NCBI RefSeq assembly: GCF_002865585.1
Contig: NZ_CP025581.1
Location: 558,001 to 622,000 of the forward strand
Direction: 5' to 3'
Length of the DNA: 64,000 nucleotides
Origin: Nocardioides houyundeii
GTDB taxonomy: Bacteria; Actinomycetota; Actinomycetes; Propionibacteriales; Nocardioidaceae
The notes beneath the pieces were generated by a model, which saw only the letters and a program-made list of their open reading frames with translations, had not been told where the DNA came from and searched no databases. Below, one piece after another: positions 1 to 64,000 of the stretch (the stretch's first letter is position 1; every line of letters begins with the position of its first letter). The position numbers and the translations under genes were made by a program.

Positions 1-99
1 ACCACGCTGATCATCGCTGCCAGCGAGTCCGAGGGGCCGCTGAGCGCCGAGGAGATCGACCGGCTGCTGGGTGTGTCGCCGGTGCCCCACCAACGCTGA
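1..99 (+). CDS. C-terminal 32 residues of an unidentified protein (partial)
   Basis: The first 33 codons are an open frame entering from outside the window and closing with TGA at 97-99. The end reads ...LSAEEIDRLLGVSPVP..., an acidic helical tail. A good intrinsic terminator follows 35 bases later, which supports a real gene end. Too little is present to name the protein. Confidence 0.6.
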   Translation, partial: TTLIIAASESEGPLSAEEIDRLLGVSPVPHQR

Positions 100-133
100 T
101 CCCGCTCCATCTCCCCAGACTCCATCTCCCCGA

Positions 134-165
134 GACCCTGCACCTCACCGGTGCGGGGTCTTCTG
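134..165 (+). terminator. Intrinsic terminator after the partial first gene
   Basis: An 11-bp stem (GACCCTGCACC with GGTGCGGGGTC, one mismatch) closes a 5-nt loop and is followed by TTCTGTGTGT. It separates the incoming gene from the csoR promoter. Confidence 0.75.
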
Positions 166-185
166 TGTGTCTAGGAGCTTCCCAC

Positions 186-220
186 TTGAACGTGATACCC
201 CCACGGGGTATACAAGAGGG
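186..220 (+). promoter_or_regulatory. csoR promoter with embedded CsoR operator, probably leaderless
   Basis: A -35 TTGAAC (186-191) and -10 TATACA (209-214) are separated by exactly 17 bp. The perfect inverted repeat ATACCCC-CAC-GGGGTAT (195-211) fills the spacer and overlaps the -10. It matches the G-tract palindrome known for actinobacterial CsoR operators. The GTG of csoR at 221 lies 6 nt after the -10, where transcription should start, so the mRNA is probably leaderless. The expected logic is repression by apo-CsoR and release by Cu(I). Confidence 0.85.
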
Positions 221-520
221 GTGACCGAGACCGCGGAGCACCACCACGGCTACATCAAGAGCAAGGACGCCTACCTGGCCCGCCTGCGTCGGATCGAGGG
301 GCAGGCCCGGGGGCTCCAGCGGATGGTCGAGGAGGAGAAGTACTGCATCGACATCCTGACCCAGGTCAGTGCCATGACCAAGGCGCTCCAGGCCGTCAGC
401 CTCGGCCTGCTCGAGGAGCACCTGGGGCACTGCGTCGTGGAGGCCGCCCGAGCCGGCGATGCGGAGGGCCAGGAGAAGGTCGACGAGGTGATGGCAGCCA
501 TCACCCGTCTGTTGAAGTGA
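221..520 (+). CDS. csoR: CsoR-family copper-sensing transcriptional repressor
   Basis: This 99-residue all-helical DUF156/CsoR repressor should bind the palindrome just upstream and release it when Cu(I) is bound. The copper ligands expected for CsoR are visible as Cys42, His67 and Cys71 (KYC...EEHLGHC), the Cys-His-Cys set that separates copper sensors from nickel or formaldehyde relatives. The GTG at 221 is chosen because the family N-terminus is short and the promoter places transcription start there. In-frame ATG or GTG codons further upstream would include the operator in the coding region. It heads a copper operon with the chaperone, membrane protein and ATPase genes that follow in the same direction. 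Confidence 0.93.
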   Translation: MTETAEHHHGYIKSKDAYLARLRRIEGQARGLQRMVEEEKYCIDILTQVSAMTKALQAVSLGLLEEHLGHCVVEAARAGDAEGQEKVDEVMAAITRLLK

Positions 521-551
521 ACGACCCCCACACTTGTCGAGGAGATCGACC

Positions 552-764
552 ATGAGCCAGAGCCACACCCAGAGCTTCACCGTCACCGGCATGACCTGTG
601 CCCACTGCGTCGCATCTGTCACCGAGGAGGTGCGTGAGGTCCCGGGCGTCGAGTCGGTCGAGGTCGTCCTCGACACCGGTGCCCTGACCGTGACCAGCGC
701 CGAGCCCCTCGACCAGGGCGCGATCGCCGCCGCGGTCGAGGAGGCCGGCTACGCCCTGGCATGA
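552..764 (+). CDS. copZ: CopZ-like heavy-metal-associated copper chaperone
   Basis: A 70-residue single HMA-domain protein with the Cu(I) site GMTCAHC (Cys16, Cys19). The family carries Cu(I) in the cytosol and hands it to the HMA domain of the P1B-type ATPase, which lies two genes downstream. GAGGAG at 539-544, seven bases before the ATG, sets the start at 552 rather than the in-frame codon at 534. It is 31 bp after csoR and 7 bp before the next gene, so it belongs to the copper operon. Confidence 0.92.
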   Translation: MSQSHTQSFTVTGMTCAHCVASVTEEVREVPGVESVEVVLDTGALTVTSAEPLDQGAIAAAVEEAGYALA

Positions 765-771
765 GCGCGGC

Positions 772-1722
772 ATGAGCACCCCGGTCCGCCTCGCCGCCTT
801 CCTGATCGGGCTGGTCGTCGCCTTCGCGGTGGCCACCGGCATCGGGCGCGCCGTGGGCCCCCTCGACGTCGCGGTGGAGGAGCACTCGACGGACGATGCC
901 GCCCACGGGGACACGTCGACCACGGACGAGGACGGGCACGAGGACGAGGACGGGCACGAGGAGGGGGCCCACCAGTCGGGCCCCGCGGCCGGCAGCACGG
1001 TCCCGGGACTGGTGTCGCGCCAGGACGGGTTCGCCCTGCGGCTGGCCTCGCCCGAGGCGCGCGCCGGGAGGCAGGTCCCGCTCTCGTTCACGGTCGAGAC
1101 CTCGAGCGGTCGACCGCTGCTGGACTACCAGACCGTCCACGAGCGGGACCTGCACCTGATCGTGGTCCGCCGCGACCTCACCGGCTTCCAGCACGTGCAC
1201 CCCACGCTGGACCGCCGCACGGGGACCTGGTCCACGGCGCTCGACCTGACCCCGGGCACCTGGCGCGTGATCGCCGACTTCACCCCCCAGGGCTGGGACG
1301 GCCTCACGCTGGCTGACGACCTCTTCGTGCCGGGCGACTTCCGGCCCGCGCCCGAGCTGGCGGACCGCCGTACCGACAGCGTGGCCGGGTACGACGTCTC
1401 CCTGAGGGCCGACGCCGCCCCCGGGGTGGACACGGTGGTCTCGCTCACCGTCCAGCGCGAGGAGCGACCGGTCACCGACCTGAGCCCCTACCTCGGGGCG
1501 TCCGGGCACCTGGTCGCGATCCGCAGCGGAGACCTGGGCTACCTGCACGTGCATCCCGAGGAGGGGTCGAGCGGTCCGCGCATCGACTTCGCCACGACCT
1601 TCCCCACCGCCGGCGTCTACCGGCTGTTCCTGGACTTCAAGCACCGAGGCGCGGTCCACACCGCCGATTTCACCGTCGTCGCCGGTGGCGCGCCTCAGGA
1701 GGCACCCGCACATGACCACTGA
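772..1722 (+). CDS. Membrane-anchored His/Asp/Glu-rich protein of the copper operon
   Basis: This 316-residue protein has one N-terminal membrane segment (about residues 5-28). A stretch of roughly 30 residues very rich in His, Asp and Glu ([13 protein letters not shown]) follows, then two related beta-rich halves. Each half carries the same signature, FQHVHP at 139-144 and YLHVHP at 257-262, so the body looks like an internal duplication. The layout suggests an extracytoplasmic copper-binding or buffering protein. Similar unnamed proteins occur beside copA in other actinobacteria (general knowledge). Its last 11 bases overlap copA, implying translational coupling. No enzymatic motif is visible, and the metal is inferred from context. 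Confidence 0.8.
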
Positions 1723-3961
1723 GACCCCCACCACCACCGGGGCGACCGCAGCCACCGGGGACGTCGAGCTCGAGATCTCGGGCATGACCTGCGCCTCCTG
1801 CGCCAACCGCATCGAGCGCAAGCTCAACAAGCTCGACGGCGTCACCGCCTCGGTGAACTACGCCACCGAGAAGGCCCGCGTGCGGTTCCCCGAGTCCCTG
1901 GACCCCGAGGTGCTGCTGGACACCGTGGCCGCCGCCGGCTACTCAGCCACCCTGCCGGCGCCGCCGGCGACCACCACCGACACCGCTCCGGCCGACCGGC
2001 GCGACCAGGAGCTGGAGGCGTTGCAGCAGCGGCTGGTCTGGTCGGCGGTGCTCAGCGTGCCGGTGATCGCGCTGGCGATGGTGCCGGCGTGGCAGTTCAC
2101 CTACTGGCAGTGGGCCTCGCTGGTGCTCGCCGCCCCCGTCGTGGTGTGGGGGGCCTGGCCCTTCCACCGCGCCGCGGCCACCAACCTGCGCCACGGCGCC
2201 GCGACGATGGACACCCTGGTCTCCCTGGGGGTGCTGGCCGCCTTCGGCTGGTCGCTCTACGCCCTGTTCCTCGGCACCGCCGGCGAGCCCGGCCTCACCC
2301 ACCCCTTCGAGCTGACCATCGCGCGGGGCGACGGCTCGATGAACATCTATCTCGAGGCCGCGGCCGGGGTGACCACCTTCCTGCTCGCGGGGCGGTGGTT
2401 CGAGAAGCGGGCCAAGCGGCGCAGCGGGGACGCCCTGCGCGCGCTGCTGGAGCTCGGTGCCCGCGACGTGGCACTGCTCCGCGACGGCGTCGAGACCCGG
2501 GTACCGGTGGAGCAGCTCGCCGTCGGTCACCAGTTCGTCGTACGGCCGGGGGAGAAGATCGCCACCGACGGGGAGGTCGTCTCCGGCACCTCCGCGGTGG
2601 ACGCGTCCATGGTGAGCGGGGAGTCGGTGCCGGTCGAGGTCGGCCCCGGGTCCAGCGTGGTCGGCGCCTGCGTCAACGTCGGTGGCCGGCTGGTCGTCCG
2701 GGCTACCCGGGTCGGCGCGGACACCCAGCTCGCGCAGATGGCCCGGCTGGTCGAGGACGCCCAGTCCGGCAAGGCCGAGGTCCAGCGTCTCGCGGACCGG
2801 ATCTCCGGGGTCTTCGTGCCCCTGGTCCTGCTGCTCTCCGCCGCCACGCTGGGGTTCTGGCTCGGCGCCGGGGGCGGCACCACGGCTGCGTTCACCGCTG
2901 CCGTGGCGGTGCTGATCGTGGCGTGCCCGTGCGCCCTCGGCCTGGCCACCCCCACCGCGCTGCTCGTCGGCACCGGCCGGGGCGCCCAGCTGGGCATCCT
3001 GATCAAGGGCCCCGAGACCCTGGAGTCCACCCGGCGCGTCGACACCGTGGTGCTCGACAAGACCGGCACCGTCACCACCGGCGAGATGTCCCTGGTCTCG
3101 GTGGTCGCCGCCCACGGCGAGTCGGCCGCCCAGGTGCAGGCGCTGGCGGCGGCCGTGGAGGCCGGCTCGGAGCACCCGATCGCCCGCGCCGTCGTGGCCG
3201 CGACGCCCGGACACCCCGAGGCCGTCGACCACGCGAGCCTGCCCGGGCTGGGTGCCGAGGCGGTGGCTGAGGGGCACTCGGTGGTGGTGGGCCGGCCCGC
3301 CCTGCTCGCCGAGCGGGACCAGCCTCTGGGTGCCGACCTGCAGCGGGCCGTCGAGGAGGCCGAGGCCACCGGCGGCACCGCCGTGGCCGTCGGCTGGGAC
3401 GGCGCCGCCCGGGGCGTGCTCGTGGTCTCCGACACCGTCAAGCCCTCCTCGGCGCAGGCCGTGCAGGCGTTCCGCCGACTGGGCCTGAGGCCGCTGCTGG
3501 TCACCGGCGACAACGAGGGCGCCGCCCGGGCGATCGCCGCCCAGGTGGGCATCGACGAGGTGGTCGCCGGGGTGCTGCCGGCCGAGAAGGTCGAGGTGGT
3601 CAAGCGCCTGCAGCGCGAGGGCCGGGTGGTCGCCATGGTCGGCGACGGGGTGAACGACGCCCCCGCGCTGGCGCAGGCGGACCTGGGCCTGGCGATGGGC
3701 GCCGGCACCGACGTGGCGATCGAGGCCAGCGACCTGACGCTGGTCCGCGACGACCTGATGGCCGCGGTGGACGCCGTACGGCTGTCGCGGCGGACCCTGG
3801 CCACGATCAAGGGCAACCTGTTCTGGGCCTTCGCCTACAACGTGGCGGCACTGCCCCTGGCCGCGGCCGGGCTGCTCAACCCCATGCTGGCCGGCGCCGC
3901 GATGGCGCTCTCCTCGGTCTTCGTGGTCACCAACAGCCTGCGGCTGCGCTCCTTCCACTGA
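1712..3961 (+). CDS. copA: Copper-exporting P1B-type ATPase CopA
   Basis: A 749-residue P-type ATPase exporting Cu(I) across the membrane. Visible in order: an N-terminal HMA domain with GMTCASC, the transmembrane bundle, the actuator loop (SGES), the intramembrane CPC metal site (Cys405-Pro-Cys407), the phosphorylated DKTGT (Asp449), the P1B-specific SEHP nucleotide-domain motif, and [14 protein letters not shown] site with a CxxC HMA is the Cu(I) class. The ATG at 1712 is preferred because CAGGAGG lies just upstream and the N-terminus is then family-like. The in-frame codon at 1685 would add nine residues. The start overlaps the preceding gene by 11 bp. Confidence 0.97.
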
Positions 3962-4068
3962 CCTCGCGCCTGGCCTGCACCGCCTGGGACTGGTGGGCCT
4001 GCGCCGCCGCGACCTGACCTGAGGCCCTGGCGTGAGGCCCTGTCGCGGTCGAGCCGGGGGGTGTGAGG

Positions 4069-4949
4069 ATGGTCGACATGCCGAGCTCACAGGTGGTGGC
4101 CGCGGGAGGCGTCGTGCTCCGCAAGGCCCGTCGCGGCGGTGGCCACGAGGTCCTGCTGGTGCACCGCCCCGCTACGACGACTGGTCCCTGCCCAAGGGCA
4201 AGCTCGACCCGGGGGAGCACGTCACCGCCTGCGCGATCCGTGAGGTGGCCGAGGAGACCGGGCTGCGGATCCGGCTGGGGCCTCCGCTGCCCGACCAGCA
4301 CTACCGGGTCGCGGCGGGCGCCAAGACGGTGCACTGGTGGGTGGCCCGGGTGGTGGGCGACGACGACGTCAGCTCCTACGTCCCCAACGCCGAGATCGAT
4401 GCGGTCCGGTGGCTGGCCTGGGGCAAGGCGGCCAAGCGCCTGACCCACGAGCACGACCGGGCCACCCTGGCCGCTGCCCGGCCGCTGCGCCGGCGTACCC
4501 GGGCGCTGGTGGTGCTGCGCCACGCCGCGGCCCGTCCCCGACGCGGCTGGGAGGGCGACGACCGGCGGCGGCCGCTGAGCCCCGAGGGCGAGGCCCAGGC
4601 CCGGCGACTGGTTCCGGTGCTCGCGGCGTACGACGTCTCGCTGCTGGTCTCCTCCAGCTCCACGCGCTGCGTCCAGACGGTGGCGCCGTACGCCCGCGCC
4701 ACCTGGTCGCAGGTGACCGAGCGCGACGGACTGAGCGAGGAGGACGCCAGCGCCGAGGGGATGGCCGCGATCGCCGCCGGGCTGCTGCACGCCCAGGAGT
4801 CCGCGGTGCTGTGCACCCACCGGCCGGTGCTGCCCCGGGTGCAGGCCGCCCTCGGGCTGCCCGAGCACAAGCTGGAGCCCGCCGGGATGGTCGTGCTGCA
4901 CCACCGTCGGGGCCGGGTGCTCGCCGTCGAGGAGCACCGCGCCCCCTGA
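4069..4949 (+). pseudogene. mutT1: MutT1-type Nudix hydrolase-histidine phosphatase fusion, split by a frameshift
   Basis: Two reading frames make one familiar protein. The first (4069-about 4167) gives the Nudix N-terminus VVAAGGVVLR...VLLVHRP. The second carries YDDWSLPKGKLDPGE with a complete Nudix box (G-x5-E-x7-REVAEETGL), then a histidine-phosphatase domain with VLRHA, SSSSTRCVQT and CTHRP. Restoring one C to the CCCC run at 4167-4170 joins them as HRP-RYDDW, exactly the family sequence. Intact relatives of this two-domain type (mycobacterial MutT1) hydrolyse 8-oxo-GTP and diadenosine polyphosphates, and the gene sits near ppk in M. tuberculosis, as here. Either the assembly lost one base or the gene is truly broken. 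The start (4069 or 4078) is uncertain. Confidence 0.88.
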
Positions 4950-4972
4950 GCCGCGACAACTCCTCCGGCCGA

Positions 4973-5016
4973 GTTCATCTTGCGTTCACCCGGGCTCGGG
5001 CAGCCGGTCACCTCGA
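4973..5016 (+). promoter_or_regulatory. PHO box (PhoP-binding direct repeats) upstream of pstS
   Basis: Four consecutive 11-nt units start at 4973, 4984, 4995 and 5006. Units 1, 2 and 4 begin GTTCATC, GTTCACC and GGTCACC; unit 3 is degenerate. This is the GTTCACC-type direct-repeat architecture described for actinobacterial PhoP. It lies about 57-100 bp before the pstS start, so phosphate starvation induction of pstSCAB is expected. Confidence 0.8.
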
Positions 5017-5072
5017 CTCCGCACAGTGGGGGAGTCAGAGAAGATCCAACCTGAGAATCCAGGAGACCAGAA

Positions 5073-6017
5073 GTGATCAGCACTTCTTTCCGCCGGGCCG
5101 TGGTGCCCGGTATCGCCGTCCTCGCGCTTGCGCTGGCCGCATGTGGTGGGGACGCCGGCGCTGACGGTGCATCCGGCACTGTCGCGGTCGACGGCTCGTC
5201 GACCGTCTACCCGATGAGCAACGCGGCCTACGAGCTGCTCACCGAGGAGAACCCCGACGTGAAGGTCACCGTCGGTGCCTCGGGGACCGGCGGCGGCTTC
5301 GAGAAGTTCTGCGCCGGGCAGACCGACATCTCCGACGCCTCCCGCCCGATCAAGGACGAGGAGGAGGTGCCGGTGTGCGAGGAGAACGGGGTCGAGTTCA
5401 CCGAGCTGCAGGTCGCCACCGACGCCCTGACCATCGTGGTGCACCCCGACCTCGCGGTCGACTGCCTCACCACTGAGCAGCTCGTCGAGCTGTGGGCCCC
5501 GGGCTCCAAGATCACCAACTGGAAGCAGCTCGACCCGAGCTTCCCGGACCAGAAGATCTCGCTCTTCGGTCCCGGCACCGACTCCGGCACCTACGACTAC
5601 CTGGCCGCCGACGTCATCGGGGACGAGTCCGAGGCCACCCGCGAGGACTACGAGGCGTCCGAGGACGACAACGTGCTGGTCCAGGGCGTCGCCGGCACCG
5701 AGGGTGCCACCGGCTACTTCGGCTACACCTACTACGAGGAGAACGCCGACACCCTCAAGGCGCTGGCCATCGACGACGGCAACGGCTGCGTCGCCCCGTC
5801 GGCCGAGACCGCCCAGGCCGGTGAGTACACCCCGCTGTCGCGTCCGCTGTTCGTCTACGTGAACAACAAGAACTACGCCGACAACGAGGCGGTCGCGGCC
5901 TACCTCGACTTCTACGTCGAGAACCTGGAGTCGATCGCCTCCGCGGCCAAGTTCATCCCGCTGAGCGAGGACCTCTACACCCAGACCCAGTCGGCCCTCG
6001 AGGGCATCTCCGGCTGA
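5073..6017 (+). CDS. pstS: Phosphate ABC transporter substrate-binding lipoprotein PstS
   Basis: A 314-residue secreted phosphate-binding protein that captures inorganic phosphate outside the membrane and delivers it to PstCA. The signal sequence ends in a lipobox LALAAC with Cys24 as the likely lipidated residue. The mature part has the PstS hallmarks DGSSTVYPMS near the N-terminus, GASGTGGGFEKFC, ISDASRPI, and GPGTDSGTYDY. The GTG at 5073 follows AGGAG by 7 bases. Its stop overlaps pstC by one base and a PHO box lies upstream, so it opens a phosphate-regulated pstSCAB operon. Confidence 0.97.
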   Translation: MISTSFRRAVVPGIAVLALALAACGGDAGADGASGTVAVDGSSTVYPMSNAAYELLTEENPDVKVTVGASGTGGGFEKFCAGQTDISDASRPIKDEEEVPVCEENGVEFTELQVATDALTIVVHPDLAVDCLTTEQLVELWAPGSKITNWKQLDPSFPDQKISLFGPGTDSGTYDYLAADVIGDESEATREDYEASEDDNVLVQGVAGTEGATGYFGYTYYEENADTLKALAIDDGNGCVAPSAETAQAGEYTPLSRPLFVYVNNKNYADNEAVAAYLDFYVENLESIASAAKFIPLSEDLYTQTQSALEGISG

Positions 6018-6949
6018 TGAGCACCAGCAGCACGACGACGGGCCCGTCCGCACCGGCGGGCCCGTCGGCCGCGCCGCCGAGCCTCGCGGCTCGGCCACGA
6101 CCGGGTGAGGCCGTCATCAAGGTGTTCCTGGCCGGCTCGGCTCTGGCCTCGGTGGCGATCACCTTCGGCATCATCGGAGCACTGCTGGAGCCGGTCACCC
6201 ACTTCTTCGGCCAGGTCAGCGTGGGCGAGTTCTTCGGCACCCACGGCAAGTACGCCGTCCTGCCGCTGGTCGGGGGCACGCTGATGACCACGCTGATCGC
6301 CCTGCTGGTCGCCGTACCGGTGGGGCTCGGCGCGGCGATGTACCTCTCCGAGTACGCCTCGCGGCGCAGCCGCAAGGTCCTCAAGCCGGTGCTGGAGCTG
6401 CTGGCCGGGGTGCCCTCGGTGGTCTACGGCTTCTTCGCCCTGTTCTTCGTCACCCCCACGCTGCTCCAGGGTTTCCTGGGGATCAACGTGGGCTTCACCA
6501 ACGCCCTGGCGGCCGGCCTGGTGCTCGGCATCATGATCGTGCCGACCGTGGCCTCACTGTCCGAGGACGCCCTCTCCGCGGTGCCGCAGGCGATGCGGCA
6601 GGGCTCGCTGGCGCTCGGCGCCAACCGGATGCAGACCACGCTGCGGGTGGTGCTGCCCGCCGCTCTCTCGGGGGTGGCGGCGGCGGTCGTGCTCGGCCTG
6701 TCCCGGGCGGTGGGGGAGACGATGATCGTCGCCCTGGCCGCCGGCGCCCGCAAGAACCTCTCCTTCGACCCGCGTGACCCCATGCAGACCATGACCGGCT
6801 TCATGGCCCAGACCGCCCAGGGCGAGAACCCGGTCGGCTCGGTGGACTACAACATGCTCTTCGCCGTCGGCCTGCTGCTCTTCGTGATCACCCTGGTCAT
6901 CAACATCATCAGCATCACGCTGGTGCGACGCTTCAGGCAGGCCTACTGA
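6017..6949 (+). CDS. pstC: Phosphate ABC transporter permease PstC
   Basis: A 310-residue inner-membrane permease with about six transmembrane segments and the binding-protein-dependent transport loop facing PstB (LSALP-type EAA region around [19 protein letters not shown]). The family signature [10 protein letters not shown] is present. It forms the channel with PstA. The ATG shares one base with the pstS stop (TGATG), and the same overlap recurs with pstA, so the three are translationally coupled. The first 30 residues are a Ser/Thr/Pro-rich cytosolic tail of no known role. Confidence 0.96.
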
Positions 6950-7893
6950 TGAGCTCCCTGATCGACCAGCCCGCGGACCGGTCCGCCGACCGTCCCGCAG
7001 CCCGGGCCGCCCGCGAGACGGTGCAGCTGACCGCCGGGCGCTCCCGCGACCGCACCCCCACCGCGCTGCTGTTCCTGACCGGCCTGTGGGCCTCGCTGGC
7101 CATCGCGGTGGTGGTGCTGGTGGCGTTGATCCTGGACACCGCGATCACCGGCGCCCCGCGCTTCGACGCCGACCTGCTCACCCGCTACGACTCGACGCTG
7201 ACGCCCGAGCGCACCGGCTTCCGGGCCGGCATCCTGGGCACGGTCTGGCTGATGATCAGCACCGCGCTGCTCGCAGTGCCGCTGGGCATCGCCGCGGCCG
7301 TCTACCTCGAGGAGTTCGCCGACTCCGAGCGCTGGTACAACCGGCTCGTCGAGGTCAACCTGCAGAACCTCGCGGCGGTCCCCTCGATCGTCTACGGGCT
7401 GCTCGCCGTCGGGGTCATGTCGATCCTGGGCTTCGAGCGCAAGGGGATCGTGCTCGGGGGTGCGATCGCGCTGGCGCTGCTCATCCTGCCGGTCATCATC
7501 ATCACCACCCGCGAGGCGGTCCGGGCAGTGCCGGAGGAGATCCGGTTCGGCTCGCTGGCGCTCGGCGCGACGGTGTGGCAGACCACCTGGCGCCAGGTCC
7601 TGCCCTCGGCCATTCCCGGCATCGCCACCGGGACCATCCTGGGCCTGTCCCGGGCCATCGGCGAGGCAGCGCCGCTGCTGATGCTCGGCATCCCGCTGGC
7701 GGTGCGGTTCGACCCCGACGGCGTCCTCAGCGAGATGACGGCGCTGCCGATGCAGATCTTCTTCATGACCTCGCAGTCCCAGGTCACCTACCAGCACGCC
7801 GCGGCCGCCGCGATCGTGGTGCTGCTGGTGCTGGTGCTGGCACTCAACGGCCTGGCCATCTTCATCCGCAACAAGTTCCAGAAATCCTGGTGA
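6949..7893 (+). CDS. pstA: Phosphate ABC transporter permease PstA
   Basis: The second channel subunit, 314 residues, with around six membrane segments, the PstA signature [11 protein letters not shown], and the EAA loop [20 protein letters not shown] that contacts the ATPase. It starts on the last base of pstC (TGATG). It has a longer hydrophilic N-terminus (about 45 residues) than typical, a common trait in actinobacterial PstA. pstB follows 77 bp later. Confidence 0.96.
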
Positions 7894-7970
7894 TCCACAT
7901 GCGCAAGCCCGGCACCATCACGATCAACCCAGACCACGACCCGTACGAGCCACACGTCCAGGAGGACCCC

Positions 7971-8803
<833 letters not shown>

Positions 8804-8807
<4 letters not shown>

Positions 8808-8820
8808 GCGGGCCGCTCAG
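8804..8820. terminator. Short bidirectional hairpin between pstB and pcs
   Basis: CTGAGC pairs with GCTCAG across a 5-nt GC loop. The stem contains the stop codons of both convergent genes (TGA at 8805-8807, and TCA at 8817-8819 for the minus strand). No T-tract is visible, so terminator strength is uncertain. Confidence 0.5.
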
Positions 8821-9584
8821 GCGGGCTGGTGCTCGCGGGCGGCGGCGCGGTGCGCCGCGGCACTGCGTCGGGCGCTGCGGGCGGTGAGCCACAGGCTCAC
8901 CGCCACGTAGTAGACGACGTAGACCAGCGAGAGCCCCACGAGCAGCGGAGCCGGCTCGGGCAGCTCGGCGGTGATCAGCCCGAACAGCACCAGCCACAGC
9001 GTCGCCAGGGTCATGTTGACCGCCCAGAGCGCCGGCGTACGGGACGGGTAGACGTACTTGACGGGGACGAAGACGAGCACGGTCAGCACCAGCAGCAGCA
9101 CCGCCGTCGTGGTCTCGGCCAGCTCCAGCACCACGACGTAGAAGGCCACGATGTTCCAGTAGCTGGGGAAGCCCAGGAAGAAGTGGTCGTCGGTCTTGGC
9201 GTCGGTGCGACAGAACTGGTAGCACGAGGCCAGCAGCGGCACCGTGACGCAGAGCCCGCCGAACCAGCCCTCCGGCAGGTAGCCGTTGGCCCACAGCAGC
9301 ACCATGGGCGCGAAGACGTAGGTGATGTAGTCGACGATGTTGTCCAGCAGGGCGCCGTCGAACCCAGGCAGCACCTCCTTGACCCGCAGCCGCCGGGCGA
9401 GCATCCCGTCGGTGCCGTCGATGACCATCGCGGCCAGGAACAGCCAGAGCACCGCCTCGACCCGGCCCTGGTAGGAGAAGTGCACCATCAGCAGGGCCAG
9501 CACGGAGCCGACCGCGGTGTAGGCGTGCACCGCGGTGGCAGCGAGGCGCTGGACCGGCGTGGACGTGCCGGCCGTCGAGGTCAT
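8817..9584 (-). CDS. pcs: Phosphatidylcholine synthase-like CDP-alcohol phosphatidyltransferase
   Basis: A 255-residue polytopic membrane protein with the CDP-alcohol phosphatidyltransferase site DGTDGMLAR...GALLDNIVD. The stretch between and after it (VKEVLPGFDGALLDNIVDY, then TYVFAP) follows bacterial phosphatidylcholine synthase (Pcs), which condenses CDP-diacylglycerol with choline. Choline specificity is inferred from this resemblance only. Upstream TACTGT (9591-9596) and a 6-nt gap to the ATG indicate a leaderless transcript. It converges with pstB and is next to phosphate transport genes, though a shared role is not shown. Confidence 0.85.
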   Translation of the reverse strand: MTSTAGTSTPVQRLAATAVHAYTAVGSVLALLMVHFSYQGRVEAVLWLFLAAMVIDGTDGMLARRLRVKEVLPGFDGALLDNIVDYITYVFAPMVLLWANGYLPEGWFGGLCVTVPLLASCYQFCRTDAKTDDHFFLGFPSYWNIVAFYVVVLELAETTTAVLLLVLTVLVFVPVKYVYPSRTPALWAVNMTLATLWLVLFGLITAELPEPAPLLVGLSLVYVVYYVAVSLWLTARSARRSAAAHRAAAREHQPA

Positions 9585-9609
9585 GGGAGAACAGTAAGGG
9601 GCGCGGGGG

Positions 9610-10605
9610 TCAGGGGAGGAACAGGTGGGCGACCCAGTAGCAGAGCGCCGCCACCAGACCAGCGGCCGGGAAGGTGAGCACCCAGGCGGCGAGGATCGAC
9701 TTGGCCACGCCCCAGCGCACCGCCGAGAGCCGCTTGGTGGCGCCCACGCCCATCACGGCCGAGGTGATGGTGTGGGTGGTGGAGATCGGGGCCTGCCACA
9801 CGTAGGCGGTGGTGTAGAGCACCGTGGCGGCGACCGACTCCGCCGCGAACCCGCGGGGCGGGTCGAGGTGGATGATCCGGCGTCCCAGGGTGCGCATGAT
9901 GCGCCACCCGCCGGACCAGGTGCCGAGCGAGATCGCGGAGGCGGCGGCGAAGATCACCCACAGCGGGAGGCTGTCGCCGTCGGAGACGTAGCCGCCGGCG
10001 AGCAGGGCCAGGAAGATGACGCCCATCGTCTTCTGGGCGTCCTGCAGCCCGTGGCCCAGGGCCATGGCGGCGGCCGAGACGGTCTGGGCGATCTTGAAGC
10101 CGCGGTTGGCCTTGGAGGGGTTGGCCCTCCGTGCCGCCCACATGATGCCGAGCATCACGATGAAGCCGAGGGTGAAGGCGACCAGCGGCGAGAGGATCAT
10201 CGGGATGACCACCTTCTCGATCACGGTGGACCACCGCACGAAGGTGCCCGCGGCCAGGGCGGCGCCGACCAGCCCGCCGATCAGGGCGTGCGAGGACGAG
10301 GAGGGCAGCCCGAAGTACCAGGTGACCAGGTTCCACGCGATGGCGCCGAGCAGGCCCGCCATCACGATGGTCAGGGCATGGCTGCCCTCACCCGGGTCGA
10401 TGACGTCGGAGACGGTGTGGGCGACCTTCTGGCCCAGGAAGGCACCGACGAAGTTCATCACCGCCGCCATCATCAGCGCGACCCTCGGGGTCAGCGCGCG
10501 CGTCGAGACCGAGGTCGCGATCGCGTTGGCGGCGTCGTGGAAGCCGTTGGTGTAGTCGAAGACGAGGGCGACAACGACGACCGCGATGATGATCGCGAGT
10601 TCCAT
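9610..10605 (-). CDS. pit: Low-affinity inorganic phosphate transporter (PiT family)
   Basis: A 331-residue PiT-type phosphate permease. Both PiT repeats are visible: DYTNGFHDAANAIAT near the N-terminus and GHGLQDAQKTMG in the middle, with about ten hydrophobic segments. PiT proteins import metal-phosphate complexes with protons. The start lies 4 bp after the stop of the DUF47 gene upstream on this strand, a pairing typical of PiT systems. It complements the high-affinity PstSCAB system encoded a few kilobases away. Confidence 0.95.
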   Translation of the reverse strand: MELAIIIAVVVVALVFDYTNGFHDAANAIATSVSTRALTPRVALMMAAVMNFVGAFLGQKVAHTVSDVIDPGEGSHALTIVMAGLLGAIAWNLVTWYFGLPSSSSHALIGGLVGAALAAGTFVRWSTVIEKVVIPMILSPLVAFTLGFIVMLGIMWAARRANPSKANRGFKIAQTVSAAAMALGHGLQDAQKTMGVIFLALLAGGYVSDGDSLPLWVIFAAASAISLGTWSGGWRIMRTLGRRIIHLDPPRGFAAESVAATVLYTTAYVWQAPISTTHTITSAVMGVGATKRLSAVRWGVAKSILAAWVLTFPAAGLVAALCYWVAHLFLP

Positions 10606-10609
10606 CCGG

Positions 10610-11227
10610 TCAGGACTCCTTGACGGCGATCTGCTCCACGGTGTTGGCCACCTTCTCGAAGGCGTCGATGGCGCCCTCGAGGGACTCGACGATGTCCTTC
10701 AGCTTGAGCACCTCGATGGCCTCGTACTTGCCGCTGAACAGGCTGGCCAGGATCCGGCGGTAGCTCTTGTCGCCGGTGTTCTCCAGCCGATTGATCTCGA
10801 TCCAGTAGTCCTCGAGGTCAGCCATCGACTTGAGCCGGGGCATCGCCTCGGCGGTCAGCTCGGAGCAGCGCTGGAGCACCTCGACCTGGTTGGACAGCTC
10901 GGAGGGCAGCGACTCGACCTGGTAGAGCAGGATCAGGTCGACGGCCTCCTCCATCATGTCCATGATGTCGTCCAGGCCCGAGGCGAGGGAGTAGATGTCC
11001 TCGCGGTCGAACGGCGTCACGAAGGTGGAGTTGACCCGCTTGATGATCGCGTGGGTCGTCTCGTCGGCGGCATGCTCGGCCTCACGCATGCGGCGGGCGA
11101 CGTCCTCGCGGTCGGCGTCGTCGGAGAGCATCTCGGCCAGCAGGTCGGCACCGGAGACGAGGTGCGCACCGAACTCGCTGAAAAGATCGTAGAAGGAAGA
11201 CTCGACGGGGCGGAAACGGAAACCCAC
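10610..11227 (-). CDS. PhoU-like DUF47 partner of the Pit transporter
   Basis: A 205-residue helical PhoU-related (DUF47/TIGR00153) protein that is usually encoded with PiT transporters and is thought to modulate them. Features include FYDLFSEFGAHL at the N-terminus and the metal-binding-type motif DDIMDMMEEAVD near the middle. The GTG at 11227 is chosen because AGGAG lies 6 bases upstream; the TTG at 11233 would touch the ribosome site. It is the first gene of a two-gene operon with pit. Confidence 0.92.
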   Translation of the reverse strand: MGFRFRPVESSFYDLFSEFGAHLVSGADLLAEMLSDDADREDVARRMREAEHAADETTHAIIKRVNSTFVTPFDREDIYSLASGLDDIMDMMEEAVDLILLYQVESLPSELSNQVEVLQRCSELTAEAMPRLKSMADLEDYWIEINRLENTGDKSYRRILASLFSGKYEAIEVLKLKDIVESLEGAIDAFEKVANTVEQIAVKES

Positions 11228-11295
11228 GGACAACTCCTGGAGAGCAGGGTCGGAACGCCGGACATGCTACGGGCTACGAAGCCGACAAACGCAAG

Positions 11296-13476
11296 TCAGG
11301 TTGCCTGTCGGCGGCGACGGTGGCGCTCGATCAGCACCGACTGGAGATGTTCGTCACCGTCCTGGTGGGTCCAGGAACCGTCCGCGCCCAGGATCCAGGC
11401 GCTGGTGTCCGAGGCGAAGGCGAGATCCAGCAGGGCACCCACGTGCTCGACGATGCCGGGGCCCGGCAGCCGCACCAGCACCTCCACCCGGCGGTCCAGG
11501 TTGCGGTGCATGATGTCGGCCGACCCGATCCAGGCGGTCGGCTCCCCGCCGGCCTCGAACCAGAAGATCCGGCTGTGCTCGAGGAAGCGGCCCAGCACCG
11601 AGCGCACCTCCACGGTCTCCGAGAGCCCGGGCACGCCGGGTCGCAGCGCGCAGATGCCGCGCACCAGCAGCTGGATCGGGACCCCGGCCTGCGAGGCCAG
11701 GTAGAGGGCGTCGATGACGGCCTCGTCGACGACCGAGTTGGCCTTGATCCGGATGCGCGCCGGGCGACCCTGCTGGTGGTGGGCGATCTCGGCGTGGATC
11801 TGGCCCACCAGTCCGCTGCGTACCGTCTCCGGGGCCACCAGCAGCTTCTCGTAGGCGGCGTTGCGGGAGATCCCGGAGAGGTTGTTGAACAGGTGGGCGA
11901 CGTCCTCGCCGATCACGTCGTCGCTGGTCAGCAGACCGATGTCCTCATAGGTCCGGGCGGTCTTGGGGTTGTAGTTGCCGGTGCCGATGTGGGTGTAGCG
12001 ACGGATCCCGTCGGGGTCCTCGCGGACCACCATGGAGAGCTTGCAGTGCGTCTTGAGACCGACCAGCCCGTAGACGACGTGGCAGCCGGCCTGCTCCAGC
12101 TTGCGGGCCCAGCGGATGTTGGCCCGTTCGTCGAAGCGCGCCTTGATCTCCACGATCACCAGGACCTGCTTGCCGGCCTCGGCGGCGTCGATGAGGGCCT
12201 CGATGATCGGGGAGTCGCCGGAGGTCCGGTAGAGCGTCTGCTTGATGGCCAGCACGTGCGGGTCCGCGGCGGCCTGCTCGAGGAAGCGCTGCACCGAGGT
12301 GGCGAACGAGTCGTAGGGGTGGTGCAGCAGCACGTCGTGCCGGCGTACGGCGTCGAAGATGTCGACCGGGGAGGCGGACTCCACCTCGGCGAGCAGCGGG
12401 TGGGTGGTCGGCAGGAAGGCGGGGTACTGCAGGTCCTCGCGCGGCAGGTCGGCGATGCCGTGCAGCCCGCGCAGGTCCAGCGGCCCGGGCAGCCGGTAGA
12501 CCTCGGCCGTGGAGATGCCCAGCTCGGAGACCAGCAGCGTCAGCATCCGCTCGTCCATGGAGTCCTCGACCTCCAGGCGCACCGGCGGGCCGAACTTGCG
12601 GCGCAGCAGCTCCCGCTCCAGCGCCTTGAGCAGGTTCTCGGCGTCATCCTCCTCGACCTCGAGGTCCTCGTTGCGGGTGACCCGGAAGGTGTGGGACTGG
12701 ACGATCTCCATGCCCGGGAAGAGCCGCTTGAGGTGCTCGCCGATGAGGTCCTCCAGCGGCACGAACCGCTGGTTGCCCAGCGGCACGAACCGGGTGAAGA
12801 TCGGCGGCACCTTGACCCGGGCGAAGTGCTCGGTGCCGGTCTTGGGGTGCCGGACGATGACGGCCAGGTTGAGGGAGAGCCCGGAGATGTAGGGGAAGGG
12901 GTGGGCCGGGTCCACCGCCAGCGGGGTGAGCACGGGGAAGACGCGCTCCTTGAAGATCCGCTTGCAGTACTTCTGCTCCTCCCGGTCCAGCTCGTCCCAG
13001 CGCAGCAGCTCGACGCCCTCCTCCCGCAGCGCGGGGATGAGGTCGTCGCGGAAGACGCGGGCCTGGCGGTCCATCAGCTCGCCGGCGCCCGACCAGATCC
13101 GCTCCAGCTCCTCGCGGGGCAGCAACCCGGACGCGGCGCGTACGGCGACCCCGGCGGCGATGCGGCGCTTGAGCCCGGCCACCCGGACCATGAAGAACTC
13201 GTCGAGGTTGCTGGTGAAGATCGCCAGGAACCGGGCCCGCTCCAGCAGCGGCAGGCTGGTGTCCTCGGCGAGCTCGAGCACCCGCTGGTTGAAGTGCAGC
13301 CAGGACAGCTCGCGGTCCAGGAACCGGTTGCCGTACTGCTTCACCGCGGCGATCTGCGCCAGGTCCGGGACGTACGGCGGCTCCACGTCGAAGGTGTCGC
13401 TGGGGTGCGCGAACGGGTCGGTGCCGGGTTCCTCGCCCGAGTCACTGCTGGCGTGCAGGGGCAGCGTGGAGGCCAT
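11296..13476 (-). CDS. ppk: Polyphosphate kinase 1
   Basis: A 726-residue PPK1 that polymerises the gamma-phosphate of ATP into polyphosphate. The N-terminal domain starts around [19 protein letters not shown] and continues with [16 protein letters not shown]. The active-site motifs are [15 protein letters not shown], which holds the autophosphorylated His, and [14 protein letters not shown]. The length is normal. The first about 45 residues are an acidic extension. With pit, pst and the MutT1-type gene it makes a phosphate-handling neighbourhood. A single GTTCACC unit lies in its upstream region but no full PHO box. Confidence 0.97.
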
Positions 13477-13515
13477 GCGTTCAGTGTGTCACTGGTGGGT
13501 GAACCCGCGGTGTAC

Positions 13516-13908
13516 TCAAGGTTGCGGGTCCGGTGCGGGTGCGGCCGCCACGGCGGCGTTGAGCGCCGACTGGGCACCGATGACGGCGGCGAAGAGCCGG
13601 GGGCCGTCGGCGTGGTCCTGCGGCGCCGCCCAGAACTCGGCCCAGGTGGCGTGCCCAGCGGCCACCCGGTCGTGCAGGGACCGGAAGGCCAGCGGCGCGT
13701 CGTCCGCGCCGGTGATCTCCTCCAGCAGTCGCACCACGTCGGCGTCGGGACCGTCCTCCTCCTCGGCCTGGCGGGCGGAGAGCTCCTCGACCCGCTCCAG
13801 GGCGGCCAGCAGGTCCACGTGGGACTGGTCGCGCTGCAGGGCGGCCAGGTCGTCGCGGACGTCCGGCCGCTCGGGCGGGGGAGCGGAGGCGTCGTAGTAG
13901 CCGGTCAT
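13516..13908 (-). CDS. Small acidic helical protein paired with a type VII-like secreted protein
   Basis: A 130-residue acidic protein with no recognised domain. The N-terminus (MTGYYDAS...) is polar and the middle is predicted helical and Glu/Asp/Ala-rich (LLAALERVEELSARQ). It begins inside the end of the preceding larger gene (ATGA-type overlap at 13905-13908), so the two are probably made together. A chaperone or partner role for the secreted protein is only a guess from this arrangement. Confidence 0.75.
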   Translation of the reverse strand: MTGYYDASAPPPERPDVRDDLAALQRDQSHVDLLAALERVEELSARQAEEEDGPDADVVRLLEEITGADDAPLAFRSLHDRVAAGHATWAEFWAAPQDHADGPRLFAAVIGAQSALNAAVAAAPAPDPQP

Positions 13909-15305
13909 GCGCTCACCACCCCCTGGCTGAACTCCGACGGCTCCCCGACCGGCCCGGGGGCCATCAGCCGGTCGCCCGAGTCGTCGTCACCGGAGTCACC
14001 GGAGTCGCCGTCGTCAGGGACCTCGGGGTAGTCCTCGCCGAGGTCCTCGAGTTCGTCGTCGAGTCCGCCGGTGGCGACGGGGTCGCCCTCGAAGTTGTAG
14101 GTGATCTCGCCCAGCTTGGTCTCGAAGGTGGGCAGGTCGACGGGGCCGAGGTCGCCCAGACCGCCACCCACGGTGGCCATCGGCAGCTGGGTGACGGCGT
14201 CGACGATGCCCTTGAAGGCGTCCAGCGCCGCGGCCTGCGCCGCGGCCCAGGCCTTGATCGAGTCGACCAGGTCGAAGCAGGCGTCGATGATCTCGATACA
14301 GGCCCGGACGTCGTCGACGATGTCGGTGATGGCGGCGATGCCGCGGGTCACGAGGTCCTTGGCCAGCATCATCCAGCCGAAGAACCCGAGCACCCGGCTG
14401 GCCAGCTTCTTAGCCACCCGCAGCAGCGTCTTGCCCATCACGACCAGGGCCTTCTCGACGGCCACGGCGATCTTCTCCGACATCGAGGCGATGCCGTCGA
14501 AGACCACGGAGCCGGCCTGCACGCAGGTGCCCACGGACTTCATCACCACGTTGTAGAGGTTGAGGTGGGCGAAGAGAGCGAGCTGGACGTCGCCGCGCAT
14601 GGCTGCGACGAGCTTGCCGGACAGCGCGCTGAAGTTGCCGCCCCAGGTCCACATCGCGTCCTCGACGAAGCCGCACGCCTCGGCGTTGCCCTGGATCTTG
14701 CGGTAGTTGCCGGAGAGCGGGAAGACGATGTGCTCCTGCAGGCTCTTCTCGCTCAGCCGCGGCAGGTCGACGCCGGGAACTCCGAGGGAGTTGATCCGGT
14801 CGATCGCGGAGTTGATGGTGTCGCGGCACCCGTCGTAGCCCGAGGAGACGGCGTTCCAGTCCTTGTCGTGCTTCTGCCGGTCCTCACCCGCGGAGGGCTC
14901 CTTGAGGTCGTCGGCGGGATCCTGGAGGGGAAAGGACTCGTAGTCCACCGAGAGCGGCGGGAAGACCTGGGCAGGGGCGGGCATGTCGCCGAGGTAGTGC
15001 TGGAAGTCGAAGTTGATGGCGCCGTCGGTGGAGTCGACGTCCTTCGCGGTCACCGCGATGGCGGCGACCATGCCGTCCCAGCGCTCCTGGAACAGCTTGC
15101 GCATGTCGACGAAGTAGCCGTCCAGGGTGTCCAGCTGGTCCGCGATGGGACTCAGGGCACAGGCGGAGTAGTCGAACCCGGCCTTGCTGCAGACCTGACG
15201 GCTGAAGTAGTTGCTGATCGTCACGGACTGGGCGTCGACCTTCTGCATCGACTGGAACAGCCGATCCAGGTTGCCCCACTCGATGACGAGCTCTGCGTTC
15301 CCCAT
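13905..15305 (-). CDS. Type VII (ESX)-like helical secreted protein, unknown function
   Basis: A 466-residue protein without a signal peptide. The N-terminal third is helical and carries ERWDGM at a turn, as in WXG100/LXG-type ESX substrates. The middle has hydrophobic, amphipathic helices (VLGFFGWMMLAKDLV, DDVRACIEIIDACFDLVDSI) that could insert in membranes. The C-terminus is very acidic, with repeated DSGD. No catalytic motif is recognisable. Four Cys in the first half are unusual for a cytosolic protein. It heads a small minus-strand operon with the 130-residue partner. No ESX secretion machinery gene is in the window, so the secretion route is inferred. Confidence 0.7.
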   Translation of the reverse strand: MGNAELVIEWGNLDRLFQSMQKVDAQSVTISNYFSRQVCSKAGFDYSACALSPIADQLDTLDGYFVDMRKLFQERWDGMVAAIAVTAKDVDSTDGAINFDFQHYLGDMPAPAQVFPPLSVDYESFPLQDPADDLKEPSAGEDRQKHDKDWNAVSSGYDGCRDTINSAIDRINSLGVPGVDLPRLSEKSLQEHIVFPLSGNYRKIQGNAEACGFVEDAMWTWGGNFSALSGKLVAAMRGDVQLALFAHLNLYNVVMKSVGTCVQAGSVVFDGIASMSEKIAVAVEKALVVMGKTLLRVAKKLASRVLGFFGWMMLAKDLVTRGIAAITDIVDDVRACIEIIDACFDLVDSIKAWAAAQAAALDAFKGIVDAVTQLPMATVGGGLGDLGPVDLPTFETKLGEITYNFEGDPVATGGLDDELEDLGEDYPEVPDDGDSGDSGDDDSGDRLMAPGPVGEPSEFSQGVVSA

Positions 15306-15396
15306 GTGATCCCCCCGGTTCGTGGCGCCAGACCGTGGCAGCCACCGCTCACCTTCCCCTCAATTTGGGGACGTCAAACACCGGAGGGCGGAGAGG

Positions 15397-15957
15397 TCAC
15401 CGCAGCTGGGCCGCAGCCACCCCCTTGGCCACCCGGAGCAGGGTGTCGAGGTCCGCGGGCTCGGCGATGCCGACGTCGTAGGTACGGGCGACCACCTCGA
15501 AGGGGCGGCCGTCGATCAGCGCGACCACGCTGGCCTGGGGATACTGGACCGCGGTGCCGCTCAGCAGCCAGCCGGGGGTGCCGCCGCCGAGCTCGATCCG
15601 GGAGCGCTCCAGCCCCGGCAGGTCGGCGCGCTCGCCGAGCTCGGTGAAGGTGCTGTCGTAGGTGGGGTACTCCCACTCCACCTGCATGCCGGCTTCGTCC
15701 TGGAGGTTGACGCACCGGGTGGCGTCGGTGTCCGAGCTCTCGGTGAGCTCCTGGGGCAGGCCCGACCACTCGGCGAGCTGGTCGGTGCTGACGCCGAGGC
15801 ACGTCGGGCTGGCAGTCGGGGTGGCAGTCGGGCTGGCAGTCGGGCTGGGTGTGCTCGAGGGGTTCGCCTCGGTCGTGACGTCGGGGTCGTCGTCGTTGCT
15901 GCACCCGACGCAGGCCAGCAGGAGGACGAGGCTGAGGGCGGCTCCGAGTCGGGTCAT
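15397..15957 (-). CDS. DUF3558-like secreted lipoprotein
   Basis: A 186-residue lipoprotein. The signal sequence runs into LLLACVGC, where Cys16 (LLAC) is the best lipidation candidate. A Pro/Ser/Thr linker (PSPTASPTATPTASP) follows, then a compact domain with two further Cys that resembles the actinobacterial DUF3558 group. TACCCT (15965-15970) is 7 nt before the ATG, suggesting leaderless expression. It lies upstream of the type VII-like operon on the same strand, so a surface role next to that protein is plausible but unproven. Confidence 0.75.
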   Translation of the reverse strand: MTRLGAALSLVLLLACVGCSNDDDPDVTTEANPSSTPSPTASPTATPTASPTCLGVSTDQLAEWSGLPQELTESSDTDATRCVNLQDEAGMQVEWEYPTYDSTFTELGERADLPGLERSRIELGGGTPGWLLSGTAVQYPQASVVALIDGRPFEVVARTYDVGIAEPADLDTLLRVAKGVAAAQLR

Positions 15958-15991
15958 GGCGGCAAGGGTAGTGCTGCCCGACGTCGGGCTC

Positions 15992-16417
15992 TCAGCGCTC
16001 CAGGATCAAGGTGAACGGTCCGTCGTTGACAGAGGTGACCTGCATGTCGGCGCCGAAGACGCCCTTCTCCACCCGTGCCCCCAGGGTGCGCAGCTCCTCG
16101 CAGACCGCGTCGTAGACGGGCTCGCTGACCGGTCCGGGGGCGGCGGCGGCCCAGGTGGGTCGGCGCCCCTTGACCGCGTCGCCGTACAGGGTGAACTGGC
16201 TGACCACCAGGATCGGGGCGCCGACCTCGCTGGCCGAGCGCTCCTCCGGCAGCATCCGCAGGTCCCAGATCTTGCGCGCCATCCAGGAGGTCTCCCCTTG
16301 CCCGTCGTGGTGGGTGACGCCGAGGTAGACCAGCAGTCCGGGACCGGGGAGCGTGGCCACGTTCCTCCCCTCCACGTCGACCGAGGCGGACAGGACGCGC
16401 ATGACGACGGCTCGCAT
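15992..16417 (-). CDS. dtd: D-aminoacyl-tRNA deacylase
   Basis: A 141-residue Dtd that removes D-amino acids (and glycine) mischarged on tRNA. The cross-subunit active-site motifs SQFTLYGD and NDGPFTL (usually NxGPxT) are both present, and the length is that of the family. It starts 24 bp downstream of the MFS gene on the same strand. Confidence 0.95.
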   Translation of the reverse strand: MRAVVMRVLSASVDVEGRNVATLPGPGLLVYLGVTHHDGQGETSWMARKIWDLRMLPEERSASEVGAPILVVSQFTLYGDAVKGRRPTWAAAAPGPVSEPVYDAVCEELRTLGARVEKGVFGADMQVTSVNDGPFTLILER

Positions 16418-16441
16418 CAGGCGAGTACAGCACCCGTCCGG

Positions 16442-17653
16442 TCAGGCGTCGGCGTCGGCCCGGCCGTCGGGGAGGCCGCGGGTGGCGCTGAACGTGACAG
16501 CTCCCGAGGAGAGGAGAAGCAGCCCGCTGGCGTGGAAGATGGCGCCTACCCCGACGAGGCCGGACAGCGCGCCGGCCAGGACCGGGACAGTGACCTGACC
16601 GAGCCGGTTGCCGGCCAGCCGTACCGATAGTGCGGCCGCGCGGTTGCGGGAGTCGGCCACCAGGGTGACCCACGACATCGTCAGAGGCTGGCCGATGCCC
16701 CAGAAGAACCCCATCAGCAGCATCGCGATCGTCAGCGGCACCACGGCGGAGGTGAGCGGGACCAGCGCCATCGGGATCCCCGAGGCGAGGGTGGCCGAGA
16801 CCAGCAGCCATCGACGCGGGACGCGGCGCAGCAGCACGGGCATGCAGGCCCGGGAGAGGACGGAGGTGATCGTGCGGGCGGTGAGCAGCGCGGTCACGGT
16901 GCCGACGCTGAGTCCCAGCTCCTGTCCCAGCACCGGCATGTAGGCCATCAGCAGGTCCATGCCGGTCAGCACGGTGAGGCTGGAGTAGATGGCTGGCTTC
17001 ATGCCCTTGGTGGAGAGGATGCCCAGCGTGGACTGCTGTCCGTGAGCCGCGTCGACGCGGCTGACCACTTTGGTGTCACCGGGAGCGAAGACGAAGGCCA
17101 GGGGCACCGCGGCGAGCGCGATCACCGCCATCACCAGCAGCGCCGGACCGGTGCTCACGGCATCGGACCCGGTGTGGGTCAAGGTGGCGACGCCACCGGC
17201 GATCGGGAACCCGAGCATCTGGCCGACCGAGACGCCGAGGGTGAGCTGGCCGAACCGGCCGTCGACCTGGTCGGGTGCCGACCACAGGGCGATCACGCTC
17301 TGGCAGGCCACGGTGTGCAGCATCTGGGCGAGACCGAGCAGGGCGCTCGCGACGCCGAGCATCACCAGGTTCGAGCTGGTGGCCGCGATCAGCACCGCCA
17401 CCACGGTCAGGACCAGGCCCAGCCGGAGCGTCAGCATCCCGAGTCCGCGGTCGACCGCGCGGCCGATGCGCAGCGCCACCAGCAGCGGCAGGATGGCGAA
17501 GGCTGCGGTGATGATGCCCACCGAGAGGCCGTCGCCGCCCAGGGCCAGGGCGCGGTAGGAGATCAGGGTCCGGACGCCGCTGAGCACGGAGTGGGACAGG
17601 ACAGAGGCGAGTACGACGGCCAGGAACCAGGAGGGCCGTCTCAGGAGGGGCAA
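16442..17653 (-). CDS. MFS transporter
   Basis: About 403 residues with roughly 12 membrane segments. The MFS inter-helix motif is visible as LRIGRAVDRGLGML after helix 2 and weakly repeated later (RACMPVLLRRVPRR). The substrate is unknown. The start is uncertain. The TTG at 17653, two bases after the stop of the GntR gene, gives a protein beginning just before helix 1. Upstream GTG codons lie inside the regulator gene and have no ribosome site. Its position behind the GntR gene suggests it is co-regulated with the catabolic cluster, perhaps as an alternative importer or exporter of the same acid. Confidence 0.85.
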   Translation of the reverse strand: MPLLRRPSWFLAVVLASVLSHSVLSGVRTLISYRALALGGDGLSVGIITAAFAILPLLVALRIGRAVDRGLGMLTLRLGLVLTVVAVLIAATSSNLVMLGVASALLGLAQMLHTVACQSVIALWSAPDQVDGRFGQLTLGVSVGQMLGFPIAGGVATLTHTGSDAVSTGPALLVMAVIALAAVPLAFVFAPGDTKVVSRVDAAHGQQSTLGILSTKGMKPAIYSSLTVLTGMDLLMAYMPVLGQELGLSVGTVTALLTARTITSVLSRACMPVLLRRVPRRWLLVSATLASGIPMALVPLTSAVVPLTIAMLLMGFFWGIGQPLTMSWVTLVADSRNRAAALSVRLAGNRLGQVTVPVLAGALSGLVGVGAIFHASGLLLLSSGAVTFSATRGLPDGRADADA

Positions 17654-17654
17654 G

Positions 17655-18353
17655 TCAGGAGGTGGCCTCGGGGGCGAGTGGCTCGCTGCCCTTGGCACGG
17701 AGGTCGGCGTTGGTCTGGCGCAGCTGCCAGGCGTGTAGCACGTGGGTCCGCATCGCGACGCGGGCCGCAGCGCCGTCACGACGCTCCAGAGCGTCGATGA
17801 TCCCGACGTGGTCGTGGTCGAGCGCCTGGCTGAAGGCGCTCACGCCCCAGAGGGTGACCGAGGGCGTGAACCGCTCCCACAGGTGGCGGACCGAGTCCTC
17901 GACGACGGAGGAGGTGCCGGCGTAGATGGAGAAGTGGAACTCGCGGTTGAGCAGCGAGAGCCGGGCCGGGTCCTCGCCGGCCTCGGTGGCGCGGACCAGG
18001 ATCTCGTTGGCCTCCTGCACGCGAGCCAAGGCCTCGTCGGTCATCCGCTCGGTGGCGATCTCGCAGGCCAGCCCCTCGAGCTCGGCGCGCATCCGGTAGA
18101 GGTCGTGCGCCATCGCCGGGGTGAAGTCGCGGACCGTCGCCCCGCGGTGGCTGGTGTAGTCGACCTTGCCGTCCGCGGCCAGGATGCGCAGTGCCTCGCG
18201 GACCGGGGTCGGGCTCACGCCGTAGCGCTTGGCGATGGCGGTCTGCCGGAGCTGGTCGCCCGGGTTGATCACGCCGTCCTCCAGGTCGGCCTTGAGCCGC
18301 TCGAGCACATAGGCGGTGCGGCTCTGCGGCAGTGCCGCATCGTTCTCGTTCAT
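17655..18353 (-). CDS. GntR/FCD-family transcriptional regulator
   Basis: A 232-residue regulator with an N-terminal winged helix (residues about 8-75: LRQTAIAKRYGVSPTPVREALRIL) and a C-terminal helical FCD ligand domain with its metal-type His residues (NREFHFSIY, DHDHVGIIDAL). FCD regulators usually sense organic acids. The ATG at 18353 follows GGGAGGAC by about 8 bases. The longer frame to 18458 lacks a ribosome site and would run back over the cluster promoter. It is divergent from the first MmgE/PrpD gene, with a perfect 16-bp palindrome between them, so it is the likely local controller. Confidence 0.92.
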   Translation of the reverse strand: MNENDAALPQSRTAYVLERLKADLEDGVINPGDQLRQTAIAKRYGVSPTPVREALRILAADGKVDYTSHRGATVRDFTPAMAHDLYRMRAELEGLACEIATERMTDEALARVQEANEILVRATEAGEDPARLSLLNREFHFSIYAGTSSVVEDSVRHLWERFTPSVTLWGVSAFSQALDHDHVGIIDALERRDGAAARVAMRTHVLHAWQLRQTNADLRAKGSEPLAPEATS

Positions 18354-18464
18354 TCCGCACGTCCTCCCTCGTGTGGGACCCACCGACGACGTGGCCCTCA
18401 CCACCCCATCGGCGACGGGTGGGGGGACCTTAGCATCGACGCGGTTTTCAATGTACAACAGAAA

Positions 18465-18480
18465 AGATTCTATAGAATCT
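18465..18480. promoter_or_regulatory. Perfect 16-bp palindrome, candidate GntR operator
   Basis: AGATTCTATAGAATCT is fully self-complementary. It lies in the AT-rich divergent region (18354-18578) between the GntR gene and the first catabolic gene, about 100 bp from each start. Its core TCTATAGAA (18469-18477) recurs at 35094-35102, next to the other end of the catabolic cluster. The rest of this 225-bp gap holds AT-rich promoter-like sequence (TTTTCAATGTACAA at 18445-18458) and an AGGGAGG ribosome site before 18579. Confidence 0.7.
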
Positions 18481-18578
18481 ATTGACTCGAGGGCCCTCTG
18501 AGTGATTCCGTGTGCTCCCGCTCACGTGGTGCAGGTCACCCGAGCCCGCACGCCACAGCCACAGGGAGGCCCCGCACA

Positions 18579-19930
18579 GTGATTGCCCGCATGGAGACCC
18601 AGCCCGCGCCGAACCGGCGCTGGGCGTCGGTGCACGACCGCGACCGCGAGCAGCTGCGGCAGCTCCTGGTCGACGCGCTCGCCCTGGCCGCGGCCGGGAC
18701 CGCGTCGCAGGACGCGGACCGGGTGCTCTCCGGCCTGGCGTCCCTGGGCGGGGGAGAGGTCCGCGTGCCGTGGACCGACCTGGCGCTGGGCGCCCCGCAG
18801 GCGGTCGCGGCCACGTCGACGCTGATCCACGCCTGGGACTTCGACGACACCCACGACGAGGCCGTGGTGCACACCGCGAGCGTCGTGGTGCCGGTCGCGC
18901 TGGCCGCCGCCGCCACCGGTCGGGCGACCGGCATGGCGGTCGCCGACGGCATCACCACCGGAGTCCACGTGCTCTCCCGCCTGGCCCGCCTGACCGGCCC
19001 CCGGCACGGCGTGATCCGCACCGCCGGACTCGGCTCGCTGGCCGCCGCCGCGACCGCCGCGACCGTCTGGGGCCTCCCGGACCACCAGGTCGAGCACGCG
19101 ATGGCGCTGGCCCTGGGTGCAGCGCTGGCCCCGGAACCCGCCAGGCCGTCGTCGACGGCTCGGTCGCCAAGCGGATCCAGCCCGGGCTCGCCGCGCAGTT
19201 CGGCCTGAGCGCCGCGGCGCTGGCCGCCCAGGGCGTCGAGGGCCCCTCGGGCTGGCTCTCGGGGGAGTTCGGCATCGCGCCCGGGTCCGGCGCCGGCTGG
19301 GACGACCTCTTCTCCGGCGACTACGAGGGTCGCTACATCGCCCTCAAGCCCTACCCCGCGTGCCGCTACACCCACGCCGCGGTCGCCGCGGGCGAGCAGC
19401 TCCAGGCCGACCACCCGGACTGGGGCCAGGTCGAGCGCGTCGTCGCGCACCTGCCCTCCGGCCCGGCGTACGCCCTGGTCTCCCGCCCCTACGCGGACCG
19501 CGGAGCACCGTTGGTCGACGCCCAGTTCTCCCTGCCGTGGCAGCTCGCCGCACTGTGGGTCACCGGCCGCTACGACCTGACCACCCTGCACGGCGGGGAC
19601 CTCGGTCGTGAGGACATCGCCCTGGCGGCCGCGCGGATCGAGGTCGTCCAAGACCTCCCCGAGAGCGCGGTGATGTCAGGCGCCCGCGTCGAGGTGCTTC
19701 TGGCCGACGGCACGACTGCCTCCGCGGAGGCGGCGATGCCCGGCGGCGCCGGCCAGGGCACCACCCGTGCGGATCTCGCCCGCAAGGTCACCTCCTGCCT
19801 CCAGGTCGGAGCGGTGGCGGACCCCGCCGCCGCGAGTGCCCGGCTGTGGGAGCTGGCCGACGCGCTGCCCGACCTGGACGCGGCCGCTCTCCAGGCGGCG
19901 CTCCAGCGCTGCACCCCCGGCTCCGCCTGA
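18579..19930 (+). pseudogene. MmgE/PrpD-family protein, first copy, split by a frameshift
   Basis: Two frames together give a normal-length (about 450 residues) MmgE/PrpD protein. The N-terminal part ends at ...MALALGAALA. The second part begins TRQAVVDGSVAKR and continues through KPYPACRYTHAA, the conserved family segment. Adding one base at the CCCC run 19129-19132 restores the expected SGTRQ-type sequence. The family includes 2-methylcitrate dehydratase and cis-aconitate decarboxylase, acting on branched di- and tricarboxylates; the substrate here is unknown. The GTG at 18579 follows AGGGAGG by 9 bases. It is the first gene of the plus-strand catabolic operon. The break may be an assembly error. 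Confidence 0.85.
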
Positions 19931-19989
19931 GCCGCCACCCCGAACCCACCAGCATCACCCGCAACGAGACGAACAGGAATCAAACCCAG

Positions 19990-21138
19990 ATGGACTTCAG
20001 CCTCACCCCCGAACAGACCGCCCTCGTGGAGTCGGTGACCAAGCTCGCGGAGCGCGAGTTCGGCCCGCGTGCGTTCACGCGCACCGAGTTCGCCTGGGAC
20101 AGCCTCAAGGTGCTGGCCGACAACGACCTGACCGGTCTCACCCTGCCCGTCGAGCTCGGCGGCCAGGGCGCCTCCCTGCTCGACGCCGTCCTGGTGATGA
20201 TGGCGATCACCAAGGTGTGCCCGCACAGCGCCGACGCGCTGCAGGCCTCCAACTTCGGCGCCATCCGCCAGGTCGCCAACTTCGGCTCCGACTTCGTCAA
20301 GGCTGAGGTGCTGCCGAAGTTCCTCTCCGGCGAGGCCCTGGTCACCGCCGGCATGAGCGAGCCCGAGGCCGGCAGCGCGCTGACCGACCTGCGCACCTCC
20401 GCACGCATCGAGGGCGACCACGTCATCCTCAACGGCCAGAAGATCTGGAACTCCCACGGTCCCGACGCCACCCACTCGGTGGTCTGGTGCCGCTTCGGCC
20501 CCAAGGCCAGCGACATCGGCGCCGTGCTGGTGCCCTTCGACTCCCCGGGCTTCACCCGCGGCAAGCGCGAGCTGCACATGTCGGGCGAGTCCCACTGCCA
20601 GCTCTTCTTCGACGAGTGCAAGGTGCCGGTCGAGTACGTGCTGGCCGACAGCGGCGCCCTGAAGAAGATGCTCTCGGTCTTCGGCGTCGAGCGGATGGGC
20701 AACGCCTCGCGTGCCCTGGCGCTGGCCGAGAAGGCGTTCGACATGGCCGTCGAGCACGCCTCGACCCGCACCCAGTTCGGCAAGAACCTCTGCGAGTTCC
20801 AGGGCCTGCAGTGGAAGTTCGCCGACATGAAGGTCGAGCTGGACGCGGCCAAGATGCTGCTGCTGCGCGCGGTGGCCAACGCCGACGCCGGCACCCCGGA
20901 CTCCACCGAGGCCGCCATCGCCAAGCTGCACGCCAACCGCACCGCCTTCTCGGTGGCCAACGACGCCATGCAGGTCTTCGGTGCCAGCGGCTACTCCCAG
21001 GAGTTCCCGCTGGAGTACATCGTGCGCCGTACCCGCGGCTGGATGATCGCCGGAGGCTCGGTGGAGATCCTGAAGAACACCATCGCCCAGGACATCTTCG
21101 GTCGTCGCTTCGACCAGCGGGCCGGTGCTGCCCGATGA
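19990..21138 (+). CDS. Acyl-CoA dehydrogenase with displaced catalytic glutamate
   Basis: A 382-residue FAD-dependent acyl-CoA dehydrogenase that should introduce a double bond in a CoA thioester. Conserved parts are TAGMSEPEAGSALTD (flavin/substrate region), GQKIWNSHG, and RTQFGKNLCEFQGLQ. The usual catalytic segment IYEGT reads IAGGS, so the medium-chain-type Glu is absent. Glu234 in GVERMGNAS lines up with the glutamate used by isovaleryl-CoA dehydrogenase-like enzymes and is the better base. That suggests a branched or substituted substrate. It lies between the two MmgE/PrpD genes and overlaps the second by 4 bases (ATGA). Confidence 0.93.
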   Translation: MDFSLTPEQTALVESVTKLAEREFGPRAFTRTEFAWDSLKVLADNDLTGLTLPVELGGQGASLLDAVLVMMAITKVCPHSADALQASNFGAIRQVANFGSDFVKAEVLPKFLSGEALVTAGMSEPEAGSALTDLRTSARIEGDHVILNGQKIWNSHGPDATHSVVWCRFGPKASDIGAVLVPFDSPGFTRGKRELHMSGESHCQLFFDECKVPVEYVLADSGALKKMLSVFGVERMGNASRALALAEKAFDMAVEHASTRTQFGKNLCEFQGLQWKFADMKVELDAAKMLLLRAVANADAGTPDSTEAAIAKLHANRTAFSVANDAMQVFGASGYSQEFPLEYIVRRTRGWMIAGGSVEILKNTIAQDIFGRRFDQRAGAAR

Positions 21139-22537
21139 GCGCCGCCACCCCGCAGGTCAGCCCCACCGGTGCCGCCCTCGACGGGGCCACCGACGCCGTG
21201 GTCGCCTTCGTCCTGGACAGCTACACCGCGCCCCTGCCCCCGAGGTCGAGCACCACGTGCGCCGGCTGCTGGTCGACTACATGGCAGCCGTCGTCCCGGG
21301 GTCGACCACCGACGTGGCCCGTGCCGTGGCCAGCCACGTCGCGGTCACCTACGGCGGCGACCAGGCCACCGCGATCGGGCTCGGCCGGGTCTCCGCGCCG
21401 GGCGCTGCGTTCCTCAACGGGACCAGCTGCCACAGCCTCGAGGTCGACGACGGCTACACGCCGGGATCGGTGCACCCCAGCAGCGTCTGCTTCCCGGCCG
21501 TGCTGGCCGCAGCGGAGGCCCTGGGCAGCGACACCGCCACCACCATGCGCGGCCTCGCGGTCGCCCTGGAGCTGACCTCCCGGCTCGCCGCGGCGGGTCA
21601 CCCCACCACCTGGCGCAACCACTTCCACAACACGCCGCTGGCCGGTGTGGTCGCGGCCGCCTGCGGCGTCGCGGTGCTCCGCGGCCTCAGCGGGGACCAG
21701 CTGCACGACGCGCTGGGCATCGCGGCCTCGCACGCCGGTGGGCTCTTCGCGTTCCTCGGCAAGTCCGCCGAGGTCAAGCGGGTGCACCCGGGCAAGGCCG
21801 CCCGCGACGCGATCGTCAGCGTCGAGCTGGCCGCGGCCGGGGTCACCGGGCCGCGCTCGATCATCGAGGCGCCGCACGGCTACGTCGAGGCCTTCGCCGC
21901 CGACGGGTTCAAGGTCGACGTGCTGCTCGGCGGGCTCGGCAAGAAGTGGGTGGTGCTGGACTCCTACGTCAAGCCCTACCCGTCGTGCCGCCACCTGCAC
22001 GGCCCGATCGACGCCGTGCTGGCGCTGCGTGCCGAGCACGGTGTCGCCCTGGCCGACGTCGCGGAGGTCACGGTGCGGACCTACACCGTGGCCTCGCACC
22101 ACGCCGCCACCGACGTGGACTCGCTGCTCGACGCCCAGATGAGCATCCCGTTCGCGGTCGCCACCACCCTGGCCCACGACGAGGTCGGACTCACCGAGTT
22201 CGGCCAGGAGGCCCGGCGCGACCGCGCCCTGCTCGACCTCGTCGGCCGGGTGCGCGTGCTGGCCGACGAGCAGTCCGACTCCGAGTACCCGCGCCTGCGG
22301 CCGGCCACCGTGGAGCTCACGCTCCACGACGGCCGGACCCTGAGCAACCGGGTCGAGCTGCCCTACGGCGAGCCCGGCAACCCGGTCTCGGACGAGGAGA
22401 TGACCGCCAAGTTCATCCGCCTCGCCGGTCCCGTGATCGGGGAGGCTGCGGCCACCGAGCTGGTGGCCGAGCTGTGGGCCTTCGAGTCCCTCGGCGTGAT
22501 CGCCCGTACCGACGCAGCCCGGAGGAACCCCCGATGA
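21135..22537 (+). pseudogene. MmgE/PrpD-family protein, second copy, split by a frameshift
   Basis: The ATG at 21135 overlaps the dehydrogenase stop and opens a frame reading ...VVAFVLDSYTAPLPP. The remainder continues in another frame as EVEHHVRRLLVDYMAA, then NGTSCHSLEVDDGYTPGSVHPSS, the family's conserved active-site region, and KPYPSCRHLHGPIDA. One extra C in the run 21237-21241 joins them. Rebuilt, it is about 467 residues, normal for MmgE/PrpD. It is clearly related to, but not a duplicate of, the copy at 18579, so the pair may act on successive intermediates or form a mixed oligomer. It overlaps the next gene by 4 bases. Confidence 0.87.
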
Positions 22538-24675
22538 CCCAGCTGACAGAGCAGCCCGTCCGCACGCCCGAGTCCCGGGCCCGGCTCGGCCAAGCCCTGC
22601 TCAACCCCAGTTCCGTGGCGATCATCGGTGCCTCCGACGATGTCCGCAAGACCACCGCACGACCCCTGCGGTTCCTGCGCCAGCAGGGCTTCACCGGCAC
22701 CGTCTACCCGGTCAACCCGCGCCGGGAGACGGTGCTGGGGGAGCGCGCCTGGCCTGACATCGCCTCGCTGCCCGAGGTGCCCGACCACGTCTTCATCGTG
22801 GCCAACACGCCGCTGGTCACCGACGCCGTCCGCGAGTGCGGTCGTGCCGGGGTGCCCCTGGTGACCGTGCTCTCCGGTGGCTTCGGCGAGACCGGCGACG
22901 GTGCCGAGCGGCTCGCGGAACTGCTCGCGGTGGCCGCCGAGTACGGCGTCCGCATCGTCGGCCCCAACAGCATCGGCGTGGTCAACCCGCGCAACGGCCT
23001 GATGCTCACCGCCAACGCCGCCTTCGCCGAGGAGGGCATCCCGGTCGGGTCGTCCTTCGTGGCCTCCCAGTCCGGCAGCGTCATCGGTGCACTGATGACG
23101 CGTGCCAAGGCCCGTGGTCTCGGCTTCTCGGGCTTCGTCTCCACCGGCTCCGAGGTCGACCTGACCCTCGGTGAGATCTGCCAGTCCACCCTGGACGATC
23201 CCGAGGTCGGCTCCTACACCCTCTTCATGGAGTCGCTGGAGAACGCCGCGGAGCTCGGCGAGTTCGCCGTGCAGGCGGCCGCCCGGCAGAAGCCGGTCAC
23301 CGTCTACAAGCTCGGTCGCAGCGATGCCGCCGCCGCCCTCACCGTCTCCCACACCGGCGCCCTGTCGGGTGAGGACGACGAGGCGGACGCGTTCTTCGCA
23401 GCCTGCGGCTTCGCCCGCGTCGACAACTTCGAGGCCCTGATCGAGGCCGAGGCGCTGCAGCGCCGCGTCGGCCCGCCGGTGGCCACCGGCGGCGACCGGG
23501 TCGCGGTCATCACCTCCACCGGTGGCGGCGCGGCGATCCTGGTCGACCAGCTGGAGACCCTCGGCGTCTCGGTCGCCCGGCCCAGCCGTGCGGTGTTCGC
23601 GCGGCTGGAGGCGCTCGGCCTGGACATCGAGGAGAACCTGATCATCGACCTCACCCTGGCCGGCACCAAGCACGAGCTGGTCAAGGGCGCCCTCGAGGTG
23701 CTGCGCAGCAGCGGTGAGTTCGACCTGGTGCTCTTCGTGATCGGCTCCTCGGCCCGGCTCAACCCCGAGCTTGCGGTCAGCGCCATCGCCGAGGCCGCCC
23801 ACGGCCCGGTGCCGGTCGCGGCCTGGGCCCTGCCCGACGCGCTCGCCTCGGTCGAGCTGCTCCACCGGGCCGGGGTGCCCGCCTTCCGCACCGCGGAGGC
23901 CTGCGCTCAGGCGGTGGCAGCGACCGTGGGTCGTCGGCCGCTGGAGCCTGCGGTCTTCGCCGGTCGCTCGGCCATCACGGTGTCCGAGGAGACCAACACC
24001 CTGGACGAGCGCGGCTCGGCCGAGGTGCTGGCCGCCCTCGGCGTCCGGTTCCCGGTGACCACCACCTGCGGCACCGACGCGGTGCCCGCGGCCGCACCCC
24101 GGTTCCCCGCCGTGGTCAAGGCGCTCTCGGAGCAGCTGCCGCACAAGTCGGACGCCGGCGCGGTGGTCCTCGGCGTGGCCGACAACGCCGGGATCGGCGA
24201 CGCGGTCTCCACCATCGTGGAGAACGTCGCGGCCTACGACAGCTCGGTGGAGCTGGACCGGTTCCTGGTCCAGGAGATGGTGCAGGACACCGTCCTGGAG
24301 GCCCTGGTCGGCTACCGGGTCAGTCCCACCGTCGGTCCGCTGGTGCTGCTGGCCGCCGGTGGCGTGCACACCGAGCTCTACCAGGACTCCGCTCTGCGGC
24401 TGGCGCCAGTCACCGCCGAGCAGGCCCATGAGATGGTCGCCGAGGTCAAGGCGATGCAGATCGCCCGCGGCTTCCGCGGTGGCCCCGAGGGAGACCTCGA
24501 GGCCCTGGTCGAGACCGTCGTCGCCGTCTCGCAGCTCGCTCTCGCGCGACCCGACGTGGTCGAGGCCGAGATCAACCCGGTAGCGGTCCAGCGTGTCGGC
24601 GAGGGCGTCATCGCCCTCGACGCCCTGGTACGCCTCGCCGCACCTTCCCCGACCCAACAATCCAGGAGCCAGTGA
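22534..24675 (+). CDS. ADP-forming (NDP-forming) acyl-CoA synthetase
   Basis: A 713-residue single-chain acetate-CoA ligase (ADP-forming) type enzyme, which couples acid + CoA + ATP to acyl-CoA + ADP + Pi, reversibly. Order: CoA-binding Rossmann domain (NPSSVAIIGASDD, about residues 28-125), succinyl-CoA-synthetase-like domains (SQSGSVIGALMTRA; SHTGALSGED with the candidate phospho-His), and an ATP-grasp domain at the C-terminus (ALSEQLPHKSDAGAVVLGV, LVLLAAGGVHTELYQD). In this operon it could activate the imported acid or recover ATP from an acyl-CoA product. The ATG at 22534 follows GGAGG and overlaps the upstream stop. Confidence 0.93.
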   Translation: MTQLTEQPVRTPESRARLGQALLNPSSVAIIGASDDVRKTTARPLRFLRQQGFTGTVYPVNPRRETVLGERAWPDIASLPEVPDHVFIVANTPLVTDAVRECGRAGVPLVTVLSGGFGETGDGAERLAELLAVAAEYGVRIVGPNSIGVVNPRNGLMLTANAAFAEEGIPVGSSFVASQSGSVIGALMTRAKARGLGFSGFVSTGSEVDLTLGEICQSTLDDPEVGSYTLFMESLENAAELGEFAVQAAARQKPVTVYKLGRSDAAAALTVSHTGALSGEDDEADAFFAACGFARVDNFEALIEAEALQRRVGPPVATGGDRVAVITSTGGGAAILVDQLETLGVSVARPSRAVFARLEALGLDIEENLIIDLTLAGTKHELVKGALEVLRSSGEFDLVLFVIGSSARLNPELAVSAIAEAAHGPVPVAAWALPDALASVELLHRAGVPAFRTAEACAQAVAATVGRRPLEPAVFAGRSAITVSEETNTLDERGSAEVLAALGVRFPVTTTCGTDAVPAAAPRFPAVVKALSEQLPHKSDAGAVVLGVADNAGIGDAVSTIVENVAAYDSSVELDRFLVQEMVQDTVLEALVGYRVSPTVGPLVLLAAGGVHTELYQDSALRLAPVTAEQAHEMVAEVKAMQIARGFRGGPEGDLEALVETVVAVSQLALARPDVVEAEINPVAVQRVGEGVIALDALVRLAAPSPTQQSRSQ

Positions 24676-25805
24676 TCACCATGGACGTGCGTATCGACGA
24701 CCTGTCGCTCACCTTCGGCGACTTCACCGCCGTCAAGCACCTGAGCCTCGACATCGAGAATGGCGAGTCGCTCGTGCTCCTCGGTCAGTCGGGGTGCGGC
24801 AAGACCAGCACCATGCGCTGCGTGGCCGGGCTCGAGGACCCCAGCGGTGGCTCGATCACCATCGGCGGCACCACGGTCTTCGACGCGGACAAGCGGGTCA
24901 ACGTGAACCCCAACAAGCGCAACGTCGGACTGGTCTTCCAGTCCTACGCGGTGTGGCCGCACATGACGGTCCTGGAGAACGTCTCCTTCCCGCTGAAGAT
25001 GAAGAAGCGCTCCAAGAAGGACACCAAGGTCAAGGCCATGGAGACCCTCGAGCGAGTGGGGCTGGCCCACCTCGCGGACCGTGGAGCGAGCATGCTCTCC
25101 GGTGGTCAGATGCAGCGGGTCGCACTGGCTCGCAGCCTGGCCATGGAGCCCAACGTGATGCTGCTCGACGAGCCGCTGTCCAACCTGGACGCCCGGCTGC
25201 GCGAGGACCTCCGGGTCGAGCTGCGCCGGCTCCAGCTGGAGCTGGGCCTGACCTGCATCTACGTCACCCACGACCAGGGCGAGGCACTGGCGCTGGCCGA
25301 CCGGATCGCCATCATGCAGGGCGGACGGATCTCCCAGCTGGCCAACCCCTGGGACACCTACCGGGCGCCGGCGTCGGCCTCGATCGCGGAGTTCCTCGGG
25401 GTGTCGAACATCTTCGGGGTCCGTCCTCCGGCGGAGCGCTCCTCGCGGCTGCGACTGCGGGAGCACGAGCTCGAGGTCGCCTTCGGCACCGATCTGCCCC
25501 AGGACACCAGCGACCTGTCGGTCTGCATCCGTCCCGAGCACGTGCGGATCGACTCGCTGAGCGACGCCGGTGCCGTGCCGACCGGCCCCAACTCGTGGCC
25601 CGGCAAGGTCGAGGTCAGTGTCTTCCAGGGCTCCTTCGCCCGTTGCTCGGTCCGGCTCGACGCCGGTCCGCTCATCGAGGTGCAGAGCCACGAGGAGTTC
25701 GCGGGCCTGCTGCACATGGGCGATCGGGTCCTGGTCGAGGTTGACCCCAAGCACGTCCGGGTCCTCCCCGGCGAGGTGCACCCGGAGTCGGGGGAGGAGT
25801 CCTGA
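24672..25805 (+). CDS. ABC transporter ATPase, Fe3+/polyamine/sugar-phosphate importer class
   Basis: A 377-residue ATPase with Walker A (GQSGCGKTS), the signature LSGGQMQRVALARS, Walker B (MLLDEPLSNLDA), the switch His (VTHDQGEALAL), and a C-terminal TOBE-type domain (from about residue 290). Such ATPases serve FbpABC, PotABCD and related importers. The GTG at 24672 overlaps the upstream stop (GTGA) but sits only 3 bases from AGGAG. The ATG at 24681 is an equal alternative and shortens the protein by three residues. Permease and binding-protein genes follow directly. Confidence 0.94.
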   Translation: MITMDVRIDDLSLTFGDFTAVKHLSLDIENGESLVLLGQSGCGKTSTMRCVAGLEDPSGGSITIGGTTVFDADKRVNVNPNKRNVGLVFQSYAVWPHMTVLENVSFPLKMKKRSKKDTKVKAMETLERVGLAHLADRGASMLSGGQMQRVALARSLAMEPNVMLLDEPLSNLDARLREDLRVELRRLQLELGLTCIYVTHDQGEALALADRIAIMQGGRISQLANPWDTYRAPASASIAEFLGVSNIFGVRPPAERSSRLRLREHELEVAFGTDLPQDTSDLSVCIRPEHVRIDSLSDAGAVPTGPNSWPGKVEVSVFQGSFARCSVRLDAGPLIEVQSHEEFAGLLHMGDRVLVEVDPKHVRVLPGEVHPESGEES

Positions 25806-25806
25806 G

Positions 25807-27560
25807 ATGGCGACCCTGACCTCTCCGCCGCAGCCCCAGGTGCCGCTGGCCGACGCGCCGAAGCCGCCGCGTCGCTCCAACGTCAGCTGGCGCAAGCGGT
25901 GGCTCACCTCGGGTGTCCTGCTGGTCATCCTGGCGGTCCTGATCCTGGTGCCCGCCGCCCTGGTCCTGCTGGCCGCGTTCAGCGGCTCGGTGCCCCGGCC
26001 GGGCAACATCAGCTTCGACCTGACCCTGGACAACTTCAGCATCTTCAAGGCCGCCCAGGTCCAGGACGCGTTCCTGAACTCGATGGTGCTCGCGATCTGC
26101 GCCACCGTGCTGGCCTGCGGGATCGGCGCCTCGCTGGCGTTCCTGGCGGCCCGCTCGGACATCCCGGTGCCGAAGTTCATCTACATGATCGGCCTGATGC
26201 CGCTGTTCCTGCCCTCCTACGTCGGTGCGCTGGCCTGGTCGATCCTGGGCAGCCCCAACGCAGGACTGCTCAACATCGCCCAGCAGGACCTGGGCACCTC
26301 GGTGCCGCTGGACATCTACTCGATGCCGGGGATGATCTTCGTCTTCGCGATGTACTACTCGCCGTACACGTTCCTCCTGGTCCACGGCGCGATGTCGCTG
26401 ATGAGCCCGGACCTGGAGGAGGCGGCCCGGGTGCACGGTGCGACCTCGCGCGGGATGCTGCGCCTGGTCTCGTTCCCGCTGGCGCTGCCGGCGCTGATCG
26501 GGTCGGCGATCCTGACCTTCACCCTGATCTTCGAGAACTTCCCCGTGGCCCAGGTGCTGGGCACGCCGGGGGGCATCGACACCCTGCCGACGGCCATCTT
26601 CCGGCTGCTCAACGCGACTCCCTCGCGCGGCAACGAGAGCGCCGCGATCGCGGTGGTCCTGGTGGTCATCGTGGTCTTCGTGACGTGGCTGCAGAACCGG
26701 GCGCTGCGCAAGCGGTCCTTCACCACGGTCACCGGCAAGGGCGTGCGACAGAAGAAGGTCACCCTGGGCCGGGCCCGGATCCCGGTCCTCCTGCTGGCGT
26801 TGGTCTTCTTCCTCCTCTCGATCGTGCTGCCGATCGCGGCGCTGGTCGTGACGGCGGGGCAGACCTCGCCGTACATGACCTCGCTGAGCCAGCTCACCTC
26901 CGCGGGCGGTCTGGACTTCAGCTCCTTCAGCGATGTGCTGGACTCCAGCAGCTTCCGCGAGGCCGCCTTCAACAGTGCGGTGGTCAGCGTCTTCGCCGCC
27001 GTGACGGGCACCGTCCTGGCCTTCGTGTGCGGGTACGTCGTGTACCGGTCCAAGGCCTCGGGCCGCGGCCTGGTGGAGACCGTGTCGATGGTCCCGCTGG
27101 CGATCCCGGCCGTGGTGCTGGGCATGGGTCTGCTGTGGACCTGGCTGGTGATGCCGATCCCGCTCTACGGCACCCTCGCCGTGCTGGTGGTGGCCTTCAT
27201 CGCCGTCCAGTCGCCCCAGGGGTTCCGGGAGTCGCCTCCTCCATCCTGGCCACCGACCGGGACCTGGAGGACAGTGCGGTGATGCTCGGCGCCAGCCGGG
27301 CCACCGCGATCAGCCGGGTCACCGTTCCGCTGATGAAGGCGGGTCTGCTCTCCACGTTCCTGCTGCTGCTGATGCTCAGCATGCGCGAGCTGACGGTTCC
27401 GCTGTTCCTCTACACCAGCGACACCGAGATCCTCTCGATCGCGATCTACGACGCCTTCGAGAACGGCGGCGCGCTGCGCGAGGCCGCGGCCATGAGCGTC
27501 ATCTACACCGCGTTCATGTTCGTCCTGTCCTACATCCCCCGCCGGCTCGCCCGGCAGTGA
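25807..27560 (+). pseudogene. FbpB-type double-length ABC permease, split by a frameshift
   Basis: A fused permease made of two six-helix halves, as in FbpB/CysT-type iron or thiosulfate transporters. Each half has its own ATPase-contact loop: DLEEAARVHGATSRGML and, in the other frame, DLEDSAVMLGASRATAI. The first frame runs to about 27227. Adding a G to the GGG run 27227-27229 restores the natural GFRGVASSILATDRD joint, giving about 585 residues. The ATG at 25807 has GGAGGAG upstream. If the break is real, the last ATPase-contact loop is lost and transport would fail. The context suggests import of the organic acid degraded by the cluster, although relatives often carry Fe3+ or polyamines. 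Confidence 0.87.
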
Positions 27561-27624
27561 CACGTGGTCCGTTCCGGACCCCGTCTCGCCTCCCCTCACC
27601 ACCAGCACAACTAGGAGCCAACAG

Positions 27625-28767
27625 ATGAAGCTCAACCGATGGGGCGCAGCGGCCGCGGCCGTCCTGCTCAGCACCTCGCTGGCCGCTTGCGGCGGCGACG
27701 GTGGCTCGGACGCCGAGAAGGGCGTCGCGCTGACCGAGAAGATGATGAAGATGCCCGAGATCGACGACTCCGACGGCCTGGTCATCCGCGGTGAGCAGAT
27801 CGCCGACAAGTCGCTGCTGGAGCGGGCCCGCAAGGAGTCGCTGGACTGGTACACCGCGTCCGGCGCCGAGAGCGCGGAGCTGACCGCGGCGCGGTTCGAG
27901 GCGGAGACCGGGGTCAAGGTCAAGATGACCCGACTGCCCTCGGGCAAGCTCAACGAGCGGGTGCTCAGCGAGTCCGGCGCCGGGCGCCTGTCCGCCGGCG
28001 TGGTCACCATCACCGACCCGGTCCTGGCCGAGGGCTTCGCGGACGAGGGCGTCTTCGTGCCGTACCAGACTCCCACCTACGACGACCTGGTGGAGGAGGG
28101 CAACGTCGTCTGGAACGACGGCGAGTACTACACCGCCTACTACTCCGCCTACGCCTTCGCCTACAACGACCAGGCAGTCGAGGAGGCCGACGCCCCGACG
28201 AGCTGGAACGACCTGCTCGACCCGAAGTGGAAGGGCAAGGTCGGCATCGTCAACGCCGGTGCCGGCGGCACCGTCCAGGGCCTGGCCGACTTCCAGGAGC
28301 GCGTGATGGGCAAGGACTACTGGGCCGCCCTGGCCGCCCAGGAGCCCCGGATCTTCGACACCACCTCGGTGCAGCTCGAGGCCCTGGCCCGCGGCGAGAT
28401 CAAGGTCATCACGGCCGGCTTCAACAGCACCTACGGTGCCGAGGAGGCCGGTGCGCCGATCGAGCTGGTGATCCCCGAGGAGGGAATCTCCGGCACGTTC
28501 AACATGCAGGGCCTGACCAACGCGGGCGAGGACAGCCCGGCCGCCCAGCTCTTCATGAACTGGACCATGTCGAAGTCCGCCCAGGAGTTCGCGGCGGCCC
28601 AAGGCTTCGTCGGGTCGCGTACCGACTTCGACCAGGTCCCCAGCGGGCACTACCAGCTGCCCAAGGCCGACGACGAGTCGTTCGTCCTCTACACCCCCGA
28701 GGACGCGCGTGAGCGCGGCGAGGACATCGTCGCCCGGTGGAACAAGGCGTTCAACTTCAGCGGCTGA
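27625..28767 (+). CDS. ABC transporter substrate-binding lipoprotein (Fe3+-type family)
   Basis: A 380-residue lipoprotein (lipobox SLAAC, Cys22) of the extracellular solute-binding group that includes FbpA- and 2-aminoethylphosphonate-binding proteins. Segments such as SLDWYTASGAESAELTAARF and WNDLLDPKWKGKVGIVN are typical. A Tyr cluster (GEYYTAYYSAYAFAYND) lies where FbpA proteins have metal-binding tyrosines, so an iron or metal-acid ligand remains possible. The ATG at 27625 has TAGGAG upstream. It ends the plus-strand operon before a strong terminator. The ligand is not determinable from sequence. Confidence 0.9.
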   Translation: MKLNRWGAAAAAVLLSTSLAACGGDGGSDAEKGVALTEKMMKMPEIDDSDGLVIRGEQIADKSLLERARKESLDWYTASGAESAELTAARFEAETGVKVKMTRLPSGKLNERVLSESGAGRLSAGVVTITDPVLAEGFADEGVFVPYQTPTYDDLVEEGNVVWNDGEYYTAYYSAYAFAYNDQAVEEADAPTSWNDLLDPKWKGKVGIVNAGAGGTVQGLADFQERVMGKDYWAALAAQEPRIFDTTSVQLEALARGEIKVITAGFNSTYGAEEAGAPIELVIPEEGISGTFNMQGLTNAGEDSPAAQLFMNWTMSKSAQEFAAAQGFVGSRTDFDQVPSGHYQLPKADDESFVLYTPEDARERGEDIVARWNKAFNFSG

Positions 28768-28800
28768 GACCGCCGGCCACGTCCCGCCATACAGGCACAG

Positions 28801-28842
28801 AAGGGGCCGGCCCCCACCCGAGAGGGTGGGGGCCGGCCCCTT
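28801..28842. terminator. Very strong bidirectional terminator between convergent operons
   Basis: A perfect 19-bp stem (28801-28819 with 28824-28842) closes a GAGA tetraloop. The stem starts AAGGGGCCGGCC and ends with CCCCTT. It sits between the convergent transporter operon and the minus-strand catabolic block. It probably stops both. Confidence 0.9.
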
Positions 28843-28862
28843 GTGGCATGCCGGCGAGCGGC

Positions 28863-29327
28863 TCAGTCGAGCAGCACCAGCGACATCTTTCGCGCGACAC
28901 AGGCCGGCCGCTCGCTGCCCTCGAGGTCGACGGTGAAGTCGATCGGGACCAGCAGGGAGCCGTTCCGGGAGACCACCTCGGCGACCGTGCAGCGCAGCCG
29001 CACCCGGGAGCCGACCGGCACCGGGGCCGGGAAGCGGACCTTGTCCAGGCCGTAGTTGAGCCGGGCGGTGCCGAGGTCGAAGCGGTAGAGGTCCTCGGCC
29101 AGGGACGAGATCAGCGACAGCGTGAGGTAGCCGTGCGCGATGGTGCGGCCGTAGGGGCCGGTGGCTGCGCGCTCGGCGTCCACGTGGATCCACTGGTGGT
29201 CGCCGGTGGCTCGCGCGAAGGTGTCGATCCGCTCCTGGTCCACGCTCAGCCACGGCCCGGGGCCGAGCTCGACGCCGACCAGGGCCTCGAGCTCGGCGGG
29301 GGTGGAGACGACGGCGGGAAGGATCAT
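28863..29327 (-). CDS. MaoC-like (R)-specific enoyl-CoA hydratase
   Basis: A 154-residue hot-dog fold protein with the hydratase-2 motif [15 protein letters not shown] (Asp and His catalytic pair) and [17 protein letters not shown]. It should hydrate or dehydrate a trans-2-enoyl-CoA. It starts inside the last bases of the thiolase gene (ATGA) and is the last gene of the minus-strand block starting at 35091. It is a separate, single-domain partner to the longer Meh-like hydratase upstream. Confidence 0.92.
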
Positions 29328-30534
29328 GCCTCGACCCGCTCGACGATGGCGGCCAGGCCCTGACCGCCGCCGATGCACAGGGTGGCCAGGCCGTAGCGGC
29401 CGCCGGTGCGGCTCAGCTGGCGGGCCAGGGTGCCGACCAGGCGGGCCCCGGTGGCGCCGACCGGGTGACCCAGGGAGATGCCGGACCCGTGCACGTTGAC
29501 CCGCTCCATGTCCGAGGTGGTCAGACCCCAGTGGCGGGTCACGGCGAGGGCCTGGGCGGCGAAGGCCTCGTTCAGCTCGATCAGGTCCATGTCGGCCAGC
29601 GTGAGGCCGGCCTTCTCCAGCGCCAGCGCGGTGGCCGGCACCGGGCCCATGCCCATCGTCCGCGGCGGCAGGCCCGCCACCGCCCAGGAGACGACGCGCA
29701 CCAACGGCCGCAGCCCCAGCTCGGCGGCCTTCTCCGGGGAGGTGACCACGCACAGCGCGGCGGCGTCGTTCTGGCCGCTGGCGTTGCCGGCGGTCACGGT
29801 GGCGTCGTCGAGCTGGCGGCCCATGATCGGGCGCAGCGCCGAGAGCTTCTCCAGGGTGGCGTCGGCGCGGGGGTGCTCGTCGGTGTCCACCACGGTGTCC
29901 CCGCGGCGCGAGGGCACCGTGACCGGCACGATCTCCTCGGCGAAGGCGCCGGAGGCCTGGGCGGCGACCGCGCGGCGGTGCGACTCCAGCGCCAGCAGGT
30001 CCTGGTCCTCCCGGGAGATGCCGTGCTCGCGGCGCACGTTCTCCGCGGTCTCGATCATCCCTCCGGGGACCGGGTGATTGACCCCACCGGCGGTGGTGCG
30101 CGCCCGCGCGAGGGCGTCGTGCATCGTCATGCCCTGGCGAGCGGCGCCCCAGCGCGCGTCGGTGGTGTAGAACGGCACGTTGGTCATCGACTCCGCGCCT
30201 CCGGCGACCACCAGGGAGGCGGCTCCGGTCTGCACCATCATCGCGGCGTTGAGCACGGCCTGCAGACCCGAGCCGCAGCGTCGGTCGATCTGCTGGCCGG
30301 GCACCTCCACGGGGAGGCCGGCGTCGAGGGCGACCACGCGGCCGATGGCGGGCGCCTCGCTGTTGGGGTTGCAGTGCCCCAGGATCACGTCGTCGATGGA
30401 CTCTGGGGCAGGCCGCGGGCGACCAGCTCACGCAGCACCGCGGCACCGAGATCGACGGCGGTCAGCGGCTTGAACACGCCGCCGTACCCCCCGATCGGGG
30501 TGCGCAGGGGTTCGCAGATGACGGCGTCGGTCAT
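29324..30534 (-). pseudogene. Acetyl-CoA acyltransferase (thiolase), split by a frameshift
   Basis: The frame from the ATG at 30534 (AAGGAGAG upstream) reads a thiolase N-terminus ([27 protein letters not shown]) and ends at RGLPQ. The rest continues in another frame: [27 protein letters not shown] with the acyl-accepting Cys, [28 protein letters not shown] and CIGGGQG with the second Cys. Adding one base at the run 30405-30408 (C on the coding strand) makes RGLPPESIDDV. Rebuilt, it is about 403 residues, normal size. It would cleave a 3-oxoacyl-CoA, releasing acetyl-CoA or propionyl-CoA. Real inactivation versus assembly error is undecided. Confidence 0.9.
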
Positions 30535-30553
30535 GACTCTCCTTGTGAAGGTG

Positions 30554-30606
30554 TGTGCAGATGTGCAGATGTGCAGGTGTCCTGACCCGTCTGGCGACGG
30601 GTCAGG
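30554..30606 (-). repeat. Intercistronic 8-bp tandem repeat plus perfect hairpin between meh-like gene and thiolase
   Basis: Three tandem copies of TGTGCAGA (the last ends G) occupy 30554-30577. An 11-bp perfect stem (30581-30591 with 30596-30606, loop TGGC) follows and overlaps the stop codon of the Meh-like gene. This is the only non-overlapping junction (67 bp) in an otherwise stop-start-overlapped operon. There is no T-tract on the transcript, so mRNA processing or partial attenuation is more likely than full termination. Confidence 0.6.
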
Positions 30607-31480
30607 CGCGGGCAGGTGGGGGATCCAGCTCCACGCGGGCGTGCACCCGCGGCTGGCCGTCTCCGGGGGAGACCACCTCGAGCACCGGGTGCCCCTCGTC
30701 GCGGCGCACCAGCTCGGCGGGGTCGCCGCAGAAGAGCGGCGCCGAGCCTCGGTGCCGCAGCACCGAGGGGAACGGGGCGCCGGCCCGACGGCCGACCTCG
30801 GCCAGGGCGGTGGCCATCAGCGGCCCGTGCACCACCAGCCCCGGGTAGCCCTCGGTCCTGGTCGCATAGGGCCAGTCGAGGTGGATGCGGTGCGGGTTCG
30901 AGGTCAGCGCGCTGAAGCGGGCCAGCAGGATGGGGTCGGTACGCAGCTGCCAGCTGGCGGCCGCACCGGCCTGCTCGGGGGCCGGCGCGAGCAGCGCCCC
31001 CACGCCGGGTGCCGGTGCCGGCTCGACGGCGACGTCCCCGGTCTCCCGGGCCTCGGTGTAGACGATGTTCTGCACCTCCTCGACCAGGAGCCTGCCGTCG
31101 TCGGCGTGCACCCGGATGGTGAGGTCCACCAGGGCGAGCCGACCGGAGCGGCCCTCGCGATGTCGCGGCTGGGAGGCGCTGGAGACCATGGTGACCCGGC
31201 TCCCGATCGGCACCGGGGCGCGGAACCGGACGGTACCGCCGCCGAACATCCGCCGGGGCAGGTCGACCTCCGGCATGATCCCGGTGCCGCGGCGCGGGTG
31301 CCCGTCGGGCCCCAGCGACTCCGGGTCGGGCCACCGGGAGAGGGCGACCCAGTGCCACAGGGCGGGCAGCGGGGCGCCGGCACGTACGTCGACGTCGTGT
31401 GACCCCAGCAGCCCGGCCAGGGCCTCGACCGCCACCGGGTCGACGACCCGGGTGACGGTCTCGGTCCGCGGCTGAATCAC
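30602..31480 (-). CDS. Mesaconyl-C4-CoA hydratase-like (Meh/HTD2 family) double hot-dog protein
   Basis: A 292-residue protein with an N-terminal FAS1-like dehydratase half and a C-terminal MaoC-like half. Key segments match 3-methylfumaryl-CoA (mesaconyl-C4-CoA) hydratases: [43 protein letters not shown], and [18 protein letters not shown] with the His/Asp pair. Relatives interconvert mesaconyl-C4-CoA and (S)-citramalyl-CoA; other beta-methyl-enoyl substrates are possible. The GTG at 31480 overlaps the SDR stop (GTGA). The neighbouring CaiB and CitE-like genes are the expected partners for this step, which strengthens the call. Confidence 0.85.
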
Positions 31481-32217
31481 ATGAACCGCCCGCCGGTGAC
31501 CTCTGCCACCGTGCCGGTCATGTAGGAGGACAGGTGCGAGGCGTAGAAGAGCGCCACGCCGGCGACCTCGTCGGGCTCGCCCGGGCGCTGCATCGGGATC
31601 TCGGACATCTTCTGGTCCCAGGCCTTCTGCGGCATCGCCTCGGTCATCGCCGAGCGGACCAGGCCGGGCTGGATCGCGTTGACCCGGACGCCGTGGTGGG
31701 CCATCTCCTTGGCAGCTGCCTTGGTCATGCCGACGATGCCCGCCTTGGCGGCGGAGTAGTTGGTCTGGCCGACCATGCCGACCTTGCCGGAGAGCGAGGA
31801 GATGTTCACGATCGCGCCGGACTTCTGCTCGCGCATCCGCGCCGCGGCGAGCCGGGTGCCGTTCCAGGTGCCCTTGAGGTGGACCGAGATGACGAGGTCG
31901 AAGTCCTCCTCGGTCATGGTGCGCATGGTGGCGTCCCGGGTGATCCCGGCGTTGTTGACGAACACGTCGAGCGAGCCGAAGTCGGCGACAGCGGTGTCCA
32001 CCAGGCTCTGCACCTGCTCGGCGTCGACCACGTCGCAGCGCACGCCGCGGACCCGGTCCGCGCCGAGCTCGGTGGCCGCTGCTGCGGCTGCAGCCTCGTC
32101 GAGGTCGCCGATCACCACGTTGGCGCCGTGTGCGAGGTAGAGCCGGGCGATGGCCAGGCCGATGCCCTGGGCGCCTCCGGTGACGATGGCGGTCTTGCCG
32201 TTGAGGAGCGAGGTCAT
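31477..32217 (-). CDS. Short-chain dehydrogenase/reductase (FabG-like)
   Basis: A 246-residue classical SDR. The NAD(P)-binding [12 protein letters not shown], and catalytic Ser-Tyr-Lys (ISSLSGK...YSAAK) are all present. Asp40 in VVIGDLDEA at the end of strand 2 suggests NAD(H) preference. In the cluster it probably oxidises a 3-hydroxyacyl-CoA to the 3-oxoacyl-CoA for the thiolase. Its start overlaps the CitE-like stop by 4 bases and its stop overlaps the Meh-like start. Confidence 0.93.
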
Positions 32218-33095
32218 GATTCCCTTCCTGTCGGTTCATCTGTGGATTCAGCGGTGAGATCAGGGCGGGGTGCGGCGGCGTCGACCACTCGTAGCACGCG
32301 CAGCGCGCGCTCCACGACGGGTCGGTCCACCATCCGTCCGTCCAGGGTGGCCACGCCCTCGCCGGCAGCCTCGGCGGCCGCGGCCGCCTCCAGCACGGCG
32401 CGGGCCCAGGTCACGGTCGCCTCGTCGGGGGCGAACCCGCGCGTCGCCGCGACCACCTGGCGCGGGTGGATGCAGAGCTTGCCGCCCATGCCGAGCTGCT
32501 GGGCCCGGTGGACGTCGCCGTCCAACCGCTCCTCGTCGGTGACGTCGGCGGTGACCCCGTCGACCGGAGCGGCGAGCCCGGCGGCGGCCGAGGCGAGCAC
32601 CAGGGTGCTGCGCGCCCAGAGCAGTGCCTCGTGGGCGTCCGGGTCGATGCCCAGCTCGGCGGCGAGGTCGAGGTGGCCGAACGCGAGCCGTACGACGGCC
32701 GGGTGGGCCGCCAGGCTCGGCGCGGCGAGCACTCCGGCGGCTGTCTCGACCAGGGCCACCACCGGACCGCAGCCGAGTGCGAGGCGGTCCAGCGCCTCCA
32801 CGTCCTGGGCCTTGGGCAGCATGATCGGGCAGCCGTGGCGGCGTACCAGCTCCAGGTCGGCGAGGTGGTCGGCGGTGCCGGCCGCGTTGATCCGGACCAT
32901 CAGGGGCAGACCCTCGCCAAGCAGCCGGTCCACGGCCTGGCGGGCCGTGGCCTTGGCCGCCGCGGGCACGGCGTCCTCGAGGTCGACGACCACCAGGTCC
33001 GCTCCGCTGGCCAGCGCCTTGGCCACCCGCTCGGGCTTGGTGCCCGGGACGAACAGCAGCGTGCGCGCCGTACCCGGGTCGGGCAGGGCGGTCAT
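32214..33095 (-). CDS. CitE-like CoA-ester lyase (citramalyl/malyl-CoA lyase family)
   Basis: A 293-residue TIM-barrel HpcH/HpaI-CitE family protein. The N-terminus [30 protein letters not shown], and the metal-binding [10 protein letters not shown] and [11 protein letters not shown] regions are typical. The family cleaves 3-hydroxy-3-methyl or 2-hydroxy dicarboxyl-CoA thioesters to acetyl- or propionyl-CoA plus pyruvate or glyoxylate. Beside a Meh-like hydratase, citramalyl-CoA lyase is the leading reading; L-malyl-CoA or beta-methylmalyl-CoA lyase remain possible. It shares one base with the CaiB stop (TGATG). Confidence 0.88.
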
Positions 33096-34309
33096 CAGGC
33101 GGCGGGGTCGCAGGCGACCACCCGGTGGTCGTGGAGGCGGCCGATCTCCGCGCTGGAGAGTCCGAGCTCGGCGCTCAGCACGTCCTCGGTGTCGGCGCCC
33201 AGGCGGGGTGCCGGCACCGGGTCGACGAGCTGGGTGTCCCAGCGCAGCGGGTTGCTGGTGGCCAGCATCTGCCCGATGCCCGGCTGGTCCACGACCCGGG
33301 CCACGGAGTCCTGGTCGGCGCGCGCGGCGCTGGCCGCCTCGCCCATGGACCGGTACGGGCCCCACAGCACGCGGGCCCGGTCCAGCAGGGGCGTGAGCTC
33401 GTCCAGGGTGCGTGCTGCGAACCACGGGCGCAGGATCGAGGCGATGGTCTCGCGCAGCTCGTACCGCCTGGACTCCAGGCGCAGGTCGGTGTCCAGCGCG
33501 GTCTCCAGGGCGGTGAAGACGGGGGCGGTCGAGGTGACCTCGCACAGTGCCCGCCAGTGTCCCTCGGTGAGGGCCACGATCATCACGCGCTGGCCGTCGG
33601 CGGTGGCGAAGTCGGTGCCGAAGCTGCCGAAGACGTGGTTGCCGTGCGGCTGCCTGCTGCCGTTCTGCTCGGCCTCGGCCAGCCAGCCCACCGCGCCGAC
33701 GGCGGAGAGGGCGACGTCGGCCAGGGCGATGTCGATCTGCGATCCCTCGCCGGTCGTCTCGCGCCGGCTGACCGCGGCCAGCAGACCCAAGGCGGCGTTG
33801 GACCCGGTGAGCAGGTCCCAGGCGGGCAGCACGTGGTTGACGGGCTCGGGGGAGCTGACCGGCCCGGTCATGCTGGGCACCCCGACCGCGGCGTTGACGG
33901 TGTAGTCGACCGCGGGGCGGCCGTCGGGGAAGCCCAGCACGTGCACGGAGATGGCGTCGGGGCGCCGCGAGGTGAGGTCGTCGTGGGTGATCCGGTGACG
34001 ACCGACGAGGTTGTCCACCAGGATGCCGGCGCCCGGTCCGGGGCGGGTGCTCAGGGCGAGCACCAGCTCGCGGCCCTCGGGGGTGCGGTAGTCGAGCACG
34101 ACCGAGCGCTTGCCCTTGTTCAGGCTGGCCCAGTAGAGGCTCGCCCCGGTCTCGGCCAGCGGCCAGCGCAGGTGGTCGCTGCCGCCGCCCGGGAGGTCGA
34201 TGCGGGTCACCTCGGCTCCCATCTGGGCCAGGGCCATCCCGCAGGAGGGGCCGGCGATGAAGGTCGCGCACTCGACCACCTTGAGGTGGGCCAGGGGGGT
34301 GGTGCTCAT
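33095..34309 (-). CDS. CaiB/BaiF family (class III) CoA-transferase
   Basis: A 404-residue class III CoA-transferase. It has FIAGPSCGMALAQMGAEVTRI at the N-terminus (nucleotide-like CoA fold), NKGKRSVVLDYRTPEGRE, and the catalytic Asp165 in PAWDLLTGSNAALG. These enzymes move CoA between carboxylates, or within a molecule as in mesaconyl-C1-C4-CoA transferase. Placement directly upstream of CitE-like and Meh-like genes fits a transferase acting on mesaconate-type acids. The donor and acceptor are unknown. Start overlaps the enoyl-CoA hydratase stop (ATGA). Confidence 0.9.
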   Translation of the reverse strand: MSTTPLAHLKVVECATFIAGPSCGMALAQMGAEVTRIDLPGGGSDHLRWPLAETGASLYWASLNKGKRSVVLDYRTPEGRELVLALSTRPGPGAGILVDNLVGRHRITHDDLTSRRPDAISVHVLGFPDGRPAVDYTVNAAVGVPSMTGPVSSPEPVNHVLPAWDLLTGSNAALGLLAAVSRRETTGEGSQIDIALADVALSAVGAVGWLAEAEQNGSRQPHGNHVFGSFGTDFATADGQRVMIVALTEGHWRALCEVTSTAPVFTALETALDTDLRLESRRYELRETIASILRPWFAARTLDELTPLLDRARVLWGPYRSMGEAASAARADQDSVARVVDQPGIGQMLATSNPLRWDTQLVDPVPAPRLGADTEDVLSAELGLSSAEIGRLHDHRVVACDPAA

Positions 34310-35091
34310 GAGAAGTGGGGCTCCCGTCGTTCGAGGAAGGCCGTCTGGCCTTCGCGTGCATCTGGACCGTGGCCAGCCAGCGCCATCGCGGCGCGCTCGC
34401 CGCGCAGGAACTGGGCGAGCCCGGCGCGGTCGTGGTTGAGCAGCGACTTGGTGATCGCGTTGGACTGCTTGGGGCCGTTCGCCAGACGGGCCGCGAGCTC
34501 GAGCGCGCGGGCCGTCGCCTGACCCGAGGGCGACGTCTCGGTGATCAGACCAGCCTCCAGGGCGCCGGCGGCGCCGAGCCGCTCGCCCAGGTAGAGGTGG
34601 GCGGCGGCGCGCTGGTGCCCGAGGCGGCGCGGCAGGTGGAACCCGGTGCCGGCGTCGGCGGTCATCCCACGCGCCGCGAAGGGGGCCAGGAAATAGGCGT
34701 CCTCGGCGGCCACGACCAGGTCGCAGGCCAGGACGATGCCCCAGGAGGCGCCGATCGCGTAGCGCTCGACGGCGGCGATCACCAGCTGGTCCGCACCGAC
34801 CATGGAGTTGATCAGGTCGTGGATCTTGGCCAGTCGCGCGGCCGGCGCGAAGACGCCGGCGTCGGCGCCGGCCATGGAGGCGACGTCGCCGCCGGAGGAG
34901 AAGAACTCCTCCCCGCCGGTGAGCACGACGGCCGCGTCGCCCCGCTGCGCCGCCTCGGCGAAGCCGGCGCGCAGCAGGTCCACGGTGGCGGCGTCCAGCG
35001 CGTTGCGGCGGTGTGGCCGGTTCAGGCGCAGCGTGGTGACGCCGTCCTGCGACGTGCGCAGAACGAGCTCCTCATTTCGTTGGGACGTCAT
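34306..35091 (-). CDS. Enoyl-CoA hydratase/isomerase (crotonase family)
   Basis: A 261-residue crotonase. The oxyanion-hole segments are FFSSGGDVASM and AVERYAIGASWGIVLACDLVVA. The usual catalytic Glu pair of enoyl-CoA hydratase is not obvious (the second region reads FAARGMTADAGTGFHLPRRLG), so it may be an isomerase or hydrolase of the superfamily. It is the first gene of the seven-gene minus-strand block. There is no ribosome site before the ATG at 35091 and AT-rich promoter sequence abuts it, so the message may be leaderless. Confidence 0.9.
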   Translation of the reverse strand: MTSQRNEELVLRTSQDGVTTLRLNRPHRRNALDAATVDLLRAGFAEAAQRGDAAVVLTGGEEFFSSGGDVASMAGADAGVFAPAARLAKIHDLINSMVGADQLVIAAVERYAIGASWGIVLACDLVVAAEDAYFLAPFAARGMTADAGTGFHLPRRLGHQRAAAHLYLGERLGAAGALEAGLITETSPSGQATARALELAARLANGPKQSNAITKSLLNHDRAGLAQFLRGERAAMALAGHGPDAREGQTAFLERREPHFS

Positions 35092-35112
35092 AGTCTATAG
35101 AAAATAGAGTAT
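35092..35112 (-). promoter_or_regulatory. AT-rich promoter/operator abutting the minus-strand catabolic block
   Basis: TCTATAGAA (35094-35102) repeats the core of the palindrome at 18465-18480. It forms an imperfect inverted repeat with ATAGA at 35104-35108 (TCTAT...ATAGA). It begins 3 bp before the ATG at 35091. Such an AT-rich patch is rare in this window. It probably carries the -10 region and an operator for the cluster regulator. Confidence 0.6.
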
Positions 35113-35227
35113 GTAAGTCCGTCTGTCGAGAGGCATGCTCTTCTCGGCGCCGGACCGCACGGCTCCAGGACGCCGCCCGCCGGGCGGCTCGAGCGAGTGA
35201 TCGAGTGAGTGAACGAGGAGACGCGCA

Positions 35228-35662
35228 GTGACGAAGAAGATCGTGATCGGGGTCGACGGCAGCCAGACGGCCCACCTGGCGGCGCTGCGGGCCGGCGAGC
35301 TGGCGCTGTCGTTGGGCGCGGAGCTGCTGGTTGTCTGCGCCTTCGAGGGTCTCGAGGTCGAGCGGATCCGCCAGGGCAGCGAGGACCTGGTCATCTCCCA
35401 CGAGGACGACGCGCTCAACGCGGCGACCGAGGAGGCGCGCAAGATCCAGGCGGTGCACCAGGAGCTGGTGCTCCGGCCTCTCGCCGCCCACGGCAAGCCC
35501 GCCGCGGCGTTGGTCCGGGTCGCGCACGAGCAGGACGCCGAGGTGATCGTGGTCGGCAACAAGCGGGTCCAGGGTCTGGCCCGGGTGCTGGGGAGCGTGG
35601 CTCGCGACGTGGCGGCGCACGCCGGCTGTGACGTCTACGTCGCCCACACCCACGAGCGCTGA
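35228..35662 (+). CDS. Universal stress protein (UspA family)
   Basis: A 144-residue single Usp domain. It starts KKIVIGVDGS, typical of strand 1. The ATP-binding loop appears as VGNKRVQGLARVLGSVARDV, close to the G-2x-G-9x-G(S/T) pattern, so it may bind ATP. The GTG at 35228 follows GAGGAG by about 7 bases. It is divergent from the catabolic block, separated by 136 bp. Its role is unspecified stress protection. Confidence 0.93.
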   Translation: MTKKIVIGVDGSQTAHLAALRAGELALSLGAELLVVCAFEGLEVERIRQGSEDLVISHEDDALNAATEEARKIQAVHQELVLRPLAAHGKPAAALVRVAHEQDAEVIVVGNKRVQGLARVLGSVARDVAAHAGCDVYVAHTHER

Positions 35663-35670
35663 GCCCATGC

Positions 35671-35740
35671 CGGGGTGGCCGGTGGGCACGGTGCCGATGG
35701 GGTGGCCGGGGCGGCCGGGCGTGGCCGGCGGGTCGGCCGG
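35671..35740 (+). repeat. G-rich imperfect repeats of GTGGCCGG between usp and BKACE genes
   Basis: The 92-bp gap between 35663 and 35754 is almost entirely made of GTGGCCGG/GCGGCCGG variants with several GGG and GGGG runs on the plus strand. G-quadruplex or hairpin formation is possible. No clear -35 is visible in it. A TTAGAT (35751-35756) close to the next start may act as a -10. Confidence 0.5.
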
Positions 35741-35754
35741 ATCCGCCTGATTAG

Positions 35755-36609
35755 ATGGCGGGCATGCCCGGACCACTGCTGATCACGGTCGCGCCCACCG
35801 GCGCCGAGACCGCCAAGGCCGACTGCCCCCAGCTGCCCACCACGCTCGAGGAGCTGGTGACCACCGCGACCGAGTGCCAGGACGCGGGTGCCGCGATGAT
35901 CCACGTGCACGTGCGCGACGGCGAGCACCAGCCCACCCTGGACGGCGGACGGCTCCGGGAGACCGTGGCGGCGCTGCGGGAGAGCACGGACCTGGTGGTC
36001 CAGCTCTCCACCGGCGGCTCGGTCCACGACCCGTTGTCCGACCGGCTCAAGGTGCTCGACGCCGAGCCCGACTCCTGCAGCCTGACGATGGGCACCACCA
36101 ACTTCGGCGACGACGTCTTCCTCAACCCGTGGCCGTTCGTGTGCGAGCTCTACCAACTGGCGCAGGAGCGTGCGGTGGCCCCGGAGTTCGAGCTCTTCGA
36201 CCTCGGCCAGGTGCACGCGCTGAGCCGGCTGCTGGACCGCTACGGCCTGCCCGCGGGCGGCAAGGTGCACGTGGACCTGGTGATGGGCGTGCCCGGCGGG
36301 ATGAACGGCACCGCCGACGCGCTGGTGGCCGCGGTCCGCGACCTGCCCGAGGCGGTCACCTCCTGGTCCGCGACCGGCATCGGCCGCTCCACCTTGCCGG
36401 TGATGCTCGCCTCGCTCAGCAAGGGCGGTCACCTGCGCGTGGGCATGGAGGACGTGATCACGATCAGTCGCGGGGTCCCCGTGGAGTCCAACGCCCAGCT
36501 GGTACGGCGGGCCGTCGAGGCCGGCGCGCTCGCGCAGCGCACGCCGATGTCACCCGCGGCGGCGCGCGAGCTGCTCGGCGTACCGGCGCGGGCGGCCCGC
36601 ACCGCGTAG
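35755..36609 (+). CDS. Beta-keto acid cleavage enzyme (BKACE, DUF849)
   Basis: A 284-residue TIM-barrel BKACE. These Zn-dependent enzymes condense a beta-keto acid with acetyl-CoA to give acetoacetate and a new acyl-CoA. The metal motif MIHVHVRDGEHQP, the middle ELFDLGQVHAL and the C-terminal GHLRVGMEDVI are present. It may start at the ATG 35755 or at 35764, which lies 7 nt after TTAGAT and would be leaderless. It is next to, but not within, the catabolic cluster. A link to that pathway is possible because both handle short keto acids and CoA esters. Confidence 0.9.
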   Translation: MAGMPGPLLITVAPTGAETAKADCPQLPTTLEELVTTATECQDAGAAMIHVHVRDGEHQPTLDGGRLRETVAALRESTDLVVQLSTGGSVHDPLSDRLKVLDAEPDSCSLTMGTTNFGDDVFLNPWPFVCELYQLAQERAVAPEFELFDLGQVHALSRLLDRYGLPAGGKVHVDLVMGVPGGMNGTADALVAAVRDLPEAVTSWSATGIGRSTLPVMLASLSKGGHLRVGMEDVITISRGVPVESNAQLVRRAVEAGALAQRTPMSPAAARELLGVPARAARTA

Positions 36610-36659
36610 CCGGCACGTGCGGTTCGCCGGATCCGGCGACGACGAGCGCCGTGGGCCCC

Positions 36660-36671
36660 TAGCCTGCGGGG
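36660..36671 (+). promoter_or_regulatory. Leaderless promoter of the GT87-like gene
   Basis: TAGCCT (36660-36665) followed by six bases puts transcription start at the GTG start codon 36672. There is no ribosome site. The same TANNNT-N6/7-start layout recurs at csoR, pcs, the DUF3558-like gene, nitrobindin, mshD, the methyltransferase and the dipeptidase. Confidence 0.65.
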
Positions 36672-37544
36672 GTGACGGCACCGGAGGCGAGGATCTCTCT
36701 GCGGCGGCGGCTGCCGGGTGACGTGCTGCTGGTCCTCGGCTCCTGCCTGGCGCTGGTGGGGGTGCAGTGGGCCTGGCGCTACGGGCTCGGGTGGGACGCG
36801 CATGCCTACTACCTGGCCTGGGACGGGGGTCTGTACGACGCCACCCCGGGAGTGCAGGACGCCTACAACTACAGCCCCGCCTTCGCCCAGGCGGTCTGGC
36901 CGCTGGTCCAGCTGCCATGGCCCGTCTTCTGCGGCGTGGTGGTGGGTGCGGCGGCGGTGGGGGTCGGCTGGCTGCTCAGGGGGGCGCGACCTCTCGTCGC
37001 GCTCGGCCTGTGGCTGGTCTGCGTGCCGGAGATCCTGTCCGGCAACGTCTACTGGCTGCTGGCGGTGTGCGCCGTGCTGGGCGCCTCACGTGGCACGCCC
37101 TGGGTCTTCGTGGCGTTCACCAAGATCCTGCCCTGCCTGGGGCCGGTGTGGTTCCTCGCCCGGGGCGAGTGGCGGCGGGCGGCGTCGTTCCTCGCGGCCT
37201 CGGCGCTGGTGCTGGGAGCCTCCCTGCTCGCGGATCCGTCGCTGTGGCGAGACTGGCTCGGCTTCCTCACCGACAACGCCGGTGGTGCCGACGCCGCCAG
37301 CGGCTCGGTCGTTCCTCCGCTGTGGCTGCGTCTGCCGTGCGCTGTGCTGCTGACCGGGTACGCCGCCCGCCGCGACCGCCCCTGGCTCCTCCCGGTGGCG
37401 ATGCTGCTCGCCACCCCGGTGCTGGCCCAGGGCTCCTTCGCGCTGCTGGCCGCCATCCCGCGGCTGCGGGCCGCGGTCGTCGACGTCGGCGTCCCGGGAG
37501 CCGCCGGCCCGGCCGATCGGGAGTCGCTGGGCCGGCCTCAGTAG
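36672..37544 (+). CDS. Polytopic membrane protein, GT87-like mannosyltransferase family
   Basis: A 290-residue protein with about eight hydrophobic segments. The N-terminal loop WDAHAYYLAWDGGLYD...AYNYSPAFAQAVWPL resembles the conserved region of actinobacterial GT87/DUF2029 polyprenyl-phosphate mannose-dependent transferases. It is shorter than usual for that family (about 400 residues), so it may be a reduced member or a degenerate copy. Its end overlaps the convergent DsrE-like gene by 7 bp. Function is tentative. Confidence 0.7.
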   Translation: MTAPEARISLRRRLPGDVLLVLGSCLALVGVQWAWRYGLGWDAHAYYLAWDGGLYDATPGVQDAYNYSPAFAQAVWPLVQLPWPVFCGVVVGAAAVGVGWLLRGARPLVALGLWLVCVPEILSGNVYWLLAVCAVLGASRGTPWVFVAFTKILPCLGPVWFLARGEWRRAASFLAASALVLGASLLADPSLWRDWLGFLTDNAGGADAASGSVVPPLWLRLPCAVLLTGYAARRDRPWLLPVAMLLATPVLAQGSFALLAAIPRLRAAVVDVGVPGAAGPADRESLGRPQ

Positions 37545-37900
37545 ACCAGCGCCTGCACCCCGTCGCCGAGGACCTCCTCGGCGAACAGCGCGGCTCCCGC
37601 GATGCGCGCCCCGGGCAGCAGGTCCTCCTCGGTGATCCCGCGCCGCGCGGCGCACTGGGTGCACACGGTCAGGGTGCCGCCTGCCAGCACGGCGTCGCGC
37701 AGCGCGGCCAGGGGAGTGGCGAGCTCGAGGGAGAACTCCTCCGCCTTCCCAGGTACGCCGTACCAAGCGGCCTCACCGGTGAGCCACAGCGAGACCGTCG
37801 CCCCGGCGGCGACGGCGGACGCGGCGACGGTGAAGGCCTGGTTGCAGCGCTCGGGGTCTTCCGCGCCGCAGGTGACCTTGACGACGAGTGGGCGAGTCAT
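37538..37900 (-). CDS. DsrE/DsrF-like sulfur-relay family protein
   Basis: A 120-residue DsrE-fold protein. It starts RPLVVKVTCGAEDPERC, with further Cys in TVCTQCAARRGI (the conserved Cys position for sulfur transfer in DsrE proteins). It is divergent from the nitrobindin gene with only 22 bp between starts. In actinobacteria the same small set (DsrE, nitrobindin, Fur, YgfZ) often travels together. A role in persulfide or thiol handling is inferred from the family. Confidence 0.85.
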   Translation of the reverse strand: MTRPLVVKVTCGAEDPERCNQAFTVAASAVAAGATVSLWLTGEAAWYGVPGKAEEFSLELATPLAALRDAVLAGGTLTVCTQCAARRGITEEDLLPGARIAGAALFAEEVLGDGVQALVY

Positions 37901-37922
37901 GGACCAACACTAGAGTGGCCCC

Positions 37923-38417
37923 ATGCCGTTCGAACTCCCTGACAACCTGCACCCCAACTGCGGTCCCGTTGCGTGGTTGCTGGGCACCTGGCGCGGCAAC
38001 GGCCACGGTGACTACCCCACGATCGAGAAGTTCCAGTTCGGCCAGGAGCTGATCTTCACCCACGACGGCCGACCCTTCTTCCACTACATGTCGCGGGCCT
38101 GGATCCTCGACGAGAACGGCGAGAAGGTCCGTGACGGTGCCATCGAGACCGGCTTCCTGCGCTGCCCCGAGCCCGGCAAGGTCGAGTTCCTGCTCGCGCA
38201 CAACACCGGCTTCGTCGAGGTCTGGTACGGCGACGCGGCCGGCGGCAAGCTCGACCTGACCACCGACGCCGTGGTCCGCACCGAGTCCGCCAAGGAGGTC
38301 GCCGCCGGCAAGCGGCTCTACGGCAACGTCGAGGGCGACCTGCTCTACGCCTACGACATGGCGGCGATGGGCCAGCCGCTGCAGCCGCACCTGTGGGCGC
38401 GCCTGCAGCGGGCGTGA
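37923..38417 (+). CDS. Nitrobindin-like heme-binding beta-barrel protein
   Basis: A 164-residue fatty-acid-binding-protein-like barrel of the nitrobindin/THAP4 group. The signature LLGTWRGNGHGDYPTI is at residues about 19-34, and a C-terminal His in LQPHLWARLQ matches the heme-ligating histidine of nitrobindins. The family binds ferric heme and NO or peroxynitrite. TAGAGT at 37911-37916 with a 6-nt gap makes leaderless transcription likely. The mycobacterial counterpart Rv0813c lies in a similar neighbourhood. Confidence 0.92.
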   Translation: MPFELPDNLHPNCGPVAWLLGTWRGNGHGDYPTIEKFQFGQELIFTHDGRPFFHYMSRAWILDENGEKVRDGAIETGFLRCPEPGKVEFLLAHNTGFVEVWYGDAAGGKLDLTTDAVVRTESAKEVAAGKRLYGNVEGDLLYAYDMAAMGQPLQPHLWARLQRA

Positions 38418-38420
38418 GTC

Positions 38421-38885
38421 ATGGCTGAGCACGAGCTCGCCCAGGCCCTGCGGGGCAGCGGCTACCGCCTCACGCCGCAGCGTCAGCTGGTGCTGGCCGC
38501 GGTGGAGGAGCTGGGGCACGCCACCCCCGACGAGCTGCGCGACCACGTGGGCGGCGCCTGCAACATCTCCACCGTGTACCGGGCGCTGGAGGTGCTGGAG
38601 GAGCTGGGGCTGGTGCGCCACACGCACCTGAGCGACCGGGCGCCGACGTACCACTCCGCACGTGAGGCCGAGCACTTCCACCTGGTCTGCCGGAATTGCG
38701 GCAAGGTCACCTCGGTTGACCCTGACAGGGCCGCTCCGTTCCTGGCCCGGCTGCGCAGCGAGCACGGCTTCGTGACCGACGTCGGCCACCTGGCCATCTT
38801 CGGTCGCTGCGAGGAGTGCCCCGAGGTCGCCGACGAGGGCGACCACCCCCACGACCATCTCGTCCACCAGCAGGAGAACCGATGA
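38421..38885 (+). CDS. Fur-family metalloregulator, possibly Nur-like
   Basis: A 154-residue Fur family repressor. The winged helix spans about residues 12-70 (RLTPQRQLVLAAVEE, NISTVYRALEVLEELGLVRH). The dimer domain has the EHFHLVCRNCG and CEECP Cys pairs that hold structural Zn. His residues at HATPDEL, RHTH, TYH and EHFH are arranged as in Fur/Nur regulators; which metal is sensed cannot be told. Streptomyces Nur lies beside a similar gene set, hence the suggestion. It starts 4 bp after nitrobindin and overlaps YgfZ (ATGA). Confidence 0.9.
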   Translation: MAEHELAQALRGSGYRLTPQRQLVLAAVEELGHATPDELRDHVGGACNISTVYRALEVLEELGLVRHTHLSDRAPTYHSAREAEHFHLVCRNCGKVTSVDPDRAAPFLARLRSEHGFVTDVGHLAIFGRCEECPEVADEGDHPHDHLVHQQENR

Positions 38886-39817
38886 CCAGCCCATGCCTCA
38901 GCCTTCCCGGGGCGGTGAGCGGCGACGGCGTCGACGCTCCCGTGGCCGCGCACTACGGCTCCTTCAACCTCGAGCAGCGCACCCTGGAGTCGGGCGACGG
39001 CTTCGTCGACCTCTCGCACCGTGACGTGGTCCGGATCAGCGGGCCGGACCGGCTGACCTGGCTGCACTCCCTGACCACCCAGTTCCTGGAGGGGATCGCG
39101 CCCAGGGTGTGGACCCAGGCGCTGGTGCTCAGTCCGCAGGGGCACGTGGAGCACCACTTCCACGGCATCGACGACGGCGAGTCGTTCACCGCCCACACCG
39201 AGCCCGGCGCGGGCGCCGCGCTGGCCCAGTGGCTGGACCGGATGCGGTTCATGATGCGCGTCGAGGTCTCCCTGGTCGACGACCTGGCCGTGATGTGGCG
39301 ACCCACCGACGGCGGCACCTTCGACCTGGTGCCCCGCGACCGGGTCACCGCCTACGCCGAGGCGGCCGGCCCGGCCTGCGGGCTGTGGGCCTACGAGGCG
39401 CTGCGGATCGCTCGCGGGGAGCCGCGGATGGGCGTGGACACCGACCACCGGACCATCCCCAACGAGGTGGGCTGGATCCCCTCGGCGGTGCACCTGGACA
39501 AGGGCTGCTACCGCGGCCAGGAGACGGTCGCCCGGGTGCACACCCTGGGCCGCCCGCCGCGGCGCCTGACCATGCTGCACCTCGACGGCACCGAGAATCG
39601 GCTGCCCGCGGTCGGCTCCGAGGTGCTGCACGGCGACCGCGTCGTCGGCTTCGTCGGCTCCTCCGCGCGCCACCACGAGCTCGGGCCCGTCGCCCTGGCG
39701 CTGGTCAAGCGCAACGTGCCCGTCGACGCCCCGCTGATGCTGGAGGGGATGCCGGCCGGCCAGGAGGTCGTCGTGGACCCCGAGGTCGGGATGCACGTGC
39801 GGCCCAAGCTGCGCTGA
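38882..39817 (+). CDS. ygfZ: Folate-binding Fe-S cluster repair protein YgfZ
   Basis: A 311-residue GcvT-like folate-binding protein with the YgfZ motif DKGCYRGQETVARV. It supports maintenance of certain Fe-S enzymes. The N-terminus contains VDLSHRDVVRISGPDRLTWLH, typical of the family. The ATG at 38882, with CAGGAG upstream and a 4-base overlap with the Fur gene, is preferred over longer in-frame starts. It converges with mshD. Confidence 0.95.
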   Translation: MTSPCLSLPGAVSGDGVDAPVAAHYGSFNLEQRTLESGDGFVDLSHRDVVRISGPDRLTWLHSLTTQFLEGIAPRVWTQALVLSPQGHVEHHFHGIDDGESFTAHTEPGAGAALAQWLDRMRFMMRVEVSLVDDLAVMWRPTDGGTFDLVPRDRVTAYAEAAGPACGLWAYEALRIARGEPRMGVDTDHRTIPNEVGWIPSAVHLDKGCYRGQETVARVHTLGRPPRRLTMLHLDGTENRLPAVGSEVLHGDRVVGFVGSSARHHELGPVALALVKRNVPVDAPLMLEGMPAGQEVVVDPEVGMHVRPKLR

Positions 39818-39820
39818 GGC

Positions 39821-40627
39821 TCAGACCTTGGCGTACATCACGTGCGTGTCCGCGGCGGCGTGGGTGAACCCGAGCCCGGCGTACGTCGCGATGGCGGCCT
39901 GGTTGTCGGCCTCCACGTAGAGCAGGACCTCCTCGGCTGCGCGCTCCTGGAGGTGGGCGAGCCCGGCCAGGGTGAGGAGCCGACCGAGGCCCCGGCCCTG
40001 CGCGTCCGGGTCGACGCCGACCACGTAGACCTCGCCGAGCTCGGGGGAGTGCCGCTTGGTCCAGTGGAAGCCGAGCAGCTTGCCGTCGGTGTCGAAGGCC
40101 ATGATGAGTCCGGCGGGGTCGAACCAGGGCTCGGCCATCCGGGCCGCCAGGTTGGCGGCGTCCATCTGGCCCTGCTCGGGGTGCTTGGCGAAGGCGGCGG
40201 CGTTGACCCGCAGCAGCTCGTCGGCGTCACCGGGCTGCCAGCTGCGCAGCTCCACGCCGTACGGCGGCTTGACCACGGGAAGCGGTGAGGTCAGCTCGCG
40301 ACGCATCACCCACAGGTCACGCACCCGGTGCATGCCGTGCCGGGCGGCCAGCCGGGCGGCGGCCGGGTGGTTGCCGTGGCTCCAGGCGCGGGTGATGCCG
40401 GGATGGGTGGCCATCACCTCGTCCAGCAGGGCGGTGCCCAGGCCGTGGCGTCGTACCGGGGGGTCCACGACCAGGGTGAGCTCCTCGCCGTGCACGAGGG
40501 CGAAGGCGCCGTCGTGCTCGATGACCTCGCAGTCACCGGCGTGCAGCGCCATCAGGGTGGCTTCGTCGATCGGCGCGGCCCCGTCGGCGGCCTCGGCCCG
40601 CTCGGCGACGATCTCGATGGTGGGCAT
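39821..40627 (-). CDS. mshD: Mycothiol synthase (acetyltransferase)
   Basis: A 268-residue protein of two GNAT domains. The second (about residues 125-268) has the acetyl-CoA loop VDPDAQGRGLGRLL and the MshD-typical NAAAFAKHPEQGQMDA. MshD acetylates Cys-GlcN-Ins in the last step of mycothiol synthesis. A leaderless promoter TAGGGT (40634-40639) lies 6 nt before the ATG. It is divergently followed, on the same strand, by glnR upstream (40688-41455), an order also seen in mycobacteria. Confidence 0.95.
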   Translation of the reverse strand: MPTIEIVAERAEAADGAAPIDEATLMALHAGDCEVIEHDGAFALVHGEELTLVVDPPVRRHGLGTALLDEVMATHPGITRAWSHGNHPAAARLAARHGMHRVRDLWVMRRELTSPLPVVKPPYGVELRSWQPGDADELLRVNAAAFAKHPEQGQMDAANLAARMAEPWFDPAGLIMAFDTDGKLLGFHWTKRHSPELGEVYVVGVDPDAQGRGLGRLLTLAGLAHLQERAAEEVLLYVEADNQAAIATYAGLGFTHAAADTHVMYAKV

Positions 40628-40687
40628 GTCAAGACCCTATGTCGACATGCGGAGCGGACTAGACAGCGGCTCCCGTCTGACCGTGAC

Positions 40688-41455
40688 TCAGATCTCGGCG
40701 GCCTCGGGCTCGGCGTCCTCGGACCGGGTGGCTCCCGCCTCGGCGACGGCCTGGTCCTCGACCCGCGTCTTGTCCGCCACGGGGAGCACGAACCGGTAGC
40801 CGACGTTGCGCACGGTGCCGATCAGCGTCTCGTGCTCGGGGCCCAGCTTGGCGCGCAGCCGGCGCACGTGCACGTCGACGGTGCGGGTGCCGCCGAAGTA
40901 GTCGTAGCCCCACACCTCCTGCAACAGCTGCTGGCGGCTGAACACCCGGCCCGGGTGCTGGGCGAGGAACTTCAGGAGCTCGAACTCCTTGAACGTCAGG
41001 TCCAGGGGGCGGCCGCCGATCCGGGCGGTGTACGTCGCGTCGTCGACGACGATCTCTCCGCTGCGGATCACGTGCGCGTCGGGGTCCGCGGCCTCCATGG
41101 CGGCGGTGAGCCGGCCGATCGCCAGCCTGATCCGGGCCTCCAGCTCGGCCGGGCCGCAGTTGTGGAGCACGACGTCGTCCATGCCCCAGTCGTGGGAGAC
41201 CACCGCGAGCCCGCCCTCGGTGACGATCATCAGCACCGGGACCTGGGTGCCGGTGGTGCGGATCAGCCGGCACAGGTCGCGGGCGTGCGCCAGCTCCTGA
41301 CGGCCGTCGACCAGGACCAGGTCGGAGTCCGGGGCCTCCAGCAGGGCGCTGCCCTCGGACGGCAGGATCCGCACGTGGTGGCCGAGCAGCCCGAGCCCCG
41401 GAAGCACCTCGGCGGAGGACTGGAGCGCGCTGGTGAGCAGCAGCAGAGTGCTCAT
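40688..41455 (-). CDS. glnR: Orphan OmpR-type response regulator GlnR
   Basis: A 255-residue atypical response regulator. The receiver half has the Asp in [11 protein letters not shown] but not a convincing full acidic pocket, as in actinobacterial GlnR, which works without a partner kinase. The winged helix (about residues 135-228: [44 protein letters not shown]) is complete. GlnR controls nitrogen, and in some species phosphate and carbon, genes. A 28-residue acidic tail is extra. It is next to mshD and divergent from a MoaD-like gene, the usual actinobacterial setting. Confidence 0.93.
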
Positions 41456-41497
41456 GCATCCTCCTCACGTGGACCAAGTGGGGTGACAATACCGGTC

Positions 41498-41800
41498 ATG
41501 AGCCCCGATGAGTCCCAGATGTGTCCAAGCATCGGCAGGATCACACTGCGCTACTGGGCGGCCGCCCGCCACGAGGCCGGGGTGGAGGCCGACGTCGTCG
41601 AGACCGACGTACCCCTGACGCTGGCCGATCTGCGTGAGCGGGCGGTGGCGCTGCACCCGGACTCCGACCGGCTGCCCGCGGTGCTGGGCGTGTGCGCCGC
41701 GCTGGTCGACGACCGCCCCGTCGGCAGGCAGGACCCGGGGACGCTGCTGGTCCAGCCCGGGGCGACGGTGGAGTTCCTGCCGCCCTTCGCGGGGGGCTGA
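41498..41800 (+). CDS. MoaD/ThiS-like sulfur-carrier protein
   Basis: A 100-residue ubiquitin-like sulfur carrier ending in PPFAGG, the diglycine tail that is thiocarboxylated. The start ITLRYWAAARHEAG is MoaD-like. GACAAT (41485-41490) lies 7 nt before the ATG at 41498, suggesting leaderless expression; an ATG at 41519 is an alternative. Its partners for adenylation are not in the window. Placement beside glnR and a thiol/sulfur block hints at a role in sulfur transfer rather than molybdopterin alone. Confidence 0.85.
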   Translation: MSPDESQMCPSIGRITLRYWAAARHEAGVEADVVETDVPLTLADLRERAVALHPDSDRLPAVLGVCAALVDDRPVGRQDPGTLLVQPGATVEFLPPFAGG

Positions 41801-41947
41801 GCGCCCGTTCTCCGCCGGGCTGTCCGCGGTGGGCGCTTTGTCGTTTGCGGCACTCGAGAATGGGTAGCCTCCCGCTCGCCAGTGCAATCGGGGGATGCAA
41901 GGTGGCTCCCGGCTGCTCGAACAGATGTGAGCCGAGAGGTGGAGCGA

Positions 41948-44179
41948 GTGAAGGTGCAAGATGCGCGACGGGGGACACGTCGCCTGGTTTCAGCAGGGGC
42001 GGTGACGGCACTTGCGGCCGGGCTTCTCTCCACGGGGCTGGCCTCGCCGGCCGCCGCCGCACCGGTCGGGGTGACCACGACGGTGACCGACGCCGCCGGC
42101 AACGCGGTGGACGGTGTGGCGCGCGCCTACCGGCTCAGCGACTCCGGGAGCTATCTGCTCGCCGGCGCGCAGCAGGTCGCCGGCGGCACGGTCAACCTCC
42201 CGGTGGAGCCGGGGACCTACAAGTTCGAGTTCCGGGCCGAGGGCTACCTCTCGGAGTTCTACACCGACAAGCCCTCGCTCGAGGCCGCGGACGGCGTCCT
42301 CGTCTCCGGCCCCGCGGCGCTGGCGCCGGTGGTGCTGGCGGCCGCGCCGGTGATGTCGGGCGTGGTGACCACGGCGGGCGGCCAGCCGCTGCGCAACGTG
42401 CGGGTGGTGGCGACGCACCAGACGACGTACGCCGAGAGCAGCGACTACACCGACGCCTCGGGCGGGTTCAGCATCGGCGCCGAGCCGGGCAGCTACAAGG
42501 TCGAGGTCGTCGGCGGCACCTTCGGCGGGAAGTACTACCGCGGTGGCTACTTCAACGACAAGGGCTCCGAGCCCGAGGCCGACGTGGTGGTGCAGGGCGC
42601 CGGCGGCACCAGCCTGGGGGCCCTGGCCCTGTCGACCGGTGGCGCCATCACCGGCCGGGTCACGGGCACGGGTGACGCTCCCCTGGAGCGGGTGCGGGTG
42701 AGCGCGACCCGCGTCGAGACGGACGGCAGCACCAGCTCGAGCTACGACGAGAGCGACTACACCGACGTCAACGGCGGCTACGCGATCGAGGGTCTGGCCC
42801 CGGGCAACTACCGCCTGACCTTCAGCGACCCGGCGGAGGAGTACCTGACCGAGTACGCCGGCGACTCCACGGTGTTCTCCTCCTCCCCGCAGCTGACGCT
42901 CGCGCGCAACCAGACCATCGCTGCCGACGCGTCCCTGGCTCCGGTGGCGCCGCTCGACCCGAGCGCCGTCGACCTCACCGGCCGGGTCACCGACTCCTCC
43001 GGCGCCCCGGTCATCGGCGCCAGCGTCGCGGCTTACACCACCCCCGCCTCGGCCAAGAACGCTGGACGGATCTCCTGGACGGCCACCAACCGGCAGGGCG
43101 TCTACGCCTTCCGTGACCTCGACCCGGCCGCGTCGGGCTCGTCCGAGGACACCTTCAAGCTCTCGGTCAGCGACCTGGGTGGCCGCGAGGAGGGTCAGTT
43201 CGCCCGCATCGACACCTTCTACGGTGGGGCCCGCAGCTACGAGAAGGCCAAGACGGTCACGGTGCCCGCGGGTGCCACGGCCAGCGGTGCCGACGTCGTG
43301 CTGCCCCTGATGGGCGGGGTGGCCGGCGCCGTGTCCAGCGAGGACGGCCTCTCGGTCGCCCGCGCCGGGGTCGAGTTCGTCAACGCCGACGGCGACACCG
43401 TCGCCAGCACGGGCGTCAAGCTCGACGGCACCTACGCCGTGCGCAGCCTGCCCGCCGGGGTCTACAAGGCGCGCTTCTACGACCAGGGCTTCTTCCTCGG
43501 CGGCGAGGTCACCGAGATCCACGTGCCCGAGTGGTACCGCAACGGCACCAACATCGGTGACGCCAAGACGATCACCGTGGCCGGCGGCCAGACCACCCCC
43601 GGGATCGACGCGGCCCTGGCCGGCAGCCTCAAGGCGGTCGAGAAGCCGGAGATCGGCGGCAAGCCCTACGTCGGCGGCACCGTGCGCGCCAAGCCGGGGG
43701 TCTGGACCCTCTCGGCCAACACCACCTTCGGCTACGAGTGGCTCATCGACGGCGCCGTGGTCGGCACCGGGCAGCGCCTGCGCATCGCCAAGGGCTGGTT
43801 CGGCGAGAAGGTCGTGCTGCGGGTCTCCGCCGAGAACGGGCCCCACCAGGGCGTCGCCCTGGTGACCAGCCAGAAGCTCAAGCGCCAGCCCAAGATCAAG
43901 ATCAAGGCCGGCAGTGCCGCCACCTTCACGGTCAAGGCCGAGAAGGTCAAGGCCAAGAAGATCAAGGGCAAGGTCGTCGTCCGCGAGATCGTGCGGACGA
44001 AGGCCGACGGCACGATCAAGTACAAGAAGATCGGCAAGGCCAAGATCAAGGCCGGCAAGGGCAAGGTCTCGCTCGCCAAGGTGAAGGGCAAGGGCAAGCA
44101 CCAGGTCGAGTTCACCTTCACCTTCAAGGGCAAGGTCGGCAACGCCGTCGTCGTGAAGAAGGTCAAGCGCAAGCGCTGA
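41948..44179 (+). CDS. Large secreted repeat protein with carboxypeptidase-regulatory-like domains and a Lys-rich tail
   Basis: About 743 residues. A signal peptide (RRLVSAGAVTALAAGLLSTG...ASPAAAA) is followed by five or more beta-sandwich repeats. Each reads like (I/L)(T/S)G.V.....PL..V.V....., then GGY.I.GL.PG.Y, as in carboxypeptidase-regulatory or Cna-B domains. Next comes an Ig-like module (PYVGGTVRAKPGVWTL...YEWLIDG). The last 80 residues are extremely Lys-rich (KIKIKAG, KVKAKKIKGK, VKKVKRKR), giving a strong positive end. No cell-wall sorting motif is seen. The GTG at 41948 is chosen with GGAG just before it; 41954 is an alternative. A role in cell surface binding is likely but not shown. 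Confidence 0.82.
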   Translation: MKVQDARRGTRRLVSAGAVTALAAGLLSTGLASPAAAAPVGVTTTVTDAAGNAVDGVARAYRLSDSGSYLLAGAQQVAGGTVNLPVEPGTYKFEFRAEGYLSEFYTDKPSLEAADGVLVSGPAALAPVVLAAAPVMSGVVTTAGGQPLRNVRVVATHQTTYAESSDYTDASGGFSIGAEPGSYKVEVVGGTFGGKYYRGGYFNDKGSEPEADVVVQGAGGTSLGALALSTGGAITGRVTGTGDAPLERVRVSATRVETDGSTSSSYDESDYTDVNGGYAIEGLAPGNYRLTFSDPAEEYLTEYAGDSTVFSSSPQLTLARNQTIAADASLAPVAPLDPSAVDLTGRVTDSSGAPVIGASVAAYTTPASAKNAGRISWTATNRQGVYAFRDLDPAASGSSEDTFKLSVSDLGGREEGQFARIDTFYGGARSYEKAKTVTVPAGATASGADVVLPLMGGVAGAVSSEDGLSVARAGVEFVNADGDTVASTGVKLDGTYAVRSLPAGVYKARFYDQGFFLGGEVTEIHVPEWYRNGTNIGDAKTITVAGGQTTPGIDAALAGSLKAVEKPEIGGKPYVGGTVRAKPGVWTLSANTTFGYEWLIDGAVVGTGQRLRIAKGWFGEKVVLRVSAENGPHQGVALVTSQKLKRQPKIKIKAGSAATFTVKAEKVKAKKIKGKVVVREIVRTKADGTIKYKKIGKAKIKAGKGKVSLAKVKGKGKHQVEFTFTFKGKVGNAVVVKKVKRKR

Positions 44180-44190
44180 TCGCTCCTGCC

Positions 44191-44230
44191 CAGCAGGCCC
44201 CGATCCGGTTCGCCGGGTCGGGGCCTGCTG
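44191..44230 (+). terminator. Intrinsic terminator after the repeat protein gene
   Basis: A perfect 13-bp stem CAGCAGGCCCCGA (44191-44203) with TCGGGGCCTGCTG (44218-44230) closes a 14-nt region that can pair further. It is followed by GCGTGTGT. It is 11 bp after the stop codon. The remaining bases up to 44289 show no other feature. Confidence 0.8.
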
Positions 44231-44289
44231 GCGTGTGTGGGTGGCGTCGGCCGGGGAATGACCCGGCCCACCCCCGTGTTCGGGCTCAC

Positions 44290-44748
44290 GTGACGACAGG
44301 ACAGTGGGTGCTCCTCGGCGCCGTGGTGCTCGCGGTGGCCTTCGGGCTCTGGCGGGCCGGGACCGACGGGCGCTTCCGCGGCACCCGCGCACCCCAGGCC
44401 GGCGAGACGGGGGAGCGCGAGAGCGAGTCCCCGACGGCGTACTCGCTCCTCACCGGCACCGAGTACGCCGACCGGCTGGGGGCGAAGGGCACGTTGCTGC
44501 AGTTCTCCAGCGCGTTCTGCGCCCCGTGCCGCGCGACCCGACGCACCCTGGAGGAGGTCTCGGCCCTGGTCCCGGACGTGGCCCACGTGGAGGTCGACGC
44601 CGAGTCGCAGCTGGAGCTGGTGCGCCGGCTCGGGGTGCTGCGCACGCCGACGACCCTGGTGCTCGACGGGCAGGGTCGCGAGGTGACCCGCGCGGCGGGG
44701 GCCCCGACGAAGCAGCAGGTGCTGCAGGCGCTGGCCCAGCTCCCGTGA
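44290..44748 (+). CDS. Membrane-anchored thioredoxin-like protein
   Basis: A 152-residue protein with one N-terminal membrane segment (WVLLGAVVLAVAFGLW) and a thioredoxin domain bearing FCAPC (Cys77, Cys80) and the cis-Pro loop LRTPTTLVLD. It probably faces outside and exchanges disulfides. The mycobacterial gene beside cysA2 (thiX) is of the same kind. The GTG at 44290 has no ribosome site; other starts would truncate the membrane segment. It precedes the sulfur-gene leader region. Confidence 0.82.
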   Translation: MTTGQWVLLGAVVLAVAFGLWRAGTDGRFRGTRAPQAGETGERESESPTAYSLLTGTEYADRLGAKGTLLQFSSAFCAPCRATRRTLEEVSALVPDVAHVEVDAESQLELVRRLGVLRTPTTLVLDGQGREVTRAAGAPTKQQVLQALAQLP

Positions 44749-44750
44749 CT

Positions 44751-44788
44751 GTCCAACATATGGACCATGCGTCCGGAATGTGGGACGC
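44751..44788 (+). promoter_or_regulatory. Paired inverted repeats upstream of the sulfur operon promoter
   Basis: GTCCA-ACATA-TGGAC (44751-44765) is followed by GCGTCC-8 nt-GGACGC (44769-44788). Both lie upstream of the TACTCT -10 (44816-44821) of the leader peptide. They look like regulator sites with a shared GTCC/GGAC half. No known regulator is assigned. Confidence 0.5.
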
Positions 44789-44815
44789 GATTGGGGTGCG
44801 ACGCCACCCCGCCCC

Positions 44816-44941
44816 TACTCTCGTACTCATGAGCTCGACCTGGCTGACGAAGCGACGCGCAGTGGACCACTGCCGCGTCCACTCAGCCCTGTGTCGAATG
44901 TCCTGAGGCTGACGCCACCCCTCTGTCCGCGATCGGCGGAC
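44816..44941 (+). promoter_or_regulatory. Leaderless promoter and attenuator region of the sulfur operon
   Basis: TACTCT (44816-44821), 7 nt before the leader-peptide ATG, with TTGGGG (44791-44796) as a possible -35 at 19 bp. After the leader peptide stop there is a short hairpin GTCCGC-GATCG-GCGGAC (44925-44941) and then GC-rich sequence up to the ribosome site of the DUF4395 gene. The arrangement fits translation-linked attenuation in response to cysteine supply. Confidence 0.6.
44829..44906 (+). CDS. 25-residue Cys-containing leader peptide for the sulfur operon
   Basis: A short frame encodes MSSTWLTKRR followed by AVDHCR and SALCRMS, with two Cys near the end. It matches the pattern of actinobacterial sulfur-gene leader peptides (L-x-x-R-R-x-V-D-x-C-R-V-x-S-x-L-C). 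These are known as leaderless cysteine-responsive attenuators upstream of cysA2-type operons in mycobacteria. It starts 7 nt after a TACTCT -10 and lies 106 bp before the DUF4395/cysA2/sseC genes. Confidence 0.85.
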   Translation: MSSTWLTKRRAVDHCRVHSALCRMS

Positions 44942-45012
44942 CAGTGCGTCGGCCGCCTCGGCGTAGCACCAGCACCCCTCTCGGGATTGCCAACGCACTG
45001 AAAAAGGACCTC

Positions 45013-45459
45013 ATGAACGACCAGATCGATCCGCGCGGCCCGCAGTTCGCTGCGGCCCTCACCACGGTGGTGCTCGCCGTGGTGCTGCTGCTCGCGCCCG
45101 GCCCCTGGGCGACCGGGCTGCTCGCGGCGCAGGCGCTGGTCTTCGCGACCGGGGCCCTGCGCGGCATCAGCCACACGCCGTACTCGTGGCTGTTCCGCAC
45201 GCTGGTCAAGCCCCGCCTCGCTGCGCCCGACCACCTCGAGGACCCGGCGCCGCCGCGGTTCGCCCAGGGTGTCGGGCTCGCCTTCGCGGTCCTCGGCCTA
45301 GTCGGGTTCGGCACCGGTCTGGACCTGCTCGGCCTGGTCGCGACCGGCTTCGCGCTGGCTGCGGCCCTGCTCAACGCGGCCTTCGGCTTCTGCCTGGGCT
45401 GCGAGCTCTACCTGCTGATCCGGCGCGCGGGCGTCGGACGCCCCGCCGCCTCCCACTGA
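45013..45459 (+). CDS. DUF4395 membrane protein of the sulfur operon
   Basis: A 148-residue membrane protein with four hydrophobic segments and the DUF4395 pattern IDPRGPQFAAALTTVV, PYSWLFRTLVKPRL, and a terminal Cys pair FGFCLGCELYLL. The Cys pair in a membrane segment suggests sulfur or electron handling with the thioredoxin next door. AAAAAGGA lies before the ATG at 45013. It is the first full gene after the leader peptide. Confidence 0.9.
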   Translation: MNDQIDPRGPQFAAALTTVVLAVVLLLAPGPWATGLLAAQALVFATGALRGISHTPYSWLFRTLVKPRLAAPDHLEDPAPPRFAQGVGLAFAVLGLVGFGTGLDLLGLVATGFALAAALLNAAFGFCLGCELYLLIRRAGVGRPAASH

Positions 45460-45491
45460 CTCCGCACCACCCGAATAGAGAGAAGAACACC

Positions 45492-46340
45492 ATGAGCCGC
45501 GAGAACTCGCTCGTCACTGCCCAGTGGGTCGAGGACAACCTCGACACCCCCGGCGTCGTCCTGATCGAGGTCGACGAGGACACCACCGCCTACGACAAGG
45601 GCCACATCCGCAACGCGATCAAGCTGGACTGGACCACCGACCTCCAGGACCAGGTCCGTCGCGACTTCGTCGACAAGGCCGGCTTCGAGGCGCTGCTGTC
45701 CGAGCGCGGCGTGAGCAACGACGACACCGTGGTGCTCTACGGCGGCAACAACAACTGGTTCGCCGCCTACGCCTTCTGGTACTTCAAGCTCTACGGCCAC
45801 CGCGACGTCAAGCTGATGGACGGCGGCCGCAAGAAGTGGGAGCTGGACTCTCGCGAGCTGACCGACGCCGTGCCGACGCGCGAGAAGACCACCTACACCG
45901 CGACCGAGCAGGACCGCTCGATCCGCGCGTTCCGCGACGACGCGGTGGCCGCCATCGGCGTGCAGAACCTGATCGACGTGCGCAGCCCCGACGAGTACGC
46001 CGGTCGGCTGATGGCCCCGGCCCACCTCCCGCAGGAGCAGGCCCAGCGCGCCGGTCACATCCCGACCAGCCTCAACGTGCCGTGGAGCAAGAACGCCAAC
46101 GACGACGGCACCTTCAAGTCCGACGAGGACCTGCGCAAGCTCTACGACGAGGTCGGCATCGACGACTCCAAGGACACCATCGCGCTGTGCCGCATCGGTG
46201 AGCGCTCCTCGCTGACCTGGTTCGTGCTGCACGAGCTGCTGGGCTTCCAGAACGTCAAGAACTACGACGGCTCCTGGACCGAGTACGGCTCCCTGGTCGG
46301 CGTGCCGGTCGCCCTGGGTGACGAGCCGGGCGTCGCCTGA
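45492..46340 (+). CDS. cysA2: Thiosulfate sulfurtransferase (two-domain rhodanese, CysA2/SseA type)
   Basis: A 282-residue tandem rhodanese. The second domain holds the persulfide-forming Cys233 in CRIGERSS; the first domain is inactive (VVLYGGNNNWFA), as usual. The motif NLIDVRSPDEYAG starts the catalytic half. It transfers sulfur from thiosulfate to thiol acceptors. The ATG at 45492 has GAGAGAAG upstream. It shares one base with sseC (TGATG), so the two are coupled. Cysteine-responsive control via the upstream leader peptide is expected. Confidence 0.95.
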   Translation: MSRENSLVTAQWVEDNLDTPGVVLIEVDEDTTAYDKGHIRNAIKLDWTTDLQDQVRRDFVDKAGFEALLSERGVSNDDTVVLYGGNNNWFAAYAFWYFKLYGHRDVKLMDGGRKKWELDSRELTDAVPTREKTTYTATEQDRSIRAFRDDAVAAIGVQNLIDVRSPDEYAGRLMAPAHLPQEQAQRAGHIPTSLNVPWSKNANDDGTFKSDEDLRKLYDEVGIDDSKDTIALCRIGERSSLTWFVLHELLGFQNVKNYDGSWTEYGSLVGVPVALGDEPGVA

Positions 46341-46636
46341 TGTGTGGCGCGGTTGAGGGCGGCCTGTCGCTCGACGGCGTCAACGTCGCCAAGGAGGCCG
46401 TGATCCAGGGTCAGGTGACCCGCGACGGCGAGCCCGTCGGGTCGGCGTACGTCCGGCTCCTGGACCGGACCGGCGAGTTCACCGCGGAGGTCCCCACCTC
46501 GGTCACGGGCCACTTCCGGTTCTTCGCCGGCGAGGGCGAGTGGACGCTGCGCACGCTGGCGCCCAAGGCCGAGCCCGTCGATCGCAAGGTGACCGCCCGG
46601 ATCGGGTCGGTGGCCGAGGTCGACATCGCCGTCTGA
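46340..46636 (+). CDS. sseC: DUF1416 protein SseC
   Basis: A 98-residue small beta-sandwich (DUF1416) protein encoded directly after cysA2-type rhodaneses in actinobacteria. It begins MCGAVEGGLSLDG and has the carboxypeptidase-regulatory-like pattern AVIQGQVTRDGEPVGSAYV. The role is not established; it is named for its linkage with sulfurtransferase. It ends the sulfur operon before a strong terminator. Confidence 0.92.
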   Translation: MCGAVEGGLSLDGVNVAKEAVIQGQVTRDGEPVGSAYVRLLDRTGEFTAEVPTSVTGHFRFFAGEGEWTLRTLAPKAEPVDRKVTARIGSVAEVDIAV

Positions 46637-46653
46637 GACGACAGTCTCGAGCT

Positions 46654-46684
46654 GGGCCCCGCCCTCCAGGGGGCGGGGCCCTTC
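46654..46684 (+). terminator. Terminator after sseC
   Basis: A perfect 11-bp GC stem (GGGCCCCGCCC at 46654-46664 with GGGCGGGGCCC at 46671-46681) with loop TCCAGG, followed by TTCCC. It separates the sulfur operon from metY. Confidence 0.8.
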
Positions 46685-46723
46685 CCGCATCCACACCGAC
46701 ACGCCACCCGAGCAGGAGTCCCC

Positions 46724-48010
46724 ATGACCTACCGCCCCGAGACCCTCGCCGTCCACGCCGGACAGGAGGAGGCGGACCCGGCCACCAACGCCCGCGCCGT
46801 GCCGATCTACCAGACCACGTCCTACGTCTTCAACGACACCGAGCACGCGGCCAACCTGTTCTCCCTGGCCGAGCCGGGCAACATCTACACCCGGATCATG
46901 AACCCGACCCAGTCGGTCTTCGAGGACCGGGTCAACCAGCTCGAGGGTGGCGTGGGGGCGCTCGCGACGGCCTCCGGCTCGGCGGCCACGACGTACGCGG
47001 TGCTCAATCTGACGTATGCGGGCGACAACATCGTCGCCCTCTCCACCCTGTACGGCGGCACCTACGCGCTGTTCGCCCACACCCTGCCGCAGTTCGGCAT
47101 CGAGGTGCGGTTCGTGGACCCGGAGAAGCCCGAGGACCTGGCCAAGCACGTGGACGAGAAGACCAAGCTGGTCTTCGGCGAGACCGTGGGCAACCCCAAG
47201 ATCAACGTCATCGACCTCCCGGCCTGGTCCGAGGCGGCGCACGCCGAGGGACTGCCGCTGATCATCGACAACACTGCCCCGACGCCGTACCTGGTGCGTG
47301 CCCTGGAGCAGGGCGCGGACGTCGTGGTGCACTCGGCCACCAAGTACATCGGTGGCCACGGCACCTCCATCGGCGGCATCATCGTGGACTCCGGCAAGTT
47401 CGACTGGGCCGCGCACTCCGACCGCTTCCCGGGGCTGACCAAGCCGGACCCGGCGTACCACGGCGCGGTGTGGACCGAGGCTGCCGGACCGGCGGCCTAC
47501 ATCATCCGGGCCCGCACGGTGCTGCTGCGCAACACCGGCGCCGCGATCACCCCGATGAACTCCTGGCTCTTCCTCCAGGGCCTGGAGACGCTGCACCTGC
47601 GGATGGAGCGCCACAGCGAGAACGCGCTGGCTGTCGCGCAGTACCTCGAGGGCCACGACGCGGTGTCCTGGGTGAGCTACCCGGGCCTGGAGTCCAACGC
47701 CTACAAGGAGGTCGCCGACCGCACCTTCACCGGCAAGGGGTACGGCGGCATCCTGAGCTTCGGTCTGAAGTCCGGGCGCGAGGGCGGCAAGGCGTTCATC
47801 GAGTCGCTGGGGCTGTTCAGCCACCTGGCCAACATCGGTGACGCCAAGTCGCTGGCGATCCACAACGCCACCACCACCCACAGCCAGCTCACGCCGGACG
47901 AGCTGGAGGCGGCCGGCGTGCCGGAGGACATGGTGCGGCTCTCGATCGGCATCGAGAACGTCGAGGACATCATCGCCGACCTGGAGCAGGCGCTGGCCGC
48001 GTCGAAGTGA
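46724..48010 (+). CDS. metY: O-acetylhomoserine sulfhydrylase
   Basis: A 428-residue PLP enzyme of the Cys/Met metabolism family, which makes homocysteine from O-acetylhomoserine and sulfide. Typical segments are YQTTSYVFNDTEHAANLF, TYGG-like LSTLYGGTYALF, IIDNTAPTPYLVRALEQGAD, and the PLP Lys207 in HSATKYIGGHGTS. The length (about 430) fits MetY rather than MetB (about 390). Its substrate is made by MetX, encoded at 52575 on the same strand. Two surface-protein genes and a methyltransferase gene lie between. Confidence 0.96.
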   Translation: MTYRPETLAVHAGQEEADPATNARAVPIYQTTSYVFNDTEHAANLFSLAEPGNIYTRIMNPTQSVFEDRVNQLEGGVGALATASGSAATTYAVLNLTYAGDNIVALSTLYGGTYALFAHTLPQFGIEVRFVDPEKPEDLAKHVDEKTKLVFGETVGNPKINVIDLPAWSEAAHAEGLPLIIDNTAPTPYLVRALEQGADVVVHSATKYIGGHGTSIGGIIVDSGKFDWAAHSDRFPGLTKPDPAYHGAVWTEAAGPAAYIIRARTVLLRNTGAAITPMNSWLFLQGLETLHLRMERHSENALAVAQYLEGHDAVSWVSYPGLESNAYKEVADRTFTGKGYGGILSFGLKSGREGGKAFIESLGLFSHLANIGDAKSLAIHNATTTHSQLTPDELEAAGVPEDMVRLSIGIENVEDIIADLEQALAASK

Positions 48011-48042
48011 GCGGCGTCGGGAACGTGTGGCTCGGGTCACAC

Positions 48043-48142
48043 TTCCCCGATTCTGGATCTACCGGACCGTAGGTCGCAGGGCTAGCGTGAAGAAGGCGTC
48101 AACCCGAGAGGGGCTGGCGCGTCGAGTCCCGGGAGTCCCGCG
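48043..48142 (+). promoter_or_regulatory. Conserved promoter-leader, copy A (surface paralogue at 48143)
   Basis: It shares with the regions before 49968 and 53872 the block CCCGATTCTGG..CTA, then about 25 bp, then TAGCGT (48083-48088), and then a small hairpin CCC-GAGA-GGG (48103-48112) with a GNRA-type loop, and a GGGAG ribosome site. The promoter-like TAGNGT and the GNRA hairpin are kept in all three copies. Confidence 0.65.
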
Positions 48143-49792
48143 ATGTCGCCACGAATGCCCGCACGCTATCGGCGGATGATCGCCGGAGTCCTCACTCTCA
48201 CCCTGGTGCTGCTGGGGCTCGTCGTCTCCAGCCTGGACCGGGCCGCGGTCGCGCAGGTGGAGGAGCCGACGTACCCGGTGACGGGCACGGTCGCCGGCAC
48301 GGACGGCCAGCCGCTGGCGGGGATCACGTTCTACTTCACCGGTATGGAGCCAGAGCAGCCCGACTACGAGGTGACCACGGACGCGCAGGGCCGCTACGCC
48401 CTGGAGGTGGCCGGTGGGCGCTACAACGGCTATTTCCTGAGCAACACCCACCTCACGTACTTCCTGGACCTCGGACCCGACAGTGCGGGCGTGCTCGTCG
48501 ACGGACCGACCGTCATCGACGCCACCCTGGTGCGCTACGCCGCGCTGACCGGGACGGTGCGGGGCCCCGACGGTCCGGTCGCTGGCGCGCGGGTCACGAC
48601 GTACCGGCTGAGCAACGGGTATTGGTCCCTCGGGGAAAGCGGCGTCTCCGGTGCCGACGGCAGCTACCGGGTCAACAGGATCGACCCCGGCACCTACCGG
48701 GTGCGCATCGAGGCGACCGGTTTCGTCACCGAGTTCCACTCCGACGCCACGGAGGTCTCGGAGGCCGACGACGTCGTGCTTGCGGAGGGCGACAACCTCC
48801 TGGACCCGGTACTCAGCCCCGGCATCACCTTCCGGATCGGGGGACGCATCACCTTCCGAGGCGACCCGCTGCGCGGCCTCACGATCCTGGTGAGCCGCGT
48901 GACCTCCACGGGGGTCGAGGAGGTGGCAGGGGCGTTGACCGCCCCCGACGGCACCTGGTCCGTCCCGGTCTCGCCGGGTCAGTACCAAGCCAAGACCGTC
49001 GGAGGCACCGCGTTGACTCCCGGGGACTACTCGGGGGGCGGCGTGACCGTCTCGACCAGTGACGTCCTGGGGCTGGACGCGGACCTGCAGGGCGGCGTCC
49101 TGCAGGGTCGGGTCACCGGCGCCGGGGAGCCCATCCCGTCCGACGTCGGGGCCTTCGTGAAGGTGCCCAACAGGACCGGGTTCATCTGCGGCTTCCCCAC
49201 CGGCGGGCGGACCGATGCGTCCGGTTTCTACGCGGTGGACGGCCTCCTCTCCCCGCCCTACTACATCTTCGCGTTTCCGCGGCGGGAGGCAGCCGACCTC
49301 TTCGTGGGTGAGGCCTACCTCGACGCCCCTCTCGGGTGCGACCCGCCCACGCTCCCGGTGGATGCCCGCGACGGCCTGGTGATCGACTTCGACCTGGCCC
49401 CGGTGGGAACGTCGCCGTCGCCCAGCCCGACGGTGACCCCCAGCGAGTCGCCCAGTGAGTCACCCAGCCCGACGGTGTCTCCGAGCCCGACGGTGTCTCC
49501 GAGCCCGACGGTCACCCCGACTGAGTCGCCGTCGCCGGACCCGGGGCCGCAGCCGGTGCTGCTGGGGGTCCCCAGGGTCGGCGGGGTGCTGGCCGTCCTG
49601 TCTTGGCCAAGGGCGGGCGCGACGGTGACCCGGCAGTGGCTGCGCGACGGTACGCCGATCTCCGGCGCCACCGGGGTGCTCTACCAGGTCAAGGGTGCGG
49701 ATCGCGGCACGCTGCTGTCGGCTCGGCTGACCTACACCCGCGCCGACGGCTCGGTCTCCGTGGTCACGACCAAGGAGCTGCGGATCCGGTGA
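48143..49792 (+). CDS. Secreted repeat protein with Pro/Ser/Thr linker and Ig-like end, paralogue A
   Basis: A 549-residue protein. After a signal peptide ([19 protein letters not shown]) come about four carboxypeptidase-regulatory-like beta-sandwich repeats ([40 protein letters not shown]). A flexible (SP)(S/T)PTV linker (about 49405-49545) follows, then a conserved Ig-like end ([22 protein letters not shown]). It is about 80-90% alike to the next gene by eye, clearest at both ends. No sortase motif or transmembrane end is seen. Likely a cell-surface or secreted protein of unknown partner. Confidence 0.85.
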
Positions 49793-49870
49793 TCGAGGGG
49801 GTTCTGGTCGTGCCCGAGCACAGGTGCGGCCCCGCTCCGTCCGGCTTCCTGTGGCGCGGCTCACACGTCC

Positions 49871-49967
49871 CCGATTCTGGCTCTATCAGGCCGTAGGCCC
49901 CAGGGCTAGCGTGGAGAAGGCGTCGACCCGGAAGGGGCTGGCGCGCCGACAGTCTGGGAGACCTGCG
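49871..49967 (+). promoter_or_regulatory. Conserved promoter-leader, copy B (surface paralogue at 49968)
   Basis: The same arrangement as copy A: CCCGATTCTGGCTCTA (from about 49870), TAGCGT (49907-49912), CCC-GGAA-GGGG (49927-49937) and GGGAG. Together with copy A it shows that the duplication included the promoter and leader. Confidence 0.65.
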
Positions 49968-51653
49968 ATGTCGTCACCAATGCCCGCCCGGTATCGGCGA
50001 GTGATCGCCGCAGTCCTCACGCTCACCGTGGCCCTGCTGGGGCTCATGGTCTCCACCCTGGACCGGACCGCGGCGGCGCAGGCCGACGAGCCGACGTACC
50101 CGGTGACGGGGACCGTGACGGGCACGGACGGCCAGCCGGTGGCGGGGATGACCTTCTACTTCACCGGTATGGAGCCCGAGCTGCCCGACTACGAGGTGAC
50201 CACGGACGCGCAGGGCCGCTACGCCCTGGAGGTGGTCGGTGGGCGCTACAACGGCTATTTCTTCGGCAACACCCACGTCACGTACTTCCTGGACCTCGGA
50301 CCCGACAGTGCGGGCGTGCTCGTCGACGGGCCGACCGTCATCGACGCGACGCTGGTGCGCTACGCCGCGCTGACCGGGACGGTGCGGGGCCCCGACGGAC
50401 CGGTCGCCGGCGCGCGGGTCGTGGCGTTCCGGTTGATCGACGGACGTTGGTCCGCGACGGGAGGAGGTGGCGTGTCCGGTGCCGACGGGAGCTACCGGGT
50501 GCCCAGGCTGGAGCCTGGGATCCACCGGGTGCGCATCGAGGCGACCGGTTTCCTCACCGAGTTCCACCCCGACGCCAGGGAGGTCTTCCAGGCCGCCGAC
50601 TTGGCGCTGGGCGAGGGCGACAACGTCCTCGACCCGGTCATCGGCCGCGGCACCCTGCGGATCGGGGGACGGATCACGTACCGCGGCGATCCGCTCCGCG
50701 GCCTCAGGATCCGGGTGAGCCAAGTGACCTCCACGGAGGTCGTGGAGGTGGCGGAGGCGTTGACCGCGCCTGACGGCACGTGGTCCGTCCCGGTCTGGCC
50801 GGGTCAGTACCAAGCCAAGACCGCCGGCTACACCGCACTAACCCCAGGCGACTACTCGGGGGGCGGCGTGACCGTCACGACGAGTGACGTCCTGGGGCTG
50901 GACGCGGATCTGCAGGGCGGCGTCCTGCAGGGTCGGGTCACCGGCGCCGGGGAGCCCATCCCGGCATACGTCGGACTCTTCCTCGTGAGAAGCGACAGGT
51001 CCGGGATCCGCTGCATGTTCACAGGGGACGGCGGATCGGTCGACGCGTCCGGGTTCTACGCGGTGGACGGTCTCGCCGCAGCCACGCCCTACTACGTCCA
51101 GGCGGTGCCGCGAGGGGAGGCCGCCGACCTCTTCGTGGGTGAGGCCTACCCCGACGCGCCTCCCGGGTGCGACCCGCCCGCGCTCCCGATCGAGGCGCGG
51201 GACGGCTTGGTCATCGACTTCGACCTGGCCAGGGTGGGGACGTCCCCGTCGCCCAGCCCGACGGTGACCCCGAGCGAGTCGCCCAGTCCGACGGTCACCC
51301 CGAGCGAGTCCCCGTCACCGAGCGAGTCGCCCAGCCCGACGGTCACCCCGAGCGAGTCGCCCAGCCCGACGGTCTCCCCGACTGAGTCGCCGTCGCCGAA
51401 CCCGGGCCCGCAGCCGGTGCTGCTGGGGGTCCCCAAGGTCGGCGGGGTGCTGGCTGTCCTGTCTTGGCCAAGGGCGGGCGCGACGGTGACCCGGCAGTGG
51501 CTGCGCGACGGTACGCCGATCTCCGGCGCCACCGGGGTGCTCTACCAGGTCAAGGTTGCGGACCGCGGCACGCTGCTGTCGGCTCGACTGACCTACACCC
51601 GCGCCGACGGCTCGGTCTCCGTGGTCACGACCAAGGAGCTGCGGATCCGTTGA
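49968..51653 (+). CDS. Secreted repeat protein with Pro/Ser/Thr linker and Ig-like end, paralogue B
   Basis: A 561-residue tandem duplicate of the preceding gene with the same order: signal peptide, beta-sandwich repeats, linker, Ig-like end. Differences concentrate in the middle of the repeats and in the linker, whose units of [14 protein letters not shown] vary in number (here more copies). The C-terminal about 75 residues are nearly identical to paralogue A, so duplication is recent or gene conversion is active. The ATG at 49968 gives a signal peptide matching A; the longer frame from 49824 runs over the leader. Confidence 0.85.
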
Positions 51654-51665
51654 GGCCTGAGGGGC

Positions 51666-52529
51666 TCAGGAACGCCTGGCCCGGACGCTGGCCCGCACCC
51701 GGTCCGCGATCCTGACCTGGAGCGGTCGCGGCGGCCGCTGGCCCTCGACCCGGCGCCGGGCCCGGTCGCGCTCGCGGGTCCGGTTGGCGAGCTGGGTCAG
51801 CATCGCGTCGTGCAGGCTGATCAGCCCCGGGAAGGCGAGCGGCTCGACCGGCGCGGGGCGGCGGCGTACCACCCAGACCGGTTCCGCGTGCTCGACCTTG
51901 AGGTAGTCGCACAGCGCCGGCCCGAGCAGGTCCGCGGGCAGGATGCGGTGGAAGGAGAGCCCGTGCCGGGTGAGCCGGTCCTCGAAGTCGTCCCCGTAGT
52001 AGCGGACGTGGTCGGCCTGCCCGAAGCGGACGACCCGCTCCGCCTCGGGAGCCGAGGGGTCCTCGTCGGTGGTGGTGCCGAAGCGGATCGGCACCTGCAC
52101 CAGGGCGAGGCCGCCGGGGGAGAGCACCCGGGCCAGCTCGGCGATGGCCGCGTGGTCGTCGGGCACGTGCTCGAGCACGTGGTAGCAGACGAGCAGGTCC
52201 ACGCAGGCGTCCCTGACGGGTAGCCGCGTGATGTCGCCCAGGGCGTCGACCAGTCGGTTGTCCAGGCCGAGGTCCAGCCGCAGGTAGCGCGAGGGCTCGA
52301 GCGCCGACAGGCAGGAGATGGACTGGGGCGTCGGGGCGATGTCGAGCACCGTCTCGACGTGGGTCAGCTGTGGGCCGATCAGGTCGAGCAGGAGCGCGAA
52401 GAAGCGGTGGCGCTCCAGCCCGCGGCAGCGCGGGCAGCGGGCGCCGGGCCGACCGTTGGGTCCGGGCCGGAACGGCCTCTTGACCAGTTGTCGACACACG
52501 GTGCAGTAGTGGATCTCCCCAGCCCCCAT
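51666..52529 (-). CDS. Class I SAM-dependent methyltransferase with N-terminal zinc ribbon
   Basis: A 287-residue protein. The N-terminus has two CxxC pairs (YCTVCRQ, CPRCRGLERHRF), a zinc-ribbon-like finger, then a methyltransferase core (TVLDIAPTPQSI, LDLGLDN, DLLVCYHVLEHVPDD) with VL..GG in ALVQVPIRFG. A Lys/Arg-rich tail ends it. The substrate is unknown. It is divergent from metX. TAGGCT (52537-52542) is 7 nt before the ATG, so it is probably leaderless. Methyltransferases of this type are often neighbours of metX. Confidence 0.88.
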   Translation of the reverse strand: MGAGEIHYCTVCRQLVKRPFRPGPNGRPGARCPRCRGLERHRFFALLLDLIGPQLTHVETVLDIAPTPQSISCLSALEPSRYLRLDLGLDNRLVDALGDITRLPVRDACVDLLVCYHVLEHVPDDHAAIAELARVLSPGGLALVQVPIRFGTTTDEDPSAPEAERVVRFGQADHVRYYGDDFEDRLTRHGLSFHRILPADLLGPALCDYLKVEHAEPVWVVRRRPAPVEPLAFPGLISLHDAMLTQLANRTRERDRARRRVEGQRPPRPLQVRIADRVRASVRARRS

Positions 52530-52551
52530 GGGCGGGAGCCTAGCGGTGTCG

Positions 52552-52568
52552 AACCGTGTGGCACGGTT
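52552..52568. promoter_or_regulatory. 17-bp inverted repeat between methyltransferase and metX
   Basis: AACCGTG-TGG-CACGGTT, 7-bp arms, perfectly symmetric. It occupies the centre of the 45-bp gap between the divergent starts at 52529 and 52575, a good position for one operator controlling both. No regulator is assigned. Confidence 0.55.
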
Positions 52569-52574
52569 GGTCCG

Positions 52575-53684
52575 GTGAGCGGCTTGGTGGGCTATGTGGA
52601 GACCCGACGCGCCGTGCTCGCCAGCACGGCTGATCCGCTGGTGCTGCGGGGAGGGGGCCGGCTCGACCACGTCGAGGTCGCCTACGAGACCTACGGCGAA
52701 CTGTCGCCGGCGCGCGACAACGTGGTCTTCGTCTGCCATGCCTTGACCGGCGAAGCCCACGCCGCGGGCCTCCACCTGGGCGCCAAGAAGCGTGGGTGGT
52801 GGGACAACATGATCGGCCCCGGCAAGCCGGTCGATACCGACCGCTTCTTCGTGGTCTCGCCCAACCTGCTCGGCGGCTGCTCGGGCACCACCGGCCCGCA
52901 GTCGATCGACCCCGCGACGGGGTCGCCGTACTGCCTGGACTTCCCGCTGCTGCACATGTCGGACCTGGTCGCGGTGCACCGGCGCCTGATGGCGCACCTG
53001 GGCGTGAGCCGGCTGTACGCCGGGGTCGGCGGCTCGCTGGGCGGCATGCAGATCCTGCAGTGGGTCATCGACGCACCCGAGGAGGTGGAGCGCGCGGTGC
53101 TGGTGGCCGCTTCGTCGCGGCTCTCGCCGGAGAACATCGCCTTCTCCGCGGTTGCCCGCGAGGCCATCATGAATGATCCCGACTTCCACGGCGGGCGGTA
53201 CGTCGAGCACGGGGTGACCCCGCGCCGGGGCCAGAAGGTGGCCCGGATGATGGCCCACATCACATACGTCTCGGGCCAGTCCCTGGAGACCAAGTTCGGG
53301 CACCGCCGCGACCGCATCGGCGATGACTGGACCCTGGCGCCGGACTACGCCGTCGAGCACTACCTCCAGCACCAGGGCGAGACCTTCCTGGACCGGTTCG
53401 ACGCGCTGAGCTATCTCTACCTGACTCGGCTGCTCGACTACTTCGACCCGTTCGCCGACCCGTGGACGCACCAGCGGCTGGCGGCTGCCCGGACCCGCTT
53501 CCAGGTCACCTCCTTCGACTCCGACTGGCGTTTCGACACTGCCCAGTCCCGGCGGCTGGCCGAGTGCCTGACCGAGTGCGGGATCGACGTCGACCTCGCC
53601 GAGCTCACCTCTCCGCACGGCCACGACTCCTTCCTGCTGGAGCCGCCCGGCTACCACGAGCGGGTGGCAGCCTTCCTCGATTGA
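52575..53684 (+). CDS. metX: Homoserine O-acetyltransferase
   Basis: A 369-residue alpha/beta-hydrolase of the MetX family that transfers acetyl from acetyl-CoA to homoserine. Motifs: the nucleophile Ser154 in GGSLGGMQ, SPNLLGGCSGTTGPQS, ARMMAHITY, the acid in SFDSDWRF and the His in SPHGHDSFL. The GTG at 52575 gives the normal length. The enzyme supplies metY (46724). A 57-bp palindromic element follows the stop. Confidence 0.96.
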   Translation: MSGLVGYVETRRAVLASTADPLVLRGGGRLDHVEVAYETYGELSPARDNVVFVCHALTGEAHAAGLHLGAKKRGWWDNMIGPGKPVDTDRFFVVSPNLLGGCSGTTGPQSIDPATGSPYCLDFPLLHMSDLVAVHRRLMAHLGVSRLYAGVGGSLGGMQILQWVIDAPEEVERAVLVAASSRLSPENIAFSAVAREAIMNDPDFHGGRYVEHGVTPRRGQKVARMMAHITYVSGQSLETKFGHRRDRIGDDWTLAPDYAVEHYLQHQGETFLDRFDALSYLYLTRLLDYFDPFADPWTHQRLAAARTRFQVTSFDSDWRFDTAQSRRLAECLTECGIDVDLAELTSPHGHDSFLLEPPGYHERVAAFLD

Positions 53685-53694
53685 CCCGGCTTGC

Positions 53695-53751
53695 TGGCGG
53701 GATGTGAGGGCACCAAAACGCCAACGCGAATGGTGCTTTCACATCCCGCCA
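53695..53751. repeat. 57-bp palindromic intergenic element, copy 1
   Basis: Arms of 21 bp (53695-53715 and 53731-53751; 19 of 21 pairs) flank a 15-nt middle. The right arm contains GGTGCTTTCACATCCCGCCA. Copies 2 and 3, at 55251 and 56324, have the same 21-15-21 layout. All stand shortly after a gene stop codon and could act as terminators or REP-like elements. Confidence 0.8.
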
Positions 53752-53774
53752 CGCGGGTTTGCAGGCCCGTGAAC

Positions 53775-53871
53775 CTCCCCTGTTCTGGACTATCGGGGGA
53801 GGGTGGCCGGTCCTAGTGTGAAAAGCGCGGCGACCCGAAAGGGTGTCGCCGCGTGAGCTCGGGAGGTCCCG
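53775..53871 (+). promoter_or_regulatory. Conserved promoter-leader, copy C, with a strong GAAA-capped hairpin
   Basis: TGTTCTGGACTATC (53780-53793), TAGTGT (53814-53819), then a stem of 7 bp (53826-53832 with 53847-53853), a two-base bulge, and ACCC-GAAA-GGGT (53833-53844). Relative to copies A and B the hairpin is more stable but keeps the CCC-GNRA-GGG top. A GGGAGG ribosome site follows. Confidence 0.7.
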
Positions 53872-55236
53872 ATGAACACACGCACACCGGTACGCCGGAC
53901 GGCCTCGATCCTCGGCGCGGTGGCGGTGGTCCTCGGGCTGCTGCTCTCGACCTGGGCGGTGGGCGCGGTCGCCCAGGAAGAGCCCGCCACCGCGACCCTG
54001 GTGGGCACCGTCAGCGGGCCCGACGGCCCGATCGCGGGCGCGGAGGTGAGCATCAACGGGTTCGGCGCCAGGGGCTACTTCACCGTGCGCACCGTGCATG
54101 CCGACGCGGCCGGCAACTACCGGGCCGAAGGGCTGGCCGCCGGAAACACACCCGGCGGCGGCTACCGGCTCGGCTTCGTCGCCCCCGGCTACATTCCCGA
54201 GTTCAACGACGGCGAGGTCGACCTCGCCGCCTCGACCAGCGTGATCCCGGTGCCTGTCGGGGAGACCCGGTTCGACTCCTACCTCGAGGACGGACCCGCA
54301 TATCTCGCCGGCCGGCTGACGGTGCGGGGCCAGCCGGTGCGGGGGGCCCAGGTCAAGTCGGCCCGCTACAGCACCCGCCTGGGCGTGGCTGGCTTCTACT
54401 CGACGAGCCTCACCAACGCCAACGGCGAGTGGAGGATGCCCGTGGCACCCGGCACCTACTGGCTCTACGTCGGCGGGGACTACCCGGTCTCCGCCCCAGT
54501 GCGGCTGCCCAGCGGCGATATCGAGGTGCCGGTCGACGGGAGCGTGAGTGGCCTCGATGCGGACCTGGACGTCCCGGTCATCGCGGGTCAGGTCACCGGT
54601 GAGGGACAGCCGATCCCGGCCTTAGTGTCGCTCTCCCAGTTCACCGACGCGGGTGACTGCTTCGGGACGCCGACGCTGGCCACGGACGACTCCGGCTACT
54701 TCGCCTTCCTGGGAGTTGCCTCGTTGGGCGGCGCAATCCCTCGGGCCGACTACTACCTGCGGGCCGAGCCGCTGGAGCCCGGCGTCTTCCAGCCCGAGGT
54801 CTACCAGGACTCCCAGACCAACTGCGGTGCCCCGTCCACCCCGTTGTATGCGCCAGCGGGCGTTACCACCGTGGCCAACATGGACCTCAGCCGCAGCTCC
54901 TCCACACCGACCCCAACGGTCACTCCGACCGTCACCCCAACGGTCACCCCGACCCCGACGGTGACCCCGACCCCGAGCCCCGCACCGCCACAGGTTCCCG
55001 TGGTGATCGGCAGCCCCCGGGTCGGCAACTACCTCCTCGGCGTCCCGTTCCCGGTGAAGGGGGCCACGATCTCGGTGCAGTGGCTCCGGAACGGTACGCC
55101 GATCAGCGGCGCCACCAGCCTGCTCTACCGGGTGGGGAGGCAGGACCGGGGTGCCAAGGTCGCCCTCCGGGTGACCTACACCCGCGCCGGGCAACCGCCG
55201 GCGGTCGTGGTGAGCCGTCCGCTGACGGTGTCCTGA
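53872..55236 (+). CDS. Secreted repeat protein, third paralogue (C)
   Basis: A 454-residue shorter relative of the proteins at 48143 and 49968. It has a signal peptide (ILGAVAVVLGLLLSTWAVG), three to four beta-sandwich repeats (LVGTVSGPDGPIAGAEVSI, LAGRLTVRGQPVRGAQVKS, IAGQVTGEGQPIPALVSL), a PTPTVTPTV linker and an Ig-like end ([20 protein letters not shown]). It diverges much more than A does from B, so it is an older copy, but its promoter-leader is still related. Function unknown. Confidence 0.84.
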   Translation: MNTRTPVRRTASILGAVAVVLGLLLSTWAVGAVAQEEPATATLVGTVSGPDGPIAGAEVSINGFGARGYFTVRTVHADAAGNYRAEGLAAGNTPGGGYRLGFVAPGYIPEFNDGEVDLAASTSVIPVPVGETRFDSYLEDGPAYLAGRLTVRGQPVRGAQVKSARYSTRLGVAGFYSTSLTNANGEWRMPVAPGTYWLYVGGDYPVSAPVRLPSGDIEVPVDGSVSGLDADLDVPVIAGQVTGEGQPIPALVSLSQFTDAGDCFGTPTLATDDSGYFAFLGVASLGGAIPRADYYLRAEPLEPGVFQPEVYQDSQTNCGAPSTPLYAPAGVTTVANMDLSRSSSTPTPTVTPTVTPTVTPTPTVTPTPSPAPPQVPVVIGSPRVGNYLLGVPFPVKGATISVQWLRNGTPISGATSLLYRVGRQDRGAKVALRVTYTRAGQPPAVVVSRPLTVS

Positions 55237-55250
55237 TCCCGCTGACCCCG

Positions 55251-55307
55251 TGAAGGGAGGCCAGAACACCAGCTGGCCTCCACAAACCGGGCTTTCAACT
55301 CCCGCCA
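55251..55307. repeat. 57-bp palindromic intergenic element, copy 2
   Basis: Same 21-15-21 layout. The right arm has GGGCTTTCAACTCCCGCCA. The outer arms pair less well, but a separate perfect 9-bp hairpin, GGAGGCCAG (55256-55264) with CTGGCCTCC (55273-55281), lies inside it. Located 14 bp after the stop of the paralogue C gene. Confidence 0.72.
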
Positions 55308-55374
55308 CGGCGGCTGTGCACAGGGTTCGGCTGCCTGCCGCCGGCCGGGTGGTCAGTCACGGGACATTCGGGTC

Positions 55375-56319
55375 ATGGATCCGGACGAGTGGGGTGCGAC
55401 CTGTCGACCGGTCCGGGTGGTGCATCCGGTGCGGCTGGACCCGGACGGCATCACCGGTCCGACCCGGGGGCAGGCGAGGTCGGTCACGTGGCGCCGCTCC
55501 AGTCGCGGGCTCTACGTCCCCAGCGGGGTGCCACTGACGCCCGAGCAGCGGGCGGCCGAGGTCGCCGGGGCGCTGCCGTCCGGGGGGCTGCTGACCGGCT
55601 GGGCGGCGCTGCGGCTGGCCGGTGCCGGCTACTTCGACGGCCTGGCCGGGGACGGACTGACCTGGCTGCCGGTGCCGGTGCGGATCCCGCACGAGACCCG
55701 TCGGGAGATCCCCGGCGCCCGGGTGATCCGCACGACCGCGCCTGGCCCGGCAGTCTTCCGCCAGAGCCTGCCGTGTGCGGATCCCGAGACCGCGGTCCTC
55801 GACCAGATGCAGCTGGCCGGGTCCGGGCGAGCGGCCGTGGTGGTGATGGACATGGCCGCGCTGGCCCGGCTCACCTCGATCCGCCGGGTGCGGGACCGTC
55901 TGGCTGACGACGTACGACGGCGGGGGACCAGACGGCTGCGCTGGGCGCTGGACCACGCGTGCGAGCGGAGCCGGTCGCCGAGGGAGACCCTGATGAGGCT
56001 GGTCTGGGAGCTGGACGCCGGGTTCGACCGGCCCCTGGTCAACGCTGAGGTCATCGACCTGGCCGGCCGGTTCGTCGGCGTCGCCGACCTGTTGGACCCG
56101 GTCTCAGGCGTCGCCGGCGAGTACGACGGTGCCAACCACCGCACCCGGGCCAGGCACCGCAGCGACGAGGAGCGGCGGGAGCGCTTCCAGGCCGTCGGGC
56201 TAGAGCGGTTCACCGTCGTCGCGGGGGACAGTGTCTCCACCCAGGTCGCCCGGATGACGGCCGCCAGGTCCCGGGCCAGGTGGCTGCCACCGGGTCAGCG
56301 GCGCTGGCGGGTGGCTTGA
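55375..56319 (+). CDS. DUF559/PD-(D/E)xK nuclease-like protein
   Basis: A 314-residue protein typical of the actinobacterial AbiEi/DUF559-type family. The C-terminal part (GVADLLDPVSGVAGEYDGANH, then RHRSDEERRERFQAVGLERFTVVAGD) looks like a Vsr-type nuclease core with D...E-x-D. The N-terminal part (SVTWRRSSRGLYVPSGVPLT) resembles the AbiEi antitoxin/regulator half. No toxin partner is adjacent, so a complete toxin-antitoxin pair is not claimed. It sits between two 57-bp elements. Confidence 0.75.
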   Translation: MDPDEWGATCRPVRVVHPVRLDPDGITGPTRGQARSVTWRRSSRGLYVPSGVPLTPEQRAAEVAGALPSGGLLTGWAALRLAGAGYFDGLAGDGLTWLPVPVRIPHETRREIPGARVIRTTAPGPAVFRQSLPCADPETAVLDQMQLAGSGRAAVVVMDMAALARLTSIRRVRDRLADDVRRRGTRRLRWALDHACERSRSPRETLMRLVWELDAGFDRPLVNAEVIDLAGRFVGVADLLDPVSGVAGEYDGANHRTRARHRSDEERRERFQAVGLERFTVVAGDSVSTQVARMTAARSRARWLPPGQRRWRVA

Positions 56320-56323
56320 GCCG

Positions 56324-56380
56324 TGACGGGAAGCCAGAGCACCACAATGCAGGCCCGGATGGTGCTTTCAGCTCCCGCCA
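56324..56380. repeat. 57-bp palindromic intergenic element, copy 3
   Basis: Same 21-15-21 layout (15 of 21 arm pairs). The right arm TGGTGCTTTCAGCTCCCGCC is closest to copy 1, while the left arm (TGACGGGAAGCCAGAGCACC) is closest to copy 2. It starts 5 bp after the preceding stop. The rest of the gap to 56466 has a GGGAG ribosome site and no other clear feature. Confidence 0.78.
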
Positions 56381-56466
56381 CGAGCAGGTGGGGCAACCGG
56401 GGTTTGAACCGCCCGGCTCCGGGCATGACTCATCGACCACCAGGGGCACAACGACGGGAGCAGCCA

Positions 56467-56835
56467 ATGAGGGACATGTTCGTCGGGGTGACCTACATCG
56501 GCAAGGCGACCAGGGAGTGGCGCCACCTCCGCGGCTTGATGACCGAGACCGCCGAAGACTTCGCGGCGGCGCCCATCGGCGTGCTGCCCTCCCGGGTGCA
56601 GCCCACCGGGGAGGCGTTCTTCCAGGCCTGGACGACGTACGCCGGGGAGGCGGCCAGGGAGGCCGGCGAGTTCGTCACCTCCCTCCAGGCCACCGTGGAG
56701 GACTTCCAGGGCGTGGAGTCCCAGGCGGTGGAGCAGTTCACCGGGTTGTCGGTCGCTCGCCTCGACGACACCACGACCAACGGCACCCCGGCCAACAACA
56801 CCGCCCTCTCCTCGCGGCTGGGTGCGGTGGGGTGA
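56467..56835 (+). CDS. Small helical type VII-like partner protein, copy 1
   Basis: A 122-residue helical protein without a signal. The middle (FFQAWTTYAGEAAREAGEFV, then LQATVEDFQGVE) is clearly related to the protein at 61572 (F..AW..YAGE.A). The W at a helix-turn position and the size fit WXG100-like/ESX-partner proteins. It overlaps the next gene (GTGA). The likely job is to pair with, and help secrete, the next protein. Confidence 0.78.
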   Translation: MRDMFVGVTYIGKATREWRHLRGLMTETAEDFAAAPIGVLPSRVQPTGEAFFQAWTTYAGEAAREAGEFVTSLQATVEDFQGVESQAVEQFTGLSVARLDDTTTNGTPANNTALSSRLGAVG

Positions 56836-57707
56836 CGACCACACCCGTCACCGTCACCCTGCCGCTCGCCGAGCCGGCCGTCATCGCCCGGCCCGAGGGT
56901 GACCCCGACGGCATGGACCTGCTTGCTGCCACCCTGCTCGAGGCCTCCGGGAGGTACGACGAGTTCTCCGACGAGGCGGGCCAGCTGCGGCTCGACGGGG
57001 CGTGGCGCGGGGGCAGCCAGCAGACCTACGCCCAGCGCACGCGCATGGTCAGCGAGCAGGCCGAGCGGATGGGCGACACCGCCAAGCGGGTCGGCCGGGT
57101 GATCCTGGCCTGCGCCGACCGGCTGCGCCACCACCTGCGCACCCACGAGGAGCTGGTGGCCCGCAAGGCCCGCCTCGACGAGCGACTGGAGCGGCTCACC
57201 TCGGCGATCAGCTCCGCCACCGCCGTGACGCCGGAGCAGGCCACCGCGTGGCAGGGCAGCGCCGACGACCTCGCCGTCGACTACAAGGTGCTGGTGCACG
57301 ACGAGCGCGAGCTGCGCCGCGGCGTCGCGGACAACGAGGACCTGCTGCAGCAGGCGCTGGACAACGCCATCACCCGTGACGACGTGCTCTCGGAGGTCGG
57401 CGGGCGTCCCGACCTCGCGGTCCGGGCGATGGAGAAGGCAGGCTCCCCGCGCAGCGGCGCGGCCCCGGCGGCGGTCCGGGAGTGGTGGCAGGGACTCTCC
57501 GCGGAGGAGAAGCGGGCGGTGTCGGCCTCGTACGCCCACCTGATCGCCAACAGCGACGGCATCCCTCCGGAGGTGCGCGAGCGCGCGGACCGGACCCGCG
57601 ACGAGGAGATCACCATGCGGCTGTCCGCCAAGACGGCCGACGGCACGGTGACCCCCAAGGAGGCCAAGCGGCTGGCGCGGATCCGGCGCGAGGCCGAGGA
57701 GGACTGA
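56832..57707 (+). CDS. Helical N-domain protein related to the hydrolase effector at 61874, without its hydrolase domain
   Basis: A 291-residue helical protein. It aligns by eye with the first about 290 residues of the protein at 61874: VTVTLPLAEPAVIARPEGD, RYDEFSDEAGQLR, DNEDLLQQALDNAI, WWQGLSAEEKRAVSASYAHL and ANSDGIPPEVRERADR. It ends there with TPKEAKRLARIRREAEED, so the GHSYGS hydrolase half is absent. Either a natural short form or a truncated effector. It is paired with the small helical gene upstream. Confidence 0.78.
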   Translation: MTTTPVTVTLPLAEPAVIARPEGDPDGMDLLAATLLEASGRYDEFSDEAGQLRLDGAWRGGSQQTYAQRTRMVSEQAERMGDTAKRVGRVILACADRLRHHLRTHEELVARKARLDERLERLTSAISSATAVTPEQATAWQGSADDLAVDYKVLVHDERELRRGVADNEDLLQQALDNAITRDDVLSEVGGRPDLAVRAMEKAGSPRSGAAPAAVREWWQGLSAEEKRAVSASYAHLIANSDGIPPEVRERADRTRDEEITMRLSAKTADGTVTPKEAKRLARIRREAEED

Positions 57708-57738
57708 GCCCGGGCCGAGGGACGGTGCGGCGTCCGTT

Positions 57739-58983
57739 TCAGTCCGGCAGCACCTCACGCAGCACCCGCAGCGTGTTGAGCCCCATGATCGCGGCGACGT
57801 CCTCGGCGCTGTGCCCGCGCTCGGTCAGCTCCTGGGTGATGACCGCGATCTCGCTGGTGTCCCAGGCCACCGTGGTCGCGCCGTCGTAGTCGCTGCCCAG
57901 GGCGGCGGTCTCGATCCCGGCCACCTCGATCACGTGTTCCAGGGCGTCCACCACCGCGGCCGGCGAGCGGTCGCAGATGGCGGCGTCCCAGTAGCCGATC
58001 CCGACCACGCCACCGGTGGCGGCGACGGCGCGGATCTGGTCGTCGGAGAGGTTGCGGTTCTCGTCGCAGGTGGCCTGCACGCCACCGTGGCTGGAGACCA
58101 CAGGTCGGGTGGCGATCCGGAGGATCTCGGCCACCGCGGCCTCACTGGCGTGGGCGATGTCGACCACCATCCCGAGCTCCTCCATCTTGACCACCGCGGC
58201 CCGGCCCAGGTCGGTCAGGCCGCCCTTGTCGGTGCCGTGCATGGAGCCGGCGGCCTTGTTGTCGAAGAAGTGGGTGAAGCCGGCCATCCGCGCCCCGGCG
58301 TCGTAGAGCTCGGTGAGGTTGTCCAGGTCGCCCTCCAGGCTCTGCAGCCCTTCGAGGGAGAACAGGGCGCCGGTGACCTGCTCGCCGGCGGCCCGGGCGG
58401 CCAGCAGCTGGTCCAGGTCGCCCTTGGTGCGGACCAGCTGGAGCCGGCCGTCGGAGTCCTCGGCCGCCTGCTCCAGCTTGTCGGCGTGGTAGAGCCCGCG
58501 CTGGAGCAGCGAGGTCCAGGTGCGGGGCGGCTGGAGCTGGGCGACGGTGAGCAGGGTGATGTTGTCGGACTCGTCGCTGTTGGCCTCGTAGTTCTGGCCC
58601 TTGGGGGACTTGGTGACCGAGGAGAACACCTGGAGCGCCACGTTGCCCTCCTCCAGCCGGGGCAGGTCCATGTGCCCGCGGTCGCTGCGCTCCAGCAGGT
58701 CGCGGTTCCACATCAGGGTGTCGGAGTGCATGTCCGCGATGGTCAGCTCGTCGTGCAGCGCCTGGGTCTGGGGACTGACCTCGGGCAGGTCGGTGGCCAC
58801 CACCCGGTTGAGCCTCCGCTCCACCACACCGGGGACCAGGGCGAAGAACCCGACGAGGCCGACGACCAGCAGCAGCGCCAGCCCCAGCACGGTACGTCGT
58901 ACCCAGCGGCGTCGCGGCCGGACCGAGGCGTCAGAGGCGGAGTCAGCGGCGGAGTCGGGCGCGGGGTCCGGAGTGGTGGTCAC
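57739..58983 (-). CDS. Membrane-anchored dipeptidase, renal dipeptidase (M19) family
   Basis: A 414-residue protein with a cytoplasmic start, one membrane segment (LGLALLLVVGLVGFFALVPG, about 31-50) and an outside M19 amidohydrolase domain. Metal and catalytic motifs: DMHSDTL, FTHFFDNKAAGSMHG, DIAHAS, SSHGG and GSDYDG. The family hydrolyses dipeptides, including some with D-residues. TAGACT (58990-58995) lies 6 nt before the GTG, so it is leaderless. It is followed, on the same strand, by nothing closer than the neighbouring effector module; the sulfatase gene lies just upstream. Confidence 0.92.
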   Translation of the reverse strand: MTTTPDPAPDSAADSASDASVRPRRRWVRRTVLGLALLLVVGLVGFFALVPGVVERRLNRVVATDLPEVSPQTQALHDELTIADMHSDTLMWNRDLLERSDRGHMDLPRLEEGNVALQVFSSVTKSPKGQNYEANSDESDNITLLTVAQLQPPRTWTSLLQRGLYHADKLEQAAEDSDGRLQLVRTKGDLDQLLAARAAGEQVTGALFSLEGLQSLEGDLDNLTELYDAGARMAGFTHFFDNKAAGSMHGTDKGGLTDLGRAAVVKMEELGMVVDIAHASEAAVAEILRIATRPVVSSHGGVQATCDENRNLSDDQIRAVAATGGVVGIGYWDAAICDRSPAAVVDALEHVIEVAGIETAALGSDYDGATTVAWDTSEIAVITQELTERGHSAEDVAAIMGLNTLRVLREVLPD

Positions 58984-59030
58984 CGCCGGAGTCTAGGAGC
59001 AACCGGCCCCGCACAGGGGCGAGCCGAGCC

Positions 59031-60572
59031 TCAGCGCTTGCGCGGCTTCGGCACCCGGCCGAAGGTCCGGTTGCAGTTGTCGCCGTTGCAGTTGCGCAGC
59101 TTGCCGGCTCGTCGTTCCAGCTCGGCCACGACCCGGGCGTAGCGCCGGGTGTCGACCACGTTCTTCAGCTCCCACGGGTCGCGCTGGCGGTCGAAGAGCA
59201 TCTTCTCGCCGGTGTTCATGTCGCGGGCGTAGGTGTAGCGCTCGGTGCGGACCCCGCGCAGCGCCCAGCCCTTGTGCTTGAGCTTGCGGTCGGTGGCGGG
59301 GTTGTACTTGTAGCCGGTCTGGATGAGCGTGGTGTCGCGCCACCACTGGTCCGCGCCGCGCAGCGTGGGCGCGAAGGAGGCGCCGTCGGTGGTCAGGTTG
59401 GGCTGCACGTCGGTGAGGTCGGTGATGGTGGCGACGAGGTCGACCAGGGTGACCGGCAGCGGCGACCTGGAGCCGGGGGCGATGCCGGGACCGGCGATCA
59501 CCAGCGGGACCCGCAGCGTCTCGTTGACCAGGTTGTTCTTCTTCTGCAGCCGCCGCTCGCCGAGGCTGTAGCCGTTGTCGGAGGTGAAGACCAGGTAGGT
59601 GTTGTCCAGCTCGCCGGAGGCGGTGAGGGCGTCGACCATCGAGGCGACGGCGGCGTCCACCGACTGCAGGGAGCGGACGCGGGCCTGCCACTTCTTCTGC
59701 ACCACCGACTTGGGGTGCGGGTCGGGCTGCATCTTCGACGGCAGGCCGCCCTTGACCCTCTTGTTGTAGGAGCGGGCGGACAGCGAGGGAGCCTTGAGGT
59801 GCTTGGCCACCGCGGCGTACTGCTTCTCGTACGGCGGGTTGACCAGGCCGCCGCGGCCGGTCTGCTGGCGCTCGTGCGGGGCCACGTGGTTGGAGAAGAG
59901 CAGGAACGGCCGGTCCGCGGCGGAGAGGGCGCGGATCGCCGAGTTCGTCTTCTCCTCGATCCGCCTGGTCACGTAGTCGCGCTTGTAGCGCTCGTTGCCG
60001 AAGAAGCGGAACTTGAAGTAGTCGGTGGGGTTGCCGGTGATGGGCTCCCAGATGTTCCAGCCGGGGTCGCGGGGGCTGTCGTTCTCGTAGCCGTTGACGT
60101 GCTTGCCCACGAAGGCGGCGTTGTAGCCCTGCCCGGCGAACCAGGTCCCGATGGTGTTGCCGGTCTTGAGCCGGTGGTAGCCGCCGTACCGGGACTCGTT
60201 GTGCCGCACGCCGTTGTTCTGGGCGTACTGACCGGTGAGCAGCTCGACCCGCGCGGGGCAGCACAGCGGGTGCGGCGAGGTGGCGTCGGTGAGCTCCATG
60301 CCGCGGTCCCTGATCAGTGCCCGGGTGCGCGGCATCTGCTTGAGCTCGTCGGCCCGCATGTCGTCGGTGAGCACCACGATCACGTTGGGCCGGTCGTCCC
60401 GATCGGCCCCGGCACCCCGGTCGGCGGTCTTCAGGTCGCTGGCGTCGACGGTGGCCGGCACGTAGGCAGCGGGACCGGTGCGCGTGGGCTGGGCGGGGGA
60501 GGCAGTGGTGAGGGCGGAGACGAGCAGACCCGCGCACAGCAGTGCTCCGAGCGAGCGGGCGACGTGGAACAT
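59031..60572 (-). CDS. Secreted sulfatase (formylglycine type)
   Basis: A 513-residue secreted arylsulfatase-type enzyme. A signal peptide (about 1-27) leads to PNVIVVLTDDMRADEL with metal-binding Asp pair, and the sulfatase signature LCCPARVELLTG with C-x-P-x-R at Cys104-Arg108 (Cys104 becomes formylglycine). GKHVNGYE and TSDNGYSLGE supply further metal ligands. The C-terminal NCNGDNCNRTFGR has two Cys. The substrate is unknown. Maturation needs an FGE enzyme outside the window. Confidence 0.92.
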   Translation of the reverse strand: MFHVARSLGALLCAGLLVSALTTASPAQPTRTGPAAYVPATVDASDLKTADRGAGADRDDRPNVIVVLTDDMRADELKQMPRTRALIRDRGMELTDATSPHPLCCPARVELLTGQYAQNNGVRHNESRYGGYHRLKTGNTIGTWFAGQGYNAAFVGKHVNGYENDSPRDPGWNIWEPITGNPTDYFKFRFFGNERYKRDYVTRRIEEKTNSAIRALSAADRPFLLFSNHVAPHERQQTGRGGLVNPPYEKQYAAVAKHLKAPSLSARSYNKRVKGGLPSKMQPDPHPKSVVQKKWQARVRSLQSVDAAVASMVDALTASGELDNTYLVFTSDNGYSLGERRLQKKNNLVNETLRVPLVIAGPGIAPGSRSPLPVTLVDLVATITDLTDVQPNLTTDGASFAPTLRGADQWWRDTTLIQTGYKYNPATDRKLKHKGWALRGVRTERYTYARDMNTGEKMLFDRQRDPWELKNVVDTRRYARVVAELERRAGKLRNCNGDNCNRTFGRVPKPRKR

Positions 60573-60659
60573 GACGTCATCCTCTCACCGGCCGCCGACT
60601 GGGGCGGCAGGACGGCTTTGTGCCACGCCACCCGGACCTTGGCGTGAGCGGAGACACAC

Positions 60660-60675
60660 TACCTACGTTTAGGTA
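60660..60675. promoter_or_regulatory. TACCTA-CGTT-TAGGTA inverted repeat
   Basis: A perfect 6-bp inverted repeat with a 4-nt spacer, in the 382-bp intergenic region 60573-60954. It resembles metal-regulator (DtxR/Fur-like) operators only loosely. It lies 98 bp before the small ORF at 60773. A short GGGGCA-AGG-TGCCCC hairpin lies at about 60919-60933 nearer the next gene. The rest of the gap shows no tRNA or gene. Confidence 0.5.
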
Positions 60676-60772
60676 ACTCCGGGTCCGCGCTCTCGCCACC
60701 GCGCACCCGGCGCCCCTACGTTCGAGCGGGAAACGATCCGCCGTCTCGGGCTTGTCGCAGAAGGAAGTTGCC

Positions 60773-60862
60773 ATGCCCAGAATGTTTCGTCGGATGAGGC
60801 GGACGCTGCGGTGCCGCAAGCGCTACGGCCCGCACTGCCCCCACGTGGAGCGCCATTCCTGA
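60773..60862 (+). CDS. 29-residue Arg/Cys/His-rich small protein (candidate)
   Basis: A short frame starting ATG at 60773 with AAGGAAG 5 bases upstream, a strong ribosome site. It encodes MPRMFRRMRRTLRCRKR then YGPHCPHVERHS: 9 Arg, 2 Lys, 2 Cys and 3 His. The C...H-C-x-x-H spacing could bind a metal. It starts 92 bp before the type VII-like operon and on the same strand. There is no homologue I recognise. It might be a chance frame. Confidence 0.45.
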   Translation: MPRMFRRMRRTLRCRKRYGPHCPHVERHS

Positions 60863-60954
60863 TCCCGCGCAAGGCGTGTCCCGGACGCGGTCAGCCTCGT
60901 TTGAAGGGTGTGCGCTCGGGGCAAGGTGCCCCTCAAGAAGCGGGGGGTCACCAC

Positions 60955-61575
60955 ATGGATGCAGGAACTGACGGCTCGGACCACGAGTCGGGTCACGAGT
61001 CGGGTCACGAGGCCGTGAGCCAGGACCCGTTCTGGTCCGTGGTGCGGCGCCGCCATCCCGACATCGACATCGTGCTGCTGCCGCCTGCGGCCGGTGGGTC
61101 CGACGAGACGCCGCCCGGCGTCGCGGTGCAGGAGCCCGAGACGGTCGCCACCCACGCCGACGAGTCGGTACGCCGTACCTGGGCGCGGCTGGTGGGCGAC
61201 CACGCCAGCGCAGTGCGGGTGGAGACCCGCTGGCTGCCCGGCGGCGCGCCGGACCGGATCCGCCGCGAGACCACCTTGACCGCCGAGGGCGTGGAGACCT
61301 CCGCCGGCGTACGGCGGCTGCGTGCGGCGATCGGCGTGCTGGAGGGCGACGGGTGGCACGTGTTCGTGCCGCCCCGGGGGGTGCCGCGGCTCAACGCCGG
61401 CCAGGGCGCCGACCAGGCCGCCGCCGAGGACGCGGAGCTGGCGGCCGGGCTGGGCCGCCGCGAGCTGTTGATGGTGCTGGTGCCGGAGTCGCACCGCCTG
61501 GTGCTGCGGGTCCGGTCCGCCGACCACGTGGTCGGGGCCGGGGCCCGGGAGCTGATCGGGCAGGGGGAGTCATGA
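60955..61575 (+). CDS. Hypothetical protein opening the type VII-like effector operon
   Basis: A 206-residue protein, possibly a cytosolic chaperone-like alpha/beta domain. The N-terminus has a GSDHESGHESGHEA repeat; then SVVRRRHPDIDIVLLPP, ARLVGDHASAVRVETRWLPGG and RELLMVLVPESHRLVLRV. It has no signal and no clear domain. The ATG at 60955 follows a GGGGGG ribosome-like site. It overlaps the next gene by 4 bases (ATGA). By position it resembles EspG-type or immunity/chaperone genes of secretion loci, but the sequence does not show this. Confidence 0.75.
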   Translation: MDAGTDGSDHESGHESGHEAVSQDPFWSVVRRRHPDIDIVLLPPAAGGSDETPPGVAVQEPETVATHADESVRRTWARLVGDHASAVRVETRWLPGGAPDRIRRETTLTAEGVETSAGVRRLRAAIGVLEGDGWHVFVPPRGVPRLNAGQGADQAAAEDAELAAGLGRRELLMVLVPESHRLVLRVRSADHVVGAGARELIGQGES

Positions 61576-61877
61576 CCATCGGCTGGGAGTACGACCCGCT
61601 GGTCGCGGGGGCGGTGAAGTGGGACGACCTCGGGACCCTGCTCCAGGACTCCGCCAAGGACCTGGGGTCGGCCTCGACCGGCGGGCTGGCACCGGGCGTG
61701 CAGGGGGCGGCCAACTCCTTCCTGACCGCCTGGCAGGGCTACGCGGGGGAGTCGGCGGCGATCGCTGCGGGCATGGCGGGCGCGCTGCGCGCCTCCGTCT
61801 CCGACGTCCAGGGCACCGACGGCGAGCAGTCCGGCGGCTACAGCGCGCTGGACTCCCGGCTGGGGCCGTCGCGATGA
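61572..61877 (+). CDS. Small helical type VII-like partner protein, copy 2
   Basis: A 101-residue helical protein related to the one at 56467 (FLTAWQGYAGESAAIAAGM and LRASVSDVQGTDGEQ against FFQAWTTYAGEAAREAGEF). Overlaps both neighbours by 4 bases (ATGA), so the module is translated together. Likely pairs with the effector's helical N-domain. Confidence 0.82.
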   Translation: MTIGWEYDPLVAGAVKWDDLGTLLQDSAKDLGSASTGGLAPGVQGAANSFLTAWQGYAGESAAIAAGMAGALRASVSDVQGTDGEQSGGYSALDSRLGPSR

Positions 61878-63640
61878 CGGTCACAATCAACGTCCCGGCC
61901 GCCGAGCCGGAGATGACCGCGCCCAAGGGCGAGGCGGGCAGCGCGGACACCCTCGCCGACACGCTGTACGCCGTGGCGGGGCGCTACGAGGAGGTCGGCG
62001 ACACCGCAGAGACGCTTCGCCCGATGAACGGCGTGTGGACCGGCGACGCCTACCAGGCCTACCAGGACGCCGCGGGCCGGGTCTCCACCGAGCACTCCGC
62101 GATGGGCACCACGGTCAAGCGGGTGGCGCACGCGGTCACGGCGTACGCCGACAACCTGCGCGACCTCAAGCGCGCCTACTGGGACCTCAAGGACCGGCGT
62201 ACCGCCCTGGACGCCACCCGCTCCACCCTGATCAGCGACATCGAGTCCGCGGTCGACCTGACCCCGGCGCAGGTCACGGCGCTGGAGACCCGGGCCTCGG
62301 ACCTGGCCAAGAGCTACCGCGACCTGGTCACCGACCACGACGCGTGGGCGCGCCGGGTGCAGGACAACGAGGACCTGCTCCGCCTCACCTTCGAGGCCGC
62401 CACCAGCCTCAGCGACGCCCTGTCCAAGGACGGCGGGGTCAACGACACCGCGCGGGACGCGATGACCAAGCCGGGCGCGCCCGGCACCGGAGCGACCCCG
62501 GAGCAGACCAAGAGCTGGTGGGACAGCCTCAGTCCCGCCGAGCAGGAGGCGGTGATCTCCGCCTACCCGGGCCTGGTGGGCAGCGCCGACGGACTGCCGG
62601 CCGACGTCCGCGACCAGGCCAACCGGGTCTCCCTGGACGGCGACCTGTCGCGGCTCGGCGCCAAGGAGGACGACGGCACCCTGGACCCCGACGAGCGGCA
62701 GATGCTGGAGAACGCCAAGGCCACCCGGGACGCGCTCAAGACCGCCGACGGCTACGTGCTGCCCGGCACCGACCCGCCCGAGCGTCCCGGCGGCCAGCTG
62801 TGGCTCTACGACCCCGGGGCCTACGAGGGCGACGGCCGGGTCGCGGTCGGGGTCGGCGACCTGGACACCGCCGACGACGTCTCGGTGCACATCCCCGGCA
62901 TCAAGACCACGATGGCGGACGTCGGGGACTACACCGAGAACGCCGCCAACCTGTACGAGTCCGCCCGCTACAACGGCGACGGCTCCACGGTGGCGACGAT
63001 GTTCTGGCTGGGCTACAACACCCCCGAGGACGCCATCGACGTCGACACCGTCACCCGCGGCCGCGCCGAGGACGGCGGCCGCCGGCTGGCCGAGGCGATC
63101 GACGGGATGCGGGCCAGCCGGTCGGGCGACCCCGCCCACATGACCGCCATCGGCCACAGCTACGGCTCCACCACCACGTCGTACGCCGCAGTGGACCACG
63201 GCCTGAAGGTCGACGACGTGGTGCTCATCGGGAGCCCCGGCGCCGGCCCCTCGGACGACGCGTCGGACTTCAGCGTCGGCCGCGACCACGTCTACGTGGG
63301 CCGCAACAGCCGGGACGCGGTGGCGTTCTTCGGCGACGAGGGGTGGCTGCACAACCCCGGCGGGCTGGGGGTGGACCCGTCCTCGCGCGACTTCGACGCC
63401 ACCCGCTTCGAGGCCGAGTCGGTCGAGCGCGGGGACCACCGCAACTTCGACGACCACAGCCGCTACTTCGACCCGGACAGCGAGTCGCTCTACAACCTCG
63501 GCCGGATCGTCGACGGTCACGGCGACGACGTCAACGAGGCCGAGCAGAGCTACGACCCCTGGTGGCGGTGGGCCGAGGACAACGAGGGCGAGCGGGAGCC
63601 GACCAGCGACATCCCGGGCCGCTCGGACACGGGCCAGTGA
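61874..63640 (+). CDS. DUF1023-type alpha/beta hydrolase with helical type VII-like N-domain (probable secreted effector)
   Basis: A 588-residue two-part protein. Residues about 1-290 are helical and related to the protein at 56832 (AVAGRYEEVGDTAETLR, GVWTGDAYQAYQDAAGR, DNEDLLRLTFEAA, WWDSLSPAEQEAVISAYPGLV), with a WxG-like GVWTGDAY turn. The rest is a DUF1023 alpha/beta hydrolase with nucleophile Ser429 in GHSYGS, preceded by VSVHIPGIKTTMADVGDY. The substrate could be lipid, ester or peptide-linked cell-wall material. No signal peptide is seen, so export by an ESX system is inferred. It is followed by a lipoprotein gene. Confidence 0.85.
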   Translation: MTVTINVPAAEPEMTAPKGEAGSADTLADTLYAVAGRYEEVGDTAETLRPMNGVWTGDAYQAYQDAAGRVSTEHSAMGTTVKRVAHAVTAYADNLRDLKRAYWDLKDRRTALDATRSTLISDIESAVDLTPAQVTALETRASDLAKSYRDLVTDHDAWARRVQDNEDLLRLTFEAATSLSDALSKDGGVNDTARDAMTKPGAPGTGATPEQTKSWWDSLSPAEQEAVISAYPGLVGSADGLPADVRDQANRVSLDGDLSRLGAKEDDGTLDPDERQMLENAKATRDALKTADGYVLPGTDPPERPGGQLWLYDPGAYEGDGRVAVGVGDLDTADDVSVHIPGIKTTMADVGDYTENAANLYESARYNGDGSTVATMFWLGYNTPEDAIDVDTVTRGRAEDGGRRLAEAIDGMRASRSGDPAHMTAIGHSYGSTTTSYAAVDHGLKVDDVVLIGSPGAGPSDDASDFSVGRDHVYVGRNSRDAVAFFGDEGWLHNPGGLGVDPSSRDFDATRFEAESVERGDHRNFDDHSRYFDPDSESLYNLGRIVDGHGDDVNEAEQSYDPWWRWAEDNEGEREPTSDIPGRSDTGQ

Positions 63641-63648
63641 GGGGTCAC

Positions 63649-64000
63649 GTGCGCCACGCCACCGTGCTGGTCGCCGTGCTGATCACCGTGCTGGTCGCGG
63701 GTCTGGCAGGGTGCGGATCGGATCCGGAGGAAGGGAGCGCGCCGGTGGACACCGACGAGCAGCGCGAACAGGTGGTCTCCCGGCTGCGGGAGATCTCCGA
63801 GACGGTCGCACCGCAGGGCGAGGTGAGCGACCTCTACGGCAAGTGGACGGTCTGCGGCGGCCCGCCGGACGCGGGCGTGGAGTACCGGGCCTCGGGGCGG
63901 CTGGTGCCGTCGGTCGACCCGGGCGCCAGCGTGCAGGCTGCGGCCGAGGCGCTGGTGGCGCAGGGATGGACGGTGACCGAGGAGGGGAGCGACCCCCAGC
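63649..64000 (+). CDS. Lipoprotein (5' part; runs off the window)
   Basis: The GTG at 63649 follows GAGGGG and opens a frame with a lipoprotein signal (VLVAVLITVLVAGLAGC, Cys22 lipidated). It continues to the end of the window: EQREQVVSRLREISETVAPQG..., then LYGKWTVCGGPPDAG with two Cys-spaced turns. It is 8 bp after the effector stop, so in the same operon. An immunity protein protecting the cell envelope from the hydrolase is a natural hypothesis but not visible in sequence. No domain is recognised. Confidence 0.8.
   Translation, partial: MRHATVLVAVLITVLVAGLAGCGSDPEEGSAPVDTDEQREQVVSRLREISETVAPQGEVSDLYGKWTVCGGPPDAGVEYRASGRLVPSVDPGASVQAAAEALVAQGWTVTEEGSDPQ

Follow-up and report, generated by a model that had tools for sequence, protein, structure and literature searches.

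Itaconate and methylsuccinate are degraded in Pseudomonas aeruginosa and Cupriavidus necator through an ich-mcd-msi-ict-ccl cluster, and 96.2% of the methylsuccinate isomerase (Msi) sequences were placed in Pseudomonadota (2025; PMC12290011). All five enzyme classes of this characterized cluster were found at one locus in the window, the whole stretch of 64,000 nucleotides from Nocardioides houyundeii that was analyzed. The initial annotation had stated that the gene set matched no pathway known to it, which is out of date, as the combination of ich, an acyl-CoA dehydrogenase (ACAD), MmgE/PrpD, CaiB, and ccl is that of the itaconate/methylsuccinate cluster in Pseudomonadota (PMC12290011). Judged from its sequence, the locus is most likely a variant of the published pathway that uses in part different enzymes. 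The genes identified were as follows:

17655..18458, minus strand: GntR/FCD-type regulator (Pfam GntR and FCD)
18510..19930, plus strand: MmgE/PrpD protein no. 1, MmgE1 (Pfam MmgE_PrpD_N and _C on two frames)
19990..21138, plus strand: ACAD, predicted methylsuccinyl-C4-CoA-type (Pfam; best PDB match 5af7)
21135..22537, plus strand: MmgE/PrpD protein no. 2, MmgE2 (Pfam; PDB matches; residue comparison)
22534..24675, plus strand: ADP-forming acyl-CoA synthetase (Pfam CoA-binding, succinyl-CoA-ligase-like, and ATP-grasp)
24672..25805, plus strand: ABC transporter ATPase with TOBE domain (Pfam)
25807..27560, plus strand: ABC permease (Pfam BPD_transp_1 on two frames)
27625..28767, plus strand: ABC solute-binding protein of the Fe3+/AfuA-like family (Pfam; best PDB match 4r72)
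28863..29327, minus strand: MaoC2, single-domain MaoC (R)-hydratase-like protein (Pfam MaoC_dehydratas)
29324..30534, minus strand: thiolase (Pfam; NCBIfam PRK06205)
30602..31480, minus strand: Meh/Ich-like two-domain hydratase, 292 aa from GTG (PDB 8huc/8khg; motif)
31477..32217, minus strand: FabG-like short-chain dehydrogenase, SDR (Pfam; NCBIfam PRK05653)
32214..33095, minus strand: CitE-like HpcH/HpaI lyase, predicted citramalyl-CoA lyase (Pfam HpcH_HpaI; NCBIfam; PDB)
33095..34309, minus strand: CaiB/family III CoA-transferase, Mct subfamily without the Leu43/Phe101 cork (TIGR04253; PDB 8apq/7xkg; residues; tree)
34306..35091, minus strand: ECH, PaaG-like member of the crotonase family (Pfam ECH_1; sequences of the window and of a relative in another genus, G049)

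The minus-strand unit reads ECH, CaiB, CitE, SDR, Meh, thiolase, and MaoC from 35091 to 28863. Overlaps of 1-4 bases link neighbors among the first five genes and likewise link thiolase to MaoC; the head-to-tail overlap is broken only before the thiolase. The coupling of CaiB, CitE, and Meh proposed in the initial annotation was thus observed, while their strict adjacency was not, with the SDR lying between CitE and Meh. The two MmgE/PrpD genes, the ACAD, and the ABC importer of the same proposal are also present; however, together with the synthetase they form a second, plus-strand unit (18510-28767) that converges on the first, and the regulator is divergent from it. Four open reading frames contain an internal frame change in this assembly: MmgE1 near 19100-19130, where the N-terminal and C-terminal halves are read in different frames; MmgE2 near 21240, where the opening ~35 codons do not share the frame of the remainder; the permease near 27220; and the thiolase near 30410, where the same holds for the opening ~40 codons. 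In a congener (G126), single frames encode MmgE1, MmgE2, and the permease, as is the case for MmgE1 and the permease in G049, and a thiolase orthologue of 404 aa is present in locus L122.

The locus probably serves the catabolism of diacids that have a succinate backbone and a methyl branch, with methylsuccinate and/or itaconate as the likeliest candidates; the substrate, its stereochemistry, and every reaction are predictions. The acid would be taken up by the ABC importer, and stereoisomers of the free acid would be interconverted by an MmgE/PrpD protein. The C4-CoA ester could be made by CaiB through intermolecular CoA transfer and/or by the ADP-forming synthetase. The ACAD would then yield mesaconyl-C4-CoA, to which the ECH-like protein may also lead by moving the double bond of itaconyl-CoA. 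Hydration of mesaconyl-C4-CoA by Meh would give citramalyl-CoA, and its cleavage by CitE would give acetyl-CoA and pyruvate. MaoC2, the SDR, and the thiolase could together carry out one (R)-specific round of beta-oxidation, shortening a longer homologue (e.g., a methyladipate) to methylsuccinyl-CoA. Extra rounds on a longer substrate had already been suggested, and the finding that the thiolase and SDR are the best-conserved genes of the operon supports this suggestion.

Among solved structures, CaiB was by far closest to Mct, with 370 and 366 bits to two Mct structures (8apq/7xkg) and 101 bits to the next best. Its match to TIGR04253 (Mct/2-methylfumaryl-CoA isomerase) was 386.2 bits, below the equivalog cut-off of 725. 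Equivalents of the Mct nucleophile Asp165 and the carboxylate-binding Arg47 and Tyr136 were present in the window CaiB and in 96 of 96 CaiBs, a set that includes the window's own and three duplicate genomes, and equivalents of Asp135 and Asn100 were also kept in the window CaiB. In a midpoint-rooted tree of the best matches of the CaiB search and the family genomes, the window CaiB belonged to a distinct 47-row group with 100/100 support, outside the Mct clade that includes the Chloroflexaceae and Accumulibacter sequences (33 rows). In Mct, a Leu or Ile at position 43 narrows the active-site entrance (PMC9813914). This cork position is occupied by Ser (Ser44) in the window CaiB instead of Leu43, and L/I/V occurred there in 32/33 rows of the Mct clade versus 3/47 of the window's clade. 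Similarly, Phe101 is replaced by Leu, with Phe/Tyr in 27/33 versus 0/47 rows. Position 74 (Tyr74 in the window; Ile74 in Mct, where it surrounds the adenine with Phe101) varied across all three clades and was uninformative. By these comparisons, CaiB is assigned to the Mct family as a member of a separate actinobacterial clade. As the catalytic residues of Mct are kept but its cork is absent, intermolecular CoA transfer is predicted for CaiB, with an active-site access predicted to be wider than that of Mct, and a literal Mct role (C1 to C4 transfer) is doubtful.

Taking CaiB as a true Mct is nevertheless the alternative that survives best, although it is unlikely. Beta-oxidation of 3-methyladipate (or 4-methyl-3-oxoadipate) would yield methylsuccinyl-C1-CoA, the ACAD would convert it into mesaconyl-C1-CoA, CaiB would shift the CoA to C4 intramolecularly, and Meh and CitE would act as in the 3-hydroxypropionate bi-cycle. 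Besides the proximity of CaiB to Mct over other solved CoA-transferases, this is consistent with the Gammaproteobacteria, where Mct-family genes lie near a homologue of the dehydrogenase Mcd (8ciw, 590 bits); an Mcd relative of at least 44% identity occurred in 14 fetched loci, with a gate of L/I/V in 13 and P in one. The Ser and Leu of the window CaiB and the rarity of cork residues in its clade argue against it, as does the search with the Marinobacter Mcd, which found no match in the window at 1e-60. The ACAD was likewise rejected as the long, ~550-aa (2S)-methylsuccinyl-CoA dehydrogenase Mcd of the ethylmalonyl-CoA pathway, being 382 aa in length with 5af7, not 8ciw, as its best structure.

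The assignment to C5-diacid chemistry made in the initial annotation held at the subfamily level for CaiB and Meh, and more weakly for CitE. The only confident structure matches of Meh were 8huc/8khg (135 bits), of which 8khg is named itaconyl-CoA hydratase, with all others at E >= 0.15. The Meh motif was nearly identical to that of its proteobacterial and canonical-operon relatives and of the itaconyl-CoA hydratase structures, and in these features Meh resembles an itaconyl-CoA hydratase (Ich-type). CitE matches a citramalyl-CoA lyase less clearly: its best NCBIfam model, RipC/Ccl (NF038242), scored 147.8 bits against a cut-off of 375, only 3 bits ahead of citrate lyase CitE (144.6 bits, also below cut-off), and its best structures (9nzb/8khl, 163 bits) carry no more specific name than acyl-CoA lyase beta chain. 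In ECH, both hydratase glutamates, which we take to be the catalytic residues, appeared to be missing in the window and G049, and a function as 3,2-enoyl-CoA isomerase is possible.

The PDB matches of MmgE2 were the B. subtilis IRG1 and IDS epimerase; as a 2-methylcitrate dehydratase PrpD (NF042438) it was rejected at 43.1 bits versus a cut-off of 950. Among the residues proposed for Msi (His88, Glu91, His102, Tyr148, His152, Lys202, and Lys266; PMC12290011), six of seven are kept in MmgE2, where Trp replaces Tyr148, while MmgE1 is without equivalents of Tyr148 and His152 and has Asp for Glu91. Both this Trp and the presence of two divergent MmgE proteins hint at a differently shaped substrate. 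The same reactions could then apply to a larger succinate or itaconate substituted at position 2, namely an alkyl-, aryl-, or carboxyalkyl-succinate derived from plants, fungi, or petroleum, and CitE would release a longer 2-oxo acid along with acetyl-CoA. The wider CaiB access predicted above, a thiolase near CaiB in the fetched flanks of many actinobacterial loci, and an Msi pocket that could fit larger substrates with C3 modifications (PMC12290011) point the same way. However, Meh differs little in its motif from the itaconyl-CoA hydratase structures and no cluster gene points to an alkyl chain, leaving larger substrates somewhat less likely than a true Mct.

Of the remaining genes, the SDR and thiolase exceeded their NCBIfam cut-offs (PRK05653, 368 versus 296 bits; PRK06205, 595 versus 551 bits), while the best match of MaoC2, PaaZ, was below cut-off at 46.7 bits. 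The synthetase was closest to an ADP-forming 4-hydroxybutyrate-CoA ligase in the PDB (288 bits). The solute-binding protein best matched 4r72 (59.5 bits), followed mostly by iron-binding proteins, and its Fe3+/AfuA family names no diacid ligand. Thiolase, SDR, ECH, and MaoC genes occur in many steroid and aromatic clusters, and the locus could belong to such a ring-acid pathway with Meh and CitE acting on an unrelated CoA ester. This is very improbable, since ring-cleaving, monooxygenase, and steroid-type families were absent among the 38 Pfam-scanned open reading frames (30 + 8; part of the surrounding ones), and CaiB and Meh belong to C5-related subfamilies.

The ACAD was closest to 5af7 (209 bits; 122 bits to 6es9). 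A Glu is found in its 'VER' position and none in the 'AGG' position (window, G126, and G049), a relocation common to three proteobacterial ACADs beside Ich-like genes (L174, L177, and L180). It is only ~28% identical to the ACADs of L177 and L180, which places it in another branch than that of the published clusters. The weakest alternative, 3-sulfinopropionate degradation in which CaiB would transfer CoA and the ACAD would desulfinate the resulting ester to succinyl-CoA and sulfite, draws on 5af7, which we take to be 3-sulfinopropionyl-CoA desulfinase (acyl-CoA dehydrogenase in the structure table), and on the best NCBIfam match, 3-sulfinopropanoyl-CoA desulfinase (NF042439), but is least probable of all, as that match reached 272.8 bits versus a cut-off of 600, Arg84 of 5af7, presumably with a role in desulfination (on which a literature search found nothing), aligns with Asp, the Glu stands where 5af7 has Gln, and such a route would leave Meh, CitE, and MmgE without a function.

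The methylsuccinate/itaconate reading was further considered in relatives. In G049, all 15 genes from GntR to ECH were kept in order and orientation with 49-83% identity, and the arrangement is hence more than chance; the cluster is complete in two genera. In the congener G126, the importer unit is accompanied by CaiB only, with Meh (49%) and CitE (57%) in a second operon, indicating that the halves can be separated although both are retained. Orthologues of the regulator occupied the equivalent position in G126 (82%) and G049 (59%). Meh (E <= 1e-12) was found in 4/8 family genomes with CaiB (E <= 1e-120) versus 35/333 without it (p 0.007 in a one-sided Fisher test and 0.03 when the genome of the window is excluded, kinship being ignored in both); counting against the reading, the other four CaiB-carrying genomes had no Meh at 1e-12. 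Five of the seven organism-named CaiB relatives (at least 73% identity) had a Meh relative on a contig of equal length, and by source names close CaiB and Meh relatives occur in Nocardia and Aeromicrobium. Also counting against the reading, the fetched flanks of the 80 best-match CaiB loci contained a Meh relative at 14 loci and a CitE relative at 15.

Tentatively, the Actinobacteria may have evolved their own route from longer methyl-branched diacids, methylsuccinate, or itaconate to acetyl-CoA and pyruvate. It would combine an opened Mct-family CoA-transferase clade that went from intra- to intermolecular transfer, a non-orthologous methylsuccinyl-C4-CoA dehydrogenase, an itaconyl-CoA 3,2-isomerase (the glutamate-less ECH), and built-in beta-oxidation. 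With Msi and its cluster so far placed almost only in Pseudomonadota, an actinobacterial counterpart would mean that these soil bacteria, too, take part in the turnover of C5 diacids. If true, the CaiB relatives currently annotated as '2-methylfumaryl-CoA isomerase' would receive a different, testable function, and comparing them with Mct would be a natural way to learn how its cork keeps intra- and intermolecular CoA transfer apart.

The locus shares a Mct-family CaiB with gammaproteobacterial Mcd-Mct loci (Marinobacter and Porticoccaceae; L057, L061, and L069), of which L057 and L061 also have Meh and CitE homologues. Unlike the window, these loci have a true Mcd homologue and a hydrophobic gate, and L057 adds HMG-CoA-synthase-like and lipid-transfer-type thiolase genes. 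The canonical Nocardioidaceae operon, as defined in this analysis (CaiB*-CitE-ACAD*-SDR-Meh-thiolase-MaoC), agrees with the window in gene order and in its SDR (72-90% identity), thiolase (66-73%), CitE (49-57%), Meh (47-52%), and MaoC2 (50-54%). In contrast, CaiB* is 40-44% identical and of another clade, and ACAD* is 27-31% identical and, in L122 and L128, the two examined, carries its Glu in the usual place. In the fetched stretches of this operon, the MmgE, synthetase, permease, and binding protein were unmatched, and ABC-ATPase matches (28-30%) were found only in L129. Compared with the ich-mcd-msi-ict-ccl cluster, with which it has five enzyme classes in common, the window includes two MmgE proteins, neither with the full set of Msi residues, as well as the synthetase, ABC importer, ECH, SDR, thiolase, and MaoC as extras. 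Taking the proteobacterial loci L177 and L180, where Meh, ACAD, CaiB, and CitE occur together, as stand-ins for the P. aeruginosa and C. necator proteins, Meh is 40-42% and CitE 42-45% identical, whereas the ACAD and CaiB (~27%) represent other subfamilies, CaiB being rejected as an Ict-type CoA transferase in favor of the Mct subfamily.

The cluster fairly probably encodes the catabolism of C5 diacids of the methylsuccinate or itaconate type. It lies in a genome assembled as a single contig of 3.84 Mb, where the window (558001-622000) has a G+C content of 71.5%, and it comprises two convergent units and a regulator:

18510-28767, plus strand: MmgE/PrpD 1 (MmgE1), acyl-CoA dehydrogenase (ACAD), MmgE/PrpD 2 (MmgE2), ADP-forming acyl-CoA synthetase, ABC ATPase, permease, binding protein
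35091-28863, minus strand (5' to 3'): ECH, CaiB, CitE, SDR, Meh-like hydratase (Meh), thiolase, MaoC
Divergent, upstream of the plus-strand unit: GntR/FCD regulator

Overlaps of 1-4 bases were found among the ECH, CaiB, CitE, SDR, and Meh genes and also between thiolase and MaoC. At the stop codon of Meh, ahead of the thiolase gene, lies a perfect inverted repeat of 10 bp whose loop spans 4 bases (30582-30605, minus strand). Beyond the operon, a universal stress protein and a beta-keto acid cleavage enzyme (BKACE) are encoded at 35228-36609 on the plus strand, and the same pair follows CaiB in the congener G126. The stretch 41882-51653 encodes three long proteins that contain repeats of carboxypeptidase-regulatory-like domains.

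Four open reading frames of the cluster (18510-30534) change frame internally, namely MmgE1, MmgE2 (at its N-terminus), the permease, and the thiolase, and unbroken counterparts of all four were present in relatives. Against G126 orthologues, frame changes were flagged in 6 of 62, with two inside the cluster and four outside, one of which (L161_12061) is doubtful, being merely a 3-base gap. DNA alignment flagged 1 of 6 inside the cluster and 7 of 49 outside, where at least two of the seven (L161_13041 and L163_14288) were poor alignments. Four breaks among 15 cluster genes versus 7 of 49 outside gave a p-value of 0.27, a comparison that is not clean, as two of the four cluster breaks came from reading frames and not from the scan. 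Decay specific to the cluster is hence unsupported; since frame changes were flagged elsewhere in the assembly too, the breaks are probably sequencing noise or general decay.

CaiB was rare, occurring in 8 of 341 genomes of the family (E<=1e-120) and in 3 of 394 genomes of the class sample (E<=1e-150), with the source genome counted in both. All 15 genes, GntR through ECH, retained their order and orientation at 49-83% identity in G049, a member of a different genus within the family. In G126, the genes from GntR to the binding protein were kept together with CaiB at 78-97% identity, and tblastn with the window proteins gave no match for ECH, CitE, SDR, Meh, thiolase, or MaoC at that CaiB locus. 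Its Meh (48-49% identity) and CitE (57%) occur elsewhere, at 3.48 Mb, in the operon CaiB*-CitE-ACAD*-SDR-Meh-thiolase-MaoC, where the asterisks denote the CoA-transferase and acyl-CoA dehydrogenase of the canonical Nocardioidaceae operon, distinct from those of the window. CaiB*-CitE-ACAD*-SDR-Meh-thiolase was present in all seven genomes fetched, a subset of the 13 genomes (source genome excluded) with Meh at E<=1e-58, and MaoC was also present in six of the seven. Because of the split loci of G126 and these seven operons, a recurrent lower operon is distinguished from a separate upper module composed of the importer, the synthetase, the MmgE proteins, ACAD, and CaiB; in the window and G049, the upper module is joined to a version of the lower operon. 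Within the canonical operon of G126, the SDR (L122, 13504-14232) is 90% identical to that of the window and the adjoining Meh only 48-49%, which possibly reflects exchange between operons.

Neighbors varied among the wider CaiB loci, the best 80 of the 582 confirmed matches obtained with two peptide patterns. Fourteen had Meh relatives, 15 had CitE relatives, and nine had both; a thiolase relative occurred in 19, and many had none of the three inside the fetched flank. These neighborhoods were determined by tblastn with window proteins, to which genes unlike those proteins are invisible; searches of protein databases considered the best 120 matches. At one locus (L094, 646-7047, in the genome G167), three MmgE/PrpD relatives alternate with SDRs near a CaiB of the same family as that of the window.

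Meh carries the motif HRIH.DWPY....[12 protein letters not shown], a near-match to itaconyl-CoA hydratase structures. A Meh homologue (43%) was also found on a Mycobacterium avium plasmid (L176, 9001-9819), amid P450, aldehyde dehydrogenase, and homogentisate dioxygenase genes. CitE scored 147.8 bits with the RipC model and 144.6 bits with the CitE model, and its best structure matches were 9nzb and 8khl, presumably RipC-type enzymes, at 163 bits, followed by the next at 120 bits. The assignment of CitE is the least certain among Meh, CaiB, and CitE. In ECH (34306-35091), both hydratase glutamates are seemingly absent in the window and in G049 (52% identical), and a PaaG-like ADAG stretch is present. 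Because itaconyl-CoA belongs to the 3-enoyl and mesaconyl-C4-CoA to the 2-enoyl esters, a function as 3,2-isomerase is possible. In MmgE2, the residues His, Glu, His, His, Lys, and Lys are all present, and Trp stands in place of the catalytic Tyr; MmgE1 is without the Tyr and one His; from its residue set, isomerase activity of MmgE2 is plausible. For MmgE2, a PrpD methylcitrate dehydratase identity was rejected on its NCBIfam score.

The best structure match of ACAD was 5af7 (209 bits). Gly occupies the usual catalytic-Glu site and Glu the 'ER' site, the position of the catalytic base in isovaleryl-CoA dehydrogenase. This arrangement is common to the ACADs of the loci L177, L180, and L174, while the opposite was observed in the two ACAD* examined and in Mcd, the (2S)-methylsuccinyl-CoA dehydrogenase. 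The geometry would fit methylsuccinyl-C4-CoA, because this ester is isovaleryl-CoA with one methyl swapped for a carboxylate. An Mcd-type ACAD in the window was rejected on structure matches and a search with Mcd, and 3-sulfinopropionate desulfination on a model score below cut-off and a residue comparison with 5af7; no paper on the desulfinase residue Arg84 turned up in the literature searched.

The chief rival explanation takes CaiB as a true Mct (mesaconyl-CoA transferase, or 2-methylfumaryl-CoA isomerase). Two Mct structures were by far its best matches, at 370 and 366 bits with the next at 101, and it scored 386 bits against TIGR04253, for which the cut-off is 725. According to two papers, Asp165, Arg47, and Tyr136 of Mct are catalytic or substrate-binding, Phe101 and Ile74 sandwich the adenine, and Leu43 narrows the entrance, where Leu or Ile is conserved in four named intramolecular enzymes (PMC9813914, PMC9196870). 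Equivalents of Asp165, Arg47, and Tyr136 were invariant in 96 CaiB rows. The duplicate-genome rows L084, L086, and L099 were dropped, and the remaining 93 rows comprised 33 in the clade with Chloroflexaceae and Accumulibacter, 47 in the clade that includes the window, and 13 in the CaiB* clade. Position 43 was Leu, Ile, or Val in 32, 3, and 0 of these, respectively, and position 101 was Phe or Tyr in 27, 0, and 0, proportions that apply to the sampled 80 loci and the family genomes. Position 74 does not separate the clades. An L/I/V gate was also found in 13 of 14 loci with an Mcd relative of at least 44% identity (Fisher p = 6e-6, kinship ignored). The Marinobacter relative, with 590 bits to 8ciw, is by homology a putative (2S)-methylsuccinyl-CoA dehydrogenase; an HMG-CoA-synthase-like protein and a lipid-transfer-type thiolase lie near Mcd and Mct at this locus (L057, 3545-6218). 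Because of the gate residues, the clades, and the co-occurrence with Mcd, true Mct is assigned to the C1 route, to which the CaiB of the window probably does not belong, where a control of transfer mode by Leu43 rests on structures and few sequences. The cork residues (Leu43 and Phe101) and the clade thus speak against true Mct as the default reading.

Under the C5-diacid reading, the shortest route with C4 chemistry would lead from the acid via its C4-CoA ester to mesaconyl-C4-CoA, citramalyl-CoA, and finally acetyl-CoA and pyruvate, and MaoC2, SDR, and thiolase would add one round. From 2-methyladipate, thiolysis of HOOC-CH(CH3)-CH2-CO-CH2-CO-SCoA would yield methylsuccinyl-C4-CoA, while from 3-methyladipate thiolysis would yield the C1 ester. 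In the open-access literature, nothing was found joining 3-methyladipate with methylsuccinyl-CoA, nor anything related on 4-methyl-3-oxoadipyl-CoA. Methylsuccinate itself can be named tentatively as the main imported substrate.

The actinobacterial cluster is a variant of a published cluster type. In Cupriavidus and Pseudomonas, the five genes ich-mcd-msi-ict-ccl serve itaconate and methylsuccinate degradation, where the MmgE/PrpD member, a methylsuccinate isomerase, uses free acids and not CoA esters, the ACAD forms mesaconyl-C4-CoA, and 96.2% of methylsuccinate isomerases were placed in Pseudomonadota (PMC12290011). The main text of that paper contains none of the terms actinomycet-, actinobacteri-, Mycobacterium, Nocardi-, or Rhodococcus, and the open-access literature searched yielded no work on a comparable actinobacterial cluster. 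In a paper on Gordonia, a 2-methylfumaryl-CoA isomerase gene is mentioned simply as a neighbor of ectD (PMC9861168). By tblastn with window proteins, none of 11 plasmid loci (L174-L184) had all five classes: the Cupriavidus campinensis locus L174 had ACAD-MmgE-Meh and no CitE match, and the proteobacterial loci L177 and L180 had Meh, ACAD, CaiB, and CitE together and no MmgE match. Compared with the homologues at these last two loci, the window's Meh is 40-42% and its CitE 42-45% identical, and its ACAD and CaiB are 28% and 27% identical. All five enzyme classes of the ich-mcd-msi-ict-ccl cluster are also present in the window.
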